Shown piece by piece: positions 1 through 64,000 of a stretch of DNA of 64,000 nt. Within the stretch, counting starts at the first letter, position 1. Every line of letters starts with the position of its first letter. A model generated the notes under the pieces. That model was given only the letters and a program-made list of their open reading frames with translations, ran no database searches and was not told the origin of the DNA. The position numbers were made by a program, and so were the translations under genes. Source of the DNA: Pedobacter arcticus A12 (GTDB taxonomy: Bacteria > Bacteroidota > Bacteroidia > Sphingobacteriales > Sphingobacteriaceae); assembly GCF_000302595.1 (NCBI RefSeq), contig NZ_JH947128.1, positions 248,001 through 312,000 on the forward strand. The letters run 5' to 3'.

Positions 1-437
1 TGAGTAGTGTTCTTTTTACAGGAAGTTAGTAGGGGGTTCAATAAAAAAAATAAGCTCCCCACAAAAAAATAATTAAAAATTTTTCGTTTCATAATGGTTT
101 TTATTTACGGTTGATTGGTTGTAAGAGATACACATTTAAGACGAGTAACCTAAACCTAAGTAGTATAGATTAGAAAAATCTTATTTTAAAACACTTTTAT
201 CGATAAAGGCAGATGTGTTAATATTAAAGAATGGATTTGATAAATAGGTAATCTGTACAAAACCCGATATACTAGTCAAAAATAGTTGACAGAACACCTG
301 TATCTATCTATGAAACGGCGAGGTGTATCGAGTCAAATTGAAAGCGATTTCAACTCTACCCATACTACAGAACCAGGGGTTCTTCAGTATTCTTTGATAA
401 TTACTTTGGATATACAGAGACGGCTTAAAGCGAATTA
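1..437. other. Gene-free left edge
   Basis: No coding region is supported here. It is AT-rich sequence downstream of the last gene of the sialic-acid operon. A short dyad (arms at 369-374 and 378-383) lies about 55 bases past the stop codon of the SGNH-GH20 gene, but no U-run follows it on the minus strand, so I do not call it a terminator. What lies to the left of the window is unknown. Confidence 0.5.
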
Positions 438-3032
438 TTAAGGTGTTACATTTACTATTGTAAACATCCATTTCTCTGGATTATTCCAATTTCTCCCGGC
501 AAATCTACCAATGGGAGCCTTAACTTTAAAAGTGTTCCATCCTTTTTTTAACTGCAAAAAAGTTGGCGCTCTATACTCATATCCTTCGTTTGCGATTGGA
601 ACCTCCAAATTACCTTTTTGTCCGCCATGTAGCCACTGTGGTGGTTCAACAAGTTCTCCATTTAGCCAAACTTTAGATTGGTGGTTATCCCAAGTTCCCT
701 CTTGTGGTGTATCGGTAGCTTGAGACCTCGAAAAATTATTAAATCCTATCCAAAACCCTCGAACCGTATCTTGGTCTGACCAGATTTTGTGGAAGGCATA
801 CCAAGTAGTATTTTCACTGGGTTTTGTTAAAACACCTTCAATTTTTGGAGCCCACCAATGCCTTAAAACAATAGTACCTCCAACTGCCAAACTATTGGGT
901 TTTGCTTTTTCTGGATCAAATCCAGGGTTTTCAGGTTCAAATTTAACAGCTAAATTTCCTTTGTTTATATAAGGTCCAAAAAGTTTCCATGTAATATCAG
1001 ACTGCTTAAAATAAGGAAACGAAAGTTTTTTGAAATACAACTTCTTATGATCCATCAATCGGTTTTCGAAACCTTCAAATGCTTCAAAGGCTTCCTCTCC
1101 TTTTAAATTTGCGTTTGCTACCCAACCCGCATAACCACCGCCTACCCAAGTACGTTCCGCAAATGCGAGCATGGCTGGGTAAACTCCATTCATTTTAATA
1201 ACATCTTCTTCCTGCGCCACGGCTCTATCTGGCCACAGACATAAAGTGGCTCCAAGCGCTTCTTTATTTCCCGAATCCACATCTGCCAACTGGCGGTTAA
1301 AAATAGTAACCACACTTTCCAAAGGATCCATATGGTTTAGGTACAAATGCCTGGAATCTATATATTGGATTTTAGTTTTACCAGCAGTTAAACCTGCATC
1401 GTCCATCCAAAGCTGCCTAATTGTAGATTCATCAAAATTTCCGCCCGGTTCCCAACCAATTATTGTTTTATTTAGTGATTTGAGAAAAGCGGAAATTTCC
1501 GGTAAAAAGTTTCTATTCGTTATCTTAACTTCATCAGCACCAATATGGATATAGGAAAGTTCATAAGTCTCAAAAAATTCTTTAAGGATATTCTTAACAA
1601 TTGCTAAACCAGCATCGCTCTGCATATCTGTTTTCATTGCTCGCTTAAATGCAGCACTATGCCCAGGCATATCAATTTCGGGTAAAAAAAGAATATGTCT
1701 GTCTTTGCAGTAATTAATTAAATCTTTTATTTCTGCTTCGGAATAGTACATGCCCTTGTTACGTTCCATATATTCGGGCATGGTAAGTTCTGGATAGGCT
1801 TTAACGGCTAACCGCCAAGCTATATCTTCTGTTAAATGCATGTGAAATACATTTAATTTGTAAGATGCCATTATGTCTATCTGTTGTTTTAAGAGTTTAA
1901 CAGACTGGTAATTACGTCCTACATCTACCATATATCCTCTCCACGTAAAGGCGGGTGTATCGTTTATTTCTACTGTGTTTATAAAATATCCATCACGGCT
2001 TAATTGCTTTAGCGTTTGAATGCCGTAAAAAAAGCCGGCTTTTGCTTGCGCTTGAAGTAAAATTTTGTTGGTATCAACTTTTAAATGATAGGATTCTGAA
2101 TTTGGACTTAGCGATAAGGGTTCTTTTTGTTGCGAAAGCTGAATAAAGCAATCATCGGTTTTTTTTTTTGTGATACCCACCCGAAGTCCAAGTTTATATA
2201 AGATTTCTTGAAGTAAGACAGCTTCCGTTTTTAACGAGTCAGTATCGTAAACAATGTACTTCACTTTATACAGCGGAAATAATTCTTTGCCCAAAACAAC
2301 GCTTTTAGGTTGCGGTATAATCGAAGCTTGTTTGTTTAAATCATACACATAAGGATACAAAAGATGTTTCCATAAAGCATAGCCAGCACCTTTTAAATGC
2401 AAACCGTCATTGGTAAAGTTGGCGTTCAGCTTTCCTTGCTTATCGCAAAAATCGTTGTAGAAATCAAGGAACGTATAATTGAGCTTTTTTGATTCGGATT
2501 GTAAAAGCGTATTGACCTGTAAAATGGAAGCTGTTTTATTGGTATGTGTAGCAAATGTTTTAAAACTGTTGTTAACCGGCAAAATGCTTTGAACAAAAAT
2601 TTGTGTCGAGGGGCTTTCTTGTTTAATGTAGTTGGTAATTAAACTGATGTTCTTAAACAAACTGTCAACGCTGACGTTTCTGGCCAGGTCATTTATCCCT
2701 ATTAAAAGGAAAACCTTTTTTGGTTGTCTGTTAATTAATGAAGGTAAACGGTTTATAACACCAGCGCTAATATCGCCGCTGATACCCATGTTTAAAATAT
2801 CAGTATCGCCAAAAATTGTAGCCCACTCTCCTCCGTCTGTTATACTATCGCCAATAAAAAGAGTCTGATGCTCCTTTTTTGGCAATGTTTCAAAATGACT
2901 TAGCTTTTGCCAGTAGTAGGTAGAAAAAGCGGTCTGAGAAAAACTTGGTAATGCCAGTTGCGCAAACCCGCTTATACTACAGAAAAGAATAAATACAAGA
3001 AAATAAAAACACCTAAACAACTTCATCATCAT
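438..3032 (-). CDS. SGNH esterase - GH20 beta-N-acetylhexosaminidase fusion
   Basis: This 864-residue secreted protein has a signal peptide (residues 1-24), an SGNH/GDSL hydrolase domain (about 50-230) and a GH20 beta-hexosaminidase (about 235-690) with an extra C-terminal domain. The SGNH blocks are visible as GDS at 61-63, GIND near 112 and DGLH at 209-212. The GH20 part shows RGYMVD at 365-370, DMPGH near 455 and the catalytic Asp-Glu pair D500-E501 in HIGADE. It would remove O-acyl groups and terminal beta-GlcNAc/GalNAc from the same glycan. It is the last gene of the sialidase operon, 17 bases after the epimerase gene, which fits trimming of sialylated N-acetylhexosamine glycans. The domain identities are well supported. 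The acyl group and linkage are inference. Confidence 0.88.
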   Translation of the reverse strand: MMMKLFRCFYFLVFILFCSISGFAQLALPSFSQTAFSTYYWQKLSHFETLPKKEHQTLFIGDSITDGGEWATIFGDTDILNMGISGDISAGVINRLPSLINRQPKKVFLLIGINDLARNVSVDSLFKNISLITNYIKQESPSTQIFVQSILPVNNSFKTFATHTNKTASILQVNTLLQSESKKLNYTFLDFYNDFCDKQGKLNANFTNDGLHLKGAGYALWKHLLYPYVYDLNKQASIIPQPKSVVLGKELFPLYKVKYIVYDTDSLKTEAVLLQEILYKLGLRVGITKKKTDDCFIQLSQQKEPLSLSPNSESYHLKVDTNKILLQAQAKAGFFYGIQTLKQLSRDGYFINTVEINDTPAFTWRGYMVDVGRNYQSVKLLKQQIDIMASYKLNVFHMHLTEDIAWRLAVKAYPELTMPEYMERNKGMYYSEAEIKDLINYCKDRHILFLPEIDMPGHSAAFKRAMKTDMQSDAGLAIVKNILKEFFETYELSYIHIGADEVKITNRNFLPEISAFLKSLNKTIIGWEPGGNFDESTIRQLWMDDAGLTAGKTKIQYIDSRHLYLNHMDPLESVVTIFNRQLADVDSGNKEALGATLCLWPDRAVAQEEDVIKMNGVYPAMLAFAERTWVGGGYAGWVANANLKGEEAFEAFEGFENRLMDHKKLYFKKLSFPYFKQSDITWKLFGPYINKGNLAVKFEPENPGFDPEKAKPNSLAVGGTIVLRHWWAPKIEGVLTKPSENTTWYAFHKIWSDQDTVRGFWIGFNNFSRSQATDTPQEGTWDNHQSKVWLNGELVEPPQWLHGGQKGNLEVPIANEGYEYRAPTFLQLKKGWNTFKVKAPIGRFAGRNWNNPEKWMFTIVNVTP

Positions 3033-3049
3033 CGAGAATTACAAATACT

Positions 3050-4231
3050 TTAATAACCTAATTCACCTAATAACTGTGCGCAATACCATTCCTGGCGGGG
3101 TAAATGAAAAGGTCCTTTAAACAGATTTCCTTTTGCCGTTTGAGCTACCGAACCGTCTTTGTGTAAATAACCAAACCACTCTCCATTCTTCTTATCGTGA
3201 AATTTATCATAAGCATAATCATGAATCATTTGATGCCAGCGGGCATACTTCTCATTGCCGGTTAAAGTATAAGCTAAAAGTGTAGCGATAATAGCCTCAT
3301 TTTGTGGCCACCAAAACTTCATGTCCTGCCAGTATTCTTGCACAGGTTTATCATACACATCTTTAAAATAAAATATCCCCCCGTGTTCTTTATCCCATCC
3401 CCTTTCCCACATATAATCAAGCATTTTACACCCTAATTTAATCAATTCGGGATCATTATTACGATATTTTGCTTCGTGTAAAATAAACCAGGCTCCTTCA
3501 ATAGCATGACCGGGATTAAGTGTTCTTCCATCAATATGATCAATAATTTCACCGTCTGGAGAAACCTGCTCCATTACACACTGAATATCATCTTTTACAA
3601 AATATGTTTTGATCTCTTCAATCCAATTGCTAATCAAATCATCACAACGTGGGTCGCCAATAGTTTCTCGCAACTGTTGAGCGGTATTCATCATAATCAT
3701 AGGCACTCCAATTCCTCTTGATGGACGAGTATTTGTAAACTTAGCTGGTAATAAGCCTGGTGTGGTGGCATATTTTATGCATTTTCCAAATAAGAAACGG
3801 GCTTTTTCTGCTGCAGCTTCATCACCACTCGCTTTTGCATAGGCGGCGTTGGCTATTACTGCAAAGGTTTCTGAAAAGTAGTAACGCCGTTTACGGATCG
3901 GTTTACCATCACGCGTAACGTGAAAAAACATTTGCCCATCAGTATCAAAACAATGTTTGTTCAAAAAATCAATACCAGACTTTGCCCCGGCAAGCCATGC
4001 TGCCTTTGGTTCTATGGTATTGTATAATGTAGCTAAAAGCCAAGCTCCTCTGCCTTGAATCCAAACTGCCTTATCATCGTCTATCAAGGTGCCATCTTGG
4101 TCACGCATAAATAAATATCCACCGTGTTCTTCATCAATTGATTTCGGGAACCAAAACGGGATGGTATCTTTTAATAATTGATCTTTATAGAACTTAGCAA
4201 GTCCTTCTAATTGTTGATCGTTATATTTCAT
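3050..4231 (-). CDS. N-acylglucosamine 2-epimerase (AGE family)
   Basis: A 393-residue cytoplasmic protein of the AGE/renin-binding-protein family, which interconverts unphosphorylated ManNAc and GlcNAc. Family marks include EHGGYLF near residue 35, the catalytic-type histidines H242 in NPGHAIEGAW and H376 near the C-terminus, and WPQNE. There is no signal peptide, and the length is typical. The start codon overlaps the stop of the upstream esterase gene by 11 bases, so they are translationally linked. Beside NanA, which yields ManNAc, this is the expected next step in the Bacteroides-type sialic-acid route. It avoids a ManNAc kinase and NanE, neither of which is seen here. The GlcNAc produced then needs a kinase located elsewhere. 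Confidence 0.9.
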   Translation of the reverse strand: MKYNDQQLEGLAKFYKDQLLKDTIPFWFPKSIDEEHGGYLFMRDQDGTLIDDDKAVWIQGRGAWLLATLYNTIEPKAAWLAGAKSGIDFLNKHCFDTDGQMFFHVTRDGKPIRKRRYYFSETFAVIANAAYAKASGDEAAAEKARFLFGKCIKYATTPGLLPAKFTNTRPSRGIGVPMIMMNTAQQLRETIGDPRCDDLISNWIEEIKTYFVKDDIQCVMEQVSPDGEIIDHIDGRTLNPGHAIEGAWFILHEAKYRNNDPELIKLGCKMLDYMWERGWDKEHGGIFYFKDVYDKPVQEYWQDMKFWWPQNEAIIATLLAYTLTGNEKYARWHQMIHDYAYDKFHDKKNGEWFGYLHKDGSVAQTAKGNLFKGPFHLPRQEWYCAQLLGELGY

Positions 4232-6308
4232 TGCTTTGGTTTAGAGGCATACAAAAAGTAGAAGCTGGCAACTTGGCTTCGTTAACAAGATTTGCTTTAG
4301 TAAAAGGTTGCCAAGCGTATAAAATTTTAACAACTTTTAGGTTTTGGGGGATGTTTAAATGAACCTCATTTTTAAAAATTGTTGCTTTAACGGCTAATCG
4401 ATTGCCTTTGTTGGTAACAATTTCAAACCCTAATAACTGAGGGTTATCGCCAAATGAGAGGGCAACTGTATTGCTAAAAGTAATAATAATAGTGCTCTTA
4501 TTCTGTGTTGCTTTTAGCGGAATGGGACCTGTAGCAACTATATTTTTATGGTAAGTATTTTTCAATGCCAATAAGGCAAGCCGTTCTCCCACCTGCTTTT
4601 TTTGGGTAGGATGAACGTTTAATGAGTCACCCAAATCGGAACTTACGGCCATCCCAGAATTAGGAATTAAGCTTTGAAGTTTTCCTTGAACATCTCTAAA
4701 GAACGACCAAGAGGGGCGATCTATGGATGATAATTGCACATAATAAAACGGAAAATCAAAACCCCATTTTTTGCGCCAGCTTTTAACCATTAGCGGAAAT
4801 TCATGACTAAAAAGTTCTGGGTTGTGCGCATTACTTTCGCCCTGATACCATATTGCTCCTTTAATTGGAAAACTGGTTAGCTTTGAAATACCTGCTTCGA
4901 AGTTGTAAGTTGGTTCATAAGGATGTCGTTGTTTAGGATTTGTCGCATTTTTCAGATTCATAGCTGCCCGCTCTCTTACCCAAGGCTGAATAAAATCCGA
5001 TTTGCGCCAATTATCCAACATATCAACCATCAAGTTATCTTGCTCCATGGTTTCCCTGTCTATCCACGATTCAAGAGTTGAACCACCTACCGCCATTTGA
5101 ATTAATCCTATTGGAATATGCACCTCTTTGTTTAGCTTTTCTCCAAAGTAATAAGCAATCGCAGAAAATTGAGCTCCGGAATTTTCACTAAGCGTATCCC
5201 ATCTACCAGAGAAATAATCAAGTTGATTTATTTTAGCAAGTGTAACAGAATCCCAAGAAGTATGATCGGTTTCAGCAAGCGTATTAAATTTCAACAATCT
5301 GATAGGCAAATTTTTGTTTAAATGGCTTAACGTAGCTTTTGCTGTGGCCGATGATTTTAGCGGAAAAGCCATATTCGACTGACCTGAACATAGCCACACA
5401 TCGCCGATTAAAATATTTTTGAGCGTAATGGATTGGTATTGAGTGGATATTTTTAACTGATATGGTCCGCCAAATTTCATTGCTGGCAACTGTACTTTCC
5501 ATTTACCAAATTGGTTGGTAATTACTTCCTTTTTAATCTGATTAAAGCTAATCTCAACTTTATCATTGGCATTGGCTGTTCCGTAAATTGCAATAGGCTG
5601 ATCTCGCTGCAGAACCATGTTATTGGTAAATATGGGGTCCAATGTAAATCCACCAAAATCTCCGGTTATATGCTCATAAACTGTTTTTGCTATTATCCCA
5701 GTTCCTACTACATCAGGATGGAGGTTGTCTGCAAAAAGATTGGGGTGATGATTTAAAGGTGCATTTAAATCAATCAATTGTGCTTCATTGGCTTTAGCAA
5801 TGAGGGGTATTTTATCTTGAATTTGTTGATACCAATCTCGTGTACCCGATTTAAACCTTGGGTGTCCACTAAAAATTGGCGTAAGCTTACAGATGTATAT
5901 TTTAATTTCAGGGTTATCTTGTCTTAATGTATCTATAAGCCATGCGTAATCTGCTTCAAAATCGTTTTTATAATTAGGCCAGTTTCTGGGGTCGGTATCA
6001 TTTAAGCCTAGGTGAACAATGGCTATATCAGCATGAAAATCTAAGGCGTTAATAAACTCTCTAGTCTTATAAAAAGGATTATGTCCTTTTTTCAACAATG
6101 TAGCTCCACTATGCCCAAAATTACTGACCAAGTATTTATCGCCTAGCAATTGTTGCAACTGGGCTGGATAGGATTCTTTTTCTGGATTTTTAAGTAAATA
6201 ACCAGCGGTTACAGAATTTCCGATACAGGCAATTTTAATTTTTTGAGCATAAGCGTTACCCCCAATCAAAAAGATTAGCCAAATATTTAACCTGAAAAAG
6301 AATTTCAT
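4221..6308 (-). CDS. two-domain sialate O-acetylesterase (SGNH + SASA)
   Basis: This 695-residue secreted esterase has a signal peptide (1-22) and two different esterase modules. The first is SGNH-type (about 24-215): GNS with S32, GLND near 101, and D194/H197 in the DNLHPD motif. The second is a sialate-O-acetylesterase (SASA) module (about 225-690) with GQSNM and nucleophile S311, plus WYQGESN. Proteins of this layout, such as the NanS esterases of oral Bacteroidota, remove O-acetyl groups from sialic acid so that sialidase and lyase can act. It lies directly downstream of the sialidase gene (3-base gap) and overlaps the epimerase gene. Division of labour between the two active sites, for example 9-O versus 4-O acetyl, is inference. 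Confidence 0.88.
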   Translation of the reverse strand: MKFFFRLNIWLIFLIGGNAYAQKIKIACIGNSVTAGYLLKNPEKESYPAQLQQLLGDKYLVSNFGHSGATLLKKGHNPFYKTREFINALDFHADIAIVHLGLNDTDPRNWPNYKNDFEADYAWLIDTLRQDNPEIKIYICKLTPIFSGHPRFKSGTRDWYQQIQDKIPLIAKANEAQLIDLNAPLNHHPNLFADNLHPDVVGTGIIAKTVYEHITGDFGGFTLDPIFTNNMVLQRDQPIAIYGTANANDKVEISFNQIKKEVITNQFGKWKVQLPAMKFGGPYQLKISTQYQSITLKNILIGDVWLCSGQSNMAFPLKSSATAKATLSHLNKNLPIRLLKFNTLAETDHTSWDSVTLAKINQLDYFSGRWDTLSENSGAQFSAIAYYFGEKLNKEVHIPIGLIQMAVGGSTLESWIDRETMEQDNLMVDMLDNWRKSDFIQPWVRERAAMNLKNATNPKQRHPYEPTYNFEAGISKLTSFPIKGAIWYQGESNAHNPELFSHEFPLMVKSWRKKWGFDFPFYYVQLSSIDRPSWSFFRDVQGKLQSLIPNSGMAVSSDLGDSLNVHPTQKKQVGERLALLALKNTYHKNIVATGPIPLKATQNKSTIIITFSNTVALSFGDNPQLLGFEIVTNKGNRLAVKATIFKNEVHLNIPQNLKVVKILYAWQPFTKANLVNEAKLPASTFCMPLNQSNEI

Positions 6309-6311
6309 GGT

Positions 6312-7847
6312 TTATCTAACAATTTCATTGACGGGAATCCGAACAAAATAAAGGTCTTTTACGCCTTCATAAAACAGGCCAATAGTATTATTATCTATTT
6401 TTGTAAGCGCCGAATAGCCAAAAGACTTTCGCTCATCAATTAACAGTTGGTTTTTAGCTAACCAGCTTTCTGCCAAATCCAAACTTGCTTTTATCGTGAA
6501 ATTATTTCTTTCGGATGAACTATTGTTGTTTCCAAAAAAAACCACTTCCTTTTGCTTTCCGTTAACATCCATACCTGCCTTAATAAAGCTGGCCATACAA
6601 ACTGGATCTGGCAACGCACTGTAAGATGTATAATGTTCCACCCATGTTTTCCCCATATCTACTGTGGTGGCCACGCTTCTAAAAGCACCCCGATTATCTC
6701 GCATGTTAAGCATCAACACCCCGGGCTGAGTTTCTATCACTTGACTCTCTGTGGTTTTAGATTTAGGTCCGTCTTCTGTTTTCCAGGTAATTCCATGGTC
6801 TTCGCTATAAACAATATTAGAGTAGGGAACGGATTTACCATCCCAGTATTGGGCTGCAAAAACTATTTTACCATCCTGCATGGCAATCCCATTACCTGGT
6901 CCATTAAAGAAAATGTTCCAAGCTGGGTTCTTCACTTGTGCGGTTATACTCTTCGGTGCAGACCACGTTAAACCATCATCCTCACTGCTCACCAATACAA
7001 ACTGACCCGTTACATCTTCCGATAAACCCGGTTTCGAACCGGCAATAGACCTATTTCCTTTACTCCACAGTGCAGCAACCCATATTTTATTTGTAACCGG
7101 ATCAAATAGTATTGCAGGATCACCTACACCGTTATTTGTATGAGGTTCGCCCATGTCCATAATCACCTTCATAGGTTCCCAACTCTTGCCACCATCAACG
7201 CTTCTATTCAGTCCCACATCAATGTTTCCAGGTAAATCAACAGCGCTTTGATAGCGGATATCATAAACAGCAATCAAAGTTTGCTTATCTGTGGTAATAA
7301 TTCCCGGTATCCGAAAAGTATTTACGCCTTCATCATTGGCTTTTCTAACTGCAATACCCAGTCGCTTAACGTAGCTATCACTGTTTTCCGTTACTGCATA
7401 CTTTTTTGAATTTGCACCTTGTAGGCCTTTTACATGAAATTCTACTTTAGCATCGATATCCGCATTTTCCTTTAATTTAGCACTAAACCAGATGTAATGT
7501 ATGCCAGGTTTAAGCGTAATTGTAACCGGTATATTAAATGAAGGGGATACTGGAGAAATAGACGCTAACTTATCTTGATCAGAGAACTGTGAATCTTTAC
7601 CAGTCGAATAAACTTCGATTCGCTCAATTGCTTTAATACCAGCTACATTAAGTTTGCAAAACATGTTTTCAAGCTTTATTGTGTGTCTTTTTTTAGAAAC
7701 ACAAACCTCAATCCTCAATAGCTGGTTTGTAGCTAACCCTTTAATTAGCGGAACCACTGGAGATATGGATGTTACTTTAATGTTTTCTGATGCAATAACA
7801 GGTAGTGTACAGGCTATTAACCCAAGCACAATAAGCTTTCTCAGCAT
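6312..7847 (-). CDS. nanH: exo-alpha-sialidase (GH33)
   Basis: A secreted sialidase. In the longest frame (start 7895, 527 residues) it has an N-terminal beta-sandwich sialidase domain (about 40-165), then the six-bladed propeller. It carries FRIP (194-197, arginine-triad R195) and four Asp-boxes of the form SxDxGxTW (first at 232-239). The C-terminal YEG and R residues complete the active site. I place the start at the third Met (residue 17 of the longest frame), because it begins a normal signal peptide and avoids a 14-base overlap with the transporter gene. The start at 7868 is equally possible. It releases terminal sialic acid from host or plant-associated glycans and is flanked by the esterase and the sialic-acid transporter. 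Confidence 0.92.
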   Translation of the reverse strand: MLRKLIVLGLIACTLPVIASENIKVTSISPVVPLIKGLATNQLLRIEVCVSKKRHTIKLENMFCKLNVAGIKAIERIEVYSTGKDSQFSDQDKLASISPVSPSFNIPVTITLKPGIHYIWFSAKLKENADIDAKVEFHVKGLQGANSKKYAVTENSDSYVKRLGIAVRKANDEGVNTFRIPGIITTDKQTLIAVYDIRYQSAVDLPGNIDVGLNRSVDGGKSWEPMKVIMDMGEPHTNNGVGDPAILFDPVTNKIWVAALWSKGNRSIAGSKPGLSEDVTGQFVLVSSEDDGLTWSAPKSITAQVKNPAWNIFFNGPGNGIAMQDGKIVFAAQYWDGKSVPYSNIVYSEDHGITWKTEDGPKSKTTESQVIETQPGVLMLNMRDNRGAFRSVATTVDMGKTWVEHYTSYSALPDPVCMASFIKAGMDVNGKQKEVVFFGNNNSSSERNNFTIKASLDLAESWLAKNQLLIDERKSFGYSALTKIDNNTIGLFYEGVKDLYFVRIPVNEIVR

Positions 7848-7881
7848 TTTAAAAGTTTTAAGCCTCATGATCTTTAAATTT

Positions 7882-9114
7882 TTAAGCTTCTTCAAAATTG
7901 TTGAATTTTGGACGCAAGAAGTACAATTGAATAATTACAGCAAAAAGAACGATAATGGAAAGCATCGCGAAATCGTTCCCTAAATGACCAGCATCTGTAG
8001 ACTTACCTAACAAATCTGTGATGAATGCACCTGCAAAAACTCCAGTCATATTCATAACACCATAGGCGGTTGCCCTATGTTTTGCAGATACAAACTGACA
8101 AAGTATGGGCATATTATTGGCATCAAACATTCCATAACCAAAACCGAAACAAAAAGCGGCCCCAACAATATTTAACAAGGAATGCCCCATACCCATCAAC
8201 AGCAACGATGGTATGGTTAAAATTAAGCCAATGGCACTGGTGTAAACCCTACCTTTAATATTTGTTTGCACCCATCTGTCGGACAAAATCCCTCCAAAAA
8301 TGACCCCTAAAAAAGATGACGTTGCCACGGTAATGGTAGAGATTGGCCCGGCCATTGCCATATCAATATTTAAATTACTGGCAAATAAAGTTGGTAACCA
8401 ATTTTTAGTGGCCCAACCCGGTAGGCTTGGAATAGTGAAATAGATTAATATTACCCAAAACGATATATTGCTGAACAATAGTGCCAGTCCTTTAAAAATG
8501 GAAGGTTTGATTTTAACAGCAATACCTTTTGCTTCAACAATAATTTTTTTCTCTTTTAGGAATAAGATTAGAATAAACGCATAAACAATCCCGACAAGGC
8601 CGAAGGAATGGAATGCCGACTGCCACGAGAACTTTGATGCAATTGTTGCTCCAAATCCACCTAAAGCCTGTCCGAAATAAAGCCCCGTCATATGAATTCC
8701 AATAGCTAAAGAACGTGTTTTTGAACTATGATAGTCGGCAATTAAAGATAAGCCAGCTGGAATATAAAGCGCTTCACTAACGCCCATTAACGCCCTAAGC
8801 CAATAGATTTGGTTAAATGTAGTGGCATAACCCATTAAAAAGGTTACTAAAGACCAAACCATCAAACTTCCAACAATAAGCCATTTCCGGTTTAATTTAT
8901 CGGCTATAATCCCCGAAATGGGACTCATTAAACCATAAATCCACAGAAAAACGGCCATTAAATATCCAAAGTTTGTTGCAGATTTCAACTCGGAAATATC
9001 CATCTGCATAGCGGGTTTCATGGTAGATAGCATTTGCCGATCCATATAGTTCAGCATCGCTACAAACCAAAGTAGGGCAACAACTACCCATGCGTATCTT
9101 TTGGTATCTTTCAT
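7882..9114 (-). CDS. MFS transporter, probably sialic acid uptake
   Basis: A 410-residue inner-membrane protein with about 12 hydrophobic segments of the major facilitator superfamily. It has the N-terminal DRQ motif after TM1 and an internal DRxxxR-like loop (DKLNRKW). Its place between the mutarotase and sialidase genes, with a 4-base ATGA-type overlap with the mutarotase gene, points to a NanT-type transporter of free sialic acid. In Bacteroidota such MFS proteins replace the TRAP system. Substrate assignment rests on context only. The protein family (ACS/hexuronate-like MFS) also includes uronate carriers. Confidence 0.8.
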   Translation of the reverse strand: MKDTKRYAWVVVALLWFVAMLNYMDRQMLSTMKPAMQMDISELKSATNFGYLMAVFLWIYGLMSPISGIIADKLNRKWLIVGSLMVWSLVTFLMGYATTFNQIYWLRALMGVSEALYIPAGLSLIADYHSSKTRSLAIGIHMTGLYFGQALGGFGATIASKFSWQSAFHSFGLVGIVYAFILILFLKEKKIIVEAKGIAVKIKPSIFKGLALLFSNISFWVILIYFTIPSLPGWATKNWLPTLFASNLNIDMAMAGPISTITVATSSFLGVIFGGILSDRWVQTNIKGRVYTSAIGLILTIPSLLLMGMGHSLLNIVGAAFCFGFGYGMFDANNMPILCQFVSAKHRATAYGVMNMTGVFAGAFITDLLGKSTDAGHLGNDFAMLSIIVLFAVIIQLYFLRPKFNNFEEA

Positions 9115-10268
9115 CTTACTATTTTGCCAACAAGTATATTTGGGGTTCGTACCCCTGCTTTTACCTCTCCTCCGGCTATTATAATTTCATTCTGAAAAAG
9201 AACAGCTTGGGTTGTTACCGTTCCGTAAGGAAGTATATTTTTCAATATTGTCCAAGAATTATTACTAGGACTGTACCGTAGGATCTCTTTACTAAAACCC
9301 GGATGGTTAGCTTGTACCCAAACCTTTTTAGTATTTAGTATTTCCTTTTTTAAGTAATCCTTTTCTTGGGCGATATCTGCAATGAGCTGTTCCGTTTGAT
9401 GAAAGGTTTCTCCTTTATCTCCACTAAAGAGGAACAATTCACTTCCAAGTGTTATTCCTGCAGATGCAGCCAAAGGATAAGGCAAACTTTCTTTTGTTGA
9501 CCAAACTTGGTTCTCAAAATCAAAGGCGTACACATTTTTATAGATTGTGCTGGTATCACCAACATTGCTTTTGCGCCCGCCTATTAAAAACATCTCTGTT
9601 TTGTCTTTAGCTACAGCGCTGAGTAGAACAGCATGCGAAACGGGTTGAGGAAGCTTTGGCAAATTTTTCCATCCCAAATTTGGGTCTTTAAGATTTAAAG
9701 CTAAAAACTGGTTACTTACTTCGTTTTCTGTTTCGCCCCCAACCAGATATACGATGTGATCAATAATAGTAAGAGCAGCGTTGCTCGAAGCTTTTGGTAA
9801 GTCTGGCAAATACTCAATTTCAATTTTACTATCTTTCGCTTGCCATTTCAAAAGCAATACCTTTTTAGTTTTACCATTTCCATTTTCCCCTCCTGCAACT
9901 ACTAGTCCTTCATTACAGCTTCCCACGGCACTATAAGCGAGTTGATAAGGTAATTTCACTTTGTTATTAAGACGAATTAATTTCTCCTTGTTTCTTTCTA
10001 AACAATAAACAAAAACATCATCATAGTAGGCTTTTTTTCCACCCATCCAAGGTTCTTTGTCTGGAAAATTAGTCCCTCCTGCCACTATAAAGGCATCATT
10101 ATGACATCCAGAAATTGCTCCAGCCAATCCCAATGATGTTAGCTGATGCCCGGACGATGGAATGTTAGTAGATATACTCCAGCTCATATTTTTAACATGT
10201 TGATTTTGGGCCATTAATACTGTAAATGGAATAATTGTGGTTAGAAAGGCGATGTATAGTTTTATCAT
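9111..10268 (-). CDS. kelch-type N-acetylneuraminate mutarotase (NanM-like)
   Basis: Secreted kelch beta-propeller of the NanM/cyclically permuted mutarotase family. It speeds interconversion of alpha- and beta-sialic acid after sialidase release. The longest frame starts at 10316, but the Met at residue 17 of that frame begins a clean signal peptide (MIKLYIAF, ending in MAQ), so I start at 10268. Kelch signatures recur (GGxxF/GGENGNG/LVGGETEN/LIGGRK/IIAGGEV). The gene overlaps the transporter gene by four bases and follows nanA by about 60 bases. Its location matches periplasmic action just before uptake. The family is clear. Epimerase activity on Neu5Ac is inferred from family and neighbours. 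Confidence 0.82.
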   Translation of the reverse strand: MIKLYIAFLTTIIPFTVLMAQNQHVKNMSWSISTNIPSSGHQLTSLGLAGAISGCHNDAFIVAGGTNFPDKEPWMGGKKAYYDDVFVYCLERNKEKLIRLNNKVKLPYQLAYSAVGSCNEGLVVAGGENGNGKTKKVLLLKWQAKDSKIEIEYLPDLPKASSNAALTIIDHIVYLVGGETENEVSNQFLALNLKDPNLGWKNLPKLPQPVSHAVLLSAVAKDKTEMFLIGGRKSNVGDTSTIYKNVYAFDFENQVWSTKESLPYPLAASAGITLGSELFLFSGDKGETFHQTEQLIADIAQEKDYLKKEILNTKKVWVQANHPGFSKEILRYSPSNNSWTILKNILPYGTVTTQAVLFQNEIIIAGGEVKAGVRTPNILVGKIVR

Positions 10269-10325
10269 TCTCATTAAACGTAGCAGTACACACGAAAGAA
10301 CAATCTTTCGTACCAACCCTCTAAA

Positions 10326-11276
10326 TTACACTGTAATTAAAGATTTATCAGCAGGGTTTATTGATTTAAATTTTGAAAAACCTAGATTCGCTACATCATT
10401 TTTAAACAAAATAAACTGAGCAGCGTCCATATTCTTAACTGGTAATCTAAATTCGCCACAGTCAATACCTACCAGCTTCATATAGGCTTTCCCAGTTGCT
10501 ATACCACCGTACTTACCCAGTAAGCGGATAAAATCAATCGATTTTTGCTGTAATGCTACTGCCGTTTTTAGATCATTAGCGTCAAAGGCGGCTATGAGTT
10601 GATGGTATAGTGGTGTAAAATAATTAAAGGTACTGCCCACTGCACCCTTGGCTCCTAAAACCAGTGCCGAAAGCATATTTTCATCACGCCCCCACAACAT
10701 ATCATATTTGTTGTTTTTGAAATTCATACAGGAAAGAAAGTCCATAAAGTCTTCATGGGTGTACTTAATTCCCGCAAAATTCGGAATCATTTCATCAACT
10801 TCTCCCAACAGATCAATCATATCAACACTTGCCCCAGTTAATACCGGAATATGATAATAATAAAATGGCATTTTAGGAACTTCAGCAGCGATTTCTGCAC
10901 ACATACTTGCCAATATTTTAGCGTTTGAAGGTTTAAAGTAAGACGGTGAAGTAAAAGATACCCCATATAAACCAATACTTTCCGCATGTTTGGCTAAAAC
11001 TTTGCAATCCGCAATACAGGTTCCTCCAAGCAACGTCATCACCCTAAAATCGGGATCTTTATTTGTAGCATTTGCCCAGGCTTCAGCGATGGTCATTTTC
11101 TCTTCCTTGGTTAAAGAGACACCTTCACCAGTAGACCCGCATATAAAAGCACCTTTCACTCCATTAGTTTTCAAAAGTTGGTAGTATGTAGGGATAATAG
11201 ATGGATTGATTTCACCTTTGCTATTCAACGGTGTAAAAGGAGCTGCAATTAGCCCGTGTAAATGCTGAAAATTCAT
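10326..11276 (-). CDS. nanA: N-acetylneuraminate lyase
   Basis: A 316-residue class I aldolase of the DHDPS/NAL family that splits N-acetylneuraminate into ManNAc and pyruvate. It has the GSTGEG substrate carboxylate loop at 48-53, the tyrosine of YHIP (Y141) and the Schiff-base lysine K171 in GIKYTHED. There is no signal peptide, so it acts in the cytoplasm. It is the first gene after susCD and is separated from susD by a strong hairpin-plus-U-run. Neighbouring sialidase, mutarotase, transporter and epimerase genes make sialic acid, rather than dihydrodipicolinate synthesis, the sure role. Confidence 0.93.
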   Translation of the reverse strand: MNFQHLHGLIAAPFTPLNSKGEINPSIIPTYYQLLKTNGVKGAFICGSTGEGVSLTKEEKMTIAEAWANATNKDPDFRVMTLLGGTCIADCKVLAKHAESIGLYGVSFTSPSYFKPSNAKILASMCAEIAAEVPKMPFYYYHIPVLTGASVDMIDLLGEVDEMIPNFAGIKYTHEDFMDFLSCMNFKNNKYDMLWGRDENMLSALVLGAKGAVGSTFNYFTPLYHQLIAAFDANDLKTAVALQQKSIDFIRLLGKYGGIATGKAYMKLVGIDCGEFRLPVKNMDAAQFILFKNDVANLGFSKFKSINPADKSLITV

Positions 11277-11303
11277 GTATTGTAATTATATATTTGTGGT
11301 AAT

Positions 11304-11352
11304 TAAAATCAAAAAGCTGTTATCGTAATTGTAATAACTACGATAACAGCTT
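11304..11352 (-). terminator. intrinsic terminator/attenuator between susD and nanA
   Basis: On the minus strand a perfect 14-bp stem (arms 11339-11352 and 11314-11327) with an 11-base loop is followed at once by a U-rich run. It sits in the 84-base gap between the susD stop and the nanA start. Because the downstream catabolic genes have no other clear promoter, it is best read as a partial terminator or RNA-stabilising hairpin giving more susCD than enzyme mRNA. Confidence 0.75.
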
Positions 11353-11360
11353 GTAGCTCA

Positions 11361-12899
11361 TTAAAACGGTGGGTATCCGTCTGTTTGTTTCAATAATCTA
11401 TTATTCGTAAGTGTTGCTCTATCAATTGGCCAAAATAATTTGTACGACGTAGCAGTAGTAAGAGAAGTATTTGCATAAACATAACTATCACCCATCCTTC
11501 TTAAATCGTACCAGCGTTTACCTTCTCCAATAAATTCCAAAAATCTTTCTTTTAGAATTGCTTCATTTGGATTAACGTCAATCGCTTGGGTAGGATAACC
11601 TAAAGTCAAAGCATTGTAATTCGACCCGTACGCCCTTGCTCTAACTAAATTAATTTCTGTTGATGGATCTTGTGACAACATCACCTTTGCTTCGGCTAAC
11701 AGTAGTAGTAAATCAGCATAACGATAAATAGGAAAGTCATTGGTATAAGCTCGACTACCCGCACTCTGTTCTCCCACATATTTTTTAAGAAATGCACCTG
11801 CAATAATGTAGTTAGCACCGGACTTCGAATACGCAGCTTGGATGGTTAAGTTTTTCCGAGAGTCCGAATCGTTGAACTTTTCGTAGGTAGCAATTTTAGT
11901 TGGAATACGCAGTAGTCCCCCATAATTATCTGTAACAACATCAAATTTTCTTGGTACTGCAGCATCGTAAAAATTAACGATAAGGCCTGTTTGCGGAACA
12001 TAATTACCTATAAAGCTCAAAGTAGCTTCATCTATTTTATTTTTTGATGCAAAAATAATTTCGCTATTGTCTTTATTGGTAGTTGAAAAAACATTAGCAA
12101 AATTCGAAACCAATGATAAGCTGGTGTTTAATTGAATATCTGTTAATGCAGTTTTCGCGATGGTTGCATCTGCTGTTCCTCCACCACGGTGAGCGGTCCA
12201 CAAATACACTTCAGCTTTTAGCATTTGAGTAGCCGATTTACTCCAAACTCCCTTTTTATCCTTTGTACTGAAAGCATAATTTGTTCCATAATTTGTATTG
12301 GATAAATCAATATCAGCTTTGATCAGCGTCATTACAGCAGGTAAATCTGAGGCTGCTTTTGCTAAGGTTTCAATGTCAATAGAAAAAATCGGTTCAGTCT
12401 GGATAATTACTTTGCCCCATGTTCTGTATAACTGAAAATAGTAAAAAGCTCTGAGACCGTATGCCATCCCTAAGAACTCGCTCTTTTTCGCATCCGATAA
12501 AATGGAAGTTGCATTTACTTTGTTGATCAGCAGGTTAATTTGATTGATATTACTGTAAAACTGACCAAAGTCACTCACGCCAGAATTATCAATATCTATA
12601 GTTTGCAACCACATTTTCTCTACTCCCTGCGTAGCTTCTCCGGTAAAAGCCGATGTAGAACCAGGATCTGTACCAAAAACATCTGAGCGTAGTTCCCCTA
12701 AATACTGAAAATTTGTATTGTGTGAGCGAAACCGATTATATATACCATATGCAAATGCATCGAATTGATCTGCGCTTTGCCAGTAACTTGCGTCACCTAA
12801 ACTACTTATGGGCTTTAGGTCTAAACTATTTTTACACCCTGCTAATAACATGGCTGTTAAGCCGATAAAACATAGTATGTTTTTTATATTTTTTTTCAT
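11361..12899 (-). CDS. RagB/SusD-family glycan-binding lipoprotein (PUL 1)
   Basis: A 512-residue outer-surface lipoprotein with lipobox LLAGC (Cys22), tetratricopeptide-like helices and the SusD C-terminal block (LVRARAYG, LKERFLEFIGEGKRWYDLRR). It captures oligosaccharides for the SusC channel encoded 18 bases upstream. By context it binds sialylated glycans or free sialic acid, like the NanU protein of other Bacteroidota. No separate SusE/F-like protein is encoded in PUL 1. Confidence 0.92.
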   Translation of the reverse strand: MKKNIKNILCFIGLTAMLLAGCKNSLDLKPISSLGDASYWQSADQFDAFAYGIYNRFRSHNTNFQYLGELRSDVFGTDPGSTSAFTGEATQGVEKMWLQTIDIDNSGVSDFGQFYSNINQINLLINKVNATSILSDAKKSEFLGMAYGLRAFYYFQLYRTWGKVIIQTEPIFSIDIETLAKAASDLPAVMTLIKADIDLSNTNYGTNYAFSTKDKKGVWSKSATQMLKAEVYLWTAHRGGGTADATIAKTALTDIQLNTSLSLVSNFANVFSTTNKDNSEIIFASKNKIDEATLSFIGNYVPQTGLIVNFYDAAVPRKFDVVTDNYGGLLRIPTKIATYEKFNDSDSRKNLTIQAAYSKSGANYIIAGAFLKKYVGEQSAGSRAYTNDFPIYRYADLLLLLAEAKVMLSQDPSTEINLVRARAYGSNYNALTLGYPTQAIDVNPNEAILKERFLEFIGEGKRWYDLRRMGDSYVYANTSLTTATSYKLFWPIDRATLTNNRLLKQTDGYPPF

Positions 12900-12917
12900 A
12901 ATCTTGAGTATAATTGG

Positions 12918-15900
12918 TTAAAAACCTACTTGTATTCCCATCACAAAGGTTCGTGGAGTTGGATAGGTACCACCATAAATACCATTGATAACTCTTATGT
13001 TATCGCTATTTACCGTAGTTGGTGGCTCTGGAGACGGCCCTGAAAACTTAGTAATGTAAAATAAGTTACTACCTGTTACATATACCTTTGAATTTGAAAG
13101 AATTTTTGATTTGCTCATGAGGCTTTTAGGGAAGTCATAAGAAATGGTTAACTCTCGCATACACAGATAATCTCCTTTTTCATAAAAGCGTGAATTATTT
13201 CCATTCAAGAATGGCGACGCATTATTTGCTCTTGTATAGTTTTGTTTTGATCCATTTACCTGATCGGCATAATAAACTTTAGGAATATCTGTATTTGTAT
13301 TGGTAGGAGACCAAGCATTTGCTTGTAAAGTAACATAATTTAAGGTTCCTTGGAAGTTCCCTAAAGTTCTTGCTAAAAGATCATTATAAATGGTATGACC
13401 TAGCGCAAAATCCCAACGGTTAAACACACTAAAGCCTTTATAAGATGCGTTTAAATTAAACCCTCCTGTCCATTTTGGGTATATATTACCTAAATAAACC
13501 TGATCTTTTGTATCAATAATATCGTCTTTATTTACATCTAACCAATTTACATCTCCTGGCGTGATTCTTCCATTAGCTCCCACAGGTAAATTTGGACCGG
13601 TAATTCTACCGATAAGATCCTGTCTATTGTTTGCAATAGCTATAACATCTGCCGCGTCCTTAAAAATAGAAACTTGTCTAAAGCCGTAAATATCGCCAAT
13701 CGTACCTCCTTCTTGTAAGCCGCCTACCCAAATTGGATTACCTGTTGACGGATCATAAACTTGTAAACCCCCTTGTCTGTTATTTTCATTTCCGTTATAA
13801 GGAAGTTTTAAAATTTTATTTTTAACAAAAGCAGCGGTAGCACCGGCACCTACTCTCCAATCTCCAGATTTTAGAATAACTGCATTTACACCGAGTTCTA
13901 ATCCTTTATTTTGAAAATTCCCTAAATTGGTTCTAAAACTAGAGAAACCAGTATAACCAGGTAGATTTAAATTTGTCAACAAGTCACTCGTTTCTTTGTT
14001 ATAATAATCGAAAATGAAAGTAACCCGATCGTTAAGTAGACCTAAATCAAGTCCAAAATCCGTTGTTTTACTTTTCTCCCATCTTAAACCCCCATTGATA
14101 ATTCCAGTGTTTAGGAAGCCTGCATTCCCGTTATAATTAGTCTGGAGGCCATAAACCCCTTGTACTTCATATCGGGAAAGGCCAGCGATATTTCCGTTTT
14201 GACCATAACTGATACGTGGTTTTAAACTTGAAACATATTTACTGATTGTAGAATTTTCAAAAAATTCTTCACGATGTATGTTCCACCCAGCAGAAACACC
14301 TGGAAAAAATCCGGCCCGGTTACCGGCTGCCAAATTAGATACTGCATCTAGTCTGAAAACGGCAGTAAACAAATATTTCTCATCAAAATCATAGGCTAGG
14401 CGCCCTAAAGCAGAATTAATTTTATATTGAGAAGCACTGGTGTAATTACCACCAGCTGCAAAGGTTGTTGAAGCATTTGCAGTAGGAATATCATCAGTAG
14501 GTGCATTTTGCCCTTGTACTTGTGCGTTGTAAGATTTTACGTTAAATAACTCTCCACCACCCATCACATTCAAATTGTGCTTGCCAAATGATTTGGTATA
14601 ATTTAAAATAGCATTGTACTGCGTTTGAAAGTCTTGTTCGAAAAGACTGGTTGAGGCTCTAGAAAAACTGCCACCAGAGTTTGCGAAAATCTGAGCGTAA
14701 CTTTGAGTAGATTTTTGGAATGATCGGTTTAATCTTTCTTTTAAGTAAGCATTTCCGGTAGCTTTTAAGTATAAACCAGGAATAATATCCCATTTAACAC
14801 TCGCATTCGCTACAACTCTATTTGTTCCATCTGAACGGTCAACCCTACTTAACCAATACAATGGATTTCCATCACTTATCCCGTTACCGGGATTGGGAAG
14901 CGTTTTCGCTTCATCACGCCACGGATTAAATGTTGGCCAAATTGCCAGATTACGATATAAAGTATTTGCTTCACTGCCAAGAACCCCAGTATTATTAGCT
15001 GTTGACAAAGTTAAAGCAGAGCTAACCTCTACATTAGGCTTTACTTTATATGAACCATTAACATCACCTGTATATCTTTTGTATTTAGAACCTACAATAA
15101 CACCATCTTCATTGAAAGCGTCAAAAGAAGCGAAATACTTCCCTTTATCATTACCGCCACTTGCATTTACATAATGGTCTTTTGTATAAGTATTTCTAAA
15201 AACAATATCATGGATTTCTCCTCCATGGTCTTTATACATAATTTGACCACCGTAAGGATCATCTACAATTTCCCAACCTGCCGGCAGTACGGTTGTTCCC
15301 GCAACATAGCTTTTAATATCAAAAGTTGCTAAATCTGCTGCGTTTGTAGATAAGCCTAAACCTCTAGAACTGTTAGCCTGTGCCAATGTTCTTCCTGCAT
15401 TCAAATAGCCTAAACGCGTATAATAGATAAAATCTTTCGCATGCATATAATCGTACCCTTTCCGTTCCGCATTATACCCTCCAGTAAATTTGTAGGAAAT
15501 TTGAGAGCTACCCAGCTTACCACTTTTGGTGGTTATCAAAATAACGCCATTATTTGCCCTTGTACCATAAATAGCTGTAGCAGAAGCATCTTTAAGAACA
15601 TCTATAGATTCGATATTTTCGGAGGAAATATCATTTAATGGCCTAATCACTCCATCTACTATCACTAAAGGACCTTGGGGACTATTAATAGATGCTCCTC
15701 CACGAAGTGTTAAAAAGAAATCCGCCCCTGGCTGTCCAGATGTGGTAACTACTTGTAAGCCTGCTATTGAGCCTTGCAATGCGGAACCAATATTTGATCT
15801 CGGTGTACTAGCTAACACTTCCTTGTCTAATTTTGAAACTGCATTGGTTAGGCTTCTCCTGCTCTGCGTACCGTAACCCACAACTACTACTTCACTTAAA

Positions 15901-16217
15901 CGTTCATTACTTTCGTTCAACAAAACACCTATTGTTGTGGATTTCCCCACCACTACTTCCTTTTTTTCAAATCCGGTAGAACTAAATATAAGTACATCCC
16001 CAGCTTTAGCAATAATGGCAAATTTTCCATCTACATCTGTAGATGTTCCTACGTTTGTTCCTTTAATTTTAATTGCTGTACCGGGAATGCCACCTCCCGT
16101 AGCATCGGTTACGGTACCTTTGATGGTACCATTTTGTGAAAAGGCTGAGAGCGCAATTAAGCAAACAGCCATGCTGAGCCATACAGCCCTAGCAAATGTT
16201 TGGTAATTTTTTTTCAT
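12918..16217 (-). CDS. SusC/RagA TonB-dependent outer-membrane transporter (PUL 1)
   Basis: A 1099-residue outer-membrane receptor: signal peptide (1-27), CarboxypepD-regulatory-like domain (about 30-115), the SusC signature EVVVVGYG, plug domain (LRGGASIN, IVDGV, DVLKDASATAIYG) and a 22-strand barrel ending in an aromatic C-terminal strand (IQVGF). It forms a lidded pair with the SusD next to it and moves the sialic-acid-containing product to the periplasm. By analogy with NanO it may take up free sialic acid. It is the first gene of the operon, with its promoter and a palindromic operator directly upstream. Confidence 0.95.
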   Translation of the reverse strand: MKKNYQTFARAVWLSMAVCLIALSAFSQNGTIKGTVTDATGGGIPGTAIKIKGTNVGTSTDVDGKFAIIAKAGDVLIFSSTGFEKKEVVVGKSTTIGVLLNESNERLSEVVVVGYGTQSRRSLTNAVSKLDKEVLASTPRSNIGSALQGSIAGLQVVTTSGQPGADFFLTLRGGASINSPQGPLVIVDGVIRPLNDISSENIESIDVLKDASATAIYGTRANNGVILITTKSGKLGSSQISYKFTGGYNAERKGYDYMHAKDFIYYTRLGYLNAGRTLAQANSSRGLGLSTNAADLATFDIKSYVAGTTVLPAGWEIVDDPYGGQIMYKDHGGEIHDIVFRNTYTKDHYVNASGGNDKGKYFASFDAFNEDGVIVGSKYKRYTGDVNGSYKVKPNVEVSSALTLSTANNTGVLGSEANTLYRNLAIWPTFNPWRDEAKTLPNPGNGISDGNPLYWLSRVDRSDGTNRVVANASVKWDIIPGLYLKATGNAYLKERLNRSFQKSTQSYAQIFANSGGSFSRASTSLFEQDFQTQYNAILNYTKSFGKHNLNVMGGGELFNVKSYNAQVQGQNAPTDDIPTANASTTFAAGGNYTSASQYKINSALGRLAYDFDEKYLFTAVFRLDAVSNLAAGNRAGFFPGVSAGWNIHREEFFENSTISKYVSSLKPRISYGQNGNIAGLSRYEVQGVYGLQTNYNGNAGFLNTGIINGGLRWEKSKTTDFGLDLGLLNDRVTFIFDYYNKETSDLLTNLNLPGYTGFSSFRTNLGNFQNKGLELGVNAVILKSGDWRVGAGATAAFVKNKILKLPYNGNENNRQGGLQVYDPSTGNPIWVGGLQEGGTIGDIYGFRQVSIFKDAADVIAIANNRQDLIGRITGPNLPVGANGRITPGDVNWLDVNKDDIIDTKDQVYLGNIYPKWTGGFNLNASYKGFSVFNRWDFALGHTIYNDLLARTLGNFQGTLNYVTLQANAWSPTNTNTDIPKVYYADQVNGSKQNYTRANNASPFLNGNNSRFYEKGDYLCMRELTISYDFPKSLMSKSKILSNSKVYVTGSNLFYITKFSGPSPEPPTTVNSDNIRVINGIYGGTYPTPRTFVMGIQVGF

Positions 16218-16242
16218 ATCTGGTTTAATTTAGTTGGTTTCA

Positions 16243-16261
16243 CATTATGTTATACATAATG
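16243..16261. promoter_or_regulatory. palindromic operator for the GntR-type regulator
   Basis: A perfect 19-bp dyad, CATTATGT-TAT-ACATAATG (8-bp arms, 3-base centre), lies in the divergent region between susC and the gntR gene. FadR/GntR regulators bind short dyads of this size. It sits 5 bases beyond the susC -7 box, near the expected +1, so binding would block transcription of the sialic-acid operon. Confidence 0.65.
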
Positions 16262-16266
16262 TTAAA

Positions 16267-16298
16267 CAAAGTAAATAGTTTTATTGCTTATTTGCAAA
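16267..16298 (-). promoter_or_regulatory. susC promoter (PUL 1)
   Basis: On the minus strand a TTTG element (16295-16298) is followed after exactly 20 bases by TTACTTTG (16267-16274), one mismatch from the Bacteroidota consensus TTTG-N19-21-TAnnTTTG. The palindrome lies directly downstream. Confidence 0.55.
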
Positions 16299-16339
16299 TA
16301 CTTAGTCACTTTTTTTATCTAAAAACTAGACAGTTAACC

Positions 16340-16347
16340 TATATTTG
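16340..16347 (+). promoter_or_regulatory. -7 box of the gntR promoter
   Basis: TATATTTG matches the Bacteroidota -7 consensus TAnnTTTG perfectly and lies 36 bases before the gntR start codon. No clear TTTG is seen at -33, only a T-rich stretch. Confidence 0.45.
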
Positions 16348-16383
16348 CCTTCAACGGCATTTGGAAGCGATTAAAATACAACA

Positions 16384-17079
16384 ATGGGAATCATTAACAG
16401 TTTAAAACAATTAGACACAAGTTCTTTAGTGGACAGGGTAGAAGACAAACTTGTTCAGCTTTTACAGGAACGAAAACTTAACGTCGGTGATAGCATCCCT
16501 ACAGAGTTGGAGCTATGTGCAGCATTAGGCGTAAGTAGAACGGTTGTGCGTGAAGCAATGTTGAGGCTAAGGATGATGGGGCTGATTGAGTCCAAGAAAA
16601 AGAGAGGCGCAGTGATTACGAGTCCCGATTTATTTGGAATTCTCGCCAAGAGCATGAATCCACATATTTTGGATCAAGGAACGTTACGAGAAATTTTTGA
16701 AATAAGACTCGTTCTAGAAATTGGCATGGCTGATTTTTTGTTTAAACGTATTACACCCGAAGATTTGGCTGAACTTCGAGAAATTGTAGAAAAGGATTTG
16801 GATTCTTCACAAGATCATATTTTCAATATTGATTATGAAGTTGCTTTTCATGGAAAGCTTTATGACATTACAGGTAATGAAACGCTTAAAAAGTTCCAAA
16901 GTCTATTACTACCTATATTCGATTTTGTACATAACAGTGGGCTGCTTAAAAAGCAAAAAGAAGTTTACGAGTTTGTATCGCACAAGGAACTTCTACATAT
17001 ATTAGAAACGGGTACACCAGAGCTTTTTAGAAACGCCATGAGAAAACATCTCGAAAATCATTTCAGTCGATTATTTTAA
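16384..17079 (+). CDS. FadR-subfamily GntR transcriptional regulator
   Basis: A 231-residue regulator with an N-terminal winged helix (about 12-75, with ELELCAALGVSRTVVREAM and the wing RGAV) and a C-terminal all-helical FCD ligand domain (about 90-230). It is the only plus-strand gene of the block, and it diverges from susC of the sialic-acid PUL. Members of this group include NanR of Enterobacteria, which responds to Neu5Ac. A similar role is likely here, acting through the palindrome at 16243-16261. The effector (sialic acid, ManNAc or GlcNAc) is not known. It converges with the heparinase-like gene of PUL 2, leaving a 163-base gap. Confidence 0.88.
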   Translation: MGIINSLKQLDTSSLVDRVEDKLVQLLQERKLNVGDSIPTELELCAALGVSRTVVREAMLRLRMMGLIESKKKRGAVITSPDLFGILAKSMNPHILDQGTLREIFEIRLVLEIGMADFLFKRITPEDLAELREIVEKDLDSSQDHIFNIDYEVAFHGKLYDITGNETLKKFQSLLLPIFDFVHNSGLLKKQKEVYEFVSHKELLHILETGTPELFRNAMRKHLENHFSRLF

Positions 17080-17242
17080 AACTGATTTGTTAACTAAATT
17101 ACTCTTTGATATAGTTTACGTTACAGCCTAGAGAGAACAAAATCCCGCAAGCATTGCTTGTTACAAATATATTCTATTTCTTTTTAATAATGGACAAAAT
17201 AGCTTGCAGTAGCCATTTCCACAGACACGTTTTAACCTACAT

Positions 17243-19477
17243 TTATTTTATTTCAACGATATCCTTTGTACCTTTCACAATCAACTTTAATCTTCCTTTA
17301 GTTGTTAAACCAGTTCCAGAAATTTCATTTCCTGATGCTTTTTGAGCAATGAAAGATAGTTTCAAGCCATCAATTGTTGTTAATTTTCCTCCAATCCCAC
17401 CATTTACAACTACAGATTCTACTACATTAGCGGCTATCGACCCTTTACTTCCCGCAATGATAAAATAAGCTTGCGCTGTAGCTCCAGCAATCTTTTGACT
17501 AACTACTCCCGTCGGTAACGGTAGATTTTTCTGACTAGTGACATCAAAAATCCAACCTCTTCGGAATGGTTCATTTTGAGCACTTATTACAGCTGTACCT
17601 AAATTTACACCACCTTTAGCGAAAGGCAAGATATGGAGATCGGAATTCTGACCCTTCACAATCAAAGAGCTACCTACTTTCTGAACTTGTTTTTGGCTTT
17701 GAAATAAAGCTTCATACAAATGGCTATTGCTGTCTTTTGGTTCTATCCAATCTAATATCAGCCATATCCCTGGCTTGATAAATAAGATATCTCTTTGGTG
17801 CGATATTTCCAATAGAGGTTCTGGGTTTTGTATGTGCAGATACTTATAGTCCGCATATCCATTATTGTAAACTGCACTTAAAAAGTCATACTTATCATTA
17901 CTGACCCACAAAGCATCATTAGGCTTTTTATTTTCATATAAATGTCTGTTTCCATATCGATATTGACTTAGCCCATCGGGGCTAAGCGTATTGTGGGCTA
18001 CTGATGAAAGGTAATACTTTCGCCAAATATCTTTCGAGTTGTAGGTGTAAAAGCCCGGATCTACAAGGAAAAGTTCACCATTTGCAAACAGCTCAAAGCT
18101 CAGTTTATCCTCATGCTGATGCGCCAGACCATAGGGTCCCGCCTTTATCGCCATGTAGTTATCTTCTTTATTCCATCCGGAGCGCATTATATAATAACCT
18201 GCCCAGTCGAAAGACACAGAGGTATAATCAGGTTTTACGCCCTTAGCCCTATCGGTTCCAAACCACTGAAGTATATTCTGGTCACCTGTCAGAGTAGCGA
18301 TGCTGTTTACCTGTCTACGTATTGTTTGTTTATTATCTTGCGTCTGCACCATTTCGTTAAATGCAGGTATTGTACCGTCGGGTCTAGAAAAATCGACAAG
18401 AAATTTTGCCATCGCCTTCAATTTTTCCGTAAATTCAGGTAGTGGTTTTGTACCAGATTTCTCCGAAACAGTCATAAACTTTGCAAAAGTGGCCATTACT
18501 CCTTGATGGTATCTCGGACAGAGCTCTTTCTCAACCCCATCTGGATAAACCACATAATTCATTTGATCCAAACCTCTCTTTAAAGCCCAGTTTGCCCACT
18601 CCTTCGTTTTTTTAAATTCCGGTAGCGATACTGAAACCTTTTGAAGCACTTCAGCATCAGCAACACCCATATTGTGATAGGTTAGATAGGGATACTTCTC
18701 CATCCGCAAAAGATGATTATAGATGCCCTGCATGATAACTACAAAGTCTTCGCTTTTCAAATTTGGTGAATCAATTATGGAAAAAAGAGAATAAACGGTA
18801 GTGCTGATTCTAGATGAAACAGACAACTTGCTATACATCAAACGGTCAAACTCGGATGGTATAATATTATCTTCGTTTTTCTCTTTAAGTGGTACCGGAA
18901 ATTTTTCAATAAAATCACGCATCAAATAAACAAGTTCTATTGCAAAGCGTTCGTCTGTGGTAGAAGCGTATGCACCCGCTAAAATTGGCAAGCCTCTAAA
19001 CCGAACTGTATTTACCACCCATTCGGGATTTAGCGGAACACCATTTTTCCCAGTTGGATTGTATAGCCAATCGAAATCTTCGTTAAAAGTGTGTTTAACA
19101 CCTTGAAAAAAGTATGTTCTTTGGAGCAAATTTTCAGAAAGCTCTCTTGCATCCTTACTTTGTGGACGATTAGAAATATTAAAAATATCTGTAGCTAAAG
19201 TTTTATGCTTTTTATAATACTTTAGCAATTCAACACCAGCTTGTTTATAGTTTTTTGTATCAACTGCCTTTTTCACATGCCTAAGATCGGATATCGTATA
19301 ATCGATACTGTTGTAAAAATCTTCAAGGGAGGTAGAAAAAATTGGATAATTATATACAGGCTTTGCTTCAGAAGTATGTATTTTTATTGCTGTACGCCCA
19401 GTCACCTGGGTTAACGTTAAGCATGAAACAGCAATTGCCATTAGCAGGATAAATCCTAGTTTTGTTGATTTAGTCAT
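17243..19477 (-). CDS. heparinase II/III-family polysaccharide lyase
   Basis: A 744-residue secreted lyase with a signal peptide (1-27), an alpha/alpha toroid N-terminal domain (about 50-400) and the heparinase II/III beta-sandwich (about 415-700). Catalytic-type residues seen are N269 in YHNMG, Y323/H324 in PRYHQG and H453 in AHQHEDK. It would cleave a uronic-acid linkage by beta-elimination. The set resembles PL12/PL15/PL17/PL21 lyases. I cannot place it in one family, so heparosan, hyaluronan or alginate-like substrates all remain open. It is the last gene of PUL 2 and lies 77 bases after the SGNH gene. Confidence 0.85.
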   Translation of the reverse strand: MTKSTKLGFILLMAIAVSCLTLTQVTGRTAIKIHTSEAKPVYNYPIFSTSLEDFYNSIDYTISDLRHVKKAVDTKNYKQAGVELLKYYKKHKTLATDIFNISNRPQSKDARELSENLLQRTYFFQGVKHTFNEDFDWLYNPTGKNGVPLNPEWVVNTVRFRGLPILAGAYASTTDERFAIELVYLMRDFIEKFPVPLKEKNEDNIIPSEFDRLMYSKLSVSSRISTTVYSLFSIIDSPNLKSEDFVVIMQGIYNHLLRMEKYPYLTYHNMGVADAEVLQKVSVSLPEFKKTKEWANWALKRGLDQMNYVVYPDGVEKELCPRYHQGVMATFAKFMTVSEKSGTKPLPEFTEKLKAMAKFLVDFSRPDGTIPAFNEMVQTQDNKQTIRRQVNSIATLTGDQNILQWFGTDRAKGVKPDYTSVSFDWAGYYIMRSGWNKEDNYMAIKAGPYGLAHQHEDKLSFELFANGELFLVDPGFYTYNSKDIWRKYYLSSVAHNTLSPDGLSQYRYGNRHLYENKKPNDALWVSNDKYDFLSAVYNNGYADYKYLHIQNPEPLLEISHQRDILFIKPGIWLILDWIEPKDSNSHLYEALFQSQKQVQKVGSSLIVKGQNSDLHILPFAKGGVNLGTAVISAQNEPFRRGWIFDVTSQKNLPLPTGVVSQKIAGATAQAYFIIAGSKGSIAANVVESVVVNGGIGGKLTTIDGLKLSFIAQKASGNEISGTGLTTKGRLKLIVKGTKDIVEIK

Positions 19478-19554
19478 TGATGATGAAGAAAAATTATCTC
19501 TAATTCAGCTTTTGTTATTAATTACGCATTAATGCTGATGAAAACTAGTGAGCT

Positions 19555-20667
19555 TTATTTAAGCAACGGTTTAAGTAGCTTCTCAAATGCATTCGCATAT
19601 TTTAACATCCCCATATCTGTGGGATGGGTTCCATCAACGGAATCATTCATATCAAACCCTATATCAGCATAGGTTAAATAATACACATTTTTAACTCCTT
19701 TTGATTTCAACTCTTTATAACTGTCCTGTAATTCTTTGTTCATAGCGGCTAATCCCCTCGCTCTTGCAGAAGTAAACCTACCTTCCGTATAGTGCGGCTG
19801 TTCAACCACTACAATTGGCGTATTGGGATGCTTTGCCCTAAGCGTGATTACAGCGTCTGTATGTTTTGATTTAATATTTTTAATATCAGCACCCATATTT
19901 GCCACACAGTCTATTATGAATATTTTTGCATCCTTTTCTGCCATTAAATCAATAATTTCCTTCTCTAACTTTCCGTTACCAGAAAATCCTAAGTTTACAA
20001 CGGGCGTGTGCAGTTTACGAGAAAGTATATTAGTCCACGCCATGCCTGGCCTTGATGCACAGCCGCCTTGTGTAATGGAAGTACCGTAAGTGATAATAGG
20101 CTTCTCGTCCGTGACTGGGATAAATTTGAATCCACTTCCTTCAGGCACACCAATTTCCAACCATTTTACCCCATTATACAATGGTAGAAACAAGTGAAAT
20201 TTCCTGCCTGATTTATATTGATCTTTATCTAAATCAAGACTTGCATAGCTATAAGTTATCGTATCTTTAAAGTCAGCCTTTCCATTTGCCCAAGCCCAAG
20301 ACCCGTCTTTATTTTCGGCGAACAAATCTACCCCAGACACACCCGTAGCTGGGAAATGGTTCATTGCATATTTTTTTTTAGTGGTCACGTACCGGATAAT
20401 TATTTGTTCGGCAGTTGTATTGAAAACTAATTCCAACCCTGCGGCAGTGCGAGATAAGTTCCAAACTTCTGGTCTCACCGTATTTTCCATCTTGCTTGGC
20501 AACCTATCATAAAATGATTTTATTTCTTTGTCGCTCCAACCTTGATTATGCACTGTTGGATATTTCTCGGTAGCAGGATTATGCCACTTTATCTCCGTTT
20601 TTTGGGCTATAGCATTACTAACTAAAAATAGCATTGCTAATAGCAATTGCAGGCTGAACTTATTCAT
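19555..20667 (-). CDS. SGNH/GDSL hydrolase with GxDLY domain
   Basis: A 370-residue secreted esterase: signal peptide (1-21), a jelly-roll GxDLY domain (about 25-180, with GVSGVDLFA near 109) and an SGNH domain (about 188-370) whose nucleophile is S197 in YGTSITQGG. The late DGTHP motif supplies Asp and His. Family members de-acylate cell-surface or plant carbohydrates. Beside two lyases it probably removes O-acetyl groups that block lyase access. A possible weak LacI operator (20775-20792) lies about 110 bases upstream. Confidence 0.82.
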   Translation of the reverse strand: MNKFSLQLLLAMLFLVSNAIAQKTEIKWHNPATEKYPTVHNQGWSDKEIKSFYDRLPSKMENTVRPEVWNLSRTAAGLELVFNTTAEQIIIRYVTTKKKYAMNHFPATGVSGVDLFAENKDGSWAWANGKADFKDTITYSYASLDLDKDQYKSGRKFHLFLPLYNGVKWLEIGVPEGSGFKFIPVTDEKPIITYGTSITQGGCASRPGMAWTNILSRKLHTPVVNLGFSGNGKLEKEIIDLMAEKDAKIFIIDCVANMGADIKNIKSKHTDAVITLRAKHPNTPIVVVEQPHYTEGRFTSARARGLAAMNKELQDSYKELKSKGVKNVYYLTYADIGFDMNDSVDGTHPTDMGMLKYANAFEKLLKPLLK

Positions 20668-20774
20668 TCGTTGATTTAATTTACAAATAATATACTACAT
20701 TTTATTCTTCTGTTCTACGATAGCATTGAGAGATATACTTTCCTTAAAATTTCTTCTCCTTTAAGAAAATTATA

Positions 20775-20792
20775 GCGTTACCCTAAAAGAGA
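20775..20792 (-). promoter_or_regulatory. possible weak LacI operator (site G)
   Basis: On the minus strand the segment reads TTTTAGGGTAACGCTATA. It shares the TTTAGGGTA and CGCTA parts of the better sites at 28909 and 57501 but lacks a full second half. It lies upstream of the SGNH gene. Confidence 0.3.
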
Positions 20793-20824
20793 AACACTAT
20801 AAATATCTTGAGCTAAAAAGACAG

Positions 20825-22303
20825 TTAGTCCTCAGCAATAAATTTCACAGTTTGAGAGCGGTTTCCAACAACTAAATGGACTAAGTAAACTCCAGACTTA
20901 AGATTAAGATTTCCTAAATCAACTTTTGTATAGCCTGCGCCCAATTCCGCGGGTATGGTACGCAAAATATCGCCTAAAATATTCGCTACTTTTACGCTTC
21001 CACGGCCGGCTGTGGCTGAATGAATGGAGGCTACCAGATTATTTGTCTCTTTATAAACAACAAATCCGTCTTTTACCAAGTCGGTAGTTACGGCCCGCAC
21101 TTCAGATTCAGTAGAAGTACCATTAAAATCAACTTGTCTTAATTGATAATAGTTAGTGCCAGAAGCAGGCTTATAGTCTGTATAGGAGTAATTTTTAACA
21201 TCGTTAGAATTACCCGCCCCAGAAACCTGTTCAATTGTTTGGAATTCTTTCCCTGTAGACGAACGCAAGATATCGAAATGAGCGTTGTTTTTCTCTGATG
21301 CCGTAGTCCAGTTCAGTTTCACTGCATCGTTCTGTTTTTTTGCTGTGAAGGAACTTAAAACAATCGGTAAGGTAGTTACCGCATAATCGAAGCGGATATT
21401 GCTAAAAGTTACAGTGGATGTTGGCGTAGTAGCATCCCCACTTAAATGACTGAATCCAAAAGCATTGATTACTTTGTTTACTGGAACTTCCGTTTTACCG
21501 CCTATGGCTGCTGGAAAATTTACAGCTCCTGCAACATCTAGTTGCACTCCGTCAATCCAAACATGGTATGCCTTGGAAGGGATAGTTATTGTATTGGTTC
21601 CATAAGTATACTCTTGTTCTGCAACAGAATTATTCATAAAAACCTCCAGTTCGTGATTTCTACCTAAAACAAATGCATCGCTTTTAACATCCGGGTATGT
21701 TGTACCTGTTGTACCACTACCTGTTGGATTGTTTCTTCCTATCAGTTTGATACCTGTTGCACCATACAATATTCCCAATGCAGCAAAAATATCTGCATTT
21801 GTACCACTAGACAAATTACTATTACTTGTAAAGACCCCCGATGAAGTAAACCCATCGGTATTTCCCAGCATTAAACGTATCAAACCCTTTGTTCCAGAAT
21901 CACCAAACTTTAAGGTTGTCGAAAATCTGGATATTTCTGTGGCACCTGCAGCATCAATAAGAGATAATTTATTGGGCCCACCATTTGCAATCAACACTTC
22001 TAGACCAGTTGGATTTGGAAAAGGGACAAGTTTATAACCGCCATTGAATTCCGCAGCACCAGAGTACCGCAAGTACGCTGTACCCGAAGATGGCGCTGGC
22101 ATCCAACCCAGTGACGCTGTTGTTACGGTTTCTTTATATCCATCCGTAGGTATTGGCTCCAAAGAAGCAGGTTGTCCTGGTGCCCTATTTCCACTAAAGT
22201 CGTATACATAATTAGTTCCAGCGTTTTCCCAATTTACAAACTGAGAATGTGCTTGTATAGCGCCCATCGTGAACGCTACCGCAAGTAGTAGTGTTTTTTT
22301 CAT
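20825..22303 (-). CDS. secreted protein with an unnamed 'YD' module, Fn3-like domain and T9SS sorting domain
   Basis: I do not recognise a named family. The 492-residue protein has a signal peptide (1-20), a module of about 280 residues starting with the YDFSG motif (34-38), an Fn3-like domain (about 310-400, with LNWTTASEKNN) and a type-A C-terminal sorting domain (about 415-492). The module shares motifs such as LEVFMNN (219-225) and HVWIDG with the 541-residue protein at 26787-28412 and with the C-terminal part of the PL8 lyase encoded between them. The absence of obvious catalytic motifs and the lyase context suggest a carbohydrate-binding, surface-attached protein. That function is inference. 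Confidence 0.75.
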   Translation of the reverse strand: MKKTLLLAVAFTMGAIQAHSQFVNWENAGTNYVYDFSGNRAPGQPASLEPIPTDGYKETVTTASLGWMPAPSSGTAYLRYSGAAEFNGGYKLVPFPNPTGLEVLIANGGPNKLSLIDAAGATEISRFSTTLKFGDSGTKGLIRLMLGNTDGFTSSGVFTSNSNLSSGTNADIFAALGILYGATGIKLIGRNNPTGSGTTGTTYPDVKSDAFVLGRNHELEVFMNNSVAEQEYTYGTNTITIPSKAYHVWIDGVQLDVAGAVNFPAAIGGKTEVPVNKVINAFGFSHLSGDATTPTSTVTFSNIRFDYAVTTLPIVLSSFTAKKQNDAVKLNWTTASEKNNAHFDILRSSTGKEFQTIEQVSGAGNSNDVKNYSYTDYKPASGTNYYQLRQVDFNGTSTESEVRAVTTDLVKDGFVVYKETNNLVASIHSATAGRGSVKVANILGDILRTIPAELGAGYTKVDLGNLNLKSGVYLVHLVVGNRSQTVKFIAED

Positions 22304-22338
22304 AATTATTGTTTTTAGTTATCGTATGATTATTAAAA

Positions 22339-25300
22339 CTATTTTTTGATAAATGTTCCCTTTTCGTAAAGAGAAGTCCCATTTACCGTAGTTATATAAA
22401 CCGCTGGTGCTAAATAGCTAGCATCTAAAGTCAAAATATTATAACCTGTTTTCACAAACGTAGACCTACTCTGGACTACTTTACCATCTATGCTTACTAT
22501 TCTTATTTCTGCTTGGGTATCAAATTTCGAATAGAACCTCAACTCCATTTTATCACTCACGGGGTTAGGCATTATACTGAAGGGTTCACTTTTGAGTGGT
22601 AACTTTATTGCTACCACATCGCTTTCATAACTCTGTGTTCCATCCTTATCCACTGCAATCATTTTATAATAAATATGAGGTTGATTGGTAGAGAACTGCG
22701 CATCTGTAAAAGTGTATTGAACCTTTTTTTCAGAATCACCTGTAGCATTAACACTCCCTATAAGGTTATAATTTTGTCCGTCGGTACTGCTATAAATTTT
22801 AAATAAGTCAACGTTCTTTTCAAATACTGTAGACCATTTTAGTAAAACATCTCCTTGTGAGTAATCACCGGTAAAAGAGGTGATGGTAAGTGGAAGTAGT
22901 GTAGGTTTTACATACTGCAACTGAATGTTACTTAAGGTAAGTTGGGCAGCATTACTTGTAGGCAAAGTACTAGCATTACCTGTAAAAAGGAAAGCACTCA
23001 ACTCCTTTTTACGTTCCAATTCGCTTGCTGCAAATACACCTAATTTAATCCCATCCACCCAAAAATCAAGCATTCCGGCATCTACTGTGTAGGTTTTTGA
23101 ACCGCGTACATAGTCTTGTGAAGCATCGTGGTTGTTAGCGTAAACTTCTACATCGTATGTTCCTCCTTTAACAAAAGGTGCATTATTTAAAATTGGATAG
23201 GAAATACTCGACCCTGATCTTTGCCGATAGGAGAAAACTAGTTCATTGGCTGTACCAATTGTCCATTTAAGTGCTGTAAATACCTCTGCTCTTTCTGTAT
23301 TTGGTAAACCGGAGCCATCATTGAATCTATTAACATTATCACTACTCTCCAAGTGATTTCCCATCGCCATTACCCAAGTACCGTTGGTGGGCTCGGTATT
23401 AAAGGTCATCCTAAAAAACAAAGCTGTCACTGCCGATGCATCTGTTCCATAAACAGAAAACTTACCAATGGTTCCTGCGGAGGAAGCGGTTATTTTGAGC
23501 GCCGCTGTTTCTCCAGTTCCTTCCAAGTCAAAACTAGGGGCACCGCTTGCACTACCTACACGGGCCATTCCCTTAGTAGGATAAGGCAGAAAGCCTGGAT
23601 TAGCACTGGTAGATATGGATACTCCTGTTGACCAATTGCTACCTTGGTTTCCTGTACCTGCACCCAAATCATAGTTTAAACTATCACTTTCTAAAACCCA
23701 TTTGCCAGGTTCGTGTAAAACAGCTTCACGTACCAATTTGATGGTGTTTGAGAAGCCATGCTCTAAAACAAATGTAGCAGTCAGCTCATCTCCATTTTTG
23801 GTAATACTGGCGTTATTGGTATTCTCATCAATATCCCATCCACCCTTTAAGGTTATACTTACAGTGCTAGGTCTCGCTAGCCAGTAGTAATCCCAAGACG
23901 TTTTATTCTCTGTATTTAAATCGGGTATATTGATTGTTACAATAAGAGAGTCTATTAATTTATTGGAGCTTAATGCTTCTCTAGCACCCACTAATGCTTT
24001 ATTGGAAATACTTTTTATGTAGCCGATATTTACGTCCGTTTTTGGGTCGAAAAACACGTAAGAAGTTAGCTTTTTAGGAAGATACTTCACAACGTGTGCA
24101 GTATTACTTTGTTCCAGTATTTCATAAACAACACCAGAGTCAATTTGCGAAATCACTGCTTGCATAGCAGAAGGAGTAACATCAGGTACTACTACATAGG
24201 CATATTTGCCATCCGACGGTTTTGTCCCGTGACTAATCCATGCTTTGCTTGCATTTGCTGTCGCTGTTACCGTTTCATCATCTGATGATTCTAAAGGAGT
24301 AGATTGCGACCCTCTGAATACGCTGATGTCTCCATTTCCTTTTGGGATATAAAAACCTGTTTTTTGAGCAGTTAATAACCAAGCACTTGCTGATGCTGTA
24401 GAAATAGTGGTGTTAAGTGCCCCAGAAACTGGCGTAGTGGAGTTAACGTAAATTGCGGGATTGGAGCCAGTTGTTACTGCTTGAAAAAGGTTGGTAGCTA
24501 CGTCTCCAAGTGCATTGCTGGTAGTAATGTTAGTTCCCAAACACAGCATGATATCGTCAAATGCGAAAACCGACTTCTTAAACGTTAAATCACTTGATGT
24601 ATAATAGGTCTTAGCATCTTGCGAGAAATCTAAAGCAAAAATACCTTGATCTCCTAAAGACAACCCTCCAGCGAAACTGTTTTTCTGGAATTCAGTTGAA
24701 GTTGGCTTTAAAGCAAGTAAACCTGTATAAGTAGGAAAATGTACGGTAGTAGTACCGGGCATCATATTCCAGTCCCATCCATTACCATACAGAATATAAC
24801 CGCTGGAACTAAGGTTCCCTCCGTATAATATCTCTAAAGAACCATAACTCTGGTATCGTCCCCAGCGGTTATCTCCAGCATTGATCTCTGAACCGAATAA
24901 TTTATCGGTTGACCCTCGCATCACAGCTACATAGTTTCCTTTTCTTTTAACTGCCATGGGACCATAAGCATAGGGATAGAAACCATCATAATTTACCGCA
25001 GGAGCCGAATAAGCATTTGTGCCAGTTAAATTGTTGTAAAATGAAGCTAAAGCGGGATCAATTGGTTCCCCCATAATGTCCCCACCTATTTCTATCAGTG
25101 ATTTTAATTGGGTCAACTTCACCGATACAGAACTTTGGAAAGGGGTTCTGCCAGACTCTGCATGAGCAAACAAGGTACCTTTCGAAGTGCCGATAAATAG
25201 GTTTTTCATGGCGAAAACCATATTATCATAAGCTTGTTTGCTAACCTTAAAACTAGTGCCTTTTAAATTGTACACAATATTGGTCCATTCGCCCCAAGCA

Positions 25301-26634
25301 TACATATAGCTTACATGATGAGATTGGTGGTGAAAACCCATTGCATCTGGCTTTATGCCGTCTCTAGCCCCATAACTTGATTCTGTATTCCGTTCTAAGA
25401 ATCTTTTAACCGCTTTTAAATCTCTCACTGCAAGGGCATCATCTTGTTCCAAAACTGCTAACTCTGGTAAAAATTTACCTTTCAGGTATAAAAAATCCAC
25501 ATTATAACCAGGGATGTAAGTATTCTCATGTACAATACCGAACATATTTGACCATTTCAGCATTTTCATCACGTCGCTTCTCACATCCACCGGATACACA
25601 GGTAACGCATCAATAAAACCCAGAGGTAATGCTAATGGATTGGCATACGAGTTTGTTCTGAGCACACTTCTTCCGCCTTCAGCAAAACCTTGATCTAGGA
25701 GATACTTTGTAAAATCGATTAGCTTCACTTTAGCGTCTTCATCCGTATTTTGCCGATACGCTCTTGCCAAATAGCCACAATAGTTTGCTAGCCTAACAAG
25801 AGTGTCTGCATCATAGATATCGGATATTCCTCTGCCCGTAATTGTATTATCTGGATTGTAACGGATGTTGGAAAAGTTAACGTAAGCTTTGGCTTCGGCC
25901 AGATCAGTAGAAGAAACAGTAGCAAGGGTGCGAGCTAGGCGACTTCTTACAACATTCAAATCAGTTAATTCTTGGGCGGAAGGTAACGTTACCGGAATAT
26001 TAGGTACGTTTAAAAAACTTGTTAGGGCATTACCATTCTGACCATTAACTGCCTGCTGTCTAAAAAAGGGATAATCGATAGCCATGTGAGGACCTGGAAT
26101 TCGAACAGCATCATCGCCTATAAACTTTACCGAGTCTAAATAAATTGTTTTAACAGCAGTCGGATGCACTGGCTTATACGTAACGACACATTTCTTAAGT
26201 AAAAAGCCAGCAACTGTACCATTGTTTACTGCGTAGTCATAGTAATAACTACGGTGGTAATCTCTCCATCCTTTAAAGTTTAGCAGCATCTTTCCTTGCC
26301 GACGTTGAACATTATTTTGATCAAAAAATGTAAAATACAAGGTGTCGTTAGAAACTTCTTTGCTGTAAACGAAAATCTGAGCAGAACCAGTACTGGTGCT
26401 TGCAATTTCCGTTAAAGGTATATTCAAATCAATTGCCCTTAATTCATTGTTGGCAGCAGCAACCCATTTTAACGCCTTAGCACCATCTTTTAGATGCTCA
26501 TCACTGAGTGCTAATGGCGTGGCGCCACTGGTACTCCAATTGGAAGGTATGGATGAATTGAAATCAACATAACGCTGCTGTGCTGCAGCAAATCCAGTAA
26601 TAAGGCACAAGGCAACAGATAAGTATAGTTTCAT
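22339..26634 (-). CDS. PL8-family lyase, chondroitinase ABC-like, with T9SS sorting domain
   Basis: A 1431-residue secreted polysaccharide lyase: signal peptide (1-19), jelly-roll N-terminal domain like that of chondroitin ABC lyase (about 20-180), alpha/alpha toroid (about 200-560) and anti-parallel beta-sandwich domains (to about 970). Aligning DGIKPD (425-430) with the same block of chondroitinase ABC puts H436 and Y443 at the catalytic His and Tyr, and R496 in SGRTPF near the catalytic Arg. A C-terminal extension adds the YD module (about 977-1242), an Fn3-like domain and a type-A sorting domain (about 1350-1431). It cleaves hexosaminyl-uronic acid bonds of chondroitin, hyaluronan or a bacterial analogue. 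With no sulfatase nearby, an unsulfated substrate is likelier. Confidence 0.85.
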   Translation of the reverse strand: MKLYLSVALCLITGFAAAQQRYVDFNSSIPSNWSTSGATPLALSDEHLKDGAKALKWVAAANNELRAIDLNIPLTEIASTSTGSAQIFVYSKEVSNDTLYFTFFDQNNVQRRQGKMLLNFKGWRDYHRSYYYDYAVNNGTVAGFLLKKCVVTYKPVHPTAVKTIYLDSVKFIGDDAVRIPGPHMAIDYPFFRQQAVNGQNGNALTSFLNVPNIPVTLPSAQELTDLNVVRSRLARTLATVSSTDLAEAKAYVNFSNIRYNPDNTITGRGISDIYDADTLVRLANYCGYLARAYRQNTDEDAKVKLIDFTKYLLDQGFAEGGRSVLRTNSYANPLALPLGFIDALPVYPVDVRSDVMKMLKWSNMFGIVHENTYIPGYNVDFLYLKGKFLPELAVLEQDDALAVRDLKAVKRFLERNTESSYGARDGIKPDAMGFHHQSHHVSYMYAWGEWTNIVYNLKGTSFKVSKQAYDNMVFAMKNLFIGTSKGTLFAHAESGRTPFQSSVSVKLTQLKSLIEIGGDIMGEPIDPALASFYNNLTGTNAYSAPAVNYDGFYPYAYGPMAVKRKGNYVAVMRGSTDKLFGSEINAGDNRWGRYQSYGSLEILYGGNLSSSGYILYGNGWDWNMMPGTTTVHFPTYTGLLALKPTSTEFQKNSFAGGLSLGDQGIFALDFSQDAKTYYTSSDLTFKKSVFAFDDIMLCLGTNITTSNALGDVATNLFQAVTTGSNPAIYVNSTTPVSGALNTTISTASASAWLLTAQKTGFYIPKGNGDISVFRGSQSTPLESSDDETVTATANASKAWISHGTKPSDGKYAYVVVPDVTPSAMQAVISQIDSGVVYEILEQSNTAHVVKYLPKKLTSYVFFDPKTDVNIGYIKSISNKALVGAREALSSNKLIDSLIVTINIPDLNTENKTSWDYYWLARPSTVSITLKGGWDIDENTNNASITKNGDELTATFVLEHGFSNTIKLVREAVLHEPGKWVLESDSLNYDLGAGTGNQGSNWSTGVSISTSANPGFLPYPTKGMARVGSASGAPSFDLEGTGETAALKITASSAGTIGKFSVYGTDASAVTALFFRMTFNTEPTNGTWVMAMGNHLESSDNVNRFNDGSGLPNTERAEVFTALKWTIGTANELVFSYRQRSGSSISYPILNNAPFVKGGTYDVEVYANNHDASQDYVRGSKTYTVDAGMLDFWVDGIKLGVFAASELERKKELSAFLFTGNASTLPTSNAAQLTLSNIQLQYVKPTLLPLTITSFTGDYSQGDVLLKWSTVFEKNVDLFKIYSSTDGQNYNLIGSVNATGDSEKKVQYTFTDAQFSTNQPHIYYKMIAVDKDGTQSYESDVVAIKLPLKSEPFSIMPNPVSDKMELRFYSKFDTQAEIRIVSIDGKVVQSRSTFVKTGYNILTLDASYLAPAVYITTVNGTSLYEKGTFIKK

Positions 26635-26671
26635 TGCGATTCTTTAAATTTTGCCCATAGGCATGTCAAGA

Positions 26672-26690
26672 TGGTTGTATTACACAACCA
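26672..26690. promoter_or_regulatory. dyad in the PL8 gene leader
   Basis: TGGTTGT-ATTAC-ACAACCA is a perfect 7-bp inverted repeat with a 5-base centre, 37 bases before the PL8 start codon. It is unlike the LacI or GntR sites and could be the operator of another regulator or an mRNA hairpin. Confidence 0.4.
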
Positions 26691-26727
26691 GTGTAGCATC
26701 AGGTTTTTAAAACTGCGTAGGGTTAAC

Positions 26728-26757
26728 CAACAAAAGGATGTAATTTCCCTTTTGTTG
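26728..26757. terminator. hairpin between the 541-aa protein gene and the PL8 gene
   Basis: Ten-bp perfect arms (26728-26737 and 26748-26757) with a 10-base loop lie 30 bases after the stop codon of the upstream gene. The minus-strand RNA has no U-run after the stem, so it may be an mRNA-end or processing hairpin rather than a strict intrinsic terminator. Confidence 0.4.
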
Positions 26758-26786
26758 ATTTTTAAATCGGATTGATTTACTTTAAT

Positions 26787-28412
26787 TTATTTAACAAATT
26801 TTACTCGCTGTTTTTCTCCATTACCTTCTACTGAAAATATATAAACACCTGGAGAAAGCGTAGTTGTATTTAATGTAAACTGGTTTTTACCGCCAACAAC
26901 TTGAATATTTTGGCTCAACAGTTTTTTGCCGCCCATATCTATGACAGAAACAGCAACATTTGCAGGTTTATCTGAATAAACTGAAACATTCAATCCAGAC
27001 TCTGTACTTGTAACAGTGAGTTGTTCGGCATTAAATGAACTATTAACTGCAATCACCTCAGACGAGGAATATTTACCGTTATAATCTACCTGCTTGAGTT
27101 GATAGTAATTTATCCCCGAGATAGGGCTATAATCTTTTGTACTATAATAGTTGATTTCAGAGGAATTTCCATGTCCAGTAATCCGTTTTATTTCTTCGAA
27201 AGAAACACCATCGCTAGAACGCAATACTTCAAAATGCGAATTATCCTTTTCAGATACCGTAGTCCATTTCAAATTCACTGCATTCGCATCATACTTTCCG
27301 GTAAACGAAGTTAAGGTTACTGGAAGTGTTGCGTTAGTAGTTGTTACGTAATCAGCTTGAAGGTCTGCTAACTCTATGGAACCATAACTTAACTCTGTTA
27401 GATTAGCCGCCGTTCCGTTTGTATGTACCGCAAATGTATTAATTGCTTTCCCAGTACTAAGGGATGATTTTCCAGCGACTGCTATATCATATTCTCCAAT
27501 TTTTACCCCATTAGCCCACAAATGAACAGCTTGAGAATTTACAGCGTAAATATCTTCATCAACAACATAATATTGTTTAAGTGCAGAATTATTGCAATAC
27601 AGTTCTATATTAGAATCACTACCGTTTGCATTAATGGGTAATTCTGGCATTGCAACAAAACTTGCTGCTCCATTTACAAATGGATCTCCTCCTCCAGGGG
27701 TACTCACCTTCCTGTGCGAAACAACCATAGCTGTTTGTGTTTCATTTACTTGCAAACGAAAAGAAGTAAAAAGACTCTCGCTGAGAGAAATAGTTGATGT
27801 GCTGGTAATAGCATCACCGCCTCTAAACCATGCTCCTACTCCGGAAAGCCCCGTTCCGCTGTCATTATATCCCAACATCAAATCATAATAACGGCTACCC
27901 GACCCCACTCCTGGCTGAACAACGTTTCCGTCTCCATCATCATCTTTATAATGGGTCTTAAGATTGAAGGAAAATTTGGCGATGGGGCTAGCTACGGCAT
28001 CATCAATGTTTCTAATAAGCAATTTACTCAGTTGGTTAGTTGCATCGATTTTCAAAGATTTAAAAGTGGCGCCGTCTTTAATTAAAGTGTACTTTACCCT
28101 GGCGCCATTAGCTGCCGGATCTGCTTTTCCAGCTGATGCTCTTGTGTGTATATTGGTAGTACCAACCGACGCAGGAAACCATCCTGGAACTGTAGCCGTT
28201 GAAGTTGTTGTAGTTCCAGCCCCAGGCATATAAAGACTCGCTGGAACTTCAGACTTAAAAAGTATGGTTTCACTTTCATCTACAAAATCAGCATTGCGGT
28301 CTCCGGTTAAATCATAAGACCAAGATGCTTTGGTGCCGTTCCAATCTTTGTCTTGAGCATTTACCACACCAGCAACGAAACAAAAAGAAATTAGTTGTAA
28401 GAGTATTTTCAT
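26787..28412 (-). CDS. secreted 'YD'-module protein with T9SS sorting domain
   Basis: A 541-residue paralog of the protein at 20825-22303: signal peptide (1-20), opening motif WSYDLTGDR (31-39), the same module with IELYCNN and HLWANG, an Fn3-like domain (LKWTTVSEKDN) and a type-A C-terminal sorting domain ending in VKFVK. No catalytic residues are evident. Position directly upstream of the PL8 lyase gene, whose C-terminus carries the same module, suggests the three act on one polysaccharide at the cell surface. No established function is known to me. Glycan binding is inferred. Confidence 0.75.
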   Translation of the reverse strand: MKILLQLISFCFVAGVVNAQDKDWNGTKASWSYDLTGDRNADFVDESETILFKSEVPASLYMPGAGTTTTSTATVPGWFPASVGTTNIHTRASAGKADPAANGARVKYTLIKDGATFKSLKIDATNQLSKLLIRNIDDAVASPIAKFSFNLKTHYKDDDGDGNVVQPGVGSGSRYYDLMLGYNDSGTGLSGVGAWFRGGDAITSTSTISLSESLFTSFRLQVNETQTAMVVSHRKVSTPGGGDPFVNGAASFVAMPELPINANGSDSNIELYCNNSALKQYYVVDEDIYAVNSQAVHLWANGVKIGEYDIAVAGKSSLSTGKAINTFAVHTNGTAANLTELSYGSIELADLQADYVTTTNATLPVTLTSFTGKYDANAVNLKWTTVSEKDNSHFEVLRSSDGVSFEEIKRITGHGNSSEINYYSTKDYSPISGINYYQLKQVDYNGKYSSSEVIAVNSSFNAEQLTVTSTESGLNVSVYSDKPANVAVSVIDMGGKKLLSQNIQVVGGKNQFTLNTTTLSPGVYIFSVEGNGEKQRVKFVK

Positions 28413-28538
28413 AATAAAGATTTAGTTGTAAGAGATAAGATAGAAGCACCCCAGTTAACCTAGCTGTGCTCCTATACCGATTAATTAGAAAGGTATCGAC
28501 TTAAACGAATAGGCAAAGCCATATACTTTCTGAAAATT

Positions 28539-28865
28539 TTAATTTGATTTCGCTTTATCTTTTAAATATTTTGTTTGTTCAGGAGTCAAAAGTTTCCAAT
28601 ACTGCTTTGCTCTTTCAGAGGTAAGCTTTCTTACTTCCAAGTCCATTTCTTCCTTTGATAGCCCACTCTTAGCTTTCACTTCACTTACGCGATCCTTAAA
28701 TTCTGAAACCAATGTCTTTACTGCTGCTCTTTGTTCGGGAGTTGCATTTATTTCATCCATTGTTTGGGTTGAGTAATATGGAATTGCCTTAGTTTGACTG
28801 TAGCCTTCAACTGTTAGTGCAGATAAACTGAATGCTACTGCAAGTGTCAATAAAATCTTTTTCAT
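28539..28865 (-). CDS. small periplasmic Spy/CpxP-like helical protein
   Basis: A 108-residue exported protein with a signal peptide (1-23) and two helices rich in charged residues. Two TPEQ motifs (ATPEQRAAV and LTPEQTKYL) resemble the LTxxQ repeats of Spy/CpxP periplasmic chaperones. It is preceded by the best-formed LacI-type operator of the window (28909-28923), so it appears to be induced with PUL 2. Its role is unknown. A chaperone for exported enzymes is possible. Confidence 0.7.
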   Translation of the reverse strand: MKKILLTLAVAFSLSALTVEGYSQTKAIPYYSTQTMDEINATPEQRAAVKTLVSEFKDRVSEVKAKSGLSKEEMDLEVRKLTSERAKQYWKLLTPEQTKYLKDKAKSN

Positions 28866-28908
28866 AATTCTAATTCTTTAAATGTTTAAATTGGAGTAGC
28901 TAGACCGC

Positions 28909-28953
28909 TACGTTAACGTACCCTAAAGATACTATTTTTTCTAAATAAACAAA
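28909..28953 (-). promoter_or_regulatory. promoter with LacI-type operator (site A)
   Basis: On the minus strand TTTG (28950-28953), an 18-base spacer and TATCTTTA (28924-28931) form a promoter. Directly after the -7 box comes AGGG and the perfect 12-bp palindrome TACGTTAACGTA (28909-28920). The start codon of the CpxP-like gene is 43 bases further on. Confidence 0.6.
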
Positions 28954-29023
28954 ATTTTGATGCTTAAATTTTAGACTTATAATTAATTGGGCTAGAAAAA
29001 TTGACTGAAGCGCTTAATCAAAA

Positions 29024-31390
29024 TCATTCCAACTCATGGTTGGCTTTAAGCTTACTGATGAAATCGGGCAAAAGAACTGTACCGTTGTGTTTTAGATGAG
29101 CCAATATATCCAACCCAAGTCTCGTATTAGTGTGATTGTACTTCACAGATTTGTTAAGTTGAATAAAACTATAGGTTTTTAAAGGATTGGCTTTTGAATC
29201 TCCCATGGTCTTTGGCAGCATTAAAATGCAGTTTACAAATGTAGTTCCTAACGTGGCGCCAAGGTTAAAAGAAACTTGATCGGAGGCCGGTACAAACTTA
29301 CACTCTTTAAAAATCAAGCTTCCGTGATATGAATTACCTTCACCTAATAAAAGATTGCTAATGCTGCAGTTTTCAAATTCAATTTCTGCGAGGTTATTTT
29401 CCAGCTTACAGATTACATTTTTACAGTCTTTAAACCTAATTAACGGGACCAAAGCTTTCTTATGTAATTTTTCATCTTGCTTAGCAATTGAAAACTGCGG
29501 AGAATCTATTGAGGATTCTTCCAAATCTATATTATCAAAAATCAACCGAGCATTGGGATGCAAATAAAAAGAGTTATCAACAAAATCCTTTTCCAAACTA
29601 AAAGTGTTAGGCTTTGCTAAATTCATTATTCTCACTCCTTTTTCTCTTCCTCTTACAGTGATGTTCTTCATCTCAACTGTTGAAGGAAAAAACAGCTTCC
29701 CACTATTTAAATAAGAGGAAACCACTACAGTACTAATAACCCAGCATATAGCTGTAGATTCTGGTACACTTCTATAATCGATAATAAAATCTTCTATTTT
29801 GATGTTGGCTGCGTATCCTATGGCATATTTATAATCTAGGTCTTTGGCATTATAGCTAATGATAGCCGAACTACCCTGATGAATTGGATAAAGCTTACAG
29901 TTTTTAATTACAATATCGCCGTCCCACCTGGAACCATAATCTGGTCTAAAACTGATAAAGTTATTTTGGTAAGCACTCGTGTTTTCGACACGAAGCTCTC
30001 CGCCACCGGTTACAGTAACGCCTTTTTGACCAAATTCAGAGTCGACAATGGTAATATTCCAGCCAAAAGAATGCACATCAAATCTGTTTAAGAAACAGCG
30101 TTCGACCCGCAGGTTTTTAACATAGTTAGTTCCAAATATACCCCAATGTATTTTCCCGGCCTCGGCAGTTATATTCTTAAATACAACATTCATCATCACA
30201 CTACCAGATATACCGTATGTACCTTGTGGTACATTTAATAACTTATCACCCCCTCTGGTTTTTTCCCAAGGAAGCAAACGTATATTTTCGAGCTGAACAT
30301 CAAATACTCGGGACAGATTATAAAACCCAGATCTAGGTCTACGAGCTATATCCTTGTTTCCCTGCTCTATACCAAGCCACTGGTTCTTTAAAATAGTTCT
30401 ACTCCGCTGAATCTGGATACCGTTTGCCATATATTTACCGCTTTGCTCATCCGGACCTTGACCCGAAAGGAAAAACGTACCACCCTCCATGGTTAAATAT
30501 GATTTCTCGGCAGGGTAAGCTGTTAACGATGTATAGTCTGAAAACTCTAAGAAGACTTCGCCCATAACTCTTCCGTCTGTTTCAACGTAGAAAAAATCCT
30601 GTTGCGATTTACCCGCAGTAGCATTGCCACCTTGTCTCGCCCCGGCTTTCTGATTGCTATCTATAATGACAACCAAAGAGTTTGCATAGTCTGTTAATTC
30701 TGCGATGTTTCTCGTCTTTGATTTAAGCTGCTTCAAAAAAGACTGCTTTTCTAAATCGGTAAGGGTAATTCGCCGACTTTCCTCTTTGCTTTCTATTACA
30801 AACCGAGAGGTAGAAGTGTTATACTTTTCATTGATATGGAAAATAGAGTTTCCCCAATTAACGTCTGTTTGAATTCTAATATGATTACTTTCTGTAATCC
30901 AGAAATCACCAGACAGGTTGCTTACAGGTAGGTTATTTTTATTTGCATAGTTATGTGCCTTTCTAATTTGGACTCCATCATCACTTTTACCATCCGATTT
31001 TGCCCCAAATACCCTGTAATTGACTTGCGCAACATTTATCAACTTGGCTGTGAGTCCATTATTTAAGCTTATCAGCTCTCCCTCATCTACCTTCTCTTTT
31101 GTTTTGATGATAAGATAGGCAGCCCCACCGCCATCTCCAGCATCATAAAAACCGCTAGTATGTGCTTGATCGCCTTCCTTTAAGGAGTTATCCTCCTTCA
31201 TTTCCGCTACACTCCCAAATACAAACAACGAACCTTTCTTTCCTGCTTTACCACCGTTTCCCTTAGCGGCGAAAACTCCTAACGATACAGTTGATAAGCC
31301 AACTATACTCAGTGCAGCTAACATTTTACGTCTGCCAAAAGATTTTACATCAGACAAGTTCGCTTCCGAATCATTTTCATTTTCTACCAT
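29024..31390 (-). CDS. Tat-exported right-handed beta-helix protein, candidate polysaccharide lyase or hydrolase
   Basis: A 788-residue protein with a Tat-type leader (RRKMLAAL, twin Arg at 20-21, hydrophobic stretch to about 42). An N-terminal domain of the tailspike/pectate-lyase-3 kind follows (about 55-180, with FGAKSDGKSDDG), then repeated short strands typical of a parallel beta-helix (about 180-700). The DDG motif is found in many pectate_lyase_3 proteins. I cannot name catalytic residues. Between lyase and esterase genes, a backbone-cleaving role is plausible. Substrate and family are unknown. Confidence 0.7.
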   Translation of the reverse strand: MVENENDSEANLSDVKSFGRRKMLAALSIVGLSTVSLGVFAAKGNGGKAGKKGSLFVFGSVAEMKEDNSLKEGDQAHTSGFYDAGDGGGAAYLIIKTKEKVDEGELISLNNGLTAKLINVAQVNYRVFGAKSDGKSDDGVQIRKAHNYANKNNLPVSNLSGDFWITESNHIRIQTDVNWGNSIFHINEKYNTSTSRFVIESKEESRRITLTDLEKQSFLKQLKSKTRNIAELTDYANSLVVIIDSNQKAGARQGGNATAGKSQQDFFYVETDGRVMGEVFLEFSDYTSLTAYPAEKSYLTMEGGTFFLSGQGPDEQSGKYMANGIQIQRSRTILKNQWLGIEQGNKDIARRPRSGFYNLSRVFDVQLENIRLLPWEKTRGGDKLLNVPQGTYGISGSVMMNVVFKNITAEAGKIHWGIFGTNYVKNLRVERCFLNRFDVHSFGWNITIVDSEFGQKGVTVTGGGELRVENTSAYQNNFISFRPDYGSRWDGDIVIKNCKLYPIHQGSSAIISYNAKDLDYKYAIGYAANIKIEDFIIDYRSVPESTAICWVISTVVVSSYLNSGKLFFPSTVEMKNITVRGREKGVRIMNLAKPNTFSLEKDFVDNSFYLHPNARLIFDNIDLEESSIDSPQFSIAKQDEKLHKKALVPLIRFKDCKNVICKLENNLAEIEFENCSISNLLLGEGNSYHGSLIFKECKFVPASDQVSFNLGATLGTTFVNCILMLPKTMGDSKANPLKTYSFIQLNKSVKYNHTNTRLGLDILAHLKHNGTVLLPDFISKLKANHELE

Positions 31391-31537
31391 ACCAGTTTTT
31401 TTAAATTCAAAATAATTCTTAGGTTATGACAACAGCATTCTTAAATAGGAACTTGGTCAATCAAGATAAAGCATTCGAAGACTGAGCATCCCGCCCAAAA
31501 AGTGAGTAAAAATCTTCGAAAAGCTATATATATCTTT

Positions 31538-33877
31538 TTACCTTCCTTGGTTAACTTGATTAAAAAATTTGATGATCTCTGTTACAGACTCCGGCGAAAG
31601 TCTGTTGATATCTTCTGGCTGATATAGTTGCAAATTATTTGATTTACCATACAAGCCATAAGCTACCTTAGACGCTGCAACGGCATTTTCAATTTGTTTG
31701 CGATCTCCGTATCTATCTAATGTTGGCGCTACAACCATCATAGGTCTAGGAGCAATACACGCTAACATTTCTTCTAAGTCAACTGGAGCATCTTTAGGCG
31801 TATCCGCAAAAAAGCCCAATCGAGGGATTAAACCATGCAAGTGAGACATTGTTCTTATGGATTCGTATTGCAAGTTAGAGCTTCTGTATGGAGAAAACCC
31901 AGACACCGAAACCAATGCCTTTACCCTGTTGTCTAAAGCTGCGGCGTATATGCCCACAGTTCCACCCAAAGTGTTTCCCAAAACAAAGATTTTGTTTTGA
32001 TCAATATTGTTGATTTTGTATAAGCCATCTAACACACCGCTTACGTCAGTCACCATTTTTCCCATTTTAGACCAAGAAGGGTTTCGTTGATAAAAATTAA
32101 CAGCTTCTTCCATTCGGCTACCGAAGCCAAATAAGTCAAACGCTACAACTGCATATCCCTGAGCTAAAAATTGCGAAAATAAAACATCGTTTGACTGACC
32201 GGCTGTGAGCTTATTGTAGCCCTTGGCATAACCAGTAGAGTGTGCATATTGATGTAAGTAAATCACTGTCGGATATTTCTTATCCTCAATTTTCCCTTTA
32301 CTATTTTTTGGATAATAAACACGAACTGGAATATGGTCTCCCATGGCTGCATAAGGGCCATAATAATGGGCAATGCCATTTTTTGGCTCTGCGGTTCCTA
32401 TTATAGACTCAATCCAATCGTATCTTGATTTAAGAGCAATATCAATAAAATCTGGCTTAACACTACCTGGCTTCTCACCTAAAAGCCAACTAACATTTGT
32501 TAAAACTTTCGATTTTTCTTTCTCAAAATCAGCGATACTCTTATAATTCGCTTTTAGGTGTATTGCTTTTTGGTTTCTCGCAACAATTGCCAAATCACTA
32601 TGATTTTTTAGCCAATCGTTATAATCATAGGTATAAAACAAGTTGTTATGCCAAGTAATGTTATTTCTGTTGAACTGCTTATCCAAAAAATCCAGGGTAA
32701 ATTCAACATCTCTGGAGGCAACCGCATGTTCTCCTCTTCTTGTATGTACCCCTATTCGGTCACCTTCGCCTAAGAATTCATATACTTTCTTTGTGGCATA
32801 ATAGTTTTGTTCGTTGGCCCATGCATTCAATCCAGCCTCTGTTACCGAGTAATGAAATAAGAGTGCCCTAGGTGCTATTAGCGATGCTAGTGAATTTTGA
32901 TCAACAGACAGTCTATCTTCGTTACCAAAGAAAAACCGTAATCTGGGATGAAACCAATGAGCATTTGCAGCAGTTACCAAATCAAGGGTTTCACTAGCAT
33001 ATTGTGGATCACCAAATCTCCAGGGTGCATCGCCACCTGTGCCTGAACTACTGGACACAACGGCAGTAATTCTTTCATCAAACGCAGCTGCCCAAAGTGA
33101 TTGCTTCCCGTTTCGCGAATGACCTGTAATTGCGATTTGGTTTTTATTAATCTCTGGACGCGTGTACAAATAATCGATAGCTCGTGACGCACCCCAAGCT
33201 CTTCTCATTAAGGTGCTGAAGTCGTAATTAGGATATATTTTTTGGTAGGCCTCTGTATCGTCTGCACCATCGCTTGCGGCATAGGTACAAACTGCGTAGC
33301 CTCGTCTTAAAGCTAAACGACCCCAGTCTTTGTGAGTAAATTGAGTCATAAATACTGGCAGGTTCTTTTTACCCTCTGGCAACCACAACTCTAAATGTAA
33401 TACTGCAGCGTGTGATGGTCCAAAACTTAGTTTTACTTTCACAATCCTAACGTTATTCGAAACAGAGTCCAAGAGTATCTCACTCTTTAGATTTTTTGGT
33501 GGATCTGGAAAAGTTCCCGAAATCCAATGCTTATATTCTTCTTTAATCCACTCTCTTTTCTTTTGCCATTGCTCTTTTGTCTTAATCGGCAATTCTTTAC
33601 CGTTTTCTTCAAACACTAATGGATCTGGGAGAAAAGGAGTAGATTTCATCTTGGCAAAATTCGGAGGAAGTTCACCACTTCTTTTAAGCCAATCTACCCA
33701 AGTGCTGTCTTGTACAGATACTCTTCTCGTGTTTTTTTGAATCCTTTGGTCAATGATTATCTTCTTTAAATCTGTTAGATATTGCTGTCTAATTTGAAGG
33801 TCATCTTGCCCGTATAACCGCTTGCCTACTACTGAAGTCAACAATAATAGAAAAATGGCAATAATATTTTTTTTCAT
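31538..33877 (-). CDS. tandem alpha/beta-hydrolase protein, CE15-like esterase plus degenerate second domain
   Basis: A 779-residue secreted protein (signal peptide 1-23). The first domain (about 85-430) looks like a CE15 glucuronoyl esterase, with GHSRNGK (nucleophile S254) and a late GEHAV histidine. The second alpha/beta-hydrolase domain (about 515-775) has the nucleophile elbow GNTLG, with T636 where Ser is expected, and no convincing catalytic His near its C-terminus, so it is probably non-catalytic. CE15 enzymes cut esters of (4-O-methyl)glucuronate, which fits a uronic-acid polysaccharide. It lies between the SusCD operon terminator and the beta-helix gene. Confidence 0.8.
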   Translation of the reverse strand: MKKNIIAIFLLLLTSVVGKRLYGQDDLQIRQQYLTDLKKIIIDQRIQKNTRRVSVQDSTWVDWLKRSGELPPNFAKMKSTPFLPDPLVFEENGKELPIKTKEQWQKKREWIKEEYKHWISGTFPDPPKNLKSEILLDSVSNNVRIVKVKLSFGPSHAAVLHLELWLPEGKKNLPVFMTQFTHKDWGRLALRRGYAVCTYAASDGADDTEAYQKIYPNYDFSTLMRRAWGASRAIDYLYTRPEINKNQIAITGHSRNGKQSLWAAAFDERITAVVSSSSGTGGDAPWRFGDPQYASETLDLVTAANAHWFHPRLRFFFGNEDRLSVDQNSLASLIAPRALLFHYSVTEAGLNAWANEQNYYATKKVYEFLGEGDRIGVHTRRGEHAVASRDVEFTLDFLDKQFNRNNITWHNNLFYTYDYNDWLKNHSDLAIVARNQKAIHLKANYKSIADFEKEKSKVLTNVSWLLGEKPGSVKPDFIDIALKSRYDWIESIIGTAEPKNGIAHYYGPYAAMGDHIPVRVYYPKNSKGKIEDKKYPTVIYLHQYAHSTGYAKGYNKLTAGQSNDVLFSQFLAQGYAVVAFDLFGFGSRMEEAVNFYQRNPSWSKMGKMVTDVSGVLDGLYKINNIDQNKIFVLGNTLGGTVGIYAAALDNRVKALVSVSGFSPYRSSNLQYESIRTMSHLHGLIPRLGFFADTPKDAPVDLEEMLACIAPRPMMVVAPTLDRYGDRKQIENAVAASKVAYGLYGKSNNLQLYQPEDINRLSPESVTEIIKFFNQVNQGR

Positions 33878-33953
33878 ATCTTTTTTTTCTAATCACCTGA
33901 TATTCAAAATACCTAGGTTTATCTATCATTAACACCTACCTCAAAAATCAATT

Positions 33954-33986
33954 TAAAAAAAGAGGAGTACTACTTTTGTACTCCTC
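33954..33986 (-). terminator. intrinsic terminator of the PUL 2 susC-susD operon
   Basis: On the minus strand, the perfect 9-bp stem GAGGAGTAC/GTACTCCTC (33978-33986 and 33962-33970, 7-base loop) is followed by a run of seven or more T. It lies about 80 bases after the stop codon of the DUF5017-type gene and ends that operon. Confidence 0.88.
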
Positions 33987-34065
33987 GATATTTCAAATAA
34001 CATTTCAACATCAATTGGTGCTTTCGTTGTTTAAATAGCAACCACAAGAGGTTACTTAGCAACGA

Positions 34066-35022
34066 TTAGTTGGTAACAGTAATCTCTAATTCTTTAATAA
34101 CCTGTTTACTGCTCGATATTGTAGCATTTGAAGCTAAAAATACAACTTTGTAAACCCCAGGGTTCGGATAATAGTGGGTGTATGAGTCAACTGGTGGATC
34201 TACATACTCCTTTAAAGACACGCTACCTTCTGAGCCCAAGCTAATTTCTCCAGACTCAAACTTTTTGGACACGCCCCAAACTTCAGCATTTAAACGGTAT
34301 CTTGGACTAGCAGAGTTATAATAACCTAACAATAAGATTGATGTCGAAGCTACAGTTGTACTTTGTAAGGGTACTTCTTCTGGAGTTAGGTATCTATCAA
34401 CAAGTTTCCATGCCATTCCCTTGTAATCCGCTAAATTAAGATAGTTTCCACCAATCGTTTCCGCAATTAATGAATGGGATCTTGCTCGCCAATTCCGGGA
34501 AATTGTACCAGTAGGCATTGATGCAGATTTTACTCGGTGTGCGATGTAAAATGGTTTTCCATCCTCTAAATACGAGGTTAAATCTGCAGTCCCTGTAGCG
34601 GTCCACATTGTTTGCCAAGGCCCTTTTGGCCCCCAGACAAATAGGCTTGAAAGAGGTCTCCAAGTAGCTTTTTCGACGTTCTCATAGTCATAGGTACCAT
34701 TAAAATCACTAGATATAAATATATCAGGCTCTACGTCTTGGTCAACACCAACGTTGTGAGTTTGAAACGAAAGAAAAACTTTTTTTATCTGATCTATCCG
34801 ATTTTTATTCCGGTATTCATAGTCATTGCCTACATCACCAGAGTAAAAAGAAATCTGATTGGCATCACCGCCAGTTATCTTAAAATTTACCGGATCTCCA
34901 GCTTTAACAGTGGTAGACTCGGCAGACACGTCAAACGTTAAATCTTTTACACTATCAAACTTCTGGCATGATACTGATAATAAGGCGGATATAACCGCGA
35001 TTGTTAATAAGATCTTTTTCAT
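34066..35022 (-). CDS. DUF5017-type surface lipoprotein
   Basis: A 318-residue lipoprotein (LSVSC, Cys19) with an N-terminal Ig/PKD-like strand pattern (SFDVS, AGDPVNFKITG, ISFYSGDVGNDYEYR) and a beta-rich C-terminal half. The pattern matches DUF5017 proteins that follow SusD in many Bacteroidota PULs and are thought to be surface glycan-binding proteins in the SusE/F position. It lies 10 bases after susD and is the last gene before the terminator at 33954-33986. Confidence 0.8.
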   Translation of the reverse strand: MKKILLTIAVISALLSVSCQKFDSVKDLTFDVSAESTTVKAGDPVNFKITGGDANQISFYSGDVGNDYEYRNKNRIDQIKKVFLSFQTHNVGVDQDVEPDIFISSDFNGTYDYENVEKATWRPLSSLFVWGPKGPWQTMWTATGTADLTSYLEDGKPFYIAHRVKSASMPTGTISRNWRARSHSLIAETIGGNYLNLADYKGMAWKLVDRYLTPEEVPLQSTTVASTSILLLGYYNSASPRYRLNAEVWGVSKKFESGEISLGSEGSVSLKEYVDPPVDSYTHYYPNPGVYKVVFLASNATISSSKQVIKELEITVTN

Positions 35023-35032
35023 ATCTAATATT

Positions 35033-36943
35033 TTAGTATCCGTAATTTTGGGTTTTCAATCCTTTATTTAGCGCCATTTCATAAGTAGGAATAGGCCATA
35101 ACAAATCCTTTTGAGAAACATTTTGAAAATACTTCACGGCATTGCTTGTTAACGAAGTAGCCGCTATTCCTAAAGTTGCATCACCAAATATCAGATCATT
35201 TTTAGCTCTCTCCATATAATCCAAGTATTTACCCCATCTAACTAAATCACCTTTTCTCAAACCTTCAAAACATAACTCTCGGGTTCTTTCTTGTTCAATA
35301 TATTCTTGAAATTTTTCATAACCTCCATAAATATTTTGATCCAGCATGTAAGTAGATGTTCTTCTTTGACTTAAAACTGCCACGCCAGCCCCAGATGTAC
35401 CACCACCACCAGAAATGGTAATTGTAGGTACACTTGTATACCCTGACCCTGGCTTAAGTACTTTTATATGAGTTAGTTTAAAAGTTGTGGGATGTACAAA
35501 TGCTTGCAACTCTGCTCCACTACCGCCACCGCCACTTACTGTTACGGTTGGCGCCGCAGTATAGTTGGCTCCAGGGTTTGAGATACTTACAAATCTAATG
35601 CTTTCTGCTGCTAAATCTTTTCCATAAGCTCTTCTTCTAACCTCATTTACTGCTGCAATTGCATCAGAAGTAGGGCCACTATGAATTTGGTTTTCGGCTT
35701 CAGCAAACATCAACAATACATCAGAATAGCGCAATAAAGGAAAGTTAATTGATCCAGCATTTTTGAACTTCGGAAGAACAACCTCTAATTCTCTACGCCA
35801 TTTGCCACTCGCTCTGCCTAATTTTGTTGTGATTGGAATGGCTGTTTCAACTACCCCTGGATAGCCAGTAACATTCGCTGTCGTATAGTTAGATATGGAC
35901 CAGTCACGTCTTTCATCTTTAGAGATAACATCGTCTGGATTCTCAAAAGTATACCACGTACGAGCATTAGTTAACACATACGCATAACTGTAGATATATT
36001 TTCCATTTGGGTCATCACCACTGAACAGGATTCCATTATTACTTCCTATTCTCCCAGTTTCAGAATAACCATTGTCTGTTGTTCCATTACCGTAAAATTC
36101 CACTTCCCATATGGACTCTTTAATATCATACTGGTTTGTACAATGTTTGATAAAAACATCTTCGTAAGATGGATTTAACGCATGTTGGAACCCGTCTTTC
36201 GGATCTGGTTTCATCACTTTATAAGCCCAGTCACGAGCATCTTGATATTTGGTCACATCTTTAATTGGAAAACCTGCCCAATGTAAATACACACGAGCCA
36301 AAATACCACGCACCGCTGATTTACTAACACGTCCTCCGTATCCAACTTCCTGTGCAGTTCTTACCAAGCCCTCCGCCTCAATCATGTCTTTTTCTATTTG
36401 CTGATAAACTTGTACAGCAGGGGTACGTTCTGCGTACACCTCTAAGGCATTATCTATTGATTTAGTCATTAGTGGCACATCACCCCATAATTTCACTAAC
36501 ATAAAATGATAATAACCTCTTAGAAAAAGTGCTTCGCCTTTTACCACAGTTCTTTCTGTGCTATCCATCTCGGCTTTATTCAAATTTTCTAAAAGTAGGT
36601 TAGCCCGGTTTATCCCGTCATACCAAAACCTCCAGTTTTTTGCAACGTTTGGATCTGAGCCATAAGATAAATTGACTGCGACCCCTTCAGAAGCGGTGGC
36701 GCGGTAATACGAGTCATCTCCTTCTAATCCCATTCTTCCTTGCATCTGGTCACCATAAGTTTCAGATCTTGCTAAGCGATCATAAACCCCCGCTAAAGCT
36801 GCTTTAACTTGTTTACCATCTCGATAAAAAGTCTCTAGCGAATTTTCGGTAAGCGGTTCGTTTTCCAGAAATTTCTGACATGAAACAAATGAAATCGCAA
36901 TTAATACCGCTGTTAATACTTTTATTCCTTTTATAGCGCTCAT
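35033..36943 (-). CDS. SusD-family lipoprotein with an inserted glycine-rich repeat domain (PUL 2)
   Basis: RagB/SusD lipoprotein. The longest frame starts at 36973 and overlaps susC, but the Met at 36943 gives a normal lipoprotein leader (SFVSC), so I use it. SusD helices and the ERTRELCFEGLRKGDLVRW block are present. Between VRRRAYG and that block an extra 83 residues (459-541 of the longest frame, DNA about 35351-35599) hold two copies of a PGxxYTxxPTxTxSGGGG repeat, absent from the PUL 1 SusD. The insert lies at the start of the usual C-terminal helical part and might change ligand contact. Its function is unknown. Confidence 0.88.
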   Translation of the reverse strand: MSAIKGIKVLTAVLIAISFVSCQKFLENEPLTENSLETFYRDGKQVKAALAGVYDRLARSETYGDQMQGRMGLEGDDSYYRATASEGVAVNLSYGSDPNVAKNWRFWYDGINRANLLLENLNKAEMDSTERTVVKGEALFLRGYYHFMLVKLWGDVPLMTKSIDNALEVYAERTPAVQVYQQIEKDMIEAEGLVRTAQEVGYGGRVSKSAVRGILARVYLHWAGFPIKDVTKYQDARDWAYKVMKPDPKDGFQHALNPSYEDVFIKHCTNQYDIKESIWEVEFYGNGTTDNGYSETGRIGSNNGILFSGDDPNGKYIYSYAYVLTNARTWYTFENPDDVISKDERRDWSISNYTTANVTGYPGVVETAIPITTKLGRASGKWRRELEVVLPKFKNAGSINFPLLRYSDVLLMFAEAENQIHSGPTSDAIAAVNEVRRRAYGKDLAAESIRFVSISNPGANYTAAPTVTVSGGGGSGAELQAFVHPTTFKLTHIKVLKPGSGYTSVPTITISGGGGTSGAGVAVLSQRRTSTYMLDQNIYGGYEKFQEYIEQERTRELCFEGLRKGDLVRWGKYLDYMERAKNDLIFGDATLGIAATSLTSNAVKYFQNVSQKDLLWPIPTYEMALNKGLKTQNYGY

Positions 36944-36962
36944 AATAAATTTTATTTTTTTG

Positions 36963-39900
36963 TTAAAGAACAACTCTTAACCCTAATACAACAGTTCTAG
37001 AATGCGGATAAGCTGAAAAATCAAAACCAGGTGTAAGAACACCACTTCTTGTAGAAACTTCTGGATCATACCCAGAATAGTTGCTCCACACAGCCAAGTT
37101 CTGTGCTGAGGCTGTTAATCCCAACGAAGAAATTTTGTATTTTGAAAGAAACTTCTTAGTCACATAATACCCTAACTCAATTGTTTTCAATCTTAAGAAC
37201 GAACCATCTTCGATATATTTTGTAGAGTAACGAGCCGTTGGACCTTGTCCGTTAGTCCGATAGTTCTCATTGGTTTGATTTTCTGGCGACCATCTATTTG
37301 CATAACTCTGGAACTGGTTTAGGTTGTTGGCTGTTGTACCTTCAAACATAATTTTATTGGCGTTTACGATATCATTTCCATACGTCCATTGTAACAGCAC
37401 ACCAAGTTTAAACCCTTTATAGGCAAAACTATTGTATAAACCACCACTATGAATTGGGGTTCCTCTGCCTATAATTGTCCTATCCTTATCATCAACAAAA
37501 CCGTCTCCGTTTAAATCACGGTATTTGATATCACCAGGTTCAACAGCTTTGCCATCTGGGTTGTTAAACGGAACGCCTGGCTTTAATGTAGTGTACACTC
37601 CAGATCCATCATCTTCAAAATCACTGTATTGGTAGTTACCCTCCCAAACATAACCAAACATTTGACCGGCAGGCTGACCTACTTCTGCTATGTACAATGG
37701 TGTATTGATGTAAGCGTTGTTCCACGAAACATTTTGCAACCAGATGTTTTCTCCGTCTGCAAGACTTAATATTTTGTTGTTATTGAAAGCAATGTTAAAG
37801 CTCGACTCCCATTTAAACTTTTTATTATCAAAGTTTACAGTATTTAATGTTACCTCTACACCGTTATTACGCAACTCTCCAATATTTTTATAAACTCGAT
37901 CATAACCTGTATGGTAAGGCATATTTGAGTTCAATAATAGATCATGCGTGGTACGGGTATAATAATCAACAACCAACTCTAGCTTATTTTTAAATAATGC
38001 TAAATCGTAACCAATATCAAACTGCTCTGTAGTTTCCCACTTTAAAAAACGATTACCCAGTTTTGAATTATACGCTCCTAAAGTTGGCGAATTGTTTCCC
38101 CAAGAGTAAGACGCCTGACTTTGAGAAAATTCTAATAAATCTATATAAGCATAATCTGAAACTCGGTTGTTTCCCGTAAAGCCATAGCTAATTCTCAATT
38201 TAGCATCATAGATAGCTTTAATATCCTTCATAAAACTTTCTTTAGACATTCTCCACGCGAACGCTCCAGAAGGGAAATAGCCCCATTTGTGACCCGGAGC
38301 AAACCTTGAAGAACCATCGGCTCGCATGGTTGCTGTTAAAAAGTATTTAGACTTATAATTATAATTGGCTCTTCCGAAGAAAGATTGTAAAGCATACTCA
38401 GATGCACCACCATCAATGGTATATGCCTCACCAGCGCCTAAACCATCTATTCCCTTGGTTTCATCAGGCGAATTTATCCCGATAAAGCCTCCTGATGTAG
38501 TTTTGGAATGTTGATTTGAAAAACCCAATAAACCGTCCACATTATGTTTTTTATTGAAGGTATTCTTATAGGTCAATGTATTCTCATTAGACCAAGTAAA
38601 TCTTTCAGAATAAGATTTACCGCCCCATTGCCCTCTCACGTTTCCAGGATATCTTTCATTCCCCCTACGTGTTTCAGAGTTATAGAAATACTCTCTATCA
38701 GAGTTAAGATTATTGATAGACCCTGTTGTTTTAAAGGTCCACTGTTTATTTAGCTTATAATCTACGTAAGCATTGGTTACCAAATTGCCCCACGATCTTT
38801 TGTTATATTCGTTTTTTATGTCCAGTACCGGATTTACACGATAATCGTTGTTAAGATCAATATCCTCATCAACGATTTCGTCTAACAAGTCATCCTCGGT
38901 ATAATCAAATCTCCCAGTCACTGGTCGGTATCCTAACACCGCGTATAACAAATAAGAAGATACAGCAGAACTGCTACCACCGGCAACTGCCGCCTGGCTA
39001 CCATAATTACTCCGTTGAGAATAATTTAAGTTGATCCCCGTTGAAATCTTTTTATTTACTTCTTGGCTTAAAGACACTCTTCCTTGGTACCTATCCTGAC
39101 CAGTATTGATCAAAATAGCGTCGTTATTATAAAGGGATCCCGAAATAGAATATCTCGTACCGCCGGCGCCACCTCTTATGGCTAAATTGTTGATATAACT
39201 TTTGCCTGTTCTTAATACTTGGTCTTGCCAGTCTACGCCTTTTTTTCCAATATAATCGTCTAATGTTCTACCATCTGTTAAATAAGGCGCTCCTCGTCCT
39301 TTTTCAATCTGGTATTTTACAAACTCGTAGGGTTGCATTACCTCTAAGCGTTCTACAATTTCTTGTGTTCCGAAAGACCCATTATAAGAAACTACGGGTT
39401 GCCCAACTTTTCCTTTCTTGGTTTCAACAACTACAACTCCGTTAGAAGCTCTAGCACCATATATCGCAATAGCGGACGCATCCTTCAAAATATTGATAGA
39501 TTCAATATCATTTGTGTTCAGCGTGGAAGGATCAAAATTCTCATTAGCAAATCCATCTACTACATACAACGGAGAAACATCTTGTGTTAAAGATCCAGCA
39601 CCACGTATTACCACGCTAATGCCTTCATCCCCTGGTTGACCGCCCGATGCACTCACCTGTACCCCCGCTATTCTACCAGCTAATGCCTGCTCAAAAGACA
39701 TTACAGGGGCTTGTTCCAGTTGTTCAACACGAACTATACCTACAGAACCCGTTAAATCTTCTTTTTTTACTGTTCCGTAACCTACTACCACTACCTCCTG
39801 TAAAGACCTTGCACTAGATTCTAGATTTACAGTAAGTATACCTTGACTACCAACCTTTACTTCCTGGCTTTCATAACCGATAGAGGTAAACACTAAAACA

Positions 39901-40136
39901 TCTGTTGTTTTAGCCTGGATACTAAAGTTACCGTTCCCATCTGTAATTGTTGTGCTATTCCCTGTTTTAACTTTTACAGAAACGCCAGGTAAGGTCTCGT
40001 TCGATTTAGCATCGAAAACCCGGCCATTAACCGCTTTTTTGGCCTGAGCGAAAGAAGCAACAGACACTAACAGAATGAGGCTGTTGGCTATTGCTAATGA
40101 GCGCAACAATTTACACCACTTTTTCTTTTTGTACAT
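36963..40136 (-). CDS. SusC/RagA TonB-dependent outer-membrane transporter (PUL 2)
   Basis: TonB-dependent transporter of 1057 residues when started at Met 22 of the longest frame (start 40136), where MYKKKKWCKLL begins a signal peptide. It has the regulatory-like domain (VNGRVFDAKSNETLPGVSV), EVVVVGYGT, a plug (LAGRIAGVQV, VIRGAGS, YVVDG, NILKDASAIAIYG) and a long barrel with an aromatic C-terminal strand. It imports oligosaccharides produced by the PL8 and heparinase-type lyases. It is first in an operon of susC, susD and a DUF5017 gene, behind promoter/operator F. Confidence 0.95.
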   Translation of the reverse strand: MYKKKKWCKLLRSLAIANSLILLVSVASFAQAKKAVNGRVFDAKSNETLPGVSVKVKTGNSTTITDGNGNFSIQAKTTDVLVFTSIGYESQEVKVGSQGILTVNLESSARSLQEVVVVGYGTVKKEDLTGSVGIVRVEQLEQAPVMSFEQALAGRIAGVQVSASGGQPGDEGISVVIRGAGSLTQDVSPLYVVDGFANENFDPSTLNTNDIESINILKDASAIAIYGARASNGVVVVETKKGKVGQPVVSYNGSFGTQEIVERLEVMQPYEFVKYQIEKGRGAPYLTDGRTLDDYIGKKGVDWQDQVLRTGKSYINNLAIRGGAGGTRYSISGSLYNNDAILINTGQDRYQGRVSLSQEVNKKISTGINLNYSQRSNYGSQAAVAGGSSSAVSSYLLYAVLGYRPVTGRFDYTEDDLLDEIVDEDIDLNNDYRVNPVLDIKNEYNKRSWGNLVTNAYVDYKLNKQWTFKTTGSINNLNSDREYFYNSETRRGNERYPGNVRGQWGGKSYSERFTWSNENTLTYKNTFNKKHNVDGLLGFSNQHSKTTSGGFIGINSPDETKGIDGLGAGEAYTIDGGASEYALQSFFGRANYNYKSKYFLTATMRADGSSRFAPGHKWGYFPSGAFAWRMSKESFMKDIKAIYDAKLRISYGFTGNNRVSDYAYIDLLEFSQSQASYSWGNNSPTLGAYNSKLGNRFLKWETTEQFDIGYDLALFKNKLELVVDYYTRTTHDLLLNSNMPYHTGYDRVYKNIGELRNNGVEVTLNTVNFDNKKFKWESSFNIAFNNNKILSLADGENIWLQNVSWNNAYINTPLYIAEVGQPAGQMFGYVWEGNYQYSDFEDDGSGVYTTLKPGVPFNNPDGKAVEPGDIKYRDLNGDGFVDDKDRTIIGRGTPIHSGGLYNSFAYKGFKLGVLLQWTYGNDIVNANKIMFEGTTANNLNQFQSYANRWSPENQTNENYRTNGQGPTARYSTKYIEDGSFLRLKTIELGYYVTKKFLSKYKISSLGLTASAQNLAVWSNYSGYDPEVSTRSGVLTPGFDFSAYPHSRTVVLGLRVVL

Positions 40137-40240
40137 AATTATTGGTTTAGGTTTTTTTGTAATTAAAGTCAAACATGCATAGCAACACATGCTTAACAAT
40201 TGACTAAAAAAAATTTATTATAAAGGTTTAACTCGTTTGG

Positions 40241-40283
40241 TTTACGTACCCGCAATATATTCGTAAATAATCTCTAATACAAA
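40241..40283 (-). promoter_or_regulatory. promoter with LacI-type operator (site F) for susC of PUL 2
   Basis: On the minus strand TTTG (40280-40283) plus 20 bases plus TATATTGC (40252-40259), the -7 box running into CGGGTACGTAAA (40241-40252). The operator half resembles sites D and E. The leader before the chosen susC start is about 105 bases. Confidence 0.5.
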
Positions 40284-40356
40284 TTTTTTCAACATTAATA
40301 TTAATTAAAATGTAATATCTAACACTTGCACAAGAGAATTACAATACTAATTTGTC

Positions 40357-42654
40357 TTAATTCAGGGTTTCTACAGTGTTGGTTAGTTCTCGTTTATATA
40401 TTTGTTTATCCTTATCTCGCTTCTCTATGGTTAAACCAACATTACTAGCTCGGTTATAAGTTAATACCCAGATGGTACCGTTAGCTTCGGACAAAGTTAA
40501 AATATCGTTGTTACTCGCAGTTTGAACAAAAGTGGTTTTTACAAGCTCTTTAGAGCTTGTATAATTAGTTTGAAGTACATGTAAAAAATTTGTCCGCTCT
40601 CGCTGGTCTGTATCGCTAACTTCTACCCTCCACTTTCCAGTGAGTTTCATAGAAGCATCCCAAGTGTCTCCACCAGGTAATTCCCAATTTCGCCCAGAGG
40701 CTTCAAACTCCCTACCAACACCCCCAACTACATTAAAAACAGGATTTACCGGTAAAATAGTTTTCACCATTAACTCTCCGCCATTTACACTACCCCACTC
40801 CTTAGAAGAAGAAGATAAAAAGGGTTCATTCTGAAAGTGTAAAACAAACTCTTTCTTTTGATCTGGATTCACAGAAACCACCCGATCATAAATCACAAAT
40901 AAATTTGGCTTTAAGTAAAGAAACTGTCTAACTACCTCTTTTGATTTTTGTGCTGAATAACTTTTTGTTGCGTCTCCTACGGCATAGATAAAGTCATCTT
41001 GACTAATTAAGGCTAAGGCTTTTGCTTTGTCTTTTACATTTTGCCCGCCGTGGTTATAATACGTATGGCCATCATCCTGAAAACCAGTTGGCTTCCAGAA
41101 ATAAGGCATTGGTTCCTCTGGCTGATGTATAAGTATGGTATTATGTGCTACGCTTTGCGCCGCAAAATTATGGTGGTGAGCAGTAGTTATACGACTTCCT
41201 GCATCTATTGCCAAAAAATTATTTTTATAAATGATAAAACTAAGCTCATCATAATGTTGGTGATTGCCTATGGTTGCCCCAAACCTAAAGCTCGCATAGG
41301 TGTCATTACTTCGCTCGCCTGAACGCATTAACAATAAGCCATAATTAGGAGAATAAAAATAGGGAAGTGCCGTTTTTTTTTGACTGCCATTAACCTTACT
41401 TTCATCAAACTCTGTTAATATGTAAGGCAGAAATGGAAACTTACTTCCACCAATACTTTCTCTGGCACCCGCTGCTGAGAGCTCATTCATCAGCGAGTAA
41501 ATATAGGGCACCTTAGAAGGTGCGCTCTGTGCGTATATATGACTGATTTGCGCACAGTGCGCATAAACTTCTGGAATGCTGAAAAGGTTATCTGCATGCG
41601 CAAGATCCCCTATTCCATGATACAGCATTTTACCATTCACTAGCTTGATCTTTGCCCAATCAAACCAGGTTGGGTAAGCCAACATTTGGGTCCATTTTGT
41701 AGATAAATCTTCATTGAATGCCGATTTCCAGGTATTCATAAAATTGAAGGTAGAATGCGGGTAATCTCCAAACGAATAAGTTACAGTAGCTGCAGAAAGA
41801 AGTCCTGTGCCAGCAGAAGTAGCCTCTCTGTAATTTAACATCGCCACAAATAACTCTGCACCTTCTTTTAAAAATTTTTCTGCCAATACATTATCCACCC
41901 CTTCTCCGTACGCTGCTAATCCTGCATACCAAGTCAGCGATTCTTCGCCGTAATTACCGTCTATAGGTCCGCCAAATGTTCTCTTAAATTTAAACTCTCC
42001 ATTACGCTGTGCTTTCTTTGTGTAATCCAGCATAGGTCCAAGTAAATCTTGCTTTTCTTTTTGGGTCAAAGCACTGCTTATCCAATCATACGCTACAAAT
42101 GCATTGATCCGCGAATAACCGGTGTGCTCCATCTTCAACTCATTCTTTGCTGTCCATAACAATACATCGTTGAACAATCTGAGATAAGCTTTTGCCTTAG
42201 AAAGATATTTTACATCTCCTTTTACAACGTATGCCAATGCGGCCTTTACAGCCTCAGCGCCTCCATTATAAACGAAATAAGAAATACCCGCTGAGCTTTT
42301 GTCTTTTGGCACCCATTCTCCCGACGGGAGTTGGTTAACCATGGTTGTCTTAAAAAGAACTGGCGCATCGTTAGGTAATAAATCAACCTCTCTAACCAAA
42401 CTATTAAAGCTAGTTTGCTGGTTGTTTAATACGTAAGTTTTAAAATGCGGCAACATACCGCTGTTTATAAATAAACGTGGATGCGTAGAGCTTATGTTGC
42501 TTATCCATCCTTCCCCAGACATTTTCTCTGGATATACTGTTCTTGGACCGTTTAAATCATAACGCCAAGTTTTCGCATTACCCGTCCACTTTCCTTGTGC
42601 AAAAGAAAAGCTAGAAATCAGAAAAAAGATAAAAAATGGATAGTGTTTTCTCAT
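40357..42654 (-). CDS. heparinase II/III-family polysaccharide lyase
   Basis: A 765-residue secreted lyase: signal peptide (1-19), alpha/alpha domain (about 55-400) and heparinase II/III beta-sandwich with GNHQHYDELS followed by AIDAGSR and VAHNT. It is only loosely similar to the lyase at 17243-19477, so the two are likely to differ in linkage or chain-position preference. Right after the signal peptide it carries GKWTGNAKTWRYDLNG, matching the opening strand of the YD-module proteins (YD at 32-33), but the rest of that module is missing. It ends the NagB-like/GH20/oxidoreductase gene run and lies 60 bases after the last oxidoreductase gene. Confidence 0.85.
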   Translation of the reverse strand: MRKHYPFFIFFLISSFSFAQGKWTGNAKTWRYDLNGPRTVYPEKMSGEGWISNISSTHPRLFINSGMLPHFKTYVLNNQQTSFNSLVREVDLLPNDAPVLFKTTMVNQLPSGEWVPKDKSSAGISYFVYNGGAEAVKAALAYVVKGDVKYLSKAKAYLRLFNDVLLWTAKNELKMEHTGYSRINAFVAYDWISSALTQKEKQDLLGPMLDYTKKAQRNGEFKFKRTFGGPIDGNYGEESLTWYAGLAAYGEGVDNVLAEKFLKEGAELFVAMLNYREATSAGTGLLSAATVTYSFGDYPHSTFNFMNTWKSAFNEDLSTKWTQMLAYPTWFDWAKIKLVNGKMLYHGIGDLAHADNLFSIPEVYAHCAQISHIYAQSAPSKVPYIYSLMNELSAAGARESIGGSKFPFLPYILTEFDESKVNGSQKKTALPYFYSPNYGLLLMRSGERSNDTYASFRFGATIGNHQHYDELSFIIYKNNFLAIDAGSRITTAHHHNFAAQSVAHNTILIHQPEEPMPYFWKPTGFQDDGHTYYNHGGQNVKDKAKALALISQDDFIYAVGDATKSYSAQKSKEVVRQFLYLKPNLFVIYDRVVSVNPDQKKEFVLHFQNEPFLSSSSKEWGSVNGGELMVKTILPVNPVFNVVGGVGREFEASGRNWELPGGDTWDASMKLTGKWRVEVSDTDQRERTNFLHVLQTNYTSSKELVKTTFVQTASNNDILTLSEANGTIWVLTYNRASNVGLTIEKRDKDKQIYKRELTNTVETLN

Positions 42655-42714
42655 TTTATATACGACAACCGTTAGATTTTTACTTTATAAAAAACCAACC
42701 TTTAAGCAAATAAA

Positions 42715-43926
42715 CTAGATTGAATACTCTGGCTTCCAATATTGCATTTCGCTTGTACTCATAGCATTTAAGCCCATACAAATAGCTATTGCAGAATCCC
42801 TTCCTGTGTCCACGTTTGACACTGGCTTTTTATTATTAACTACACAGTCTAAGAAGTTATTTAATGCATTTATAGTTGGCTCCACATCTTTTTCTCCAGG
42901 TTTAAGATAATCGATCAAGACTTTTTTCCCTTGCGTAGCATTGGTTATGGTAGCACCAGTTACACCGTCAACAGTCCCTAAAGCATTCTTTTTAGATTCT
43001 CCGTAGATGTAGGCATTATTCCTGCCGATTTCTATCGTAGCATCGTTCCCTAAGATTTTGATCTGATAACCGTTAAATGCATTTCCTAAAAGAGAAGTAT
43101 AAGTTGCTTTAACACCGTTTTGATATTCGTAAATAGTCCTTACGTTATCCTGAGTAGTGCGACCATCTTTCCGATCTATCCCACCTATACCGATTGCTTT
43201 AGTCGGTTGACTGCCAGTTAAGTAGCCTACCATATCAATTTGATGCGCACAAAGCTCAGACAAAGGCCCTCCACAAAGATCATTATATAACCTCCAATTG
43301 ATTATCCGTTCTAACTTTGGATCACTAACAGGATAGCGCCAGTCTGAATTCCTATTGTACTGACACTCAATACTATAATTATCTCCAATCCAACCTTCGT
43401 CTATCGCTTGTTTAACTTTATGGTATAGCGGGTAATTTCTATATTGGAAACCAACTTGGTATACCAAACCACTAGCTCTAACCCGTTTTACCAAATCTAA
43501 AGATTGAGCAATAGTAAATGCCATAGACTTTTCGGAATACACGTGTTTTTTGGCAGAAAGTGCTGCTACTGCCATTGGATAATGCTCGTACAGTGGGGTA
43601 GAAATAATTACCGCATCTATACTCTTATTAGCCAAAAACTTCTCATAGTCTGTATAGGCTTTTGCCTTACTGCCCGCTTTTGATATGGCGGCACTTAGGT
43701 TTTCTGGAATAATATCACAACAAGCGACTATATTCAATCCGGGAATTTGCCCAATCGTATTAATTAAGCCAAGCCCTCTTTTCCCTGTTCCTACTATCCC
43801 AATATTAACCCCATTGCTAGCCGATACTGTTTGACCAAACAAGGGCAAATCCATTGTGATTAAACCGCCTAAAGCTATAGCGCTACCAGCGACAAATTTT
43901 CTTCTACTTATTGAATTATCTGACAT
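42715..43926 (-). CDS. Tat-exported Gfo/Idh/MocA-family oxidoreductase
   Basis: A 403-residue protein with a twin-arginine leader (SRRKF, 7-11) and an N-terminal Rossmann fold (GIVGTGKRG at 43-51). The usual EKP motif reads EKS (132-134), and a C-terminal GFO-like alpha/beta domain follows. Exported members bind NAD(P) tightly and either oxidise sugars (for example at C3) or act as NAD-dependent glycosidases such as GH109. Which of these applies cannot be told from sequence. It lies 11 bases after the frameshifted oxidoreductase gene. Confidence 0.82.
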   Translation of the reverse strand: MSDNSISRRKFVAGSAIALGGLITMDLPLFGQTVSASNGVNIGIVGTGKRGLGLINTIGQIPGLNIVACCDIIPENLSAAISKAGSKAKAYTDYEKFLANKSIDAVIISTPLYEHYPMAVAALSAKKHVYSEKSMAFTIAQSLDLVKRVRASGLVYQVGFQYRNYPLYHKVKQAIDEGWIGDNYSIECQYNRNSDWRYPVSDPKLERIINWRLYNDLCGGPLSELCAHQIDMVGYLTGSQPTKAIGIGGIDRKDGRTTQDNVRTIYEYQNGVKATYTSLLGNAFNGYQIKILGNDATIEIGRNNAYIYGESKKNALGTVDGVTGATITNATQGKKVLIDYLKPGEKDVEPTINALNNFLDCVVNNKKPVSNVDTGRDSAIAICMGLNAMSTSEMQYWKPEYSI

Positions 43927-43937
43927 TGCGTATTATT

Positions 43938-44962
43938 TTAAATTTCAATTTTCGCTTTAATTATTACTTCTTCAATAGTCACTGGCTTTCCATTTAGCCT
44001 CTTACTTTCATCTGCGGCTTGCATAAATGCATAAATCTCAATGGTTTCATCAGCACTAATAGGAGGCTGTTTGGTTTTTAAAAATTTTGTAATTTCTATT
44101 AGTAAATGCTTGTTGGCCTCTTTTGATGATATAAGAGAAACAATATCCTTTTCACAAAATGCGTTACCTCCATGCCCTTTCTTACCCGATCTTATTCCTC
44201 TAAAAACACCAATTCTACCATCAGACCAAACACCTGTTACAAGGTCTGTATCTTGTGTATGTGTTCTGTAAACCGATTTGCATCCGGTTCCTAATACAGT
44301 ATATAACATCTCTATACCGTGAATCCCATACCAAAAAAAATCAGGGTGAGTGGGTTCTAATATTGCGGGGCTGTAAGTTTCTGCGCCTAATACTTTGCCA
44401 CTTTTCTCTGTAGAAATATGTTTTGCATTCTCAAAATATCGCATAGACGAAGATGAAAAAACAGGTACTTTGTGCTTTTTTGCTTCTTTATAAATTTTGA
44501 TTACATCTTTTAAAGAGGCCGCAGCTGGCTTACCCATAAACAACGGCTTTTTAGCTCTAATCACTTCAAGTGCTTGACTTAAACGGATAGTGCCATCATT
44601 TGAAACAATAATTACAGCATCAACTTTACGCAATAGTTGTTTAATAGATTTTACAATTTGGACTCCGTATTGCTGAATCTCCTTGGTATAACCATCAATT
44701 CTCGACACACTTAGGGGTATTTTCTCACTTCCCTTTGGATAAGCAGCTACTACACGAAGTCCAGAAAAAAGTGGATCGTCTGAGTTCAACATTTTAGCAA
44801 AACTAACGCCGTAAGAAATATCCAAGCCGATTATTCCAACCCGTATATTCTCCTTGCTATTTGGTAAAATAGCTTTATTCGGCAGTCGTAATTTCATCAA
44901 ACCACCCAATGTCATCGCACTGCTATTAGAAAATATTTTCTACTTAGTGAATTATCCGTCAT
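43938..44962 (-). pseudogene. Gfo/Idh/MocA oxidoreductase with a frameshifted leader
   Basis: The intact frame starts only at 44915 and gives 325 residues with a Rossmann start (VGIIGLDISYG) and GKP in place of EKP. A leader beginning at 44962 (MTDNSLSRKYF) is in another frame. One missing base in the run at 44930-44933 would join it to SNSSAMTLGGL. The restored leader resembles that of the next gene (MSDNSISRRKF...SAIALGGL). The body is a clear paralog of the protein at 48643-49668 (shared FFWYGIHGIEMLY, TGVW.DGRIG, FRGIR.GKKG). Either the protein now stays in the cytoplasm or the site is a sequencing error. The catalytic domain itself looks intact. Confidence 0.7.
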
Positions 44963-45002
44963 TATTTGTATTGCTTAGTCTAATTTTTTGATAAACAAAC
45001 CA

Positions 45003-46580
45003 TTATCGATTTCCAGATAACCGATCATATAATAATTGCATTTTCACAATCCTCAAATCATTATCTACCTGTAACTCCGATTTATAAAATTCTTTATCAT
45101 TAAGCTTTAGATACCTTTTATTCAACTTCTTTGTCTCTGCTATAAGGGCTTTAAGCTCGGGCAATAAAGATGAGGCTTGACTTGCAGTGAAACCGGCATC
45201 ATTTGCCCGCTGGTCTATATCTTGAAAAGACACATACAACGTTCTCGTTCTAGCCATTAACTTATAATGCTCAAACTCCTCCTTATTCTTTGACGGCTTA
45301 ATATCATTAAAAACACTTTCCTGTAGCTTAACACTATCTAATAATTGTTTTATTGACATACCTTTTACACCAGCAACCTTACTTTGAGCTATTTGATAAG
45401 GAGTAGCTATAAGTGCATCAAAAAAACGCCTTGACTGTTCTTTGTCAAAACCGTAAGTTTCTTTGGTGTAATCTTCAACAAATTGGTTAATATTTAAAGG
45501 CTGAGTTTCATTCATCCCTTTCAAATATGCCGCTAACAATATGTTAAAACCAGATAGTGGATAAACTCTTCTTAGCGCATACAAATCAATAATATCCGAG
45601 CCACTCTCGTACATGTAAGAATAAACCCCTGATGTAGACCAAGATGTCATCAACATCCCAGTATATCCTAAGTTTCTGGCCTGCGGTATAAAGTCTTTTA
45701 TATTATTAAAATGCTTTTCCCAAGTAGTAAGGTTGTAATTATCTGGATTTGAGCGCAATGACGGAGCTCCCCAAACTTCAAAGCCACTTTCCATTAGGTT
45801 TTTATGGTTACCAAACTTATTTAAATCCCATCCGTAGTTCCAATCAACAAAAACGACTCCTTTAGGTAACGATTTTAAGGCCTCGGGATATTTTAAAGCT
45901 ATATCTGCCCAAAGTACTGGTGTTTTACCCATCTCCAAAACAATATCACAAATAAGCTTTACATAATCTCCATAAAGCTTACCCACACCATATTTAGCCA
46001 TTTTAGCTTTACTTTTAGGACTAAAGCCTAATAGTCTAGTTTCATCACAACCTATATGGATATATTTGGAGGGATGAAGTTCAGCCATTTCAGTAAAAAG
46101 GTCTTTGAAAAGTTCCCGAGCTAGCTTTTCTTCCATCGGGTTAACCTGAGAATAGTCTTTGTTAGACTCACGCAGTTTAGCGTATTTCGGAAATCTTAGA
46201 ATATACTCAACATGCCCAAAACTTTGTTGCAAGGGAATAACATCAATACCTAAAGTTGAACAGTATTTAACAAAGTCTGCAATTTCTTTTTTTGTATAGG
46301 CGTAGCGGTTAGGGATTAATGGGTGCTTTTCAAAAGGGAACGTAGCTTCGTACTCCATAATCAGCGTATTTACCCCCGATTTACTTAATTTCAATGCGAA
46401 TGCTTTTAAAGCTTCAGGCTTCATCACTTGGATTCTCAAATCGAGATGGAAACCTTTGATTTTAAAATCATTGTTAACAGATTTTACGGGTGGCTGTGCA
46501 AACGCCAAATTTACCGACAGCATTATAAGAAATACTGACAGGCTCCATATTTTGGATTTTAATATTATCATTTTAAACAT
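45003..46580 (-). CDS. secreted GH20-type beta-N-acetylhexosaminidase
   Basis: A 525-residue protein with a signal peptide ending near residue 28, a GH20-like TIM barrel and the catalytic Asp-Glu pair D179-E180 in HIGCDE. Other marks are LQQSFGH (118-123) and the tryptophan-rich WADIALKYP region. It lacks the usual GH20b domain and has a helical C-terminal part (about 400-525). It would release terminal GlcNAc or GalNAc from lyase products. It lies 10 bases after the NagB-like gene, so the hexosamine released is matched to that enzyme. Confidence 0.82.
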   Translation of the reverse strand: MFKMIILKSKIWSLSVFLIMLSVNLAFAQPPVKSVNNDFKIKGFHLDLRIQVMKPEALKAFALKLSKSGVNTLIMEYEATFPFEKHPLIPNRYAYTKKEIADFVKYCSTLGIDVIPLQQSFGHVEYILRFPKYAKLRESNKDYSQVNPMEEKLARELFKDLFTEMAELHPSKYIHIGCDETRLLGFSPKSKAKMAKYGVGKLYGDYVKLICDIVLEMGKTPVLWADIALKYPEALKSLPKGVVFVDWNYGWDLNKFGNHKNLMESGFEVWGAPSLRSNPDNYNLTTWEKHFNNIKDFIPQARNLGYTGMLMTSWSTSGVYSYMYESGSDIIDLYALRRVYPLSGFNILLAAYLKGMNETQPLNINQFVEDYTKETYGFDKEQSRRFFDALIATPYQIAQSKVAGVKGMSIKQLLDSVKLQESVFNDIKPSKNKEEFEHYKLMARTRTLYVSFQDIDQRANDAGFTASQASSLLPELKALIAETKKLNKRYLKLNDKEFYKSELQVDNDLRIVKMQLLYDRLSGNR

Positions 46581-46590
46581 GCTTTTTAAA

Positions 46591-47349
46591 TTAAATAAGT
46601 GACGAACTATCTTTGTCTATATATAGAATCGCATTTTCATGGTTTCTTAATATAGTTGAAGGATAATTAGCACTCACATTCTCATTTAACGTATAAGAAA
46701 TAGCCTGAGCCTTTTTCTCTGAAGGGACCATGCAGAAAATGTATTTTGCGCTAACTAAAGCAGGAACAGTTAAAGTTAACGCGTGAGTTGGCACTTCAGA
46801 AATTTCTTGAAAACACCCGTCATTAACCTGCTGTTGTCTACACGCTGTATCCAATTCAACAATTTTAACGAGTTTACTGTCATTAAAATCCGCTACATGC
46901 GGATCATTAAAAGCGATATGTGTATTTTCCCCTATCCCCATCAACGCGATATCCGTAGGGTATTGTTCCAATAGTTTAGCATATCTTTCGGCTTCCCTTT
47001 CTGCATCCTCGGAGTTTCCATTTAAACAGTTCACACTTTTAAAATCGACCTTATTAAATATCCTCTCCCTAAGAAAATTTGCAAATCCCTGTGTTGCATC
47101 AGCATGCAAACCAATGTACTCATCCATATGGAATGCATTGATACGCGACCAATTGATATCTTTATCTAGCAGCGCACTTAAAAATTCATTTTGCGATGGC
47201 GCAGCTGCAAAAACAACATTAATTGTATCTTTTTCTTTAAGTAGCTTAGCAATTACCGTTGCTACTTCGGTAGCAGCCGTCTGTCCCATTTCTAATCTTG
47301 TGTTGAAAACTTTAACCGTTAGGTTATCTTTTCTGAACTCTTTCAGCAT
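46591..47349 (-). CDS. NagB-like glucosamine-6-phosphate deaminase/isomerase with altered active site
   Basis: A cytoplasmic protein of 252 residues from the Met at 47349; the longest frame starts at 47397 with an unlikely extension. It has the FHMDEYIGL motif and GIGENTHIAFNDP. In E. coli NagB the same block is GxxDGHIAFNEP, so the Asp of the Asp-His pair is Asn here and the Glu is Asp, while the catalytic His is kept. It may deaminate GlcN6P, or act on another aldose/ketose phosphate such as GalN6P. Operator B and a 36-base dyad lie upstream. Confidence 0.75.
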   Translation of the reverse strand: MLKEFRKDNLTVKVFNTRLEMGQTAATEVATVIAKLLKEKDTINVVFAAAPSQNEFLSALLDKDINWSRINAFHMDEYIGLHADATQGFANFLRERIFNKVDFKSVNCLNGNSEDAEREAERYAKLLEQYPTDIALMGIGENTHIAFNDPHVADFNDSKLVKIVELDTACRQQQVNDGCFQEISEVPTHALTLTVPALVSAKYIFCMVPSEKKAQAISYTLNENVSANYPSTILRNHENAILYIDKDSSSLI

Positions 47350-47484
47350 AATATTATATTTAAATCGATTATTATTGTTTGTTGAGATAAAGCACATTGT
47401 ATTTACTATAGTGATTGCTAAATTGCTATTCCCTATAGAAAAACCACCTTATACTATTCCCCAATTCCAGGTTATTTTTTGTGG

Positions 47485-47520
47485 TATGCTGATAAACATT
47501 AATCATTGTTTATCAGCATA
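47485..47520. promoter_or_regulatory. 36-base dyad in the NagB-like gene leader
   Basis: Perfect 14-bp arms (47485-47498 and 47507-47520) around an 8-base centre. It lies between promoter B and the NagB-like start codon. No U-run follows on either strand, so it is not an intrinsic terminator. It may be an operator or a structured mRNA leader. Confidence 0.55.
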
Positions 47521-47540
47521 ATGAACGTTTTATAATTTTA

Positions 47541-47582
47541 CGGTTACGTTAACGAAGATATGAGTTTTTTTATGATTGCAAA
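47541..47582 (-). promoter_or_regulatory. promoter with LacI-type operator (site B)
   Basis: On the minus strand TTTG (47579-47582), 18 bases, TATCTTCG (47553-47560) running into TTAACGTAACCG. The 8-bp core CGTTAACG (47547-47554) is a perfect palindrome shared with site C. It would drive the NagB-like, GH20, oxidoreductase and lyase genes, with a leader of about 190 bases. Confidence 0.6.
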
Positions 47583-47825
47583 ATGTTTTTCCAAAAAATA
47601 TGGCAATATCTATCTGAACGAACCAATTTATCACCATTATCCGATAACTTGAACCCGGTTGTTAATAATGAGTATGATAATAATTTGAGTGTTTTAAGAA
47701 AGTATGGGTAGAAAAAGACTTGAGTGCAACTTACTAAAATGAGGGAGAAGCATTTAGTTAGCTTTATTCGCAGTGTTTAAATTCTTTTGTCTTTTTGACA
47801 ATTCTTATTTATTGCTACCGTTAAT
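47583..47825. other. AT-rich spacer without a supported gene
   Basis: About 240 bases between promoter B and the end of the CBM9-like gene. No coding frame, RNA gene or clear intrinsic terminator is seen. Confidence 0.5.
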
Positions 47826-48524
47826 TTAAGCTAGTTGTACTTCGCCAAAATATTCTGGTTGATGAAAATCAGGCTCATGGGTTTCAATTTTATTCCAAGT
47901 TAAGTAATGTGGATCAGGCAAGTCATCACCACATTTATAAAAATTTGCTCTCAATAGCATCCCATCAAAGCTACTTATCTTGTTATAACAAAAAAACTCT
48001 AGGGGTATAACCAATAGCAACTCCCAATTTAGATTATTGTTAATTATACTACCACAGTATCTTAATCGTAAATCAATTTTTATACTTTTAATTAAAGTTT
48101 CGTCAAGCAACCATCGGTCGTAGCGAGATTTCCCAAAACCGATTTTTCCTACGCCCAAACAATTAAACTCAATATTATAATATTCTTCACAATCTGGAAA
48201 TTGCACAAAAAACTCCACACAATTATCTCTATTAACTGCTCCATTAATCTCGGCGTTCTTTACACTTAAGTGTTTCTCTGTAACGCGAAATTTTATTGTT
48301 AGTTGATCCGATTGATGCGCAATAGAAAAGTTAGCTTTTGCCGTACTTTGATACTTTGGCCACGACACATTTTTTAACTCCACTTTTTCCAAACGATCCA
48401 TCTCTTCAGAAAGAATGTTCAAATTAGCACACATTATAGTGTGTTCTAACTTGGAACCAATTATACTTTCCGTTTCTCTATTTATCAATTTATTTGGCTC
48501 CAACTTAAGAAATCTTGATCCCAC
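47826..48524 (-). CDS. CBM9-like carbohydrate-binding protein without signal peptide
   Basis: A protein of up to 232 residues with the pattern of the CBM9-like/DOMON-type fold: FRVTEKHL, NRDNCVEFFVQF, YYNIEFNCLGVG, WELLLVIPLEFF, ANFYKCGD, YLTWNKIETHEPDFHQPEYFG. No signal peptide or lipobox is seen. The start is uncertain, since Met at 48434 or 48401 would also fit. Family members are usually secreted, so a cytoplasmic copy downstream of two esterase/oxidoreductase genes is unusual. Role unknown. Confidence 0.7.
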   Translation of the reverse strand: MGSRFLKLEPNKLINRETESIIGSKLEHTIMCANLNILSEEMDRLEKVELKNVSWPKYQSTAKANFSIAHQSDQLTIKFRVTEKHLSVKNAEINGAVNRDNCVEFFVQFPDCEEYYNIEFNCLGVGKIGFGKSRYDRWLLDETLIKSIKIDLRLRYCGSIINNNLNWELLLVIPLEFFCYNKISSFDGMLLRANFYKCGDDLPDPHYLTWNKIETHEPDFHQPEYFGEVQLA

Positions 48525-48642
48525 AGCTTTTATTAATGTTAAGTAAGCAAAAAACTTACCCGTTATTATTTAATTAAAAATCGATGAATTTTACCCTTAA
48601 ATGTAAAATTCAATTCGGTCATTTACTACCAGTTAAGAGTAA

Positions 48643-49668
48643 TTACTTGAGTTTGTTGTAAATATTTTTTATTTCTACAGATGCCCCTTTCATCCTTCTG
48701 CTTTCATCCGCAGCTTCCATAAAAGCACATATCTCTAATGTTTCTTCTGGCGGTACAGGTAAAATACCAGTATCAAAAAACTTAACAATCTCTTTAAGTA
48801 AAGGGTTGTAACCGCTGTATTTGTCAAAAGAAACAATATTCTTTTCACCGAAAACAGTAGCTCCATAACCTTTTTTACCAGCTCTTATGCCTCTAAAGCT
48901 TCCAATTCTACCGTCTTCCCAAACTCCAGTCACTACATCATAATCCTCAGTATGTACTCTGGTTACTTCTTTACAACCCGTACCCATTAGAGCATACAAC
49001 ATTTCTATTCCGTGTATCCCATACCAGAAGAAATCTGGATGCGTTTTTTCAAAAATAGCGGGGCTGTACGTTTGTGCGCCTAAAACCTTTCCTATTGTTC
49101 CACTTTTCACCGTTACAATGCCGTCCATATAGCGTAATGACGATGATGAAAAAAGTGGCGTGTTATATTTTTTTGACGCACCAAAAATTTCAATTGCATC
49201 TTTTAAAGAAGCCGTTATTGGTTTATCTATGAAAAGCCTTTTCCCTGCTTTAAGCACAGGAATCGCTTGCTCTAAGTGCCTTCGTCCGTCATTGGTTTCT
49301 AAAAGAACCACATCGACCTTTTTTAATAATTCATCAATTGAAGAAACAATTTCTACCCCTAATTCTTTAACTTCTTTAACATACCCTGGAATTCTATCTA
49401 CGCTTGTTTTAATGTCCAAACTGCCGTGAGGATACGCCGCCACCACTTTATAACCCAAATAAACTGGATCGGCATTGCCTTCGTTCAAAGTTTTTGTAAA
49501 TGCTACTGCATGTGATGTATCTAATCCAATTATCCCTACTCTTTTACCTGTTTCTACGGTTGAAAAAGGTTTTGCGAAAATCGGATTGAACAATCCGGAG
49601 ACACCTATTCCGGCGCCACCGATAGCTATAGTTCGGATGAAATTTCTACGGTTATTGTTATTACTCAT
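48643..49668 (-). CDS. Tat-exported Gfo/Idh/MocA-family oxidoreductase (paralog of 43938-44962)
   Basis: I choose the Met at 49668 (residue 8 of the longest frame), which gives MSNNNNRRNFIRT, a Tat leader. The Rossmann start is VGIIGLDTSHA, and DKP replaces EKP. The body matches the frameshifted paralog throughout, including THPDFFWYGIHGIEMLY. Both lack the long C-terminal domain of classical sugar oxidoreductases. Gene order (esterase-DUF1080, oxidoreductase, CBM9-like) suggests a joint role in oxidative or 3-keto sugar cleavage, which is inference. Confidence 0.8.
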   Translation of the reverse strand: MSNNNNRRNFIRTIAIGGAGIGVSGLFNPIFAKPFSTVETGKRVGIIGLDTSHAVAFTKTLNEGNADPVYLGYKVVAAYPHGSLDIKTSVDRIPGYVKEVKELGVEIVSSIDELLKKVDVVLLETNDGRRHLEQAIPVLKAGKRLFIDKPITASLKDAIEIFGASKKYNTPLFSSSSLRYMDGIVTVKSGTIGKVLGAQTYSPAIFEKTHPDFFWYGIHGIEMLYALMGTGCKEVTRVHTEDYDVVTGVWEDGRIGSFRGIRAGKKGYGATVFGEKNIVSFDKYSGYNPLLKEIVKFFDTGILPVPPEETLEICAFMEAADESRRMKGASVEIKNIYNKLK

Positions 49669-49787
49669 ATATTTCGTTTCAATTAACACTCATAATTTTT
49701 GTTTTCTCAACATCACTTGGAATAACTCTGTGATCAACTAGTTTCTACCTAATGCTTTCTTTTTAGATTATCTCTTTTTAGCAACCA

Positions 49788-51242
49788 CTACTTGATTCTA
49801 GTTATTCTAATATTTCGAAAAGAAGCCTGATCCTTGTGGTCTTGGATTAGAATATAACCCTCTTTTGCCTCGCCGTAAGGAGTTTGATAATCGCTAAACT
49901 TAGTCTTCGAAACCAGCTTTCTGAACTCATTAGATCCTCTTTGGTAACTCAACACTCTTTTTCCGTTAATCCAATGCTCAACCTTATCTCCTTTTGCCAC
50001 AATTTTAATTTGATTCCACTCGCCTGGCTTACTTAATTTCTTACCTTTTGGTGCATATAAAAGGTACAAAGACGCAGTGCTGGTTTCAGGACTCTTGTTA
50101 TTCTTTACCGATTCATGTTTGAAGTCGTCAATCAACTGGAATTCAGGACCATTTAATTGCCATTTACCCTTACTATCTTCCAAAGCGGAAACAAAATATT
50201 TTATACCTGTATTAGCAGAATCTGAAAGTTTATAGTCCAGAGCCAGCTCAAAATTCGAAAATTTCTCTCTCGTAATAATATCCCCTCCTTTACCCCCAGG
50301 CAATAACGTCAATACTTCTTCTTCTAGCTTCCAACCTTGGGTAGGAAAACTGTTTCCCTTTATACTTCTCCAATTTTTGTTGGGATTATGAGCATCAAAC
50401 AGCAGTTCTGATTCTTTTTTGTTATTTTTTTTCAACCTGGATTGTTCCTTACGCTTCAAACCAATTGGGGTTTCTCCTTGTATCTGGAGCATTGCCACAG
50501 CAAAACGTCTCCCTAACTCTGTAGCAGATGGGCTATCAAAGTGCGTTTTGTCTCCTTTATCTACCAAGCCTTCTGCGGAAACAATATTCGTATAAGAAAC
50601 CTTCGAAACTAGCTGTGGCAATACATCGTTAATATTGTGGGAAGTACTTCTGAATGTCCCCAACTCTCCTACAATAAATGGCAATTGAGGATTATCAATC
50701 TCTTTTCGTATCCTAGCGATTAACGCTGTAAGGTTATCTATATACTGAGACGACTTGGACCCACTATCTCCTTCACCTTGGTGCCAAATAACACCTTTAA
50801 TAGTTCCGTAGTGCATGGCGTATCTAATTCTCTTAACCGCGTCATCATATGGGTGCGTTTGTGTACCCATATCGTAAGCGCCAGGAACCCATTTGCTAAT
50901 GGCGGTACCGCCCACTGCACAAGGAACAAGTGCAATCTTCTTATTTGGATAGGCTTCTGCCATGGCTATACCAAAGGAGAGTCCTGGGCCTACACCAACA
51001 ACTTTAGGCTTATCAAAATGTAATGGGTGCATGGCCTTAACCCACTTATTGTCCTTATTTAACATCACTACCCTATTGTGTTGCTGTTCTTTGTAAGTAG
51101 CGGTTATATCACCTCGCCCTGCCATGTTAGACTGCCCCATCAGGATATAAATATCTAAGTCCTTTTGATCATCTTGCTGGCCGAAAGTATGCTTGCTTAA
51201 AGAAATCAAGCAGATACAGAGTATATAGAAAAATTTCTTCAT
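49788..51242 (-). CDS. SASA-type esterase fused to 3-keto-disaccharide hydrolase domain (DUF1080)
   Basis: A 484-residue secreted fusion: signal peptide (1-21), a sialate-O-acetylesterase-like SGNH domain (about 27-270; GQSNM with S38, WHQGEGD), and a DUF1080 beta-sandwich (about 283-484; LFDAHN, GDIITREKFSNFEL, NTGIKYF, LIQDHKDQASFRNI). DUF1080 domains have been shown in gut Bacteroides to hydrolyse 3-keto-glycosides after oxidation by Gfo/Idh/MocA enzymes, five of which are encoded here. The fusion suggests de-acetylation and 3-keto cleavage of one substrate. Promoter C lies 29 bases upstream. Confidence 0.85.
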   Translation of the reverse strand: MKKFFYILCICLISLSKHTFGQQDDQKDLDIYILMGQSNMAGRGDITATYKEQQHNRVVMLNKDNKWVKAMHPLHFDKPKVVGVGPGLSFGIAMAEAYPNKKIALVPCAVGGTAISKWVPGAYDMGTQTHPYDDAVKRIRYAMHYGTIKGVIWHQGEGDSGSKSSQYIDNLTALIARIRKEIDNPQLPFIVGELGTFRSTSHNINDVLPQLVSKVSYTNIVSAEGLVDKGDKTHFDSPSATELGRRFAVAMLQIQGETPIGLKRKEQSRLKKNNKKESELLFDAHNPNKNWRSIKGNSFPTQGWKLEEEVLTLLPGGKGGDIITREKFSNFELALDYKLSDSANTGIKYFVSALEDSKGKWQLNGPEFQLIDDFKHESVKNNKSPETSTASLYLLYAPKGKKLSKPGEWNQIKIVAKGDKVEHWINGKRVLSYQRGSNEFRKLVSKTKFSDYQTPYGEAKEGYILIQDHKDQASFRNIRITRIK

Positions 51243-51554
51243 ATTTATTTTACACTAACATAAAAAAGCTTTACGGTTACGTTAACGAAACTAGTATTTT
51301 ATTTTGGTAAAAAAAATAGAATTAACGTTAAATATGATATTATCTCCAATACTCCCTACCACTTTAACCTAATCAAGAACTGTTTATAAACCAAGGTTCT
51401 GCAAGTATTGCTACAAAAAATTAGGTAGGTAAACTTACAACTGTGATAATCTCTATTAAGTATTTTGAACTACTAATTATGGGAAAGACCGAAATCCCTA
51501 ATGCTTGCTTTGTATTCCTGAAATACTTCCCTCCATTAAATGCCGGTTTAAAAA
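51243..51554. other. 312-base intergenic region carrying site C
   Basis: No gene is seen. The right-most part upstream of the esterase gene holds promoter and operator C plus the extra palindrome TTAACGTTAA (51322-51331). The remainder, past the end of the next SASA gene, shows no clear terminator. Confidence 0.5.
51271..51331 (-). promoter_or_regulatory. promoter region with two LacI-type operator palindromes (site C)
   Basis: TAGTTTCG (51286-51293 on the minus strand) forms a -7 box fused to TTAACGTAACCG. The core CGTTAACG is at 51280-51287. A second palindrome, TTAACGTTAA, lies 34 bases upstream at 51322-51331, near the -33 to -45 position. No TTTG is seen at -33. Two sites could allow cooperative binding. 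Confidence 0.55.
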
Positions 51555-52652
51555 CTATCGCTTAATAATCCTAAGTTCAACAATATCTGCTGGTAGTTTC
51601 AAATCAGGAACATCTCCCTTTGCTTCATCAACTTTACCTAATGAAGAAACAAACTGTACTTTATAACTTTTTGTTGATCTTATGGATGCAATTTCTTTAA
51701 CTTCAATTCCTTTACGCTCTAAATCCACATTAGAGTAATTTCCTTGGCGTAGTAAAACCGACCGACCTTCGTAATTGCTAGCACTAAATAAACTAAGCCC
51801 CTCGGCTTTTATATGGTAAATAAGTTCTAAAGCTTTGTCAGCATAGCGTTCTCCGAAAACCCGTTGACTATAAGTGTCGAAATGTGGATCGTTTTTTGGT
51901 AAATTTATTGATGTTAATCCTTTGGAGCTTACCCAGTCTGTATAAGGTATATTCTGTTTAATCGTTCTAATTACCGGATTAACCCCCATGCCCCTGTTTT
52001 TCCACTGACCTACTTCGCCAGCAATAAAAGGGATAGTATTGTCGCCTAAATCTTTGCGTAAATCTGCTATCAGACTAGTAAGTTCTTTCATATAAACTGC
52101 ACTAGCTTGTGTAGAGTTATCCCCTTCTCCCTGATGCCAAAAAATACCTTTTATTTTTGACCCAGGCTTGGTGGCTAAAGCTGCTTTTGCTCGGGCAATG
52201 GCATTTTCATACAAATCAAAATCGTTCTCGCCACTGTAACCTTTTTGCCACCAAGAAATTCTTGTTCCTCCTCTTGCATTAGAAACAACGCCAATACTTT
52301 TCCCCGTCACTTGTGCTATTTTTCTTGAGCAAGTGTATACTGGACTAAGCTGTGCTTTTTTTCCAATATTTGAAGTTGAGTATCGATTTAAGCCACCGTA
52401 TATCCCAAGGTTATTTTTCGCTTTTTCCCATTCGTTCCTACCGTTGAAAAGTAACACACCCGACAAAGTGACCGTATCCAATACTCCTATTGGTGCAACT
52501 CCACCCATATTAGACTGACCAATAAATAAAAATATATCCATGTCGGATTTAGGAGAATAAACTGCTTGGTTTTTATTGTGTATACTGTTACTACAAGCTG
52601 TAAACAGTAATAAACTAAGTAAGAATGGAAGTATCCCTTTTTTGCTATTCAT
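51555..52652 (-). CDS. SASA-type O-acetylesterase lipoprotein
   Basis: A 365-residue lipoprotein (LLLFTAC, Cys20) of the sialate-O-acetylesterase/DUF303 SGNH group. It has GQSNM with S47, NARGG, WHQGEGD and a late DPHFD (probable Asp/His). It is similar to the esterase half of the 49788-51242 protein but has a short, different C-terminal tail. In this locus it would remove O-acetyl groups from hexosamine or uronate residues at the outer membrane. Sialic acid itself is an equally possible substrate, given PUL 1. Confidence 0.82.
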   Translation of the reverse strand: MNSKKGILPFLLSLLLFTACSNSIHNKNQAVYSPKSDMDIFLFIGQSNMGGVAPIGVLDTVTLSGVLLFNGRNEWEKAKNNLGIYGGLNRYSTSNIGKKAQLSPVYTCSRKIAQVTGKSIGVVSNARGGTRISWWQKGYSGENDFDLYENAIARAKAALATKPGSKIKGIFWHQGEGDNSTQASAVYMKELTSLIADLRKDLGDNTIPFIAGEVGQWKNRGMGVNPVIRTIKQNIPYTDWVSSKGLTSINLPKNDPHFDTYSQRVFGERYADKALELIYHIKAEGLSLFSASNYEGRSVLLRQGNYSNVDLERKGIEVKEIASIRSTKSYKVQFVSSLGKVDEAKGDVPDLKLPADIVELRIIKR

Positions 52653-52807
52653 TTGAATGGTTTTAACTATATTTTATTTCGATATTATTTTTAAATTCAA
52701 TAAGTGCTATTCACGCTAAGCAACTTACACCTTTCCCTAAAACGGAAATAAGTGTTCAAAAAAAATGAAGGTTCCCGAGATTTCTTTACACCACCTATTT
52801 ACGTTTT

Positions 52808-54184
52808 CTACTTTAATGCTACTTCTAAAGCCTTGGTAGTGGTATAATATTTCGCCAACATATTTGGCACTTCCCACGATGGCATATTTCCGCTTTTCAA
52901 ATATTTAAGAAACTTGTTTGTTACATCTGCAAACTGACTTTCATGCCCCTGATTGTAACTTTCGGGGATGACTATTTGCCATCCATTGGATTGCTTTTTT
53001 AGTTGAACGCCAGGATAGGTTTCTGCTAACTTTGCGAAATTTTCTTTTAGATTTTTTTCATAGTCAGTATCTTTAGAAACAGCCTCTATAAATAAAGCTG
53101 GTTTATAACTTTCGGCTTTACCTTGTTTTACAATCAGGTTTGCTTTGGTTCCTCGTGTTAAAGAATAATGCGTATCGCCACCACCCTTGGGCGCTTCAAA
53201 ATTCCATGTTACAGAAACCTTTGCATGAACATCTTTGAGGGTGTAATTCATCTCCCCATTAGCATAAACCTCTAATAAACCAGCCTTAACGTCTTTTAAT
53301 AAATAATCAGGAAAAGCATCAGCATTTGTTGAACTTTTATACTGCGCTAAAGTAATGGGGGTAGTCCATCTTTTTGCGTTAAGTACCTTTATATCATTTT
53401 TATAATTCAATGCTACATCAGGAAAACAAGTCCATTGGATTATATCGACCATGTGCGTTGTTACATCTACCAAACCATCTCCTTCTTGTGCTATATCATA
53501 ATACCAAAGCGGTCTAATAAGTGGCGAGCCAGAAACCTGTTTATAAAAATGATGCACACTTTCTTTTACGATTGCTGGCTTTGCAGTAGTTCCTTTTTCT
53601 AAGTCGCCAAAAACATCATCCATACTCATCAATTCTTTTTGGATGACATTAATGATATTGTACCGCTCAGTCATGATATCATACAGCATTACATTGTTTT
53701 CTTTGGCAAGAGCGAAAGATTTTTCCAATTGCTTAAATCCTATTACATTAATAGCCATAGGCTTATCTGCTAATACATTTAAGCCTGCACTAACAGATTT
53801 TTGAATATAATCACTCTTATTCTGATTGTTTCCTGCCAACACTACCACATTGCCTTTTTTATCTTCCAGCATTTTAGAAAAATAATCTTCACCTAGATAT
53901 ACAGTTTCCTTCCAACTTGTTGGGTTTTCTGGCCGCGTATTATATTTATCCACTAGTGATAAGTGAGCCCTTACTTCTTTACCATCTGGCGCATATACGT
54001 ATACAGAGTCATTAACGCCTTCAAACATTGATTTTTGAATTAACCCAGCGTGAAAATGTCCAGGATCTAAAGTTATGAGCCTAATATCTTGTGTTTCTGT
54101 TTTGTTTTCCGAGCAACCAGATAAAGCCACCATAACTACCAGTAGTATATAACTCGTTACATTTTTAAGCGAGAAGCTTTTCAT
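52808..54184 (-). CDS. lipoprotein Gfo/Idh/MocA-type oxidoreductase with extra C-terminal domain
   Basis: The longest frame starts at 54301, but the Met at 54184 begins a lipoprotein leader (VALSGC), giving 458 residues. The N-terminal part is Rossmann-like (LITLDPGHFHAGL replaces the GxGxxG loop), with a DKPMA motif, and a large C-terminal domain resembles the 'putative oxidoreductase C-terminal' family. The degenerate nucleotide loop raises doubt about standard NAD binding. The gene lies 149 bases after the sugar transporter gene, in the run begun by promoter D. Confidence 0.78.
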   Translation of the reverse strand: MKSFSLKNVTSYILLVVMVALSGCSENKTETQDIRLITLDPGHFHAGLIQKSMFEGVNDSVYVYAPDGKEVRAHLSLVDKYNTRPENPTSWKETVYLGEDYFSKMLEDKKGNVVVLAGNNQNKSDYIQKSVSAGLNVLADKPMAINVIGFKQLEKSFALAKENNVMLYDIMTERYNIINVIQKELMSMDDVFGDLEKGTTAKPAIVKESVHHFYKQVSGSPLIRPLWYYDIAQEGDGLVDVTTHMVDIIQWTCFPDVALNYKNDIKVLNAKRWTTPITLAQYKSSTNADAFPDYLLKDVKAGLLEVYANGEMNYTLKDVHAKVSVTWNFEAPKGGGDTHYSLTRGTKANLIVKQGKAESYKPALFIEAVSKDTDYEKNLKENFAKLAETYPGVQLKKQSNGWQIVIPESYNQGHESQFADVTNKFLKYLKSGNMPSWEVPNMLAKYYTTTKALEVALK

Positions 54185-54333
54185 TTTTAACTTTCTATTT
54201 TTTGACACAAAATTGCTTTTATTACTTTTTCTTATTCTGTTTTCATCCCAAGAATCAAAAAGCAGCCCATACATTGACTTATGCAAGTCATCGCAGAACA
54301 ATAAATTCTAGCACTATAAACACAACATAGAAT

Positions 54334-55653
54334 CTAGCTCCAGCGCCTTAGTTTGTGCCCCTTAACTGCATAAAAAACTAAGTAGATATAACATGGAAAC
54401 AGCACCCAATAAGCATCGCGTAAACCGGCAGTATCAGCAAAATAGCCATAAACTAATGGTAAAACAGCATTTCCAGACAAGCCCATGATCATGATGGAAG
54501 CACCTAATTTTGTATACCTGCCTAAGCCATCTAAAGCTAAAGGCCAAATACCCGCCCATACCAATGAATTGGCGAAGCCAAGCAAAACAATAAACCAAAT
54601 TGATAGATCGGCGGTATGCCCCAAAAATGTAATGTTACCCTTTGCAAAGATGATACAGAGTGTGAATATAAGTCCCAATAAGGTACAAATCCGCAACGCA
54701 TTCGCCTGACTGATGAAACGAGGAATAGTAACTATGCCCAATAAATAACCGCAAATAGTAAGAAATAGCGTATATGACGGAAACACTTTTGCTTCCATAA
54801 GCTGAATGTTCATAGAACCAGCGTAACCAATAATGGTATCAATAGCAATGACCTGCGTACCAACATGAAGAAATATAGCAACAGCTCCTAAAATAAGGTG
54901 TGGAAACTGAAAAATACTGGTTTTGCCCGAGTTTGCACTTGCAAGTTCTTCGCTTTCATGTTCGGTATCAATCTCTGGCAAAGGAGAATATCTTACAAAG
55001 ACTCCGAGACCAAAAAGTACGGCACCAACACAGGCATAAGGAACCATCACTCGCCTAATCAACTCATCTAGTACCGCAGCTTTCTCCACTTCGCCCATTA
55101 AGGGTATCTGCTTAAACAACTCACTATCTGTTGAACGCAAAATTACAGCAGCAAACAAAAGTGGCGCTAAAATACCTGCCGCTTTATTACAGATACCCAT
55201 AATACTGATCCGTTGCGCCGCTCTATTTTGGGGCCCTAAAATGGTAATATATGGGTTAGCTGCTGTCTGTAGAATTGCCAAGCCCGATCCTAGTATAAAT
55301 AAGCCTAAAAGAAAAATTTCATAAGTACGTAGATAGGCAGCCGGCACAAACAAAAATGCCCCTACTGCCATTGTCCAAAACCCAAACATCATCCCTTTTT
55401 TGAAACCTACCGCTTTCAACAGATAAGAAGACGGCACCGACATTACCAAATAAGAAATATAGAATGCAAACGCCACCAAATAAGACTGGAAATTTGTAAG
55501 CTCGCAGGCGATTTTAAAATATGGGATTAATATGGCATTAATCCAGCTTACAAAGCCAAATATAAAAAACAGAACGCCAACTATAAGAATAGATATAGTG
55601 GTGTCTCTTTTACTTAATGAGCTTGCTTCAACCGATATAATCTCTTGTTTCAT
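54334..55653 (-). CDS. FucP/GluP-type sugar MFS transporter
   Basis: A 439-residue inner-membrane protein with 12 hydrophobic segments and FucP-family marks (NPYITILGPQNRAAQRISI near residue 132, GIWPLALDGLG near 370). It imports a monosaccharide, probably by proton symport. Encoded between two exported oxidoreductase genes, it may import the sugar or keto-sugar they release, or GlcNAc/GalNAc. It is not related closely to the sialic-acid MFS of PUL 1. Confidence 0.85.
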   Translation of the reverse strand: MKQEIISVEASSLSKRDTTISILIVGVLFFIFGFVSWINAILIPYFKIACELTNFQSYLVAFAFYISYLVMSVPSSYLLKAVGFKKGMMFGFWTMAVGAFLFVPAAYLRTYEIFLLGLFILGSGLAILQTAANPYITILGPQNRAAQRISIMGICNKAAGILAPLLFAAVILRSTDSELFKQIPLMGEVEKAAVLDELIRRVMVPYACVGAVLFGLGVFVRYSPLPEIDTEHESEELASANSGKTSIFQFPHLILGAVAIFLHVGTQVIAIDTIIGYAGSMNIQLMEAKVFPSYTLFLTICGYLLGIVTIPRFISQANALRICTLLGLIFTLCIIFAKGNITFLGHTADLSIWFIVLLGFANSLVWAGIWPLALDGLGRYTKLGASIMIMGLSGNAVLPLVYGYFADTAGLRDAYWVLFPCYIYLVFYAVKGHKLRRWS

Positions 55654-55753
55654 AAATTTTTCTGAAAATTTTATTTAAATATATTGTCTATTAATTTTAA
55701 GTCTGTATTAAAACCCGATGTAATACCTGAGTTTGCATTAAACGGATAAATTT

Positions 55754-57109
55754 TTAAATGGTTGGCTCCCATCCTCGCTCGTATGTTCTGCTCCAAAGTT
55801 TCATTGCCTCTGGATTATTTAAGATACGCCCATTTAAAGGATTGGTTTCTAAACTGTGACCTGTACGTTGCGCAATATTGCCTAATTGTACCAACAGTGT
55901 ACTTTGGTGGCCTCCAATTATATCAGATGCTAGCGGAGTACCATTCTTTATTGCACTAAAGAAATTCTGAATATGGAAAGCATCTAGCGCTTGTGAGGGG
56001 CTGGCAAGGTTTATAGTATCTACTTTAATGTCGTTAGCCACATCCTTAACTACTTTTCCTTTTAAGTCAAAAATACGATAAGCATTTCCACCCAGTATCT
56101 GTAAAGACCCTTTGTCTCCATAGAAAATAACACCTACATTTTCACCTTCAGTTGGAGCTCCATTACAGCTACGGCCTTCCCAAGTGATGGTACATTTATC
56201 CGCAAATTCCATATTAATCATTTGCGTATCTGGCGTTTGCCAATCATCACTATAACGGTATCTTCCGCCGTTAGAACTAATTTTTGTCGGAAAATCAACG
56301 CCTAAACCCCAACGGGCAAGATCCACGAAGTGTGTTCCGTTATTCAGTGCCTCACCAGTTCCCCAGTGCCAGAACCAGTGCCAATTATAATGCAAGAAAT
56401 TATCTTTATACGCTACTCTAGGAGCTGGCCCTTGCCAAAGGTCAAAATCTAACCAGTCTGGCACTGGTGCAGTTTTGCCTACGCCAATAGACGACCGGTT
56501 ATTAGCATACCAGGTTTTGGCATAATACGCTTTCCCAATTACGCCATCATGTACTTCTTTAATGGCAGCAGCCACGTTTGGCCAAGAACGTCTTTGGTTG
56601 CCCATTTGAATTACGTTGCGGTATTTTTTAACCGCATCAACAAGTAACTCTCCTTCACGGGGATTATGGCTACATGGCTTCTCTAAATAAACGTGTTTAC
56701 CTGCTTTAGAAGCTGATATTGCAGCCGGTGCATGCCAATGATCTGGTGCAGTTACAACTAAAGCATCTAAATCTTTATCCTCTAATGCCTTCCTAAAGTC
56801 GGGTTGATTCTTTGGCGTTTTGTTTTGATTTTTAGCCACCTCCTCAACACATTTTGCTGCCGCTCTTTTATCAACATCGCAAACATATAACACCTCGCAG
56901 TTTTTTTGTAAGGCAAAATTAGATGCCACAAATTTACCTCGTGAATTTACACCCATGCATCCAACTTTTATACGCTCATTAGCTCCCATAATATTAGCAT
57001 AACTCTTAGCGCTAAAGCCTGGCAAAATACCACCGAGAGCAACAGCCGCAGCGCCTGTGGAAGCTGTTTTAATAAAGTTTCTTCTGCTTACCCCTTTCGA
57101 TTTCTTCAT
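55754..57109 (-). CDS. Tat-exported Gfo/Idh/MocA-family oxidoreductase
   Basis: A 451-residue protein with Tat leader SRRNFIK (8-14), Rossmann motif GCMGVNSRGKF, PDHWHAPA and EKPCSHNPREGE, the typical sugar-binding/catalytic Lys block of this family. A C-terminal GFO domain follows (W- and H-rich HYNWHWFWHWGTGE). Many exported homologues occur next to DUF1080 proteins, and glucoside 3-dehydrogenase-type activity is the likeliest. A GH109-like NAD-dependent glycosidase is the alternative. It is first in the run with the FucP-type transporter and lipoprotein oxidoreductase genes, and promoter D lies about 390 bases upstream. Confidence 0.85.
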   Translation of the reverse strand: MKKSKGVSRRNFIKTASTGAAAVALGGILPGFSAKSYANIMGANERIKVGCMGVNSRGKFVASNFALQKNCEVLYVCDVDKRAAAKCVEEVAKNQNKTPKNQPDFRKALEDKDLDALVVTAPDHWHAPAAISASKAGKHVYLEKPCSHNPREGELLVDAVKKYRNVIQMGNQRRSWPNVAAAIKEVHDGVIGKAYYAKTWYANNRSSIGVGKTAPVPDWLDFDLWQGPAPRVAYKDNFLHYNWHWFWHWGTGEALNNGTHFVDLARWGLGVDFPTKISSNGGRYRYSDDWQTPDTQMINMEFADKCTITWEGRSCNGAPTEGENVGVIFYGDKGSLQILGGNAYRIFDLKGKVVKDVANDIKVDTINLASPSQALDAFHIQNFFSAIKNGTPLASDIIGGHQSTLLVQLGNIAQRTGHSLETNPLNGRILNNPEAMKLWSRTYERGWEPTI

Positions 57110-57957
57110 TATATTGATTTTTAACTACTATCTAAATTTAGTTCAACATGATCAAGGATTGTAATTGTATCTTGATTCCATTATTTATTCGGTTTAAAAT
57201 CCTTCCAGTACTTGTATTTGGAACGATCAGCAAGTAGCTAAGTACAGTTCAAGAAACTCAAATAATCGGCTTTAGATTGATAACTCTAAAAAACTACTGC
57301 CTAGAAACTGCCCAAGCCAACTAGTCTAGCCCACTTTTATTTGTGAAATAAATGCACAATACCAGAAAATGCCAGGCTACCCTCTCCTTTTCTGCTTATT
57401 ACCTCCATATTTAATTTTCCCATTTTTAAATACTCTTGGTAAAATGTATTAGCGTAGGCTACTCACATCTATCAATAGGATTTTTTTTAACAAAAAAATT
57501 TACGGGTACGCTACCGAAAGTAAAGTTTTGTTTTCTAAAATCAAAATTTTAATCGAAATTTTAATCTTTCTAGATTAAATTGTGGGAGCTCTATAACATT
57601 TTCGCATTTTATTGCGGCGTTAAACTTTAAGAATTAAGGAAAGATATTACCATCACAAATTTGAGCTGAGTTAAAATCGGTAAAAATTAAACGAGAAGTT
57701 TTTATAGCTATTTTCTTTGATGCACTGACAGCAACAAGCCCAACTACCTTTAAAAGGACTATTATATTAGTATTTTACTTAGCACATCTACTAAAACCCT
57801 ATAGAACTATTGCTTATCACACAGGGTAGATGGTGATTTATTTTATGGTTTATGATTAAGAGTGTTGGCTCCAAAAACCATTCATATTGCAATAAATATT
57901 AAAAAAACGTATAATGTTAATCTAGGCTACTTTTCCATGAAAGCTTATTTAAGCTTA
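57110..57957. other. 848-base intergenic region
   Basis: Between the exported oxidoreductase and lacI. It carries promoter/operator D at 57501-57545. A 23-codon frame on the minus strand (57337-57408) is too weak to call. The part from 57550 to 57957, after the lacI stop, shows no gene and no clear terminator. Confidence 0.5.
57501..57545 (-). promoter_or_regulatory. promoter with LacI-type operator (site D)
   Basis: On the minus strand TTTG (57542-57545), 19 bases, TACTTTCG (57515-57522), then GTAGCGTACCCGTAAA. The GGTA-CGC-TACC part is an imperfect version of the sites B and C dyad. It would drive the oxidoreductase, transporter and lipoprotein oxidoreductase genes. Confidence 0.55.
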
Positions 57958-59019
57958 TCAATAAAACATAAAGTTTTCACGAGATATAATATCAATCGGC
58001 ATAAAGTTGATTTTTTCTGTATTTATATTGTGTACCAGTTTATTATATAAAGCAATAATTGCTTTATATCCCTGTTCCTGTGGCTTCTGGCAGATCAAAA
58101 AATCGATGACGTTTTTCTTAAGAAAATCAATATTCTGAGGTAGGAAATCAAATCCCAATAGTAATAAGTGCTGTAGCTTATGCTCTTGAATATACTTTGC
58201 AACAGATGAAACTCTAGAGTTAGTCACAAAAAGCGCTTTGATGTCTTTCTGTTGGCTAAAAACTTCATTCAATTGCTTTTCTACAGATTCGTAATCGGTT
58301 TGTCGGATATCTATTTTTACAACCTCATAGCTCTTATTGTTTTCAGCAAAGTACCCTCTAAACCCTTCTTCTTTACGTAGTAAATGGTGATGAGTGTCAA
58401 TTTCCTTCGAAATGTTAATGAGTAATATTTTACTGTTTTCACTAAGTATGTAACTTAACAAATGCGCACCCATGTATCCGCTTTGGTAAAGATTCGGCCC
58501 TATATAACACAAACTATCCTGATTAGGAATATCTGAGTTGATGAATACATAGGGGATTTTGAGTTTTTGACACTTATTGGCAAACTGAGTAGATTCATTT
58601 ATAAAAACCGGTGCAACTAACACGCCATCAAACTCACTTTCAAGAATTACCTTCGTGTACTTTTCAAATGTTGAAATATCATTTAGATCAAAAAGAAAGT
58701 TTTCTACTGTAATTCCGTAATTCCTTATCTCTTCTTGCGCTTTGGCAATTCCTTCTAACGGTGCTTGCCAAAAAGCAGTCTCATTAGAAACCTGCGGAAT
58801 TAGCACAGCCAGTCTTAAAATTTTTTTTGAGGCCAAACGTCTGGCAAAAACATTCGGCTTATAATCAAGATCTGCAATGATTGCTTCAATTTTTTCCTTA
58901 GTTTTTAGCGAAACTCCGCTTCGATTGTGCAGAACTCTATCCACTGTGGCAATCGAAACATTTGCTCTCCTGGCAATTTCTTTTACGCCAACAAGCTCCT
59001 TTTCTTCTTTGTGCTTCAT
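57958..59019 (-). CDS. LacI-family transcriptional regulator
   Basis: A 353-residue repressor-type protein: N-terminal LacI helix-turn-helix and hinge (VGVKEIARRANVSIATVDRV from residue 10, LDYKPN near 52) and a periplasmic-binding-like effector domain (about 65-350). It is the only regulator in PUL 2. At least six similar sites (A-F) overlap promoters across 32 kb around it, so it is the likely master regulator. Its own promoter at 59106 has none of these sites, suggesting little autorepression. The effector is probably an amino sugar or lyase product. Confidence 0.88.
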   Translation of the reverse strand: MKHKEEKELVGVKEIARRANVSIATVDRVLHNRSGVSLKTKEKIEAIIADLDYKPNVFARRLASKKILRLAVLIPQVSNETAFWQAPLEGIAKAQEEIRNYGITVENFLFDLNDISTFEKYTKVILESEFDGVLVAPVFINESTQFANKCQKLKIPYVFINSDIPNQDSLCYIGPNLYQSGYMGAHLLSYILSENSKILLINISKEIDTHHHLLRKEEGFRGYFAENNKSYEVVKIDIRQTDYESVEKQLNEVFSQQKDIKALFVTNSRVSSVAKYIQEHKLQHLLLLGFDFLPQNIDFLKKNVIDFLICQKPQEQGYKAIIALYNKLVHNINTEKINFMPIDIISRENFMFY

Positions 59020-59408
59020 AAAAATGTTTTTTTTCTTACACCGTTATGTAAAACTATTGCGATAGCAGCTTTTTTACGGAGCAAATCACGGCATTTCGTT
59101 CGAAGCAAATATAACTTTAGTTTATATAAAAGCAATTGAAAAATAACGAGTTGCTCAATGATCATCTTAAGACAAAAGAAAATCGAACTTTGGTAATATT
59201 TAAAGTATATTTATAAATGTCACATAAAGGAAGATATAAATATTTTCCATCCGCTCGTTATAAGCAAATAACAATCAAGCTCAATAATTATATTTTAATT
59301 TATATTAAGGTAGATCGTAATCTATTGTTACTTTTACTTTAGCATCGATATAAAGAATATTAACTTCCTGTTTTCTCAGAATAGTTACGTATAATGATTA
59401 CTTATAGC
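59020..59408. other. 389-base region between nagA and lacI
   Basis: It holds the lacI promoter (59106-59136). The rest, to the nagA stop codon, is AT-rich with no gene or clear terminator seen. Confidence 0.5.
59106..59136 (-). promoter_or_regulatory. lacI promoter
   Basis: On the minus strand ATTG (59133-59136), 19 bases, then TATATTTG (59106-59113), a perfect -7 consensus. The leader to the lacI start is about 80 bases. A short dyad TTCGTTCGAA lies at 59097-59106. Confidence 0.55.
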
Positions 59409-60608
59409 TTACACTGGAAATGCTGTCTCCCTATATTTAATATCTCCTTTAACTATAGTCATCGCAATCTTGATCTGATCATCAAAAATCACAACATCAG
59501 CATCTTTCCCTTTCTCTAAAGTTCCCTTTGTTTTATTTACTCCCATTATTCTAGCGGGTGTCTCCGAGATCATCTTTACTACATCAATGATTGGTATTCC
59601 TGCATCGTAAACCATTGTTCTTACCAGTCTATCTGCAGTTGCTACACTGCCAGCAAAAGCAGATAAGTCAGGTAATTTGGCTACTCCACCTTCCACTATA
59701 ACTTTCAAGCCGGTGTCTTTGTTACCTAAAATACTTTCACCCTCTGGCATGCCAGCCGCTCGCATAGCATCCGTAATCAGAGCAATTCTGTCAGGCCCTT
59801 TAATTTTGTAAATTAGTTGTAACAAAGGAGCAGGGAGATGGACACCGTCCGCTATAACTTCTACGTCCATCTCATCTATCAGATAACCCGCTTCAACTAC
59901 GCCAGCGTATCTATAAGCGTTTCTACGTGTTACGGTAGACATTGCCGAATAAAAATGGGTAGCCAAAGTATATCCGTTATTAAACCCTTCTAAAGCTTCT
60001 TCGTAAAGTGCATCAGTATGCGCTAATGCCAGAACTTTACCTTTTGACCTTACATAACGACCGAACTCTATCGCTCCCGGAAGCTCTGGTGCGGCGCTCC
60101 ACCTAATGATATCATCCGAGTAATCTAATATCTTTTTATATTCTTCTGGATTAGGGTTACGGATGTATTTAGGGTCTTGCGCTCCACGTTGGCTAATTGC
60201 AAAATACGGACCTTCTAGATGAACACCTAAAAACTGCGCTCCTTTTGTATTAAGCCGGTTAGCCTCTTTATAAGAATCCAATGTTATAAAAAGATCTTCC
60301 ACCTCACTGGTTAAGGTAGTTGGGTTTAGGGCTGTTGTACCATATTTCACATGGGTCTCGGCTATTTTCAAAAATGCATCAACACTGCCATCCATAAAAT
60401 CATGTCCACCACCACCGTGTACATGAATATCAATAAATCCTGGGGAAATAAATTTACCCTTTGCATCAATTAAAATTGTATCCTCTGACACCTCAACTTC
60501 TCCCTCCCCAACGTTTTCAATAATCTCGCCGTGTATTAAAACAAAACCATTTTCTATTATACCCTTTGGGGTAATAACTTTACCGTTGTATATTATTAAT
60601 TTTTCCAT
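59409..60608 (-). CDS. nagA: N-acetylglucosamine-6-phosphate deacetylase
   Basis: A 399-residue cytoplasmic amidohydrolase that converts GlcNAc-6-P to GlcN-6-P and acetate. It shows GFIDIHVHGGGGHDFMDG (metal and substrate loop), HLEGPYF, HTDA, HFYSAM in place of the more usual HLFNAM, DGVHL and catalytic Asp in ITDAMRAAG. The length is typical. It lies at the right end of PUL 2 behind operator E. Together with the NagB-like enzyme it connects both PULs to glycolysis, provided a GlcNAc kinase is encoded elsewhere. Confidence 0.92.
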   Translation of the reverse strand: MEKLIIYNGKVITPKGIIENGFVLIHGEIIENVGEGEVEVSEDTILIDAKGKFISPGFIDIHVHGGGGHDFMDGSVDAFLKIAETHVKYGTTALNPTTLTSEVEDLFITLDSYKEANRLNTKGAQFLGVHLEGPYFAISQRGAQDPKYIRNPNPEEYKKILDYSDDIIRWSAAPELPGAIEFGRYVRSKGKVLALAHTDALYEEALEGFNNGYTLATHFYSAMSTVTRRNAYRYAGVVEAGYLIDEMDVEVIADGVHLPAPLLQLIYKIKGPDRIALITDAMRAAGMPEGESILGNKDTGLKVIVEGGVAKLPDLSAFAGSVATADRLVRTMVYDAGIPIIDVVKMISETPARIMGVNKTKGTLEKGKDADVVIFDDQIKIAMTIVKGDIKYRETAFPV

Positions 60609-61244
60609 TTAGATCTTGGACTTATTTAAAAATTGCGAGAACTATATTGTTTACGTACACGAAGATATAAAAACTTTAGTGAAAAATAATTAGAGATTTA
60701 TTCTTACCTCTAAGTAAACGTAAATAAAGCCAAAACTTGAAGTAATTGTTTTATAAAAAGACAGTGAAAATTTTTAATAAAATTGCATAAACTAATCCGC
60801 AATTTCCATATTGCTTAGTTTATATAGTTTTCTACTCCAATAGCTTCTTTCATCACAACTAAAATACTACTACACTATTTTCCCTTTGAAAATCTTATTG
60901 TTTCCCTCCATTAATATTATTCCAATATCAATACTAAAATCACCCTTTTAATATAAAGTTCCCCCGCTGTTTACAAGCATGCATAGAAAAAAGAACATAA
61001 TCATTTGAGATTTGAGCTCCCTATAAATGCAAAATCCATATTTAGTCACTATTGATGAATTTAAAATCCCAATCACTGTTCTCATTTTTAATACATATAA
61101 GTAATGGCCTCAAAAATTGAAATAGCTACTAATTATTCTTTACTTATACTCCCATTTTTTCAGATTGATCGACCTTTATGCCATGAGAATTAGATGAACG
61201 CTTGAATTACTATAATATGGAAGTTTGGAGGTTTTTGACAAAAC
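60609..61244. other. 636-base gene-free region
   Basis: Very AT-rich. Apart from operator E at its left end I see no gene, RNA or repeat in it. It separates the PUL block from the tRNA cluster and could mark the edge of the accessory segment. Confidence 0.5.
60650..60667 (-). promoter_or_regulatory. LacI-type operator with -7 box (site E) for nagA
   Basis: On the minus strand TATCTTCG (60660-60667) runs into TGTACGTAAAC. Read on the plus strand it shares ACGAAGATAT with site B. No TTTG is found at -33. The nagA start is about 45 bases downstream. Confidence 0.5.
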
Positions 61245-61279
61245 AAAAAACCTGCAAACTTTTGATTTGCAGGTTTTTT
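61245..61279 (-). terminator. intrinsic terminator of the tRNA cluster
   Basis: A 14-bp perfect stem (61266-61279 and 61245-61258, 7-base loop) with CCTGCAAA/TTTGCAGG at its centre and U-rich flank, 21 bases after the last tRNA-Glu. The A/T flanks would let it work on both strands. Confidence 0.85.
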
Positions 61280-61300
61280 AAATTTTACTACTGAAATGTG

Positions 61301-61372
61301 TAGCCCGTAGGGGAATCGAACCCCTGTTTCTAGAATGAAAATCTAACGTCCTAACCCCTAGACGAACGGGCC
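61301..61372 (-). tRNA. tRNA-Glu (TTC), copy 1
   Basis: A 72-base cloverleaf: acceptor GGCCCGT/ACGGGCT, anticodon loop TTTTCAT with anticodon TTC, T-arm AGGGG-TTCGATT-CCCCT. No CCA is encoded. It is identical to the copy at 61572-61643. Confidence 0.95.
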
Positions 61373-61407
61373 ATAAAAAAGGGGTTGTCTTTCAAACTCC
61401 TTTTAGG

Positions 61408-61480
<73 letters not shown>

Positions 61481-61497
61481 CTGTATTTTTAATCTCT

Positions 61498-61519
61498 TTA
61501 CAGAAAAATCCTTCTGTAA
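61498..61519 (-). other. leader hairpin before tRNA-fMet copy 1
   Basis: An 8-bp perfect stem (TTACAGAA/TTCTGTAA) with loop GGATTT on the minus strand, 17 bases before the tRNA. A hairpin with a similar loop lies before copy 2 (61815-61838). Confidence 0.45.
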
Positions 61520-61571
61520 CAATAATCCTTTTAAATTAAACCTTTGTAAATAATTTACTTTGATTTAAACG

Positions 61572-61643
61572 TAGCCCGTAGGGGAATCGAACCCCTGTTT
61601 CTAGAATGAAAATCTAACGTCCTAACCCCTAGACGAACGGGCC
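61572..61643 (-). tRNA. tRNA-Glu (TTC), copy 2
   Basis: Identical in sequence and folding to copy 1. It is part of the upstream unit of a tandem duplication of about 271 bases. Confidence 0.95.
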
Positions 61644-61678
61644 ATAAAAAAAGAGTTGTCTTTCAAACTCTTTATAGG

Positions 61679-61751
<73 letters not shown>

Positions 61752-61814
61752 CTATATCTTAATGCTTTAATATTTCAACGTTTCCACGAAAACACTTGCT
61801 GCTTTCTACTCTTT

Positions 61815-61838
61815 TTAAGAACAAATCCTCGTTCTTAA
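61815..61838 (-). other. leader hairpin before tRNA-fMet copy 2
   Basis: Perfect 8-bp stem TTAAGAAC/GTTCTTAA with an 8-base loop containing GGATTT, between the promoter and the first tRNA. It could be a processing site. Confidence 0.45.
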
Positions 61839-61846
61839 TTGGTCTG

Positions 61847-61878
61847 CAAAGATATAATTCGTTTCTTTGTACTCCAAA
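61847..61878 (-). promoter_or_regulatory. promoter of the tRNA cluster
   Basis: On the minus strand TTTG (61875-61878), exactly 20 bases, TATCTTTG (61847-61854): a full match to the Bacteroidota consensus. It lies in the divergent region next to era. Confidence 0.7.
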
Positions 61879-61898
61879 TCTTTTTTACAATAAATTAA

Positions 61899-62777
61899 AT
61901 GACACATAAAGCAGGTTTTGTTAGCATCATTGGTAAGCCAAACGCAGGCAAGTCAACCCTTATGAATCAGCTAGTTGGCGAAAAAATGGCAATCATAACG
62001 CCAAAAGCGCAAACTACCAGACATCGTATTTTGGGTATCGTAAATCACGAAGATTATCAAATTGTGTTCTCAGATACACCCGGAATCATCAAACCAAACT
62101 ACAAATTGCAGGAGAATATGATGCATTTTGTTGATGATGCTTTAGTAGATGCGGACATCTTAGTTTTTGTAACCGACATTAATGAAAAGCAGGATGAAGA
62201 AGATGTGTTGGAGAAATTAAAAAACACGAGCGCTAAGGTTTTGGTGGTGATCAATAAAATTGACGAATCTACCAATGATCTTATCGAAGAAAAGATAAAC
62301 TACTGGAAAGAAAAGCTTAACCCCCACGGCATCGTTGGATGCGCTGCTCTGCACTCGTACAACACGGAGCCGGTAATGAGCTTTATTACTGAGAACCTAC
62401 CAGAACATCCCGCATATTACGAAAAAGACGAATTAACAGACAGATCAGAAAGGTTTTTCGTTTCTGAGATGATACGTGAGAAGATTTTTAAGTTTTACAA
62501 GAAAGAAATTCCTTACAGCACTGAAGTTATCATTACTTCATTTAAGGAAGCAAAAGATATCATTAAGATTAGTGCAGAAATTGTGGTGGAGCGGGATTCA
62601 CAGAAAAATATCATAATCGGTACTGGTGGCGCGATGCTTAAAAAAGTTGGAACCTATGCTCGTCAGGATATGGAAGAGTTTCTACACAAAAAGGTATTTT
62701 TAGAAATGTTTGTAAAAGTAATTCCAGATTGGCGTAACCGCGAGAATTATTTGAAAAGCTTCGGCTATGCTGAATAG
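61899..62777 (+). CDS. era: GTPase Era
   Basis: A 292-residue ribosome-assembly GTPase that binds 16S rRNA. It has G1 GKPNAGKS (12-19), the switch TTRHRI, G3 DTPG, G4 NKID and a C-terminal KH domain (about 200-290; ERDSQKNIIIGTGGAMLKKVG). The length is standard. It diverges from the tRNA cluster and shares its intergenic region. It is a core gene, so the accessory block ends to its left. Confidence 0.97.
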   Translation: MTHKAGFVSIIGKPNAGKSTLMNQLVGEKMAIITPKAQTTRHRILGIVNHEDYQIVFSDTPGIIKPNYKLQENMMHFVDDALVDADILVFVTDINEKQDEEDVLEKLKNTSAKVLVVINKIDESTNDLIEEKINYWKEKLNPHGIVGCAALHSYNTEPVMSFITENLPEHPAYYEKDELTDRSERFFVSEMIREKIFKFYKKEIPYSTEVIITSFKEAKDIIKISAEIVVERDSQKNIIIGTGGAMLKKVGTYARQDMEEFLHKKVFLEMFVKVIPDWRNRENYLKSFGYAE

Positions 62778-62788
62778 CGCTTCACGTT

Positions 62789-62805
62789 AAGAACGGGTTC
62801 TTTTT
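62789..62805 (+). terminator. weak terminator after era
   Basis: A short stem AAGAA-CGGG-TTCTT followed by TTT, 12 bases after the era stop codon. The stem is only 5 bp, so efficiency is doubtful. Confidence 0.35.
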
Positions 62806-62904
62806 GTTAGCATAATCTCTTGGGAGACATCTCATTAGCAAGATTGCCAAATTGCAGGGTTACCAAATTGTGTTACCTCTCGTTACTTAGACCTGATGAA
62901 GGTT

Positions 62905-64000
62905 TTATCTTTTCAACTTTATTTTAAAAGCTACGGAAGGTTCACTTTCATTTTTTACACGATCTAAGGCAGTAACTATATAAGTATATGTTTCCCCTTT
63001 TTTAACAGTAGTATCTTCCCAAGAAGTAATATCACCGTAATAAATATTTTTGATAGCACTTACGTCGGTAACATCTATCGGCATCTTATCATCAAAACGA
63101 TAAACCACAAAACCGTAGGCTTTTTCATTTTTATGATCTGGTAAGGGCAGTTTCCAGCTCAGCAAAACACCACTATCGCCCTCGATACCCAAAAGATTCT
63201 GAGGCTTGTTTGGTGCTACAGAATCAAGCCATAGCATTAACGGCGGTAAAGCTGGATATTTGTAATAATTCTGGCGTAAGGTATCTGAAACACCCAATGG
63301 GTTTCTTGTCAGCGATTTTGAACTAAAAAACACGCTCCCCTGCACCCGCGGGTTTGCTCTATTGTAAGTTATCTGTCGACCAATTTGACCGGCATTTTTC
63401 CACGCCAGCTCTTTGGTTGCGTTTACCTTATAAGCTCCGTGGCCTATGTATAAATGCCTTCCATAAGTATGGTTGCTCCACCAATCAACCAAATTACCGT
63501 ATGGCGCTGCTCTGGTTTCAAAAGCCCAATAAATCTGCGGATTGATATAATCTACCCAGCCTTCCTGTACCCATTTCCTCGCATCGGCGTAAATTCCGTA
63601 AAATGAATCGCCACCATAACTCAAAGAACCATCAGGATCCTGAGATTTATTTTTCCAGATACCAAAAGGGCTTACACCGAACTTTACATAACTCTTATGG
63701 GCATGCACACTATCATTCACCGCTTTAATCAATAGATTTACGTTGTCTCTGCGCCAATCTTTAATATCCTTAATTCCTCTGTTCTGCAACCAAAAAGTCG
63801 ATTCGTCATCAATAAACTGCCCTTTGATGGCATATGGGTAAAAATAATCATCAAAATGCACACCGTCTATATCGTAGTTATCTACCACGTTTAAAATAAC
63901 TTTATTGATGTATTCACGTACTTCTGGCAAACCTGGGTTAAACAGTTTTTTACCATCGTACTTAAAAAACCAGCTGGGTTTAACTTTTGTAATGTGATCT
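62905..64000 (-). CDS. GHL10/YddW-type glycoside hydrolase (partial, 5' end outside window)
   Basis: The open frame runs past the right edge, so the start is missing. The visible 365 or so residues contain the barrel motif DIDGVHFDDYFYPY with acidic candidates, FGVSPFGIWKN and INPQIYWAFE. A C-terminal Fn3-like domain (about the last 100 residues) ends in KLKR. This matches the GHL10 (DUF187) family of putative glycoside hydrolases, some of which act on peptidoglycan or amino-sugar polymers. It converges with era. Confidence 0.82.
   Translation of the reverse strand, partial: DHITKVKPSWFFKYDGKKLFNPGLPEVREYINKVILNVVDNYDIDGVHFDDYFYPYAIKGQFIDDESTFWLQNRGIKDIKDWRRDNVNLLIKAVNDSVHAHKSYVKFGVSPFGIWKNKSQDPDGSLSYGGDSFYGIYADARKWVQEGWVDYINPQIYWAFETRAAPYGNLVDWWSNHTYGRHLYIGHGAYKVNATKELAWKNAGQIGRQITYNRANPRVQGSVFFSSKSLTRNPLGVSDTLRQNYYKYPALPPLMLWLDSVAPNKPQNLLGIEGDSGVLLSWKLPLPDHKNEKAYGFVVYRFDDKMPIDVTDVSAIKNIYYGDITSWEDTTVKKGETYTYIVTALDRVKNESEPSVAFKIKLKR

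What the first reader, a model, noticed from the sequence alone, without database searches (positions are those of the whole stretch)
20825..28412. Unnamed secreted module shared by three consecutive proteins
The proteins at 20825-22303 and 26787-28412 and residues about 977-1242 of the PL8 lyase between them share one module of about 270 residues. Common marks are a YDL/YDF opening, a GWxP or GFLP block, [LIV]E[VL][YF]xNN, then about 20 residues later a [HD][VLF]WxxG block, and a closing S/L-N/E-I strand before LP.T[SL]SFT. I know no named domain with this pattern. Being both free-standing and fused to a lyase suggests a substrate-binding or docking module.
Basis: partly seen in the sequence, partly recalled or inferred. 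Interest (0 to 1): 0.68.

Follow-up and report, generated by a model that had tools for sequence, protein, structure and literature searches.

The report
Lectin-fold module of polysaccharide lyase loci
Three neighbouring secreted bacterial proteins share an unnamed domain with a predicted lectin-like fold that most likely grips sugar chains such as hyaluronan or chondroitin, so that the lyases beside it can cut them.

Summary
All three proteins carry one homologous module (pairwise BLAST E 4e-17, 2e-11, 1e-10; none of 1000 shuffles reaches any pair score), ahead of a generic linker and type IX secretion (T9SS) tail. No Pfam or NCBIfam family covers it; a profile search of PDB sequences found nothing. 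A model of the PL8 copy (pLDDT 91) is a concanavalin-A-like jelly roll, closest to parts of BT_1020 (Z 18.9) and sialidase AmGH181 (Z 16, a part described as CBM-like).

I collected 90 copies (79 distinct). Fusion partners include PL8, heparinase-like, alginate-lyase-like and beta-helix proteins, GH18 and, once, an endonuclease; many copies stand alone, often beside SusC/SusD. In 12 genomes, 15 of 34 module clusters lie within 15 kb of PL8 (0.83 expected) and 9 near GH20 (1.24); a partial GH43 control gave 0.

I read it as an unclassified carbohydrate-binding module that tethers HexNAc-containing polysaccharides, both inside lyases and as T9SS-exported surface binders. Binding was not tested; one published accessory domain, on another PL8 lyase, did not bind hyaluronan.

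The parts
27342..28349 (-). module copy in the 541-aa protein (residues 22-357)
   Evidence: iterated profile, domain E 4.6e-43; model with the same strand order
26790..27341 (-). linker domain and T9SS sorting tail of the 541-aa protein
   Evidence: TIGR04183 above its cut-off (30.6 bits); beta domains in the model
26787..28412 (-). free-standing module protein, 541 aa: signal peptide (by eye), module, linker, T9SS tail
23767..26577 (-). PL8 (chondroitinase ABC type) part of the 1431-aa protein, residues 20-956
   Evidence: Lyase_N, Lyase_catalyt, Lyase_8; aligned to chondroitin ABC lyase 7eip/1hn0 over residues 276-956
22906..23706 (-). module copy fused to PL8 (residues 977-1243)
   Evidence: domain E 7.4e-79; model pLDDT 91.1, pTM 0.90
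22342..22905 (-). linker domain and T9SS sorting tail of the PL8 protein
   Evidence: Por_Secre_tail above cut-off
21377..22237 (-). module copy in the 492-aa protein (residues 23-309)
   Evidence: domain E 1.8e-65
20828..21376 (-). linker domain and T9SS sorting tail of the 492-aa protein
   Evidence: TIGR04183 above its cut-off (28.1 bits); this part also matches many other proteins of the genome
20825..22303 (-). free-standing module protein, 492 aa
17243..19477 (-). neighbour: heparinase II/III-type lyase
   Evidence: Hepar_II_III_N and _C
19555..20667 (-). neighbour: GDSL/SGNH esterase with GxDLY domain
31538..33877 (-). neighbour: protein with a glucuronyl-esterase-type domain
   Evidence: GCE_fung and alpha/beta hydrolase families
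35033..40199 (-). SusD-like and SusC-like pair of the same locus

Best explanation
The module is an unclassified carbohydrate-binding module with a concanavalin-A-like lectin fold. It holds N-acetylhexosamine-containing polysaccharides (hyaluronan, chondroitin or related uronic-acid glycans in this locus) close to the enzymes that cut them. Fused behind the PL8 lyase it would raise local substrate concentration. Alone, with a type IX secretion tail, it would act like the SusE/SusF class of surface glycan-binding proteins, catching the chain at the cell surface beside SusC/SusD. Shown here: homology, predicted fold, sorting tails, gene context. Read by eye: signal peptides. Inferred: that it binds glycan, which glycan, and through which face. 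The residues most likely to form either the ligand site or the structural core are the invariant N and near-invariant K, E, N, Y, W (PL8 protein N1167; K1058, E1163, N1168, Y1175, W1192).
For: Fold: lectins, CBM-like domains and jelly-roll glycanases or lyases fill the solved-structure lists; best are BT_1020 residues 413-616 (Z 18.9, rmsd 3.0, 184 aligned) and AmGH181 residues 385-599 (Z 16). [quoted passage not shown] Fusions: PL8, Hepar_II_III-like with two copies, DUF4955 with pectate-lyase-like or beta-helix matches, alginate-lyase-like and GH18. Proximity in 12 genomes: 15 of 34 clusters within 15 kb of PL8 (0.83 expected), 9 near GH20 (1.24; 6 of these 9 are also PL8 clusters), 7 near chondroitinase B-type (0.59), 0 near GH43 (1.48, partial list). 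Co-occurrence: 12 of 13 module genomes have PL8 against 9 of 107 without module, Fisher P 3e-10. Free-standing copies recur between PL8 and SusC/SusD (L113/L144, L124, L125, L132, L134, L141). In one locus (L021) the modules of a Hep-like lyase (two), a PL8 lyase and two free-standing proteins form one clade, support 0.999.
Against: No binding data exist. One copy is fused to Endonuclease I (L128). The distant copies (Ignavibacteria, other Bacteroidota, Cerasicoccus) mostly open long secreted proteins, and my annotation of their surroundings, a limited transfer from 32 reference proteins, recognised only one sulfatase-like gene (near L152); the ancestral ligand may differ. 12 of 34 clusters have none of PL8, GH20 or chondroitinase B within 15 kb. 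An unknown domain on another PL8 lyase, RiPL8-N, did not bind hyaluronan (PMC13027841, results section read); by that paper's domain search it is a different domain. Fused PL8 copies count towards the proximity figure.
Confidence: 0.7

Rival explanations
1. Protein-protein docking or scaffold module: copies bind each other or the SusCD complex and gather the lyases of a locus into one surface assembly.
For: Free-standing and fused copies sit side by side in one locus, up to five copies, and in L021, L107 and L103 the copies of one locus are close relatives, as matched partners would be.
Against: Lectin-like fold with a CBM-like domain among the nearest neighbours; I noticed no complementary partner domain, though I did not search for one; the module also occurs as the only copy in many of the fetched stretches.
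Confidence: 0.13
2. The module is itself an enzyme: several polysaccharide lyase families (PL7, PL14, PL18, PL36) and GH16 have this fold.
For: Alginate lyases and GH16 enzymes are among the matches at Z about 13 (PL7 and PL18 in the Foldseek list); near-invariant K, E, Y and N could in principle serve catalysis.
Against: The most His-rich column has His in only 40 of 63 copies; I saw none of the PL7 motifs (RSEL, QIH, YFKAG) or the GH16 ExDxxE motif (both recalled) in the conserved columns; in the window the module follows a PL8 lyase whose own catalytic stretches look intact.
Confidence: 0.08
3. Non-binding spacer or T9SS passenger domain that only aids folding, export or display.
For: In the window and in many relatives it sits directly before the sorting tail; an accessory domain on another PL8 lyase had no HA binding.
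Against: Module-only proteins without a sorting tail recur: 16 of 79 distinct copies; strong link to particular enzyme families; one residue invariant in 79 of 79 copies.
Confidence: 0.09

Closest known systems
CBM-like domain of GH181 sialidase AmGH181/Amuc_1547 (8axs, 8hls) and residues 413-616 of BT_1020 (5mqr)
   Same: Closest solved folds to both modelled copies (Z 16-18.9 for the PL8 copy, 13.7-15.8 for the 541-aa protein); attached to glycan enzymes; AmGH181 binds mucin (PMC10067855, passages).
   Different: About 13-15% identity; not reached by a profile search of PDB sequences; other enzymes and organisms. I read nothing on the role of the BT_1020 part.
CBM70 of Streptococcus pneumoniae hyaluronate lyase (PMC4175358, abstract and passages)
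   Same: Beta-sandwich module attached to a PL8 lyase; glycosaminoglycan binding is the expected role here.
   Different: CBM70 is N-terminal, 161 residues, closest to CBM4; no sequence match in the PDB sequence search. The module here is C-terminal to PL8, about 270 residues, and also free-standing.
Surface glycan-binding proteins (SusE/SusF class, recalled) of polysaccharide utilisation loci
   Same: Gene beside SusC/SusD and the lyases in several relatives.
   Different: No convincing lipobox (3 of 87 proteins, duplicates included, had a loose match); a T9SS tail instead of a lipid anchor.
L-type lectins (ERGIC-53, legume lectins) and the sialic-acid-binding domain of Vibrio cholerae sialidase (CBM40, recalled)
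   Same: Same superfold, Z 13-14.
   Different: 5-10% identity; shared superfold only.

Membership tests
Carbohydrate-binding module (CAZy sense) | Contiguous module within carbohydrate-active enzymes | tested here: met
   Fused to PL8, Hepar_II_III-like, alginate-lyase-like and GH18 proteins
Carbohydrate-binding module (CAZy sense) | Discrete fold of its own | tested here: met
   277-residue model pLDDT 91.1, pTM 0.90; 16 module-only copies among 79 distinct ones
Carbohydrate-binding module (CAZy sense) | Demonstrated carbohydrate binding without catalysis | not testable with these tools
   needs binding assays
CBM70 (hyaluronan-specific) | Sequence relation to SpCBM70, whose structure is solved | tested here: not met
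   Profile of 30 copies against PDB sequences: only 3 chance-level matches (E 0.19-0.44), none a CBM70; limited by profile sensitivity
Named Pfam/NCBIfam domain (LamG and others) | Match above curated cut-off | tested here: not met
   No LamG family among the matches of 30 copies; only 3 Pfam and 3 NCBIfam families reach E 0.1, each in 1-3 copies
Concanavalin-A-like lectin/glucanase superfold | Jelly-roll fold matching lectins and jelly-roll glycanases | tested here: met
   758 of 987 aligned chains at Z 8 or more; lectins, CBM-like domains, GH16 and alginate lyases in the 50 rows shown
SusE/SusF-type surface glycan-binding protein | Encoded beside SusC/SusD in a utilisation locus | tested here: met
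   e.g. L124, L125, L132, L134, L113, L141; not in every locus
SusE/SusF-type surface glycan-binding protein | Outer-membrane lipoprotein | tested here: not met
   3 of 87 proteins (duplicates included) with a loose lipobox pattern, none convincing
GH181 CBM-like domain family | Same sequence family | tested here: inconclusive
   High fold similarity but no sequence match; no profile-profile comparison was run

The most novel reading that the evidence does not exclude
One glycan-binding module family serves both sides of the outer membrane. In 12 distinct loci a module-only protein (signal peptide, no sorting tail, so possibly periplasmic) is encoded directly upstream of a module protein with a T9SS-type tail (surface), in that order in all 12. 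Together with module-bearing lyases they would form a relay that hands one HexNAc polysaccharide from surface capture through SusCD to a periplasmic binder. One column (profile position 214) differs by locus type: H in 25 of 28 copies from lyase loci, N in 9 of 13 from GH20/GH18 loci, D in 11 of 13 distant copies, with 25 of the 79 rows not assigned to a group; it could help to set specificity.
Probability: 0.2. Interest if true: 0.72.

Novelty: new variant of a known kind. Interest (0 to 1): 0.55.

Why it matters
Few glycosaminoglycan-binding modules are known (recalled); the CBM70 paper calls its work the first characterisation of one (abstract). This module, found in Pedobacter-group bacteria and beyond, would be a new module family tied to PL8 lyases and GH20 loci, exported by the type IX system and not lipid-anchored. 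It makes a testable prediction for how Bacteroidota capture amino-sugar polysaccharides, and offers small soluble probes for hyaluronan or chondroitin if binding is confirmed.

Tried and rejected
Known domain: Pfam and NCBIfam on the whole proteins and on 30 copies, and PDB sequences, gave no family. Weak matches (GBS_Bsp-like E 0.026 in 3 copies, PLipase_C_C E 0.0086 in 1, BCCP E 0.00044 in 1) were set aside as isolated. Viral structures gave phage proteins of the same superfold and no lead.

Motif similarity to the legume-lectin metal site (E...N...H, recalled) was considered by eye and dropped: spacing differs and I had no residue-level structural alignment.

Idea that modules follow locus rather than architecture: both labels are clustered on the tree (architecture 24 changes, shuffled mean 39.0; locus 63, shuffled mean 70.9), and the nearest leaf is in the same locus for only 12 of 46 copies from multi-module loci (same architecture in 31). 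The claim is kept only for single loci such as L021. In the window the two free-standing copies are weak sisters (support 0.72) and the PL8 copy lies elsewhere.

Architecture classes are by position and length only; L152 (354 aa, no enzyme) falls by that rule into the fusion class.

Net charge: lyase loci +0.5, GH20/GH18 loci +2.2, distant -7.6 on average (54 of 79 rows assigned); too confounded to use. Position 214 in the window is H, D, H, so the PL8 copy does not follow the lyase-locus pattern.

Literature: searches listed no paper that I recognised as describing this module; the library holds open papers only. CBM100 was searched from recall, listing only. PMC12016534 (abstract, and a word search) concerns a cellulose-binding surface protein and was not used.

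Counts. Module rows: 53 of 56 (dropped: G450, G000:C1:185536, and G002:C1:888651 with stops) plus one row. PL8: 45 of 63 rows, the other 18 lying in genomes outside the 12. GH20: 56 of 58. Chondroitinase B: 32 of 48; of the 16 dropped, short or weak, two (in G011 C66 and G017 C31) lie within 15 kb of a module cluster, so the full count would be 9 of 34 and the clusters with no partner 10. GH43: 85 of 158 matches, and the listing itself was cut; I read the other listed rows and saw none within 15 kb, but the expected value is an underestimate. Genome sizes of relatives were the rounded ones. In one search only five candidates per genome were scored, so its counts are lower bounds. (SusD) was run and not used in a count.

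Residue numbers for the PL8 protein drift by up to 5, because insert columns were dropped; the numbers given come.
Full report
What was checked. The three genes lie head to tail on the minus strand (26787-28412, 22339-26634, 20825-22303). Their proteins have signal peptides (by eye) and type IX secretion sorting tails (all three over NCBIfam's cut-off; only the PL8 protein over Pfam's). Pairwise BLAST of the proposed modules gives E 4e-17, 2e-11 and 1e-10, and none of 1000 shuffles reaches any of the three alignment scores. Its boundaries agree with an iterated profile. The stretch after the module (LPxTLTSFT...) is a generic linker plus tail: the 492-aa protein matches 41 places in its genome, itself included, and 27 of them only from residue 235 onwards.

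What it is. No family in Pfam or NCBIfam covers the module in the window; 30 copies scanned singly give only isolated weak matches, and a profile of the 30 finds no PDB chain above chance. AlphaFold models of the PL8 copy (277 residues, pLDDT 91.1, pTM 0.90) and of the 541-aa protein (525 residues, pLDDT 77.6, pTM 0.62) show the same strand order in the module and the same two solved proteins on top. The 492-aa copy was not folded. The fold is the concanavalin-A-like jelly roll. The first solved relative, residues 413-616 of BT_1020 (Z 18.9, 184 residues at 3.0 A), stands about 2.5 above AmGH181 (Z 16.0-16.4), which stands about 2 above lectins, galectin-like proteins, alginate lyases and GH16 enzymes. 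In AmGH181 the matched part holds a domain called CBM-like and an inserted small domain; [quoted passage not shown]

Relatives. Iterated searching of the window and 46 fetched stretches gave 63 copies, in the window and 39 of the stretches. A named collection gave 27 more in 18 loci: Pedobacter, Desertivirga, Pelobium, Nubsella, two Ignavibacteria, Chitinophagaceae, Paludibacter and other Bacteroidetes assemblies, an uncultured bacterium, and Cerasicoccus (Verrucomicrobiota, recalled). Several of these are the same genomes as among the stretches; after removing duplicates 79 copies remain: 33 in short proteins with a long C-terminal part (tail class), 16 module-only, 21 near the C-terminus of other proteins and 9 near the N-terminus of long ones (classes by position and length). 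The family is patchy: 7 of 395 genomes drawn over the phylum (a lower bound) and 13 of 120 relatives, the window's own genome included in both.

Company it keeps. The PL8 protein of the window aligns with chondroitin ABC lyase along residues 276-956, and the module follows after the enzyme. The stretches holding the His, Tyr, Arg and Glu that I recall as catalytic in the ABC lyase are conserved (alignment). Other fusions are: a heparinase-like protein with a module at each end (Hepar_II_III_C below its cut-off), DUF4955 and DUF4957 proteins, an alginate-lyase-like protein (just below its cut-off), GH18, and one Endonuclease I protein. A recurring order in lyase loci is sulfatase, PL8, PL8, free-standing module protein, SusC, SusD (L124, L125, L141; L144 with two module genes, names transferred by similarity). 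A second type, in L112/L136, L115/L138, L137, L140 and L142, is SusC, SusD, a CBM96/fasciclin protein, a beta-helix protein, module-only, module-plus-tail, GH20, GH20 (Pfam on L138; the others by transfer).

How strong is the association. In 12 module-bearing genomes (the window's own and 11 relatives) 54 copies fall into 34 clusters. Of these, 15 lie within 15 kb of PL8 (0.83 expected from genome coverage), 9 near GH20 (1.24; 6 of the 9 are also PL8 clusters), 7 near chondroitinase B-type proteins (0.59) and 0 near GH43 (1.48, on a partial list). Twelve clusters have none of the first three. Of 120 genomes, 12 of 13 with the module have PL8 against 9 of 107 without it (Fisher P 3e-10), while the Hepar_II_III link is weaker (10 of 13 against 30 of 107, P 0.0009). 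Relatedness and genome size confound this test: within the genus the ten carriers of both are the larger genomes. Fused copies count towards the proximity test.

Mechanism. The most economical reading is a carbohydrate-binding module for amino-sugar polysaccharides, used as an enzyme appendage and as a free surface binder. HexNAc is the common element of PL8, GH20 and GH18 substrates (established knowledge of these families). The free-standing proteins sit where surface glycan-binding proteins sit, but carry T9SS-type tails and no convincing lipid anchor. The Flavobacterium chitin locus gives a precedent for a T9SS-exported locus enzyme (PMC5127042, passages). What remains inferred is binding itself, the ligand, and the site. 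Against it stand the endonuclease fusion, the distant copies without recognised enzymes beside them, and a published accessory domain on another PL8 lyase that did not bind hyaluronan (PMC13027841).

Twist. In 12 distinct loci (L021, L103, L107, L112, L113, L115, L117, L121, L122, L137, L140, L142) a module-only gene directly precedes a module-plus-tail gene. The first has a signal peptide by eye and no tail, so it may stay in the periplasm. Module-only genes without such a partner also exist (L030, L106, L119). This suggests surface and periplasmic binders of one family, which fractionation could test. The window itself has two tailed copies and no module-only gene.

Verdict. It is an unclassified sequence family in a well-known fold and probable role.

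Noticed in passing
window 4221-16217: A sialic-acid use island directly downstream: SASA/GDSL esterase, BNR-repeat (sialidase-type) protein, MFS transporter, NanM-like epimerase, NanA-like lyase (DHDPS family), SusD and SusC.
   Followed up: partly
window 29024-31390: 788-aa protein without any Pfam match at E 1, between the module genes and a glucuronyl-esterase-type gene; its start has a Tat-like RRKML stretch (by eye).
   Followed up: no
L021:10194-19214: Two polysaccharide pyruvyl transferase genes interleaved with heparinase-like genes, one of them module-bearing, in the same genome as the window.
   Followed up: no
L022:9499-13362 and L139:8459-11407: DUF4955 proteins with an N-terminal pectate-lyase-like match carry the module beside chondroitinase B, PL8 and sulfatase genes; possibly a further glycosaminoglycan enzyme.
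   Followed up: partly
profile position 214 of the module: Residue type follows locus type in the assigned copies: H in lyase loci, N in GH20/GH18 loci, D in distant copies; the PL8 copy of the window has D.
   Followed up: partly
L107:6161-14058: Five module genes in a row in one relative, one of them fused to a DUF4957-type protein; they fall in one clade together with one copy of L102.
   Followed up: no
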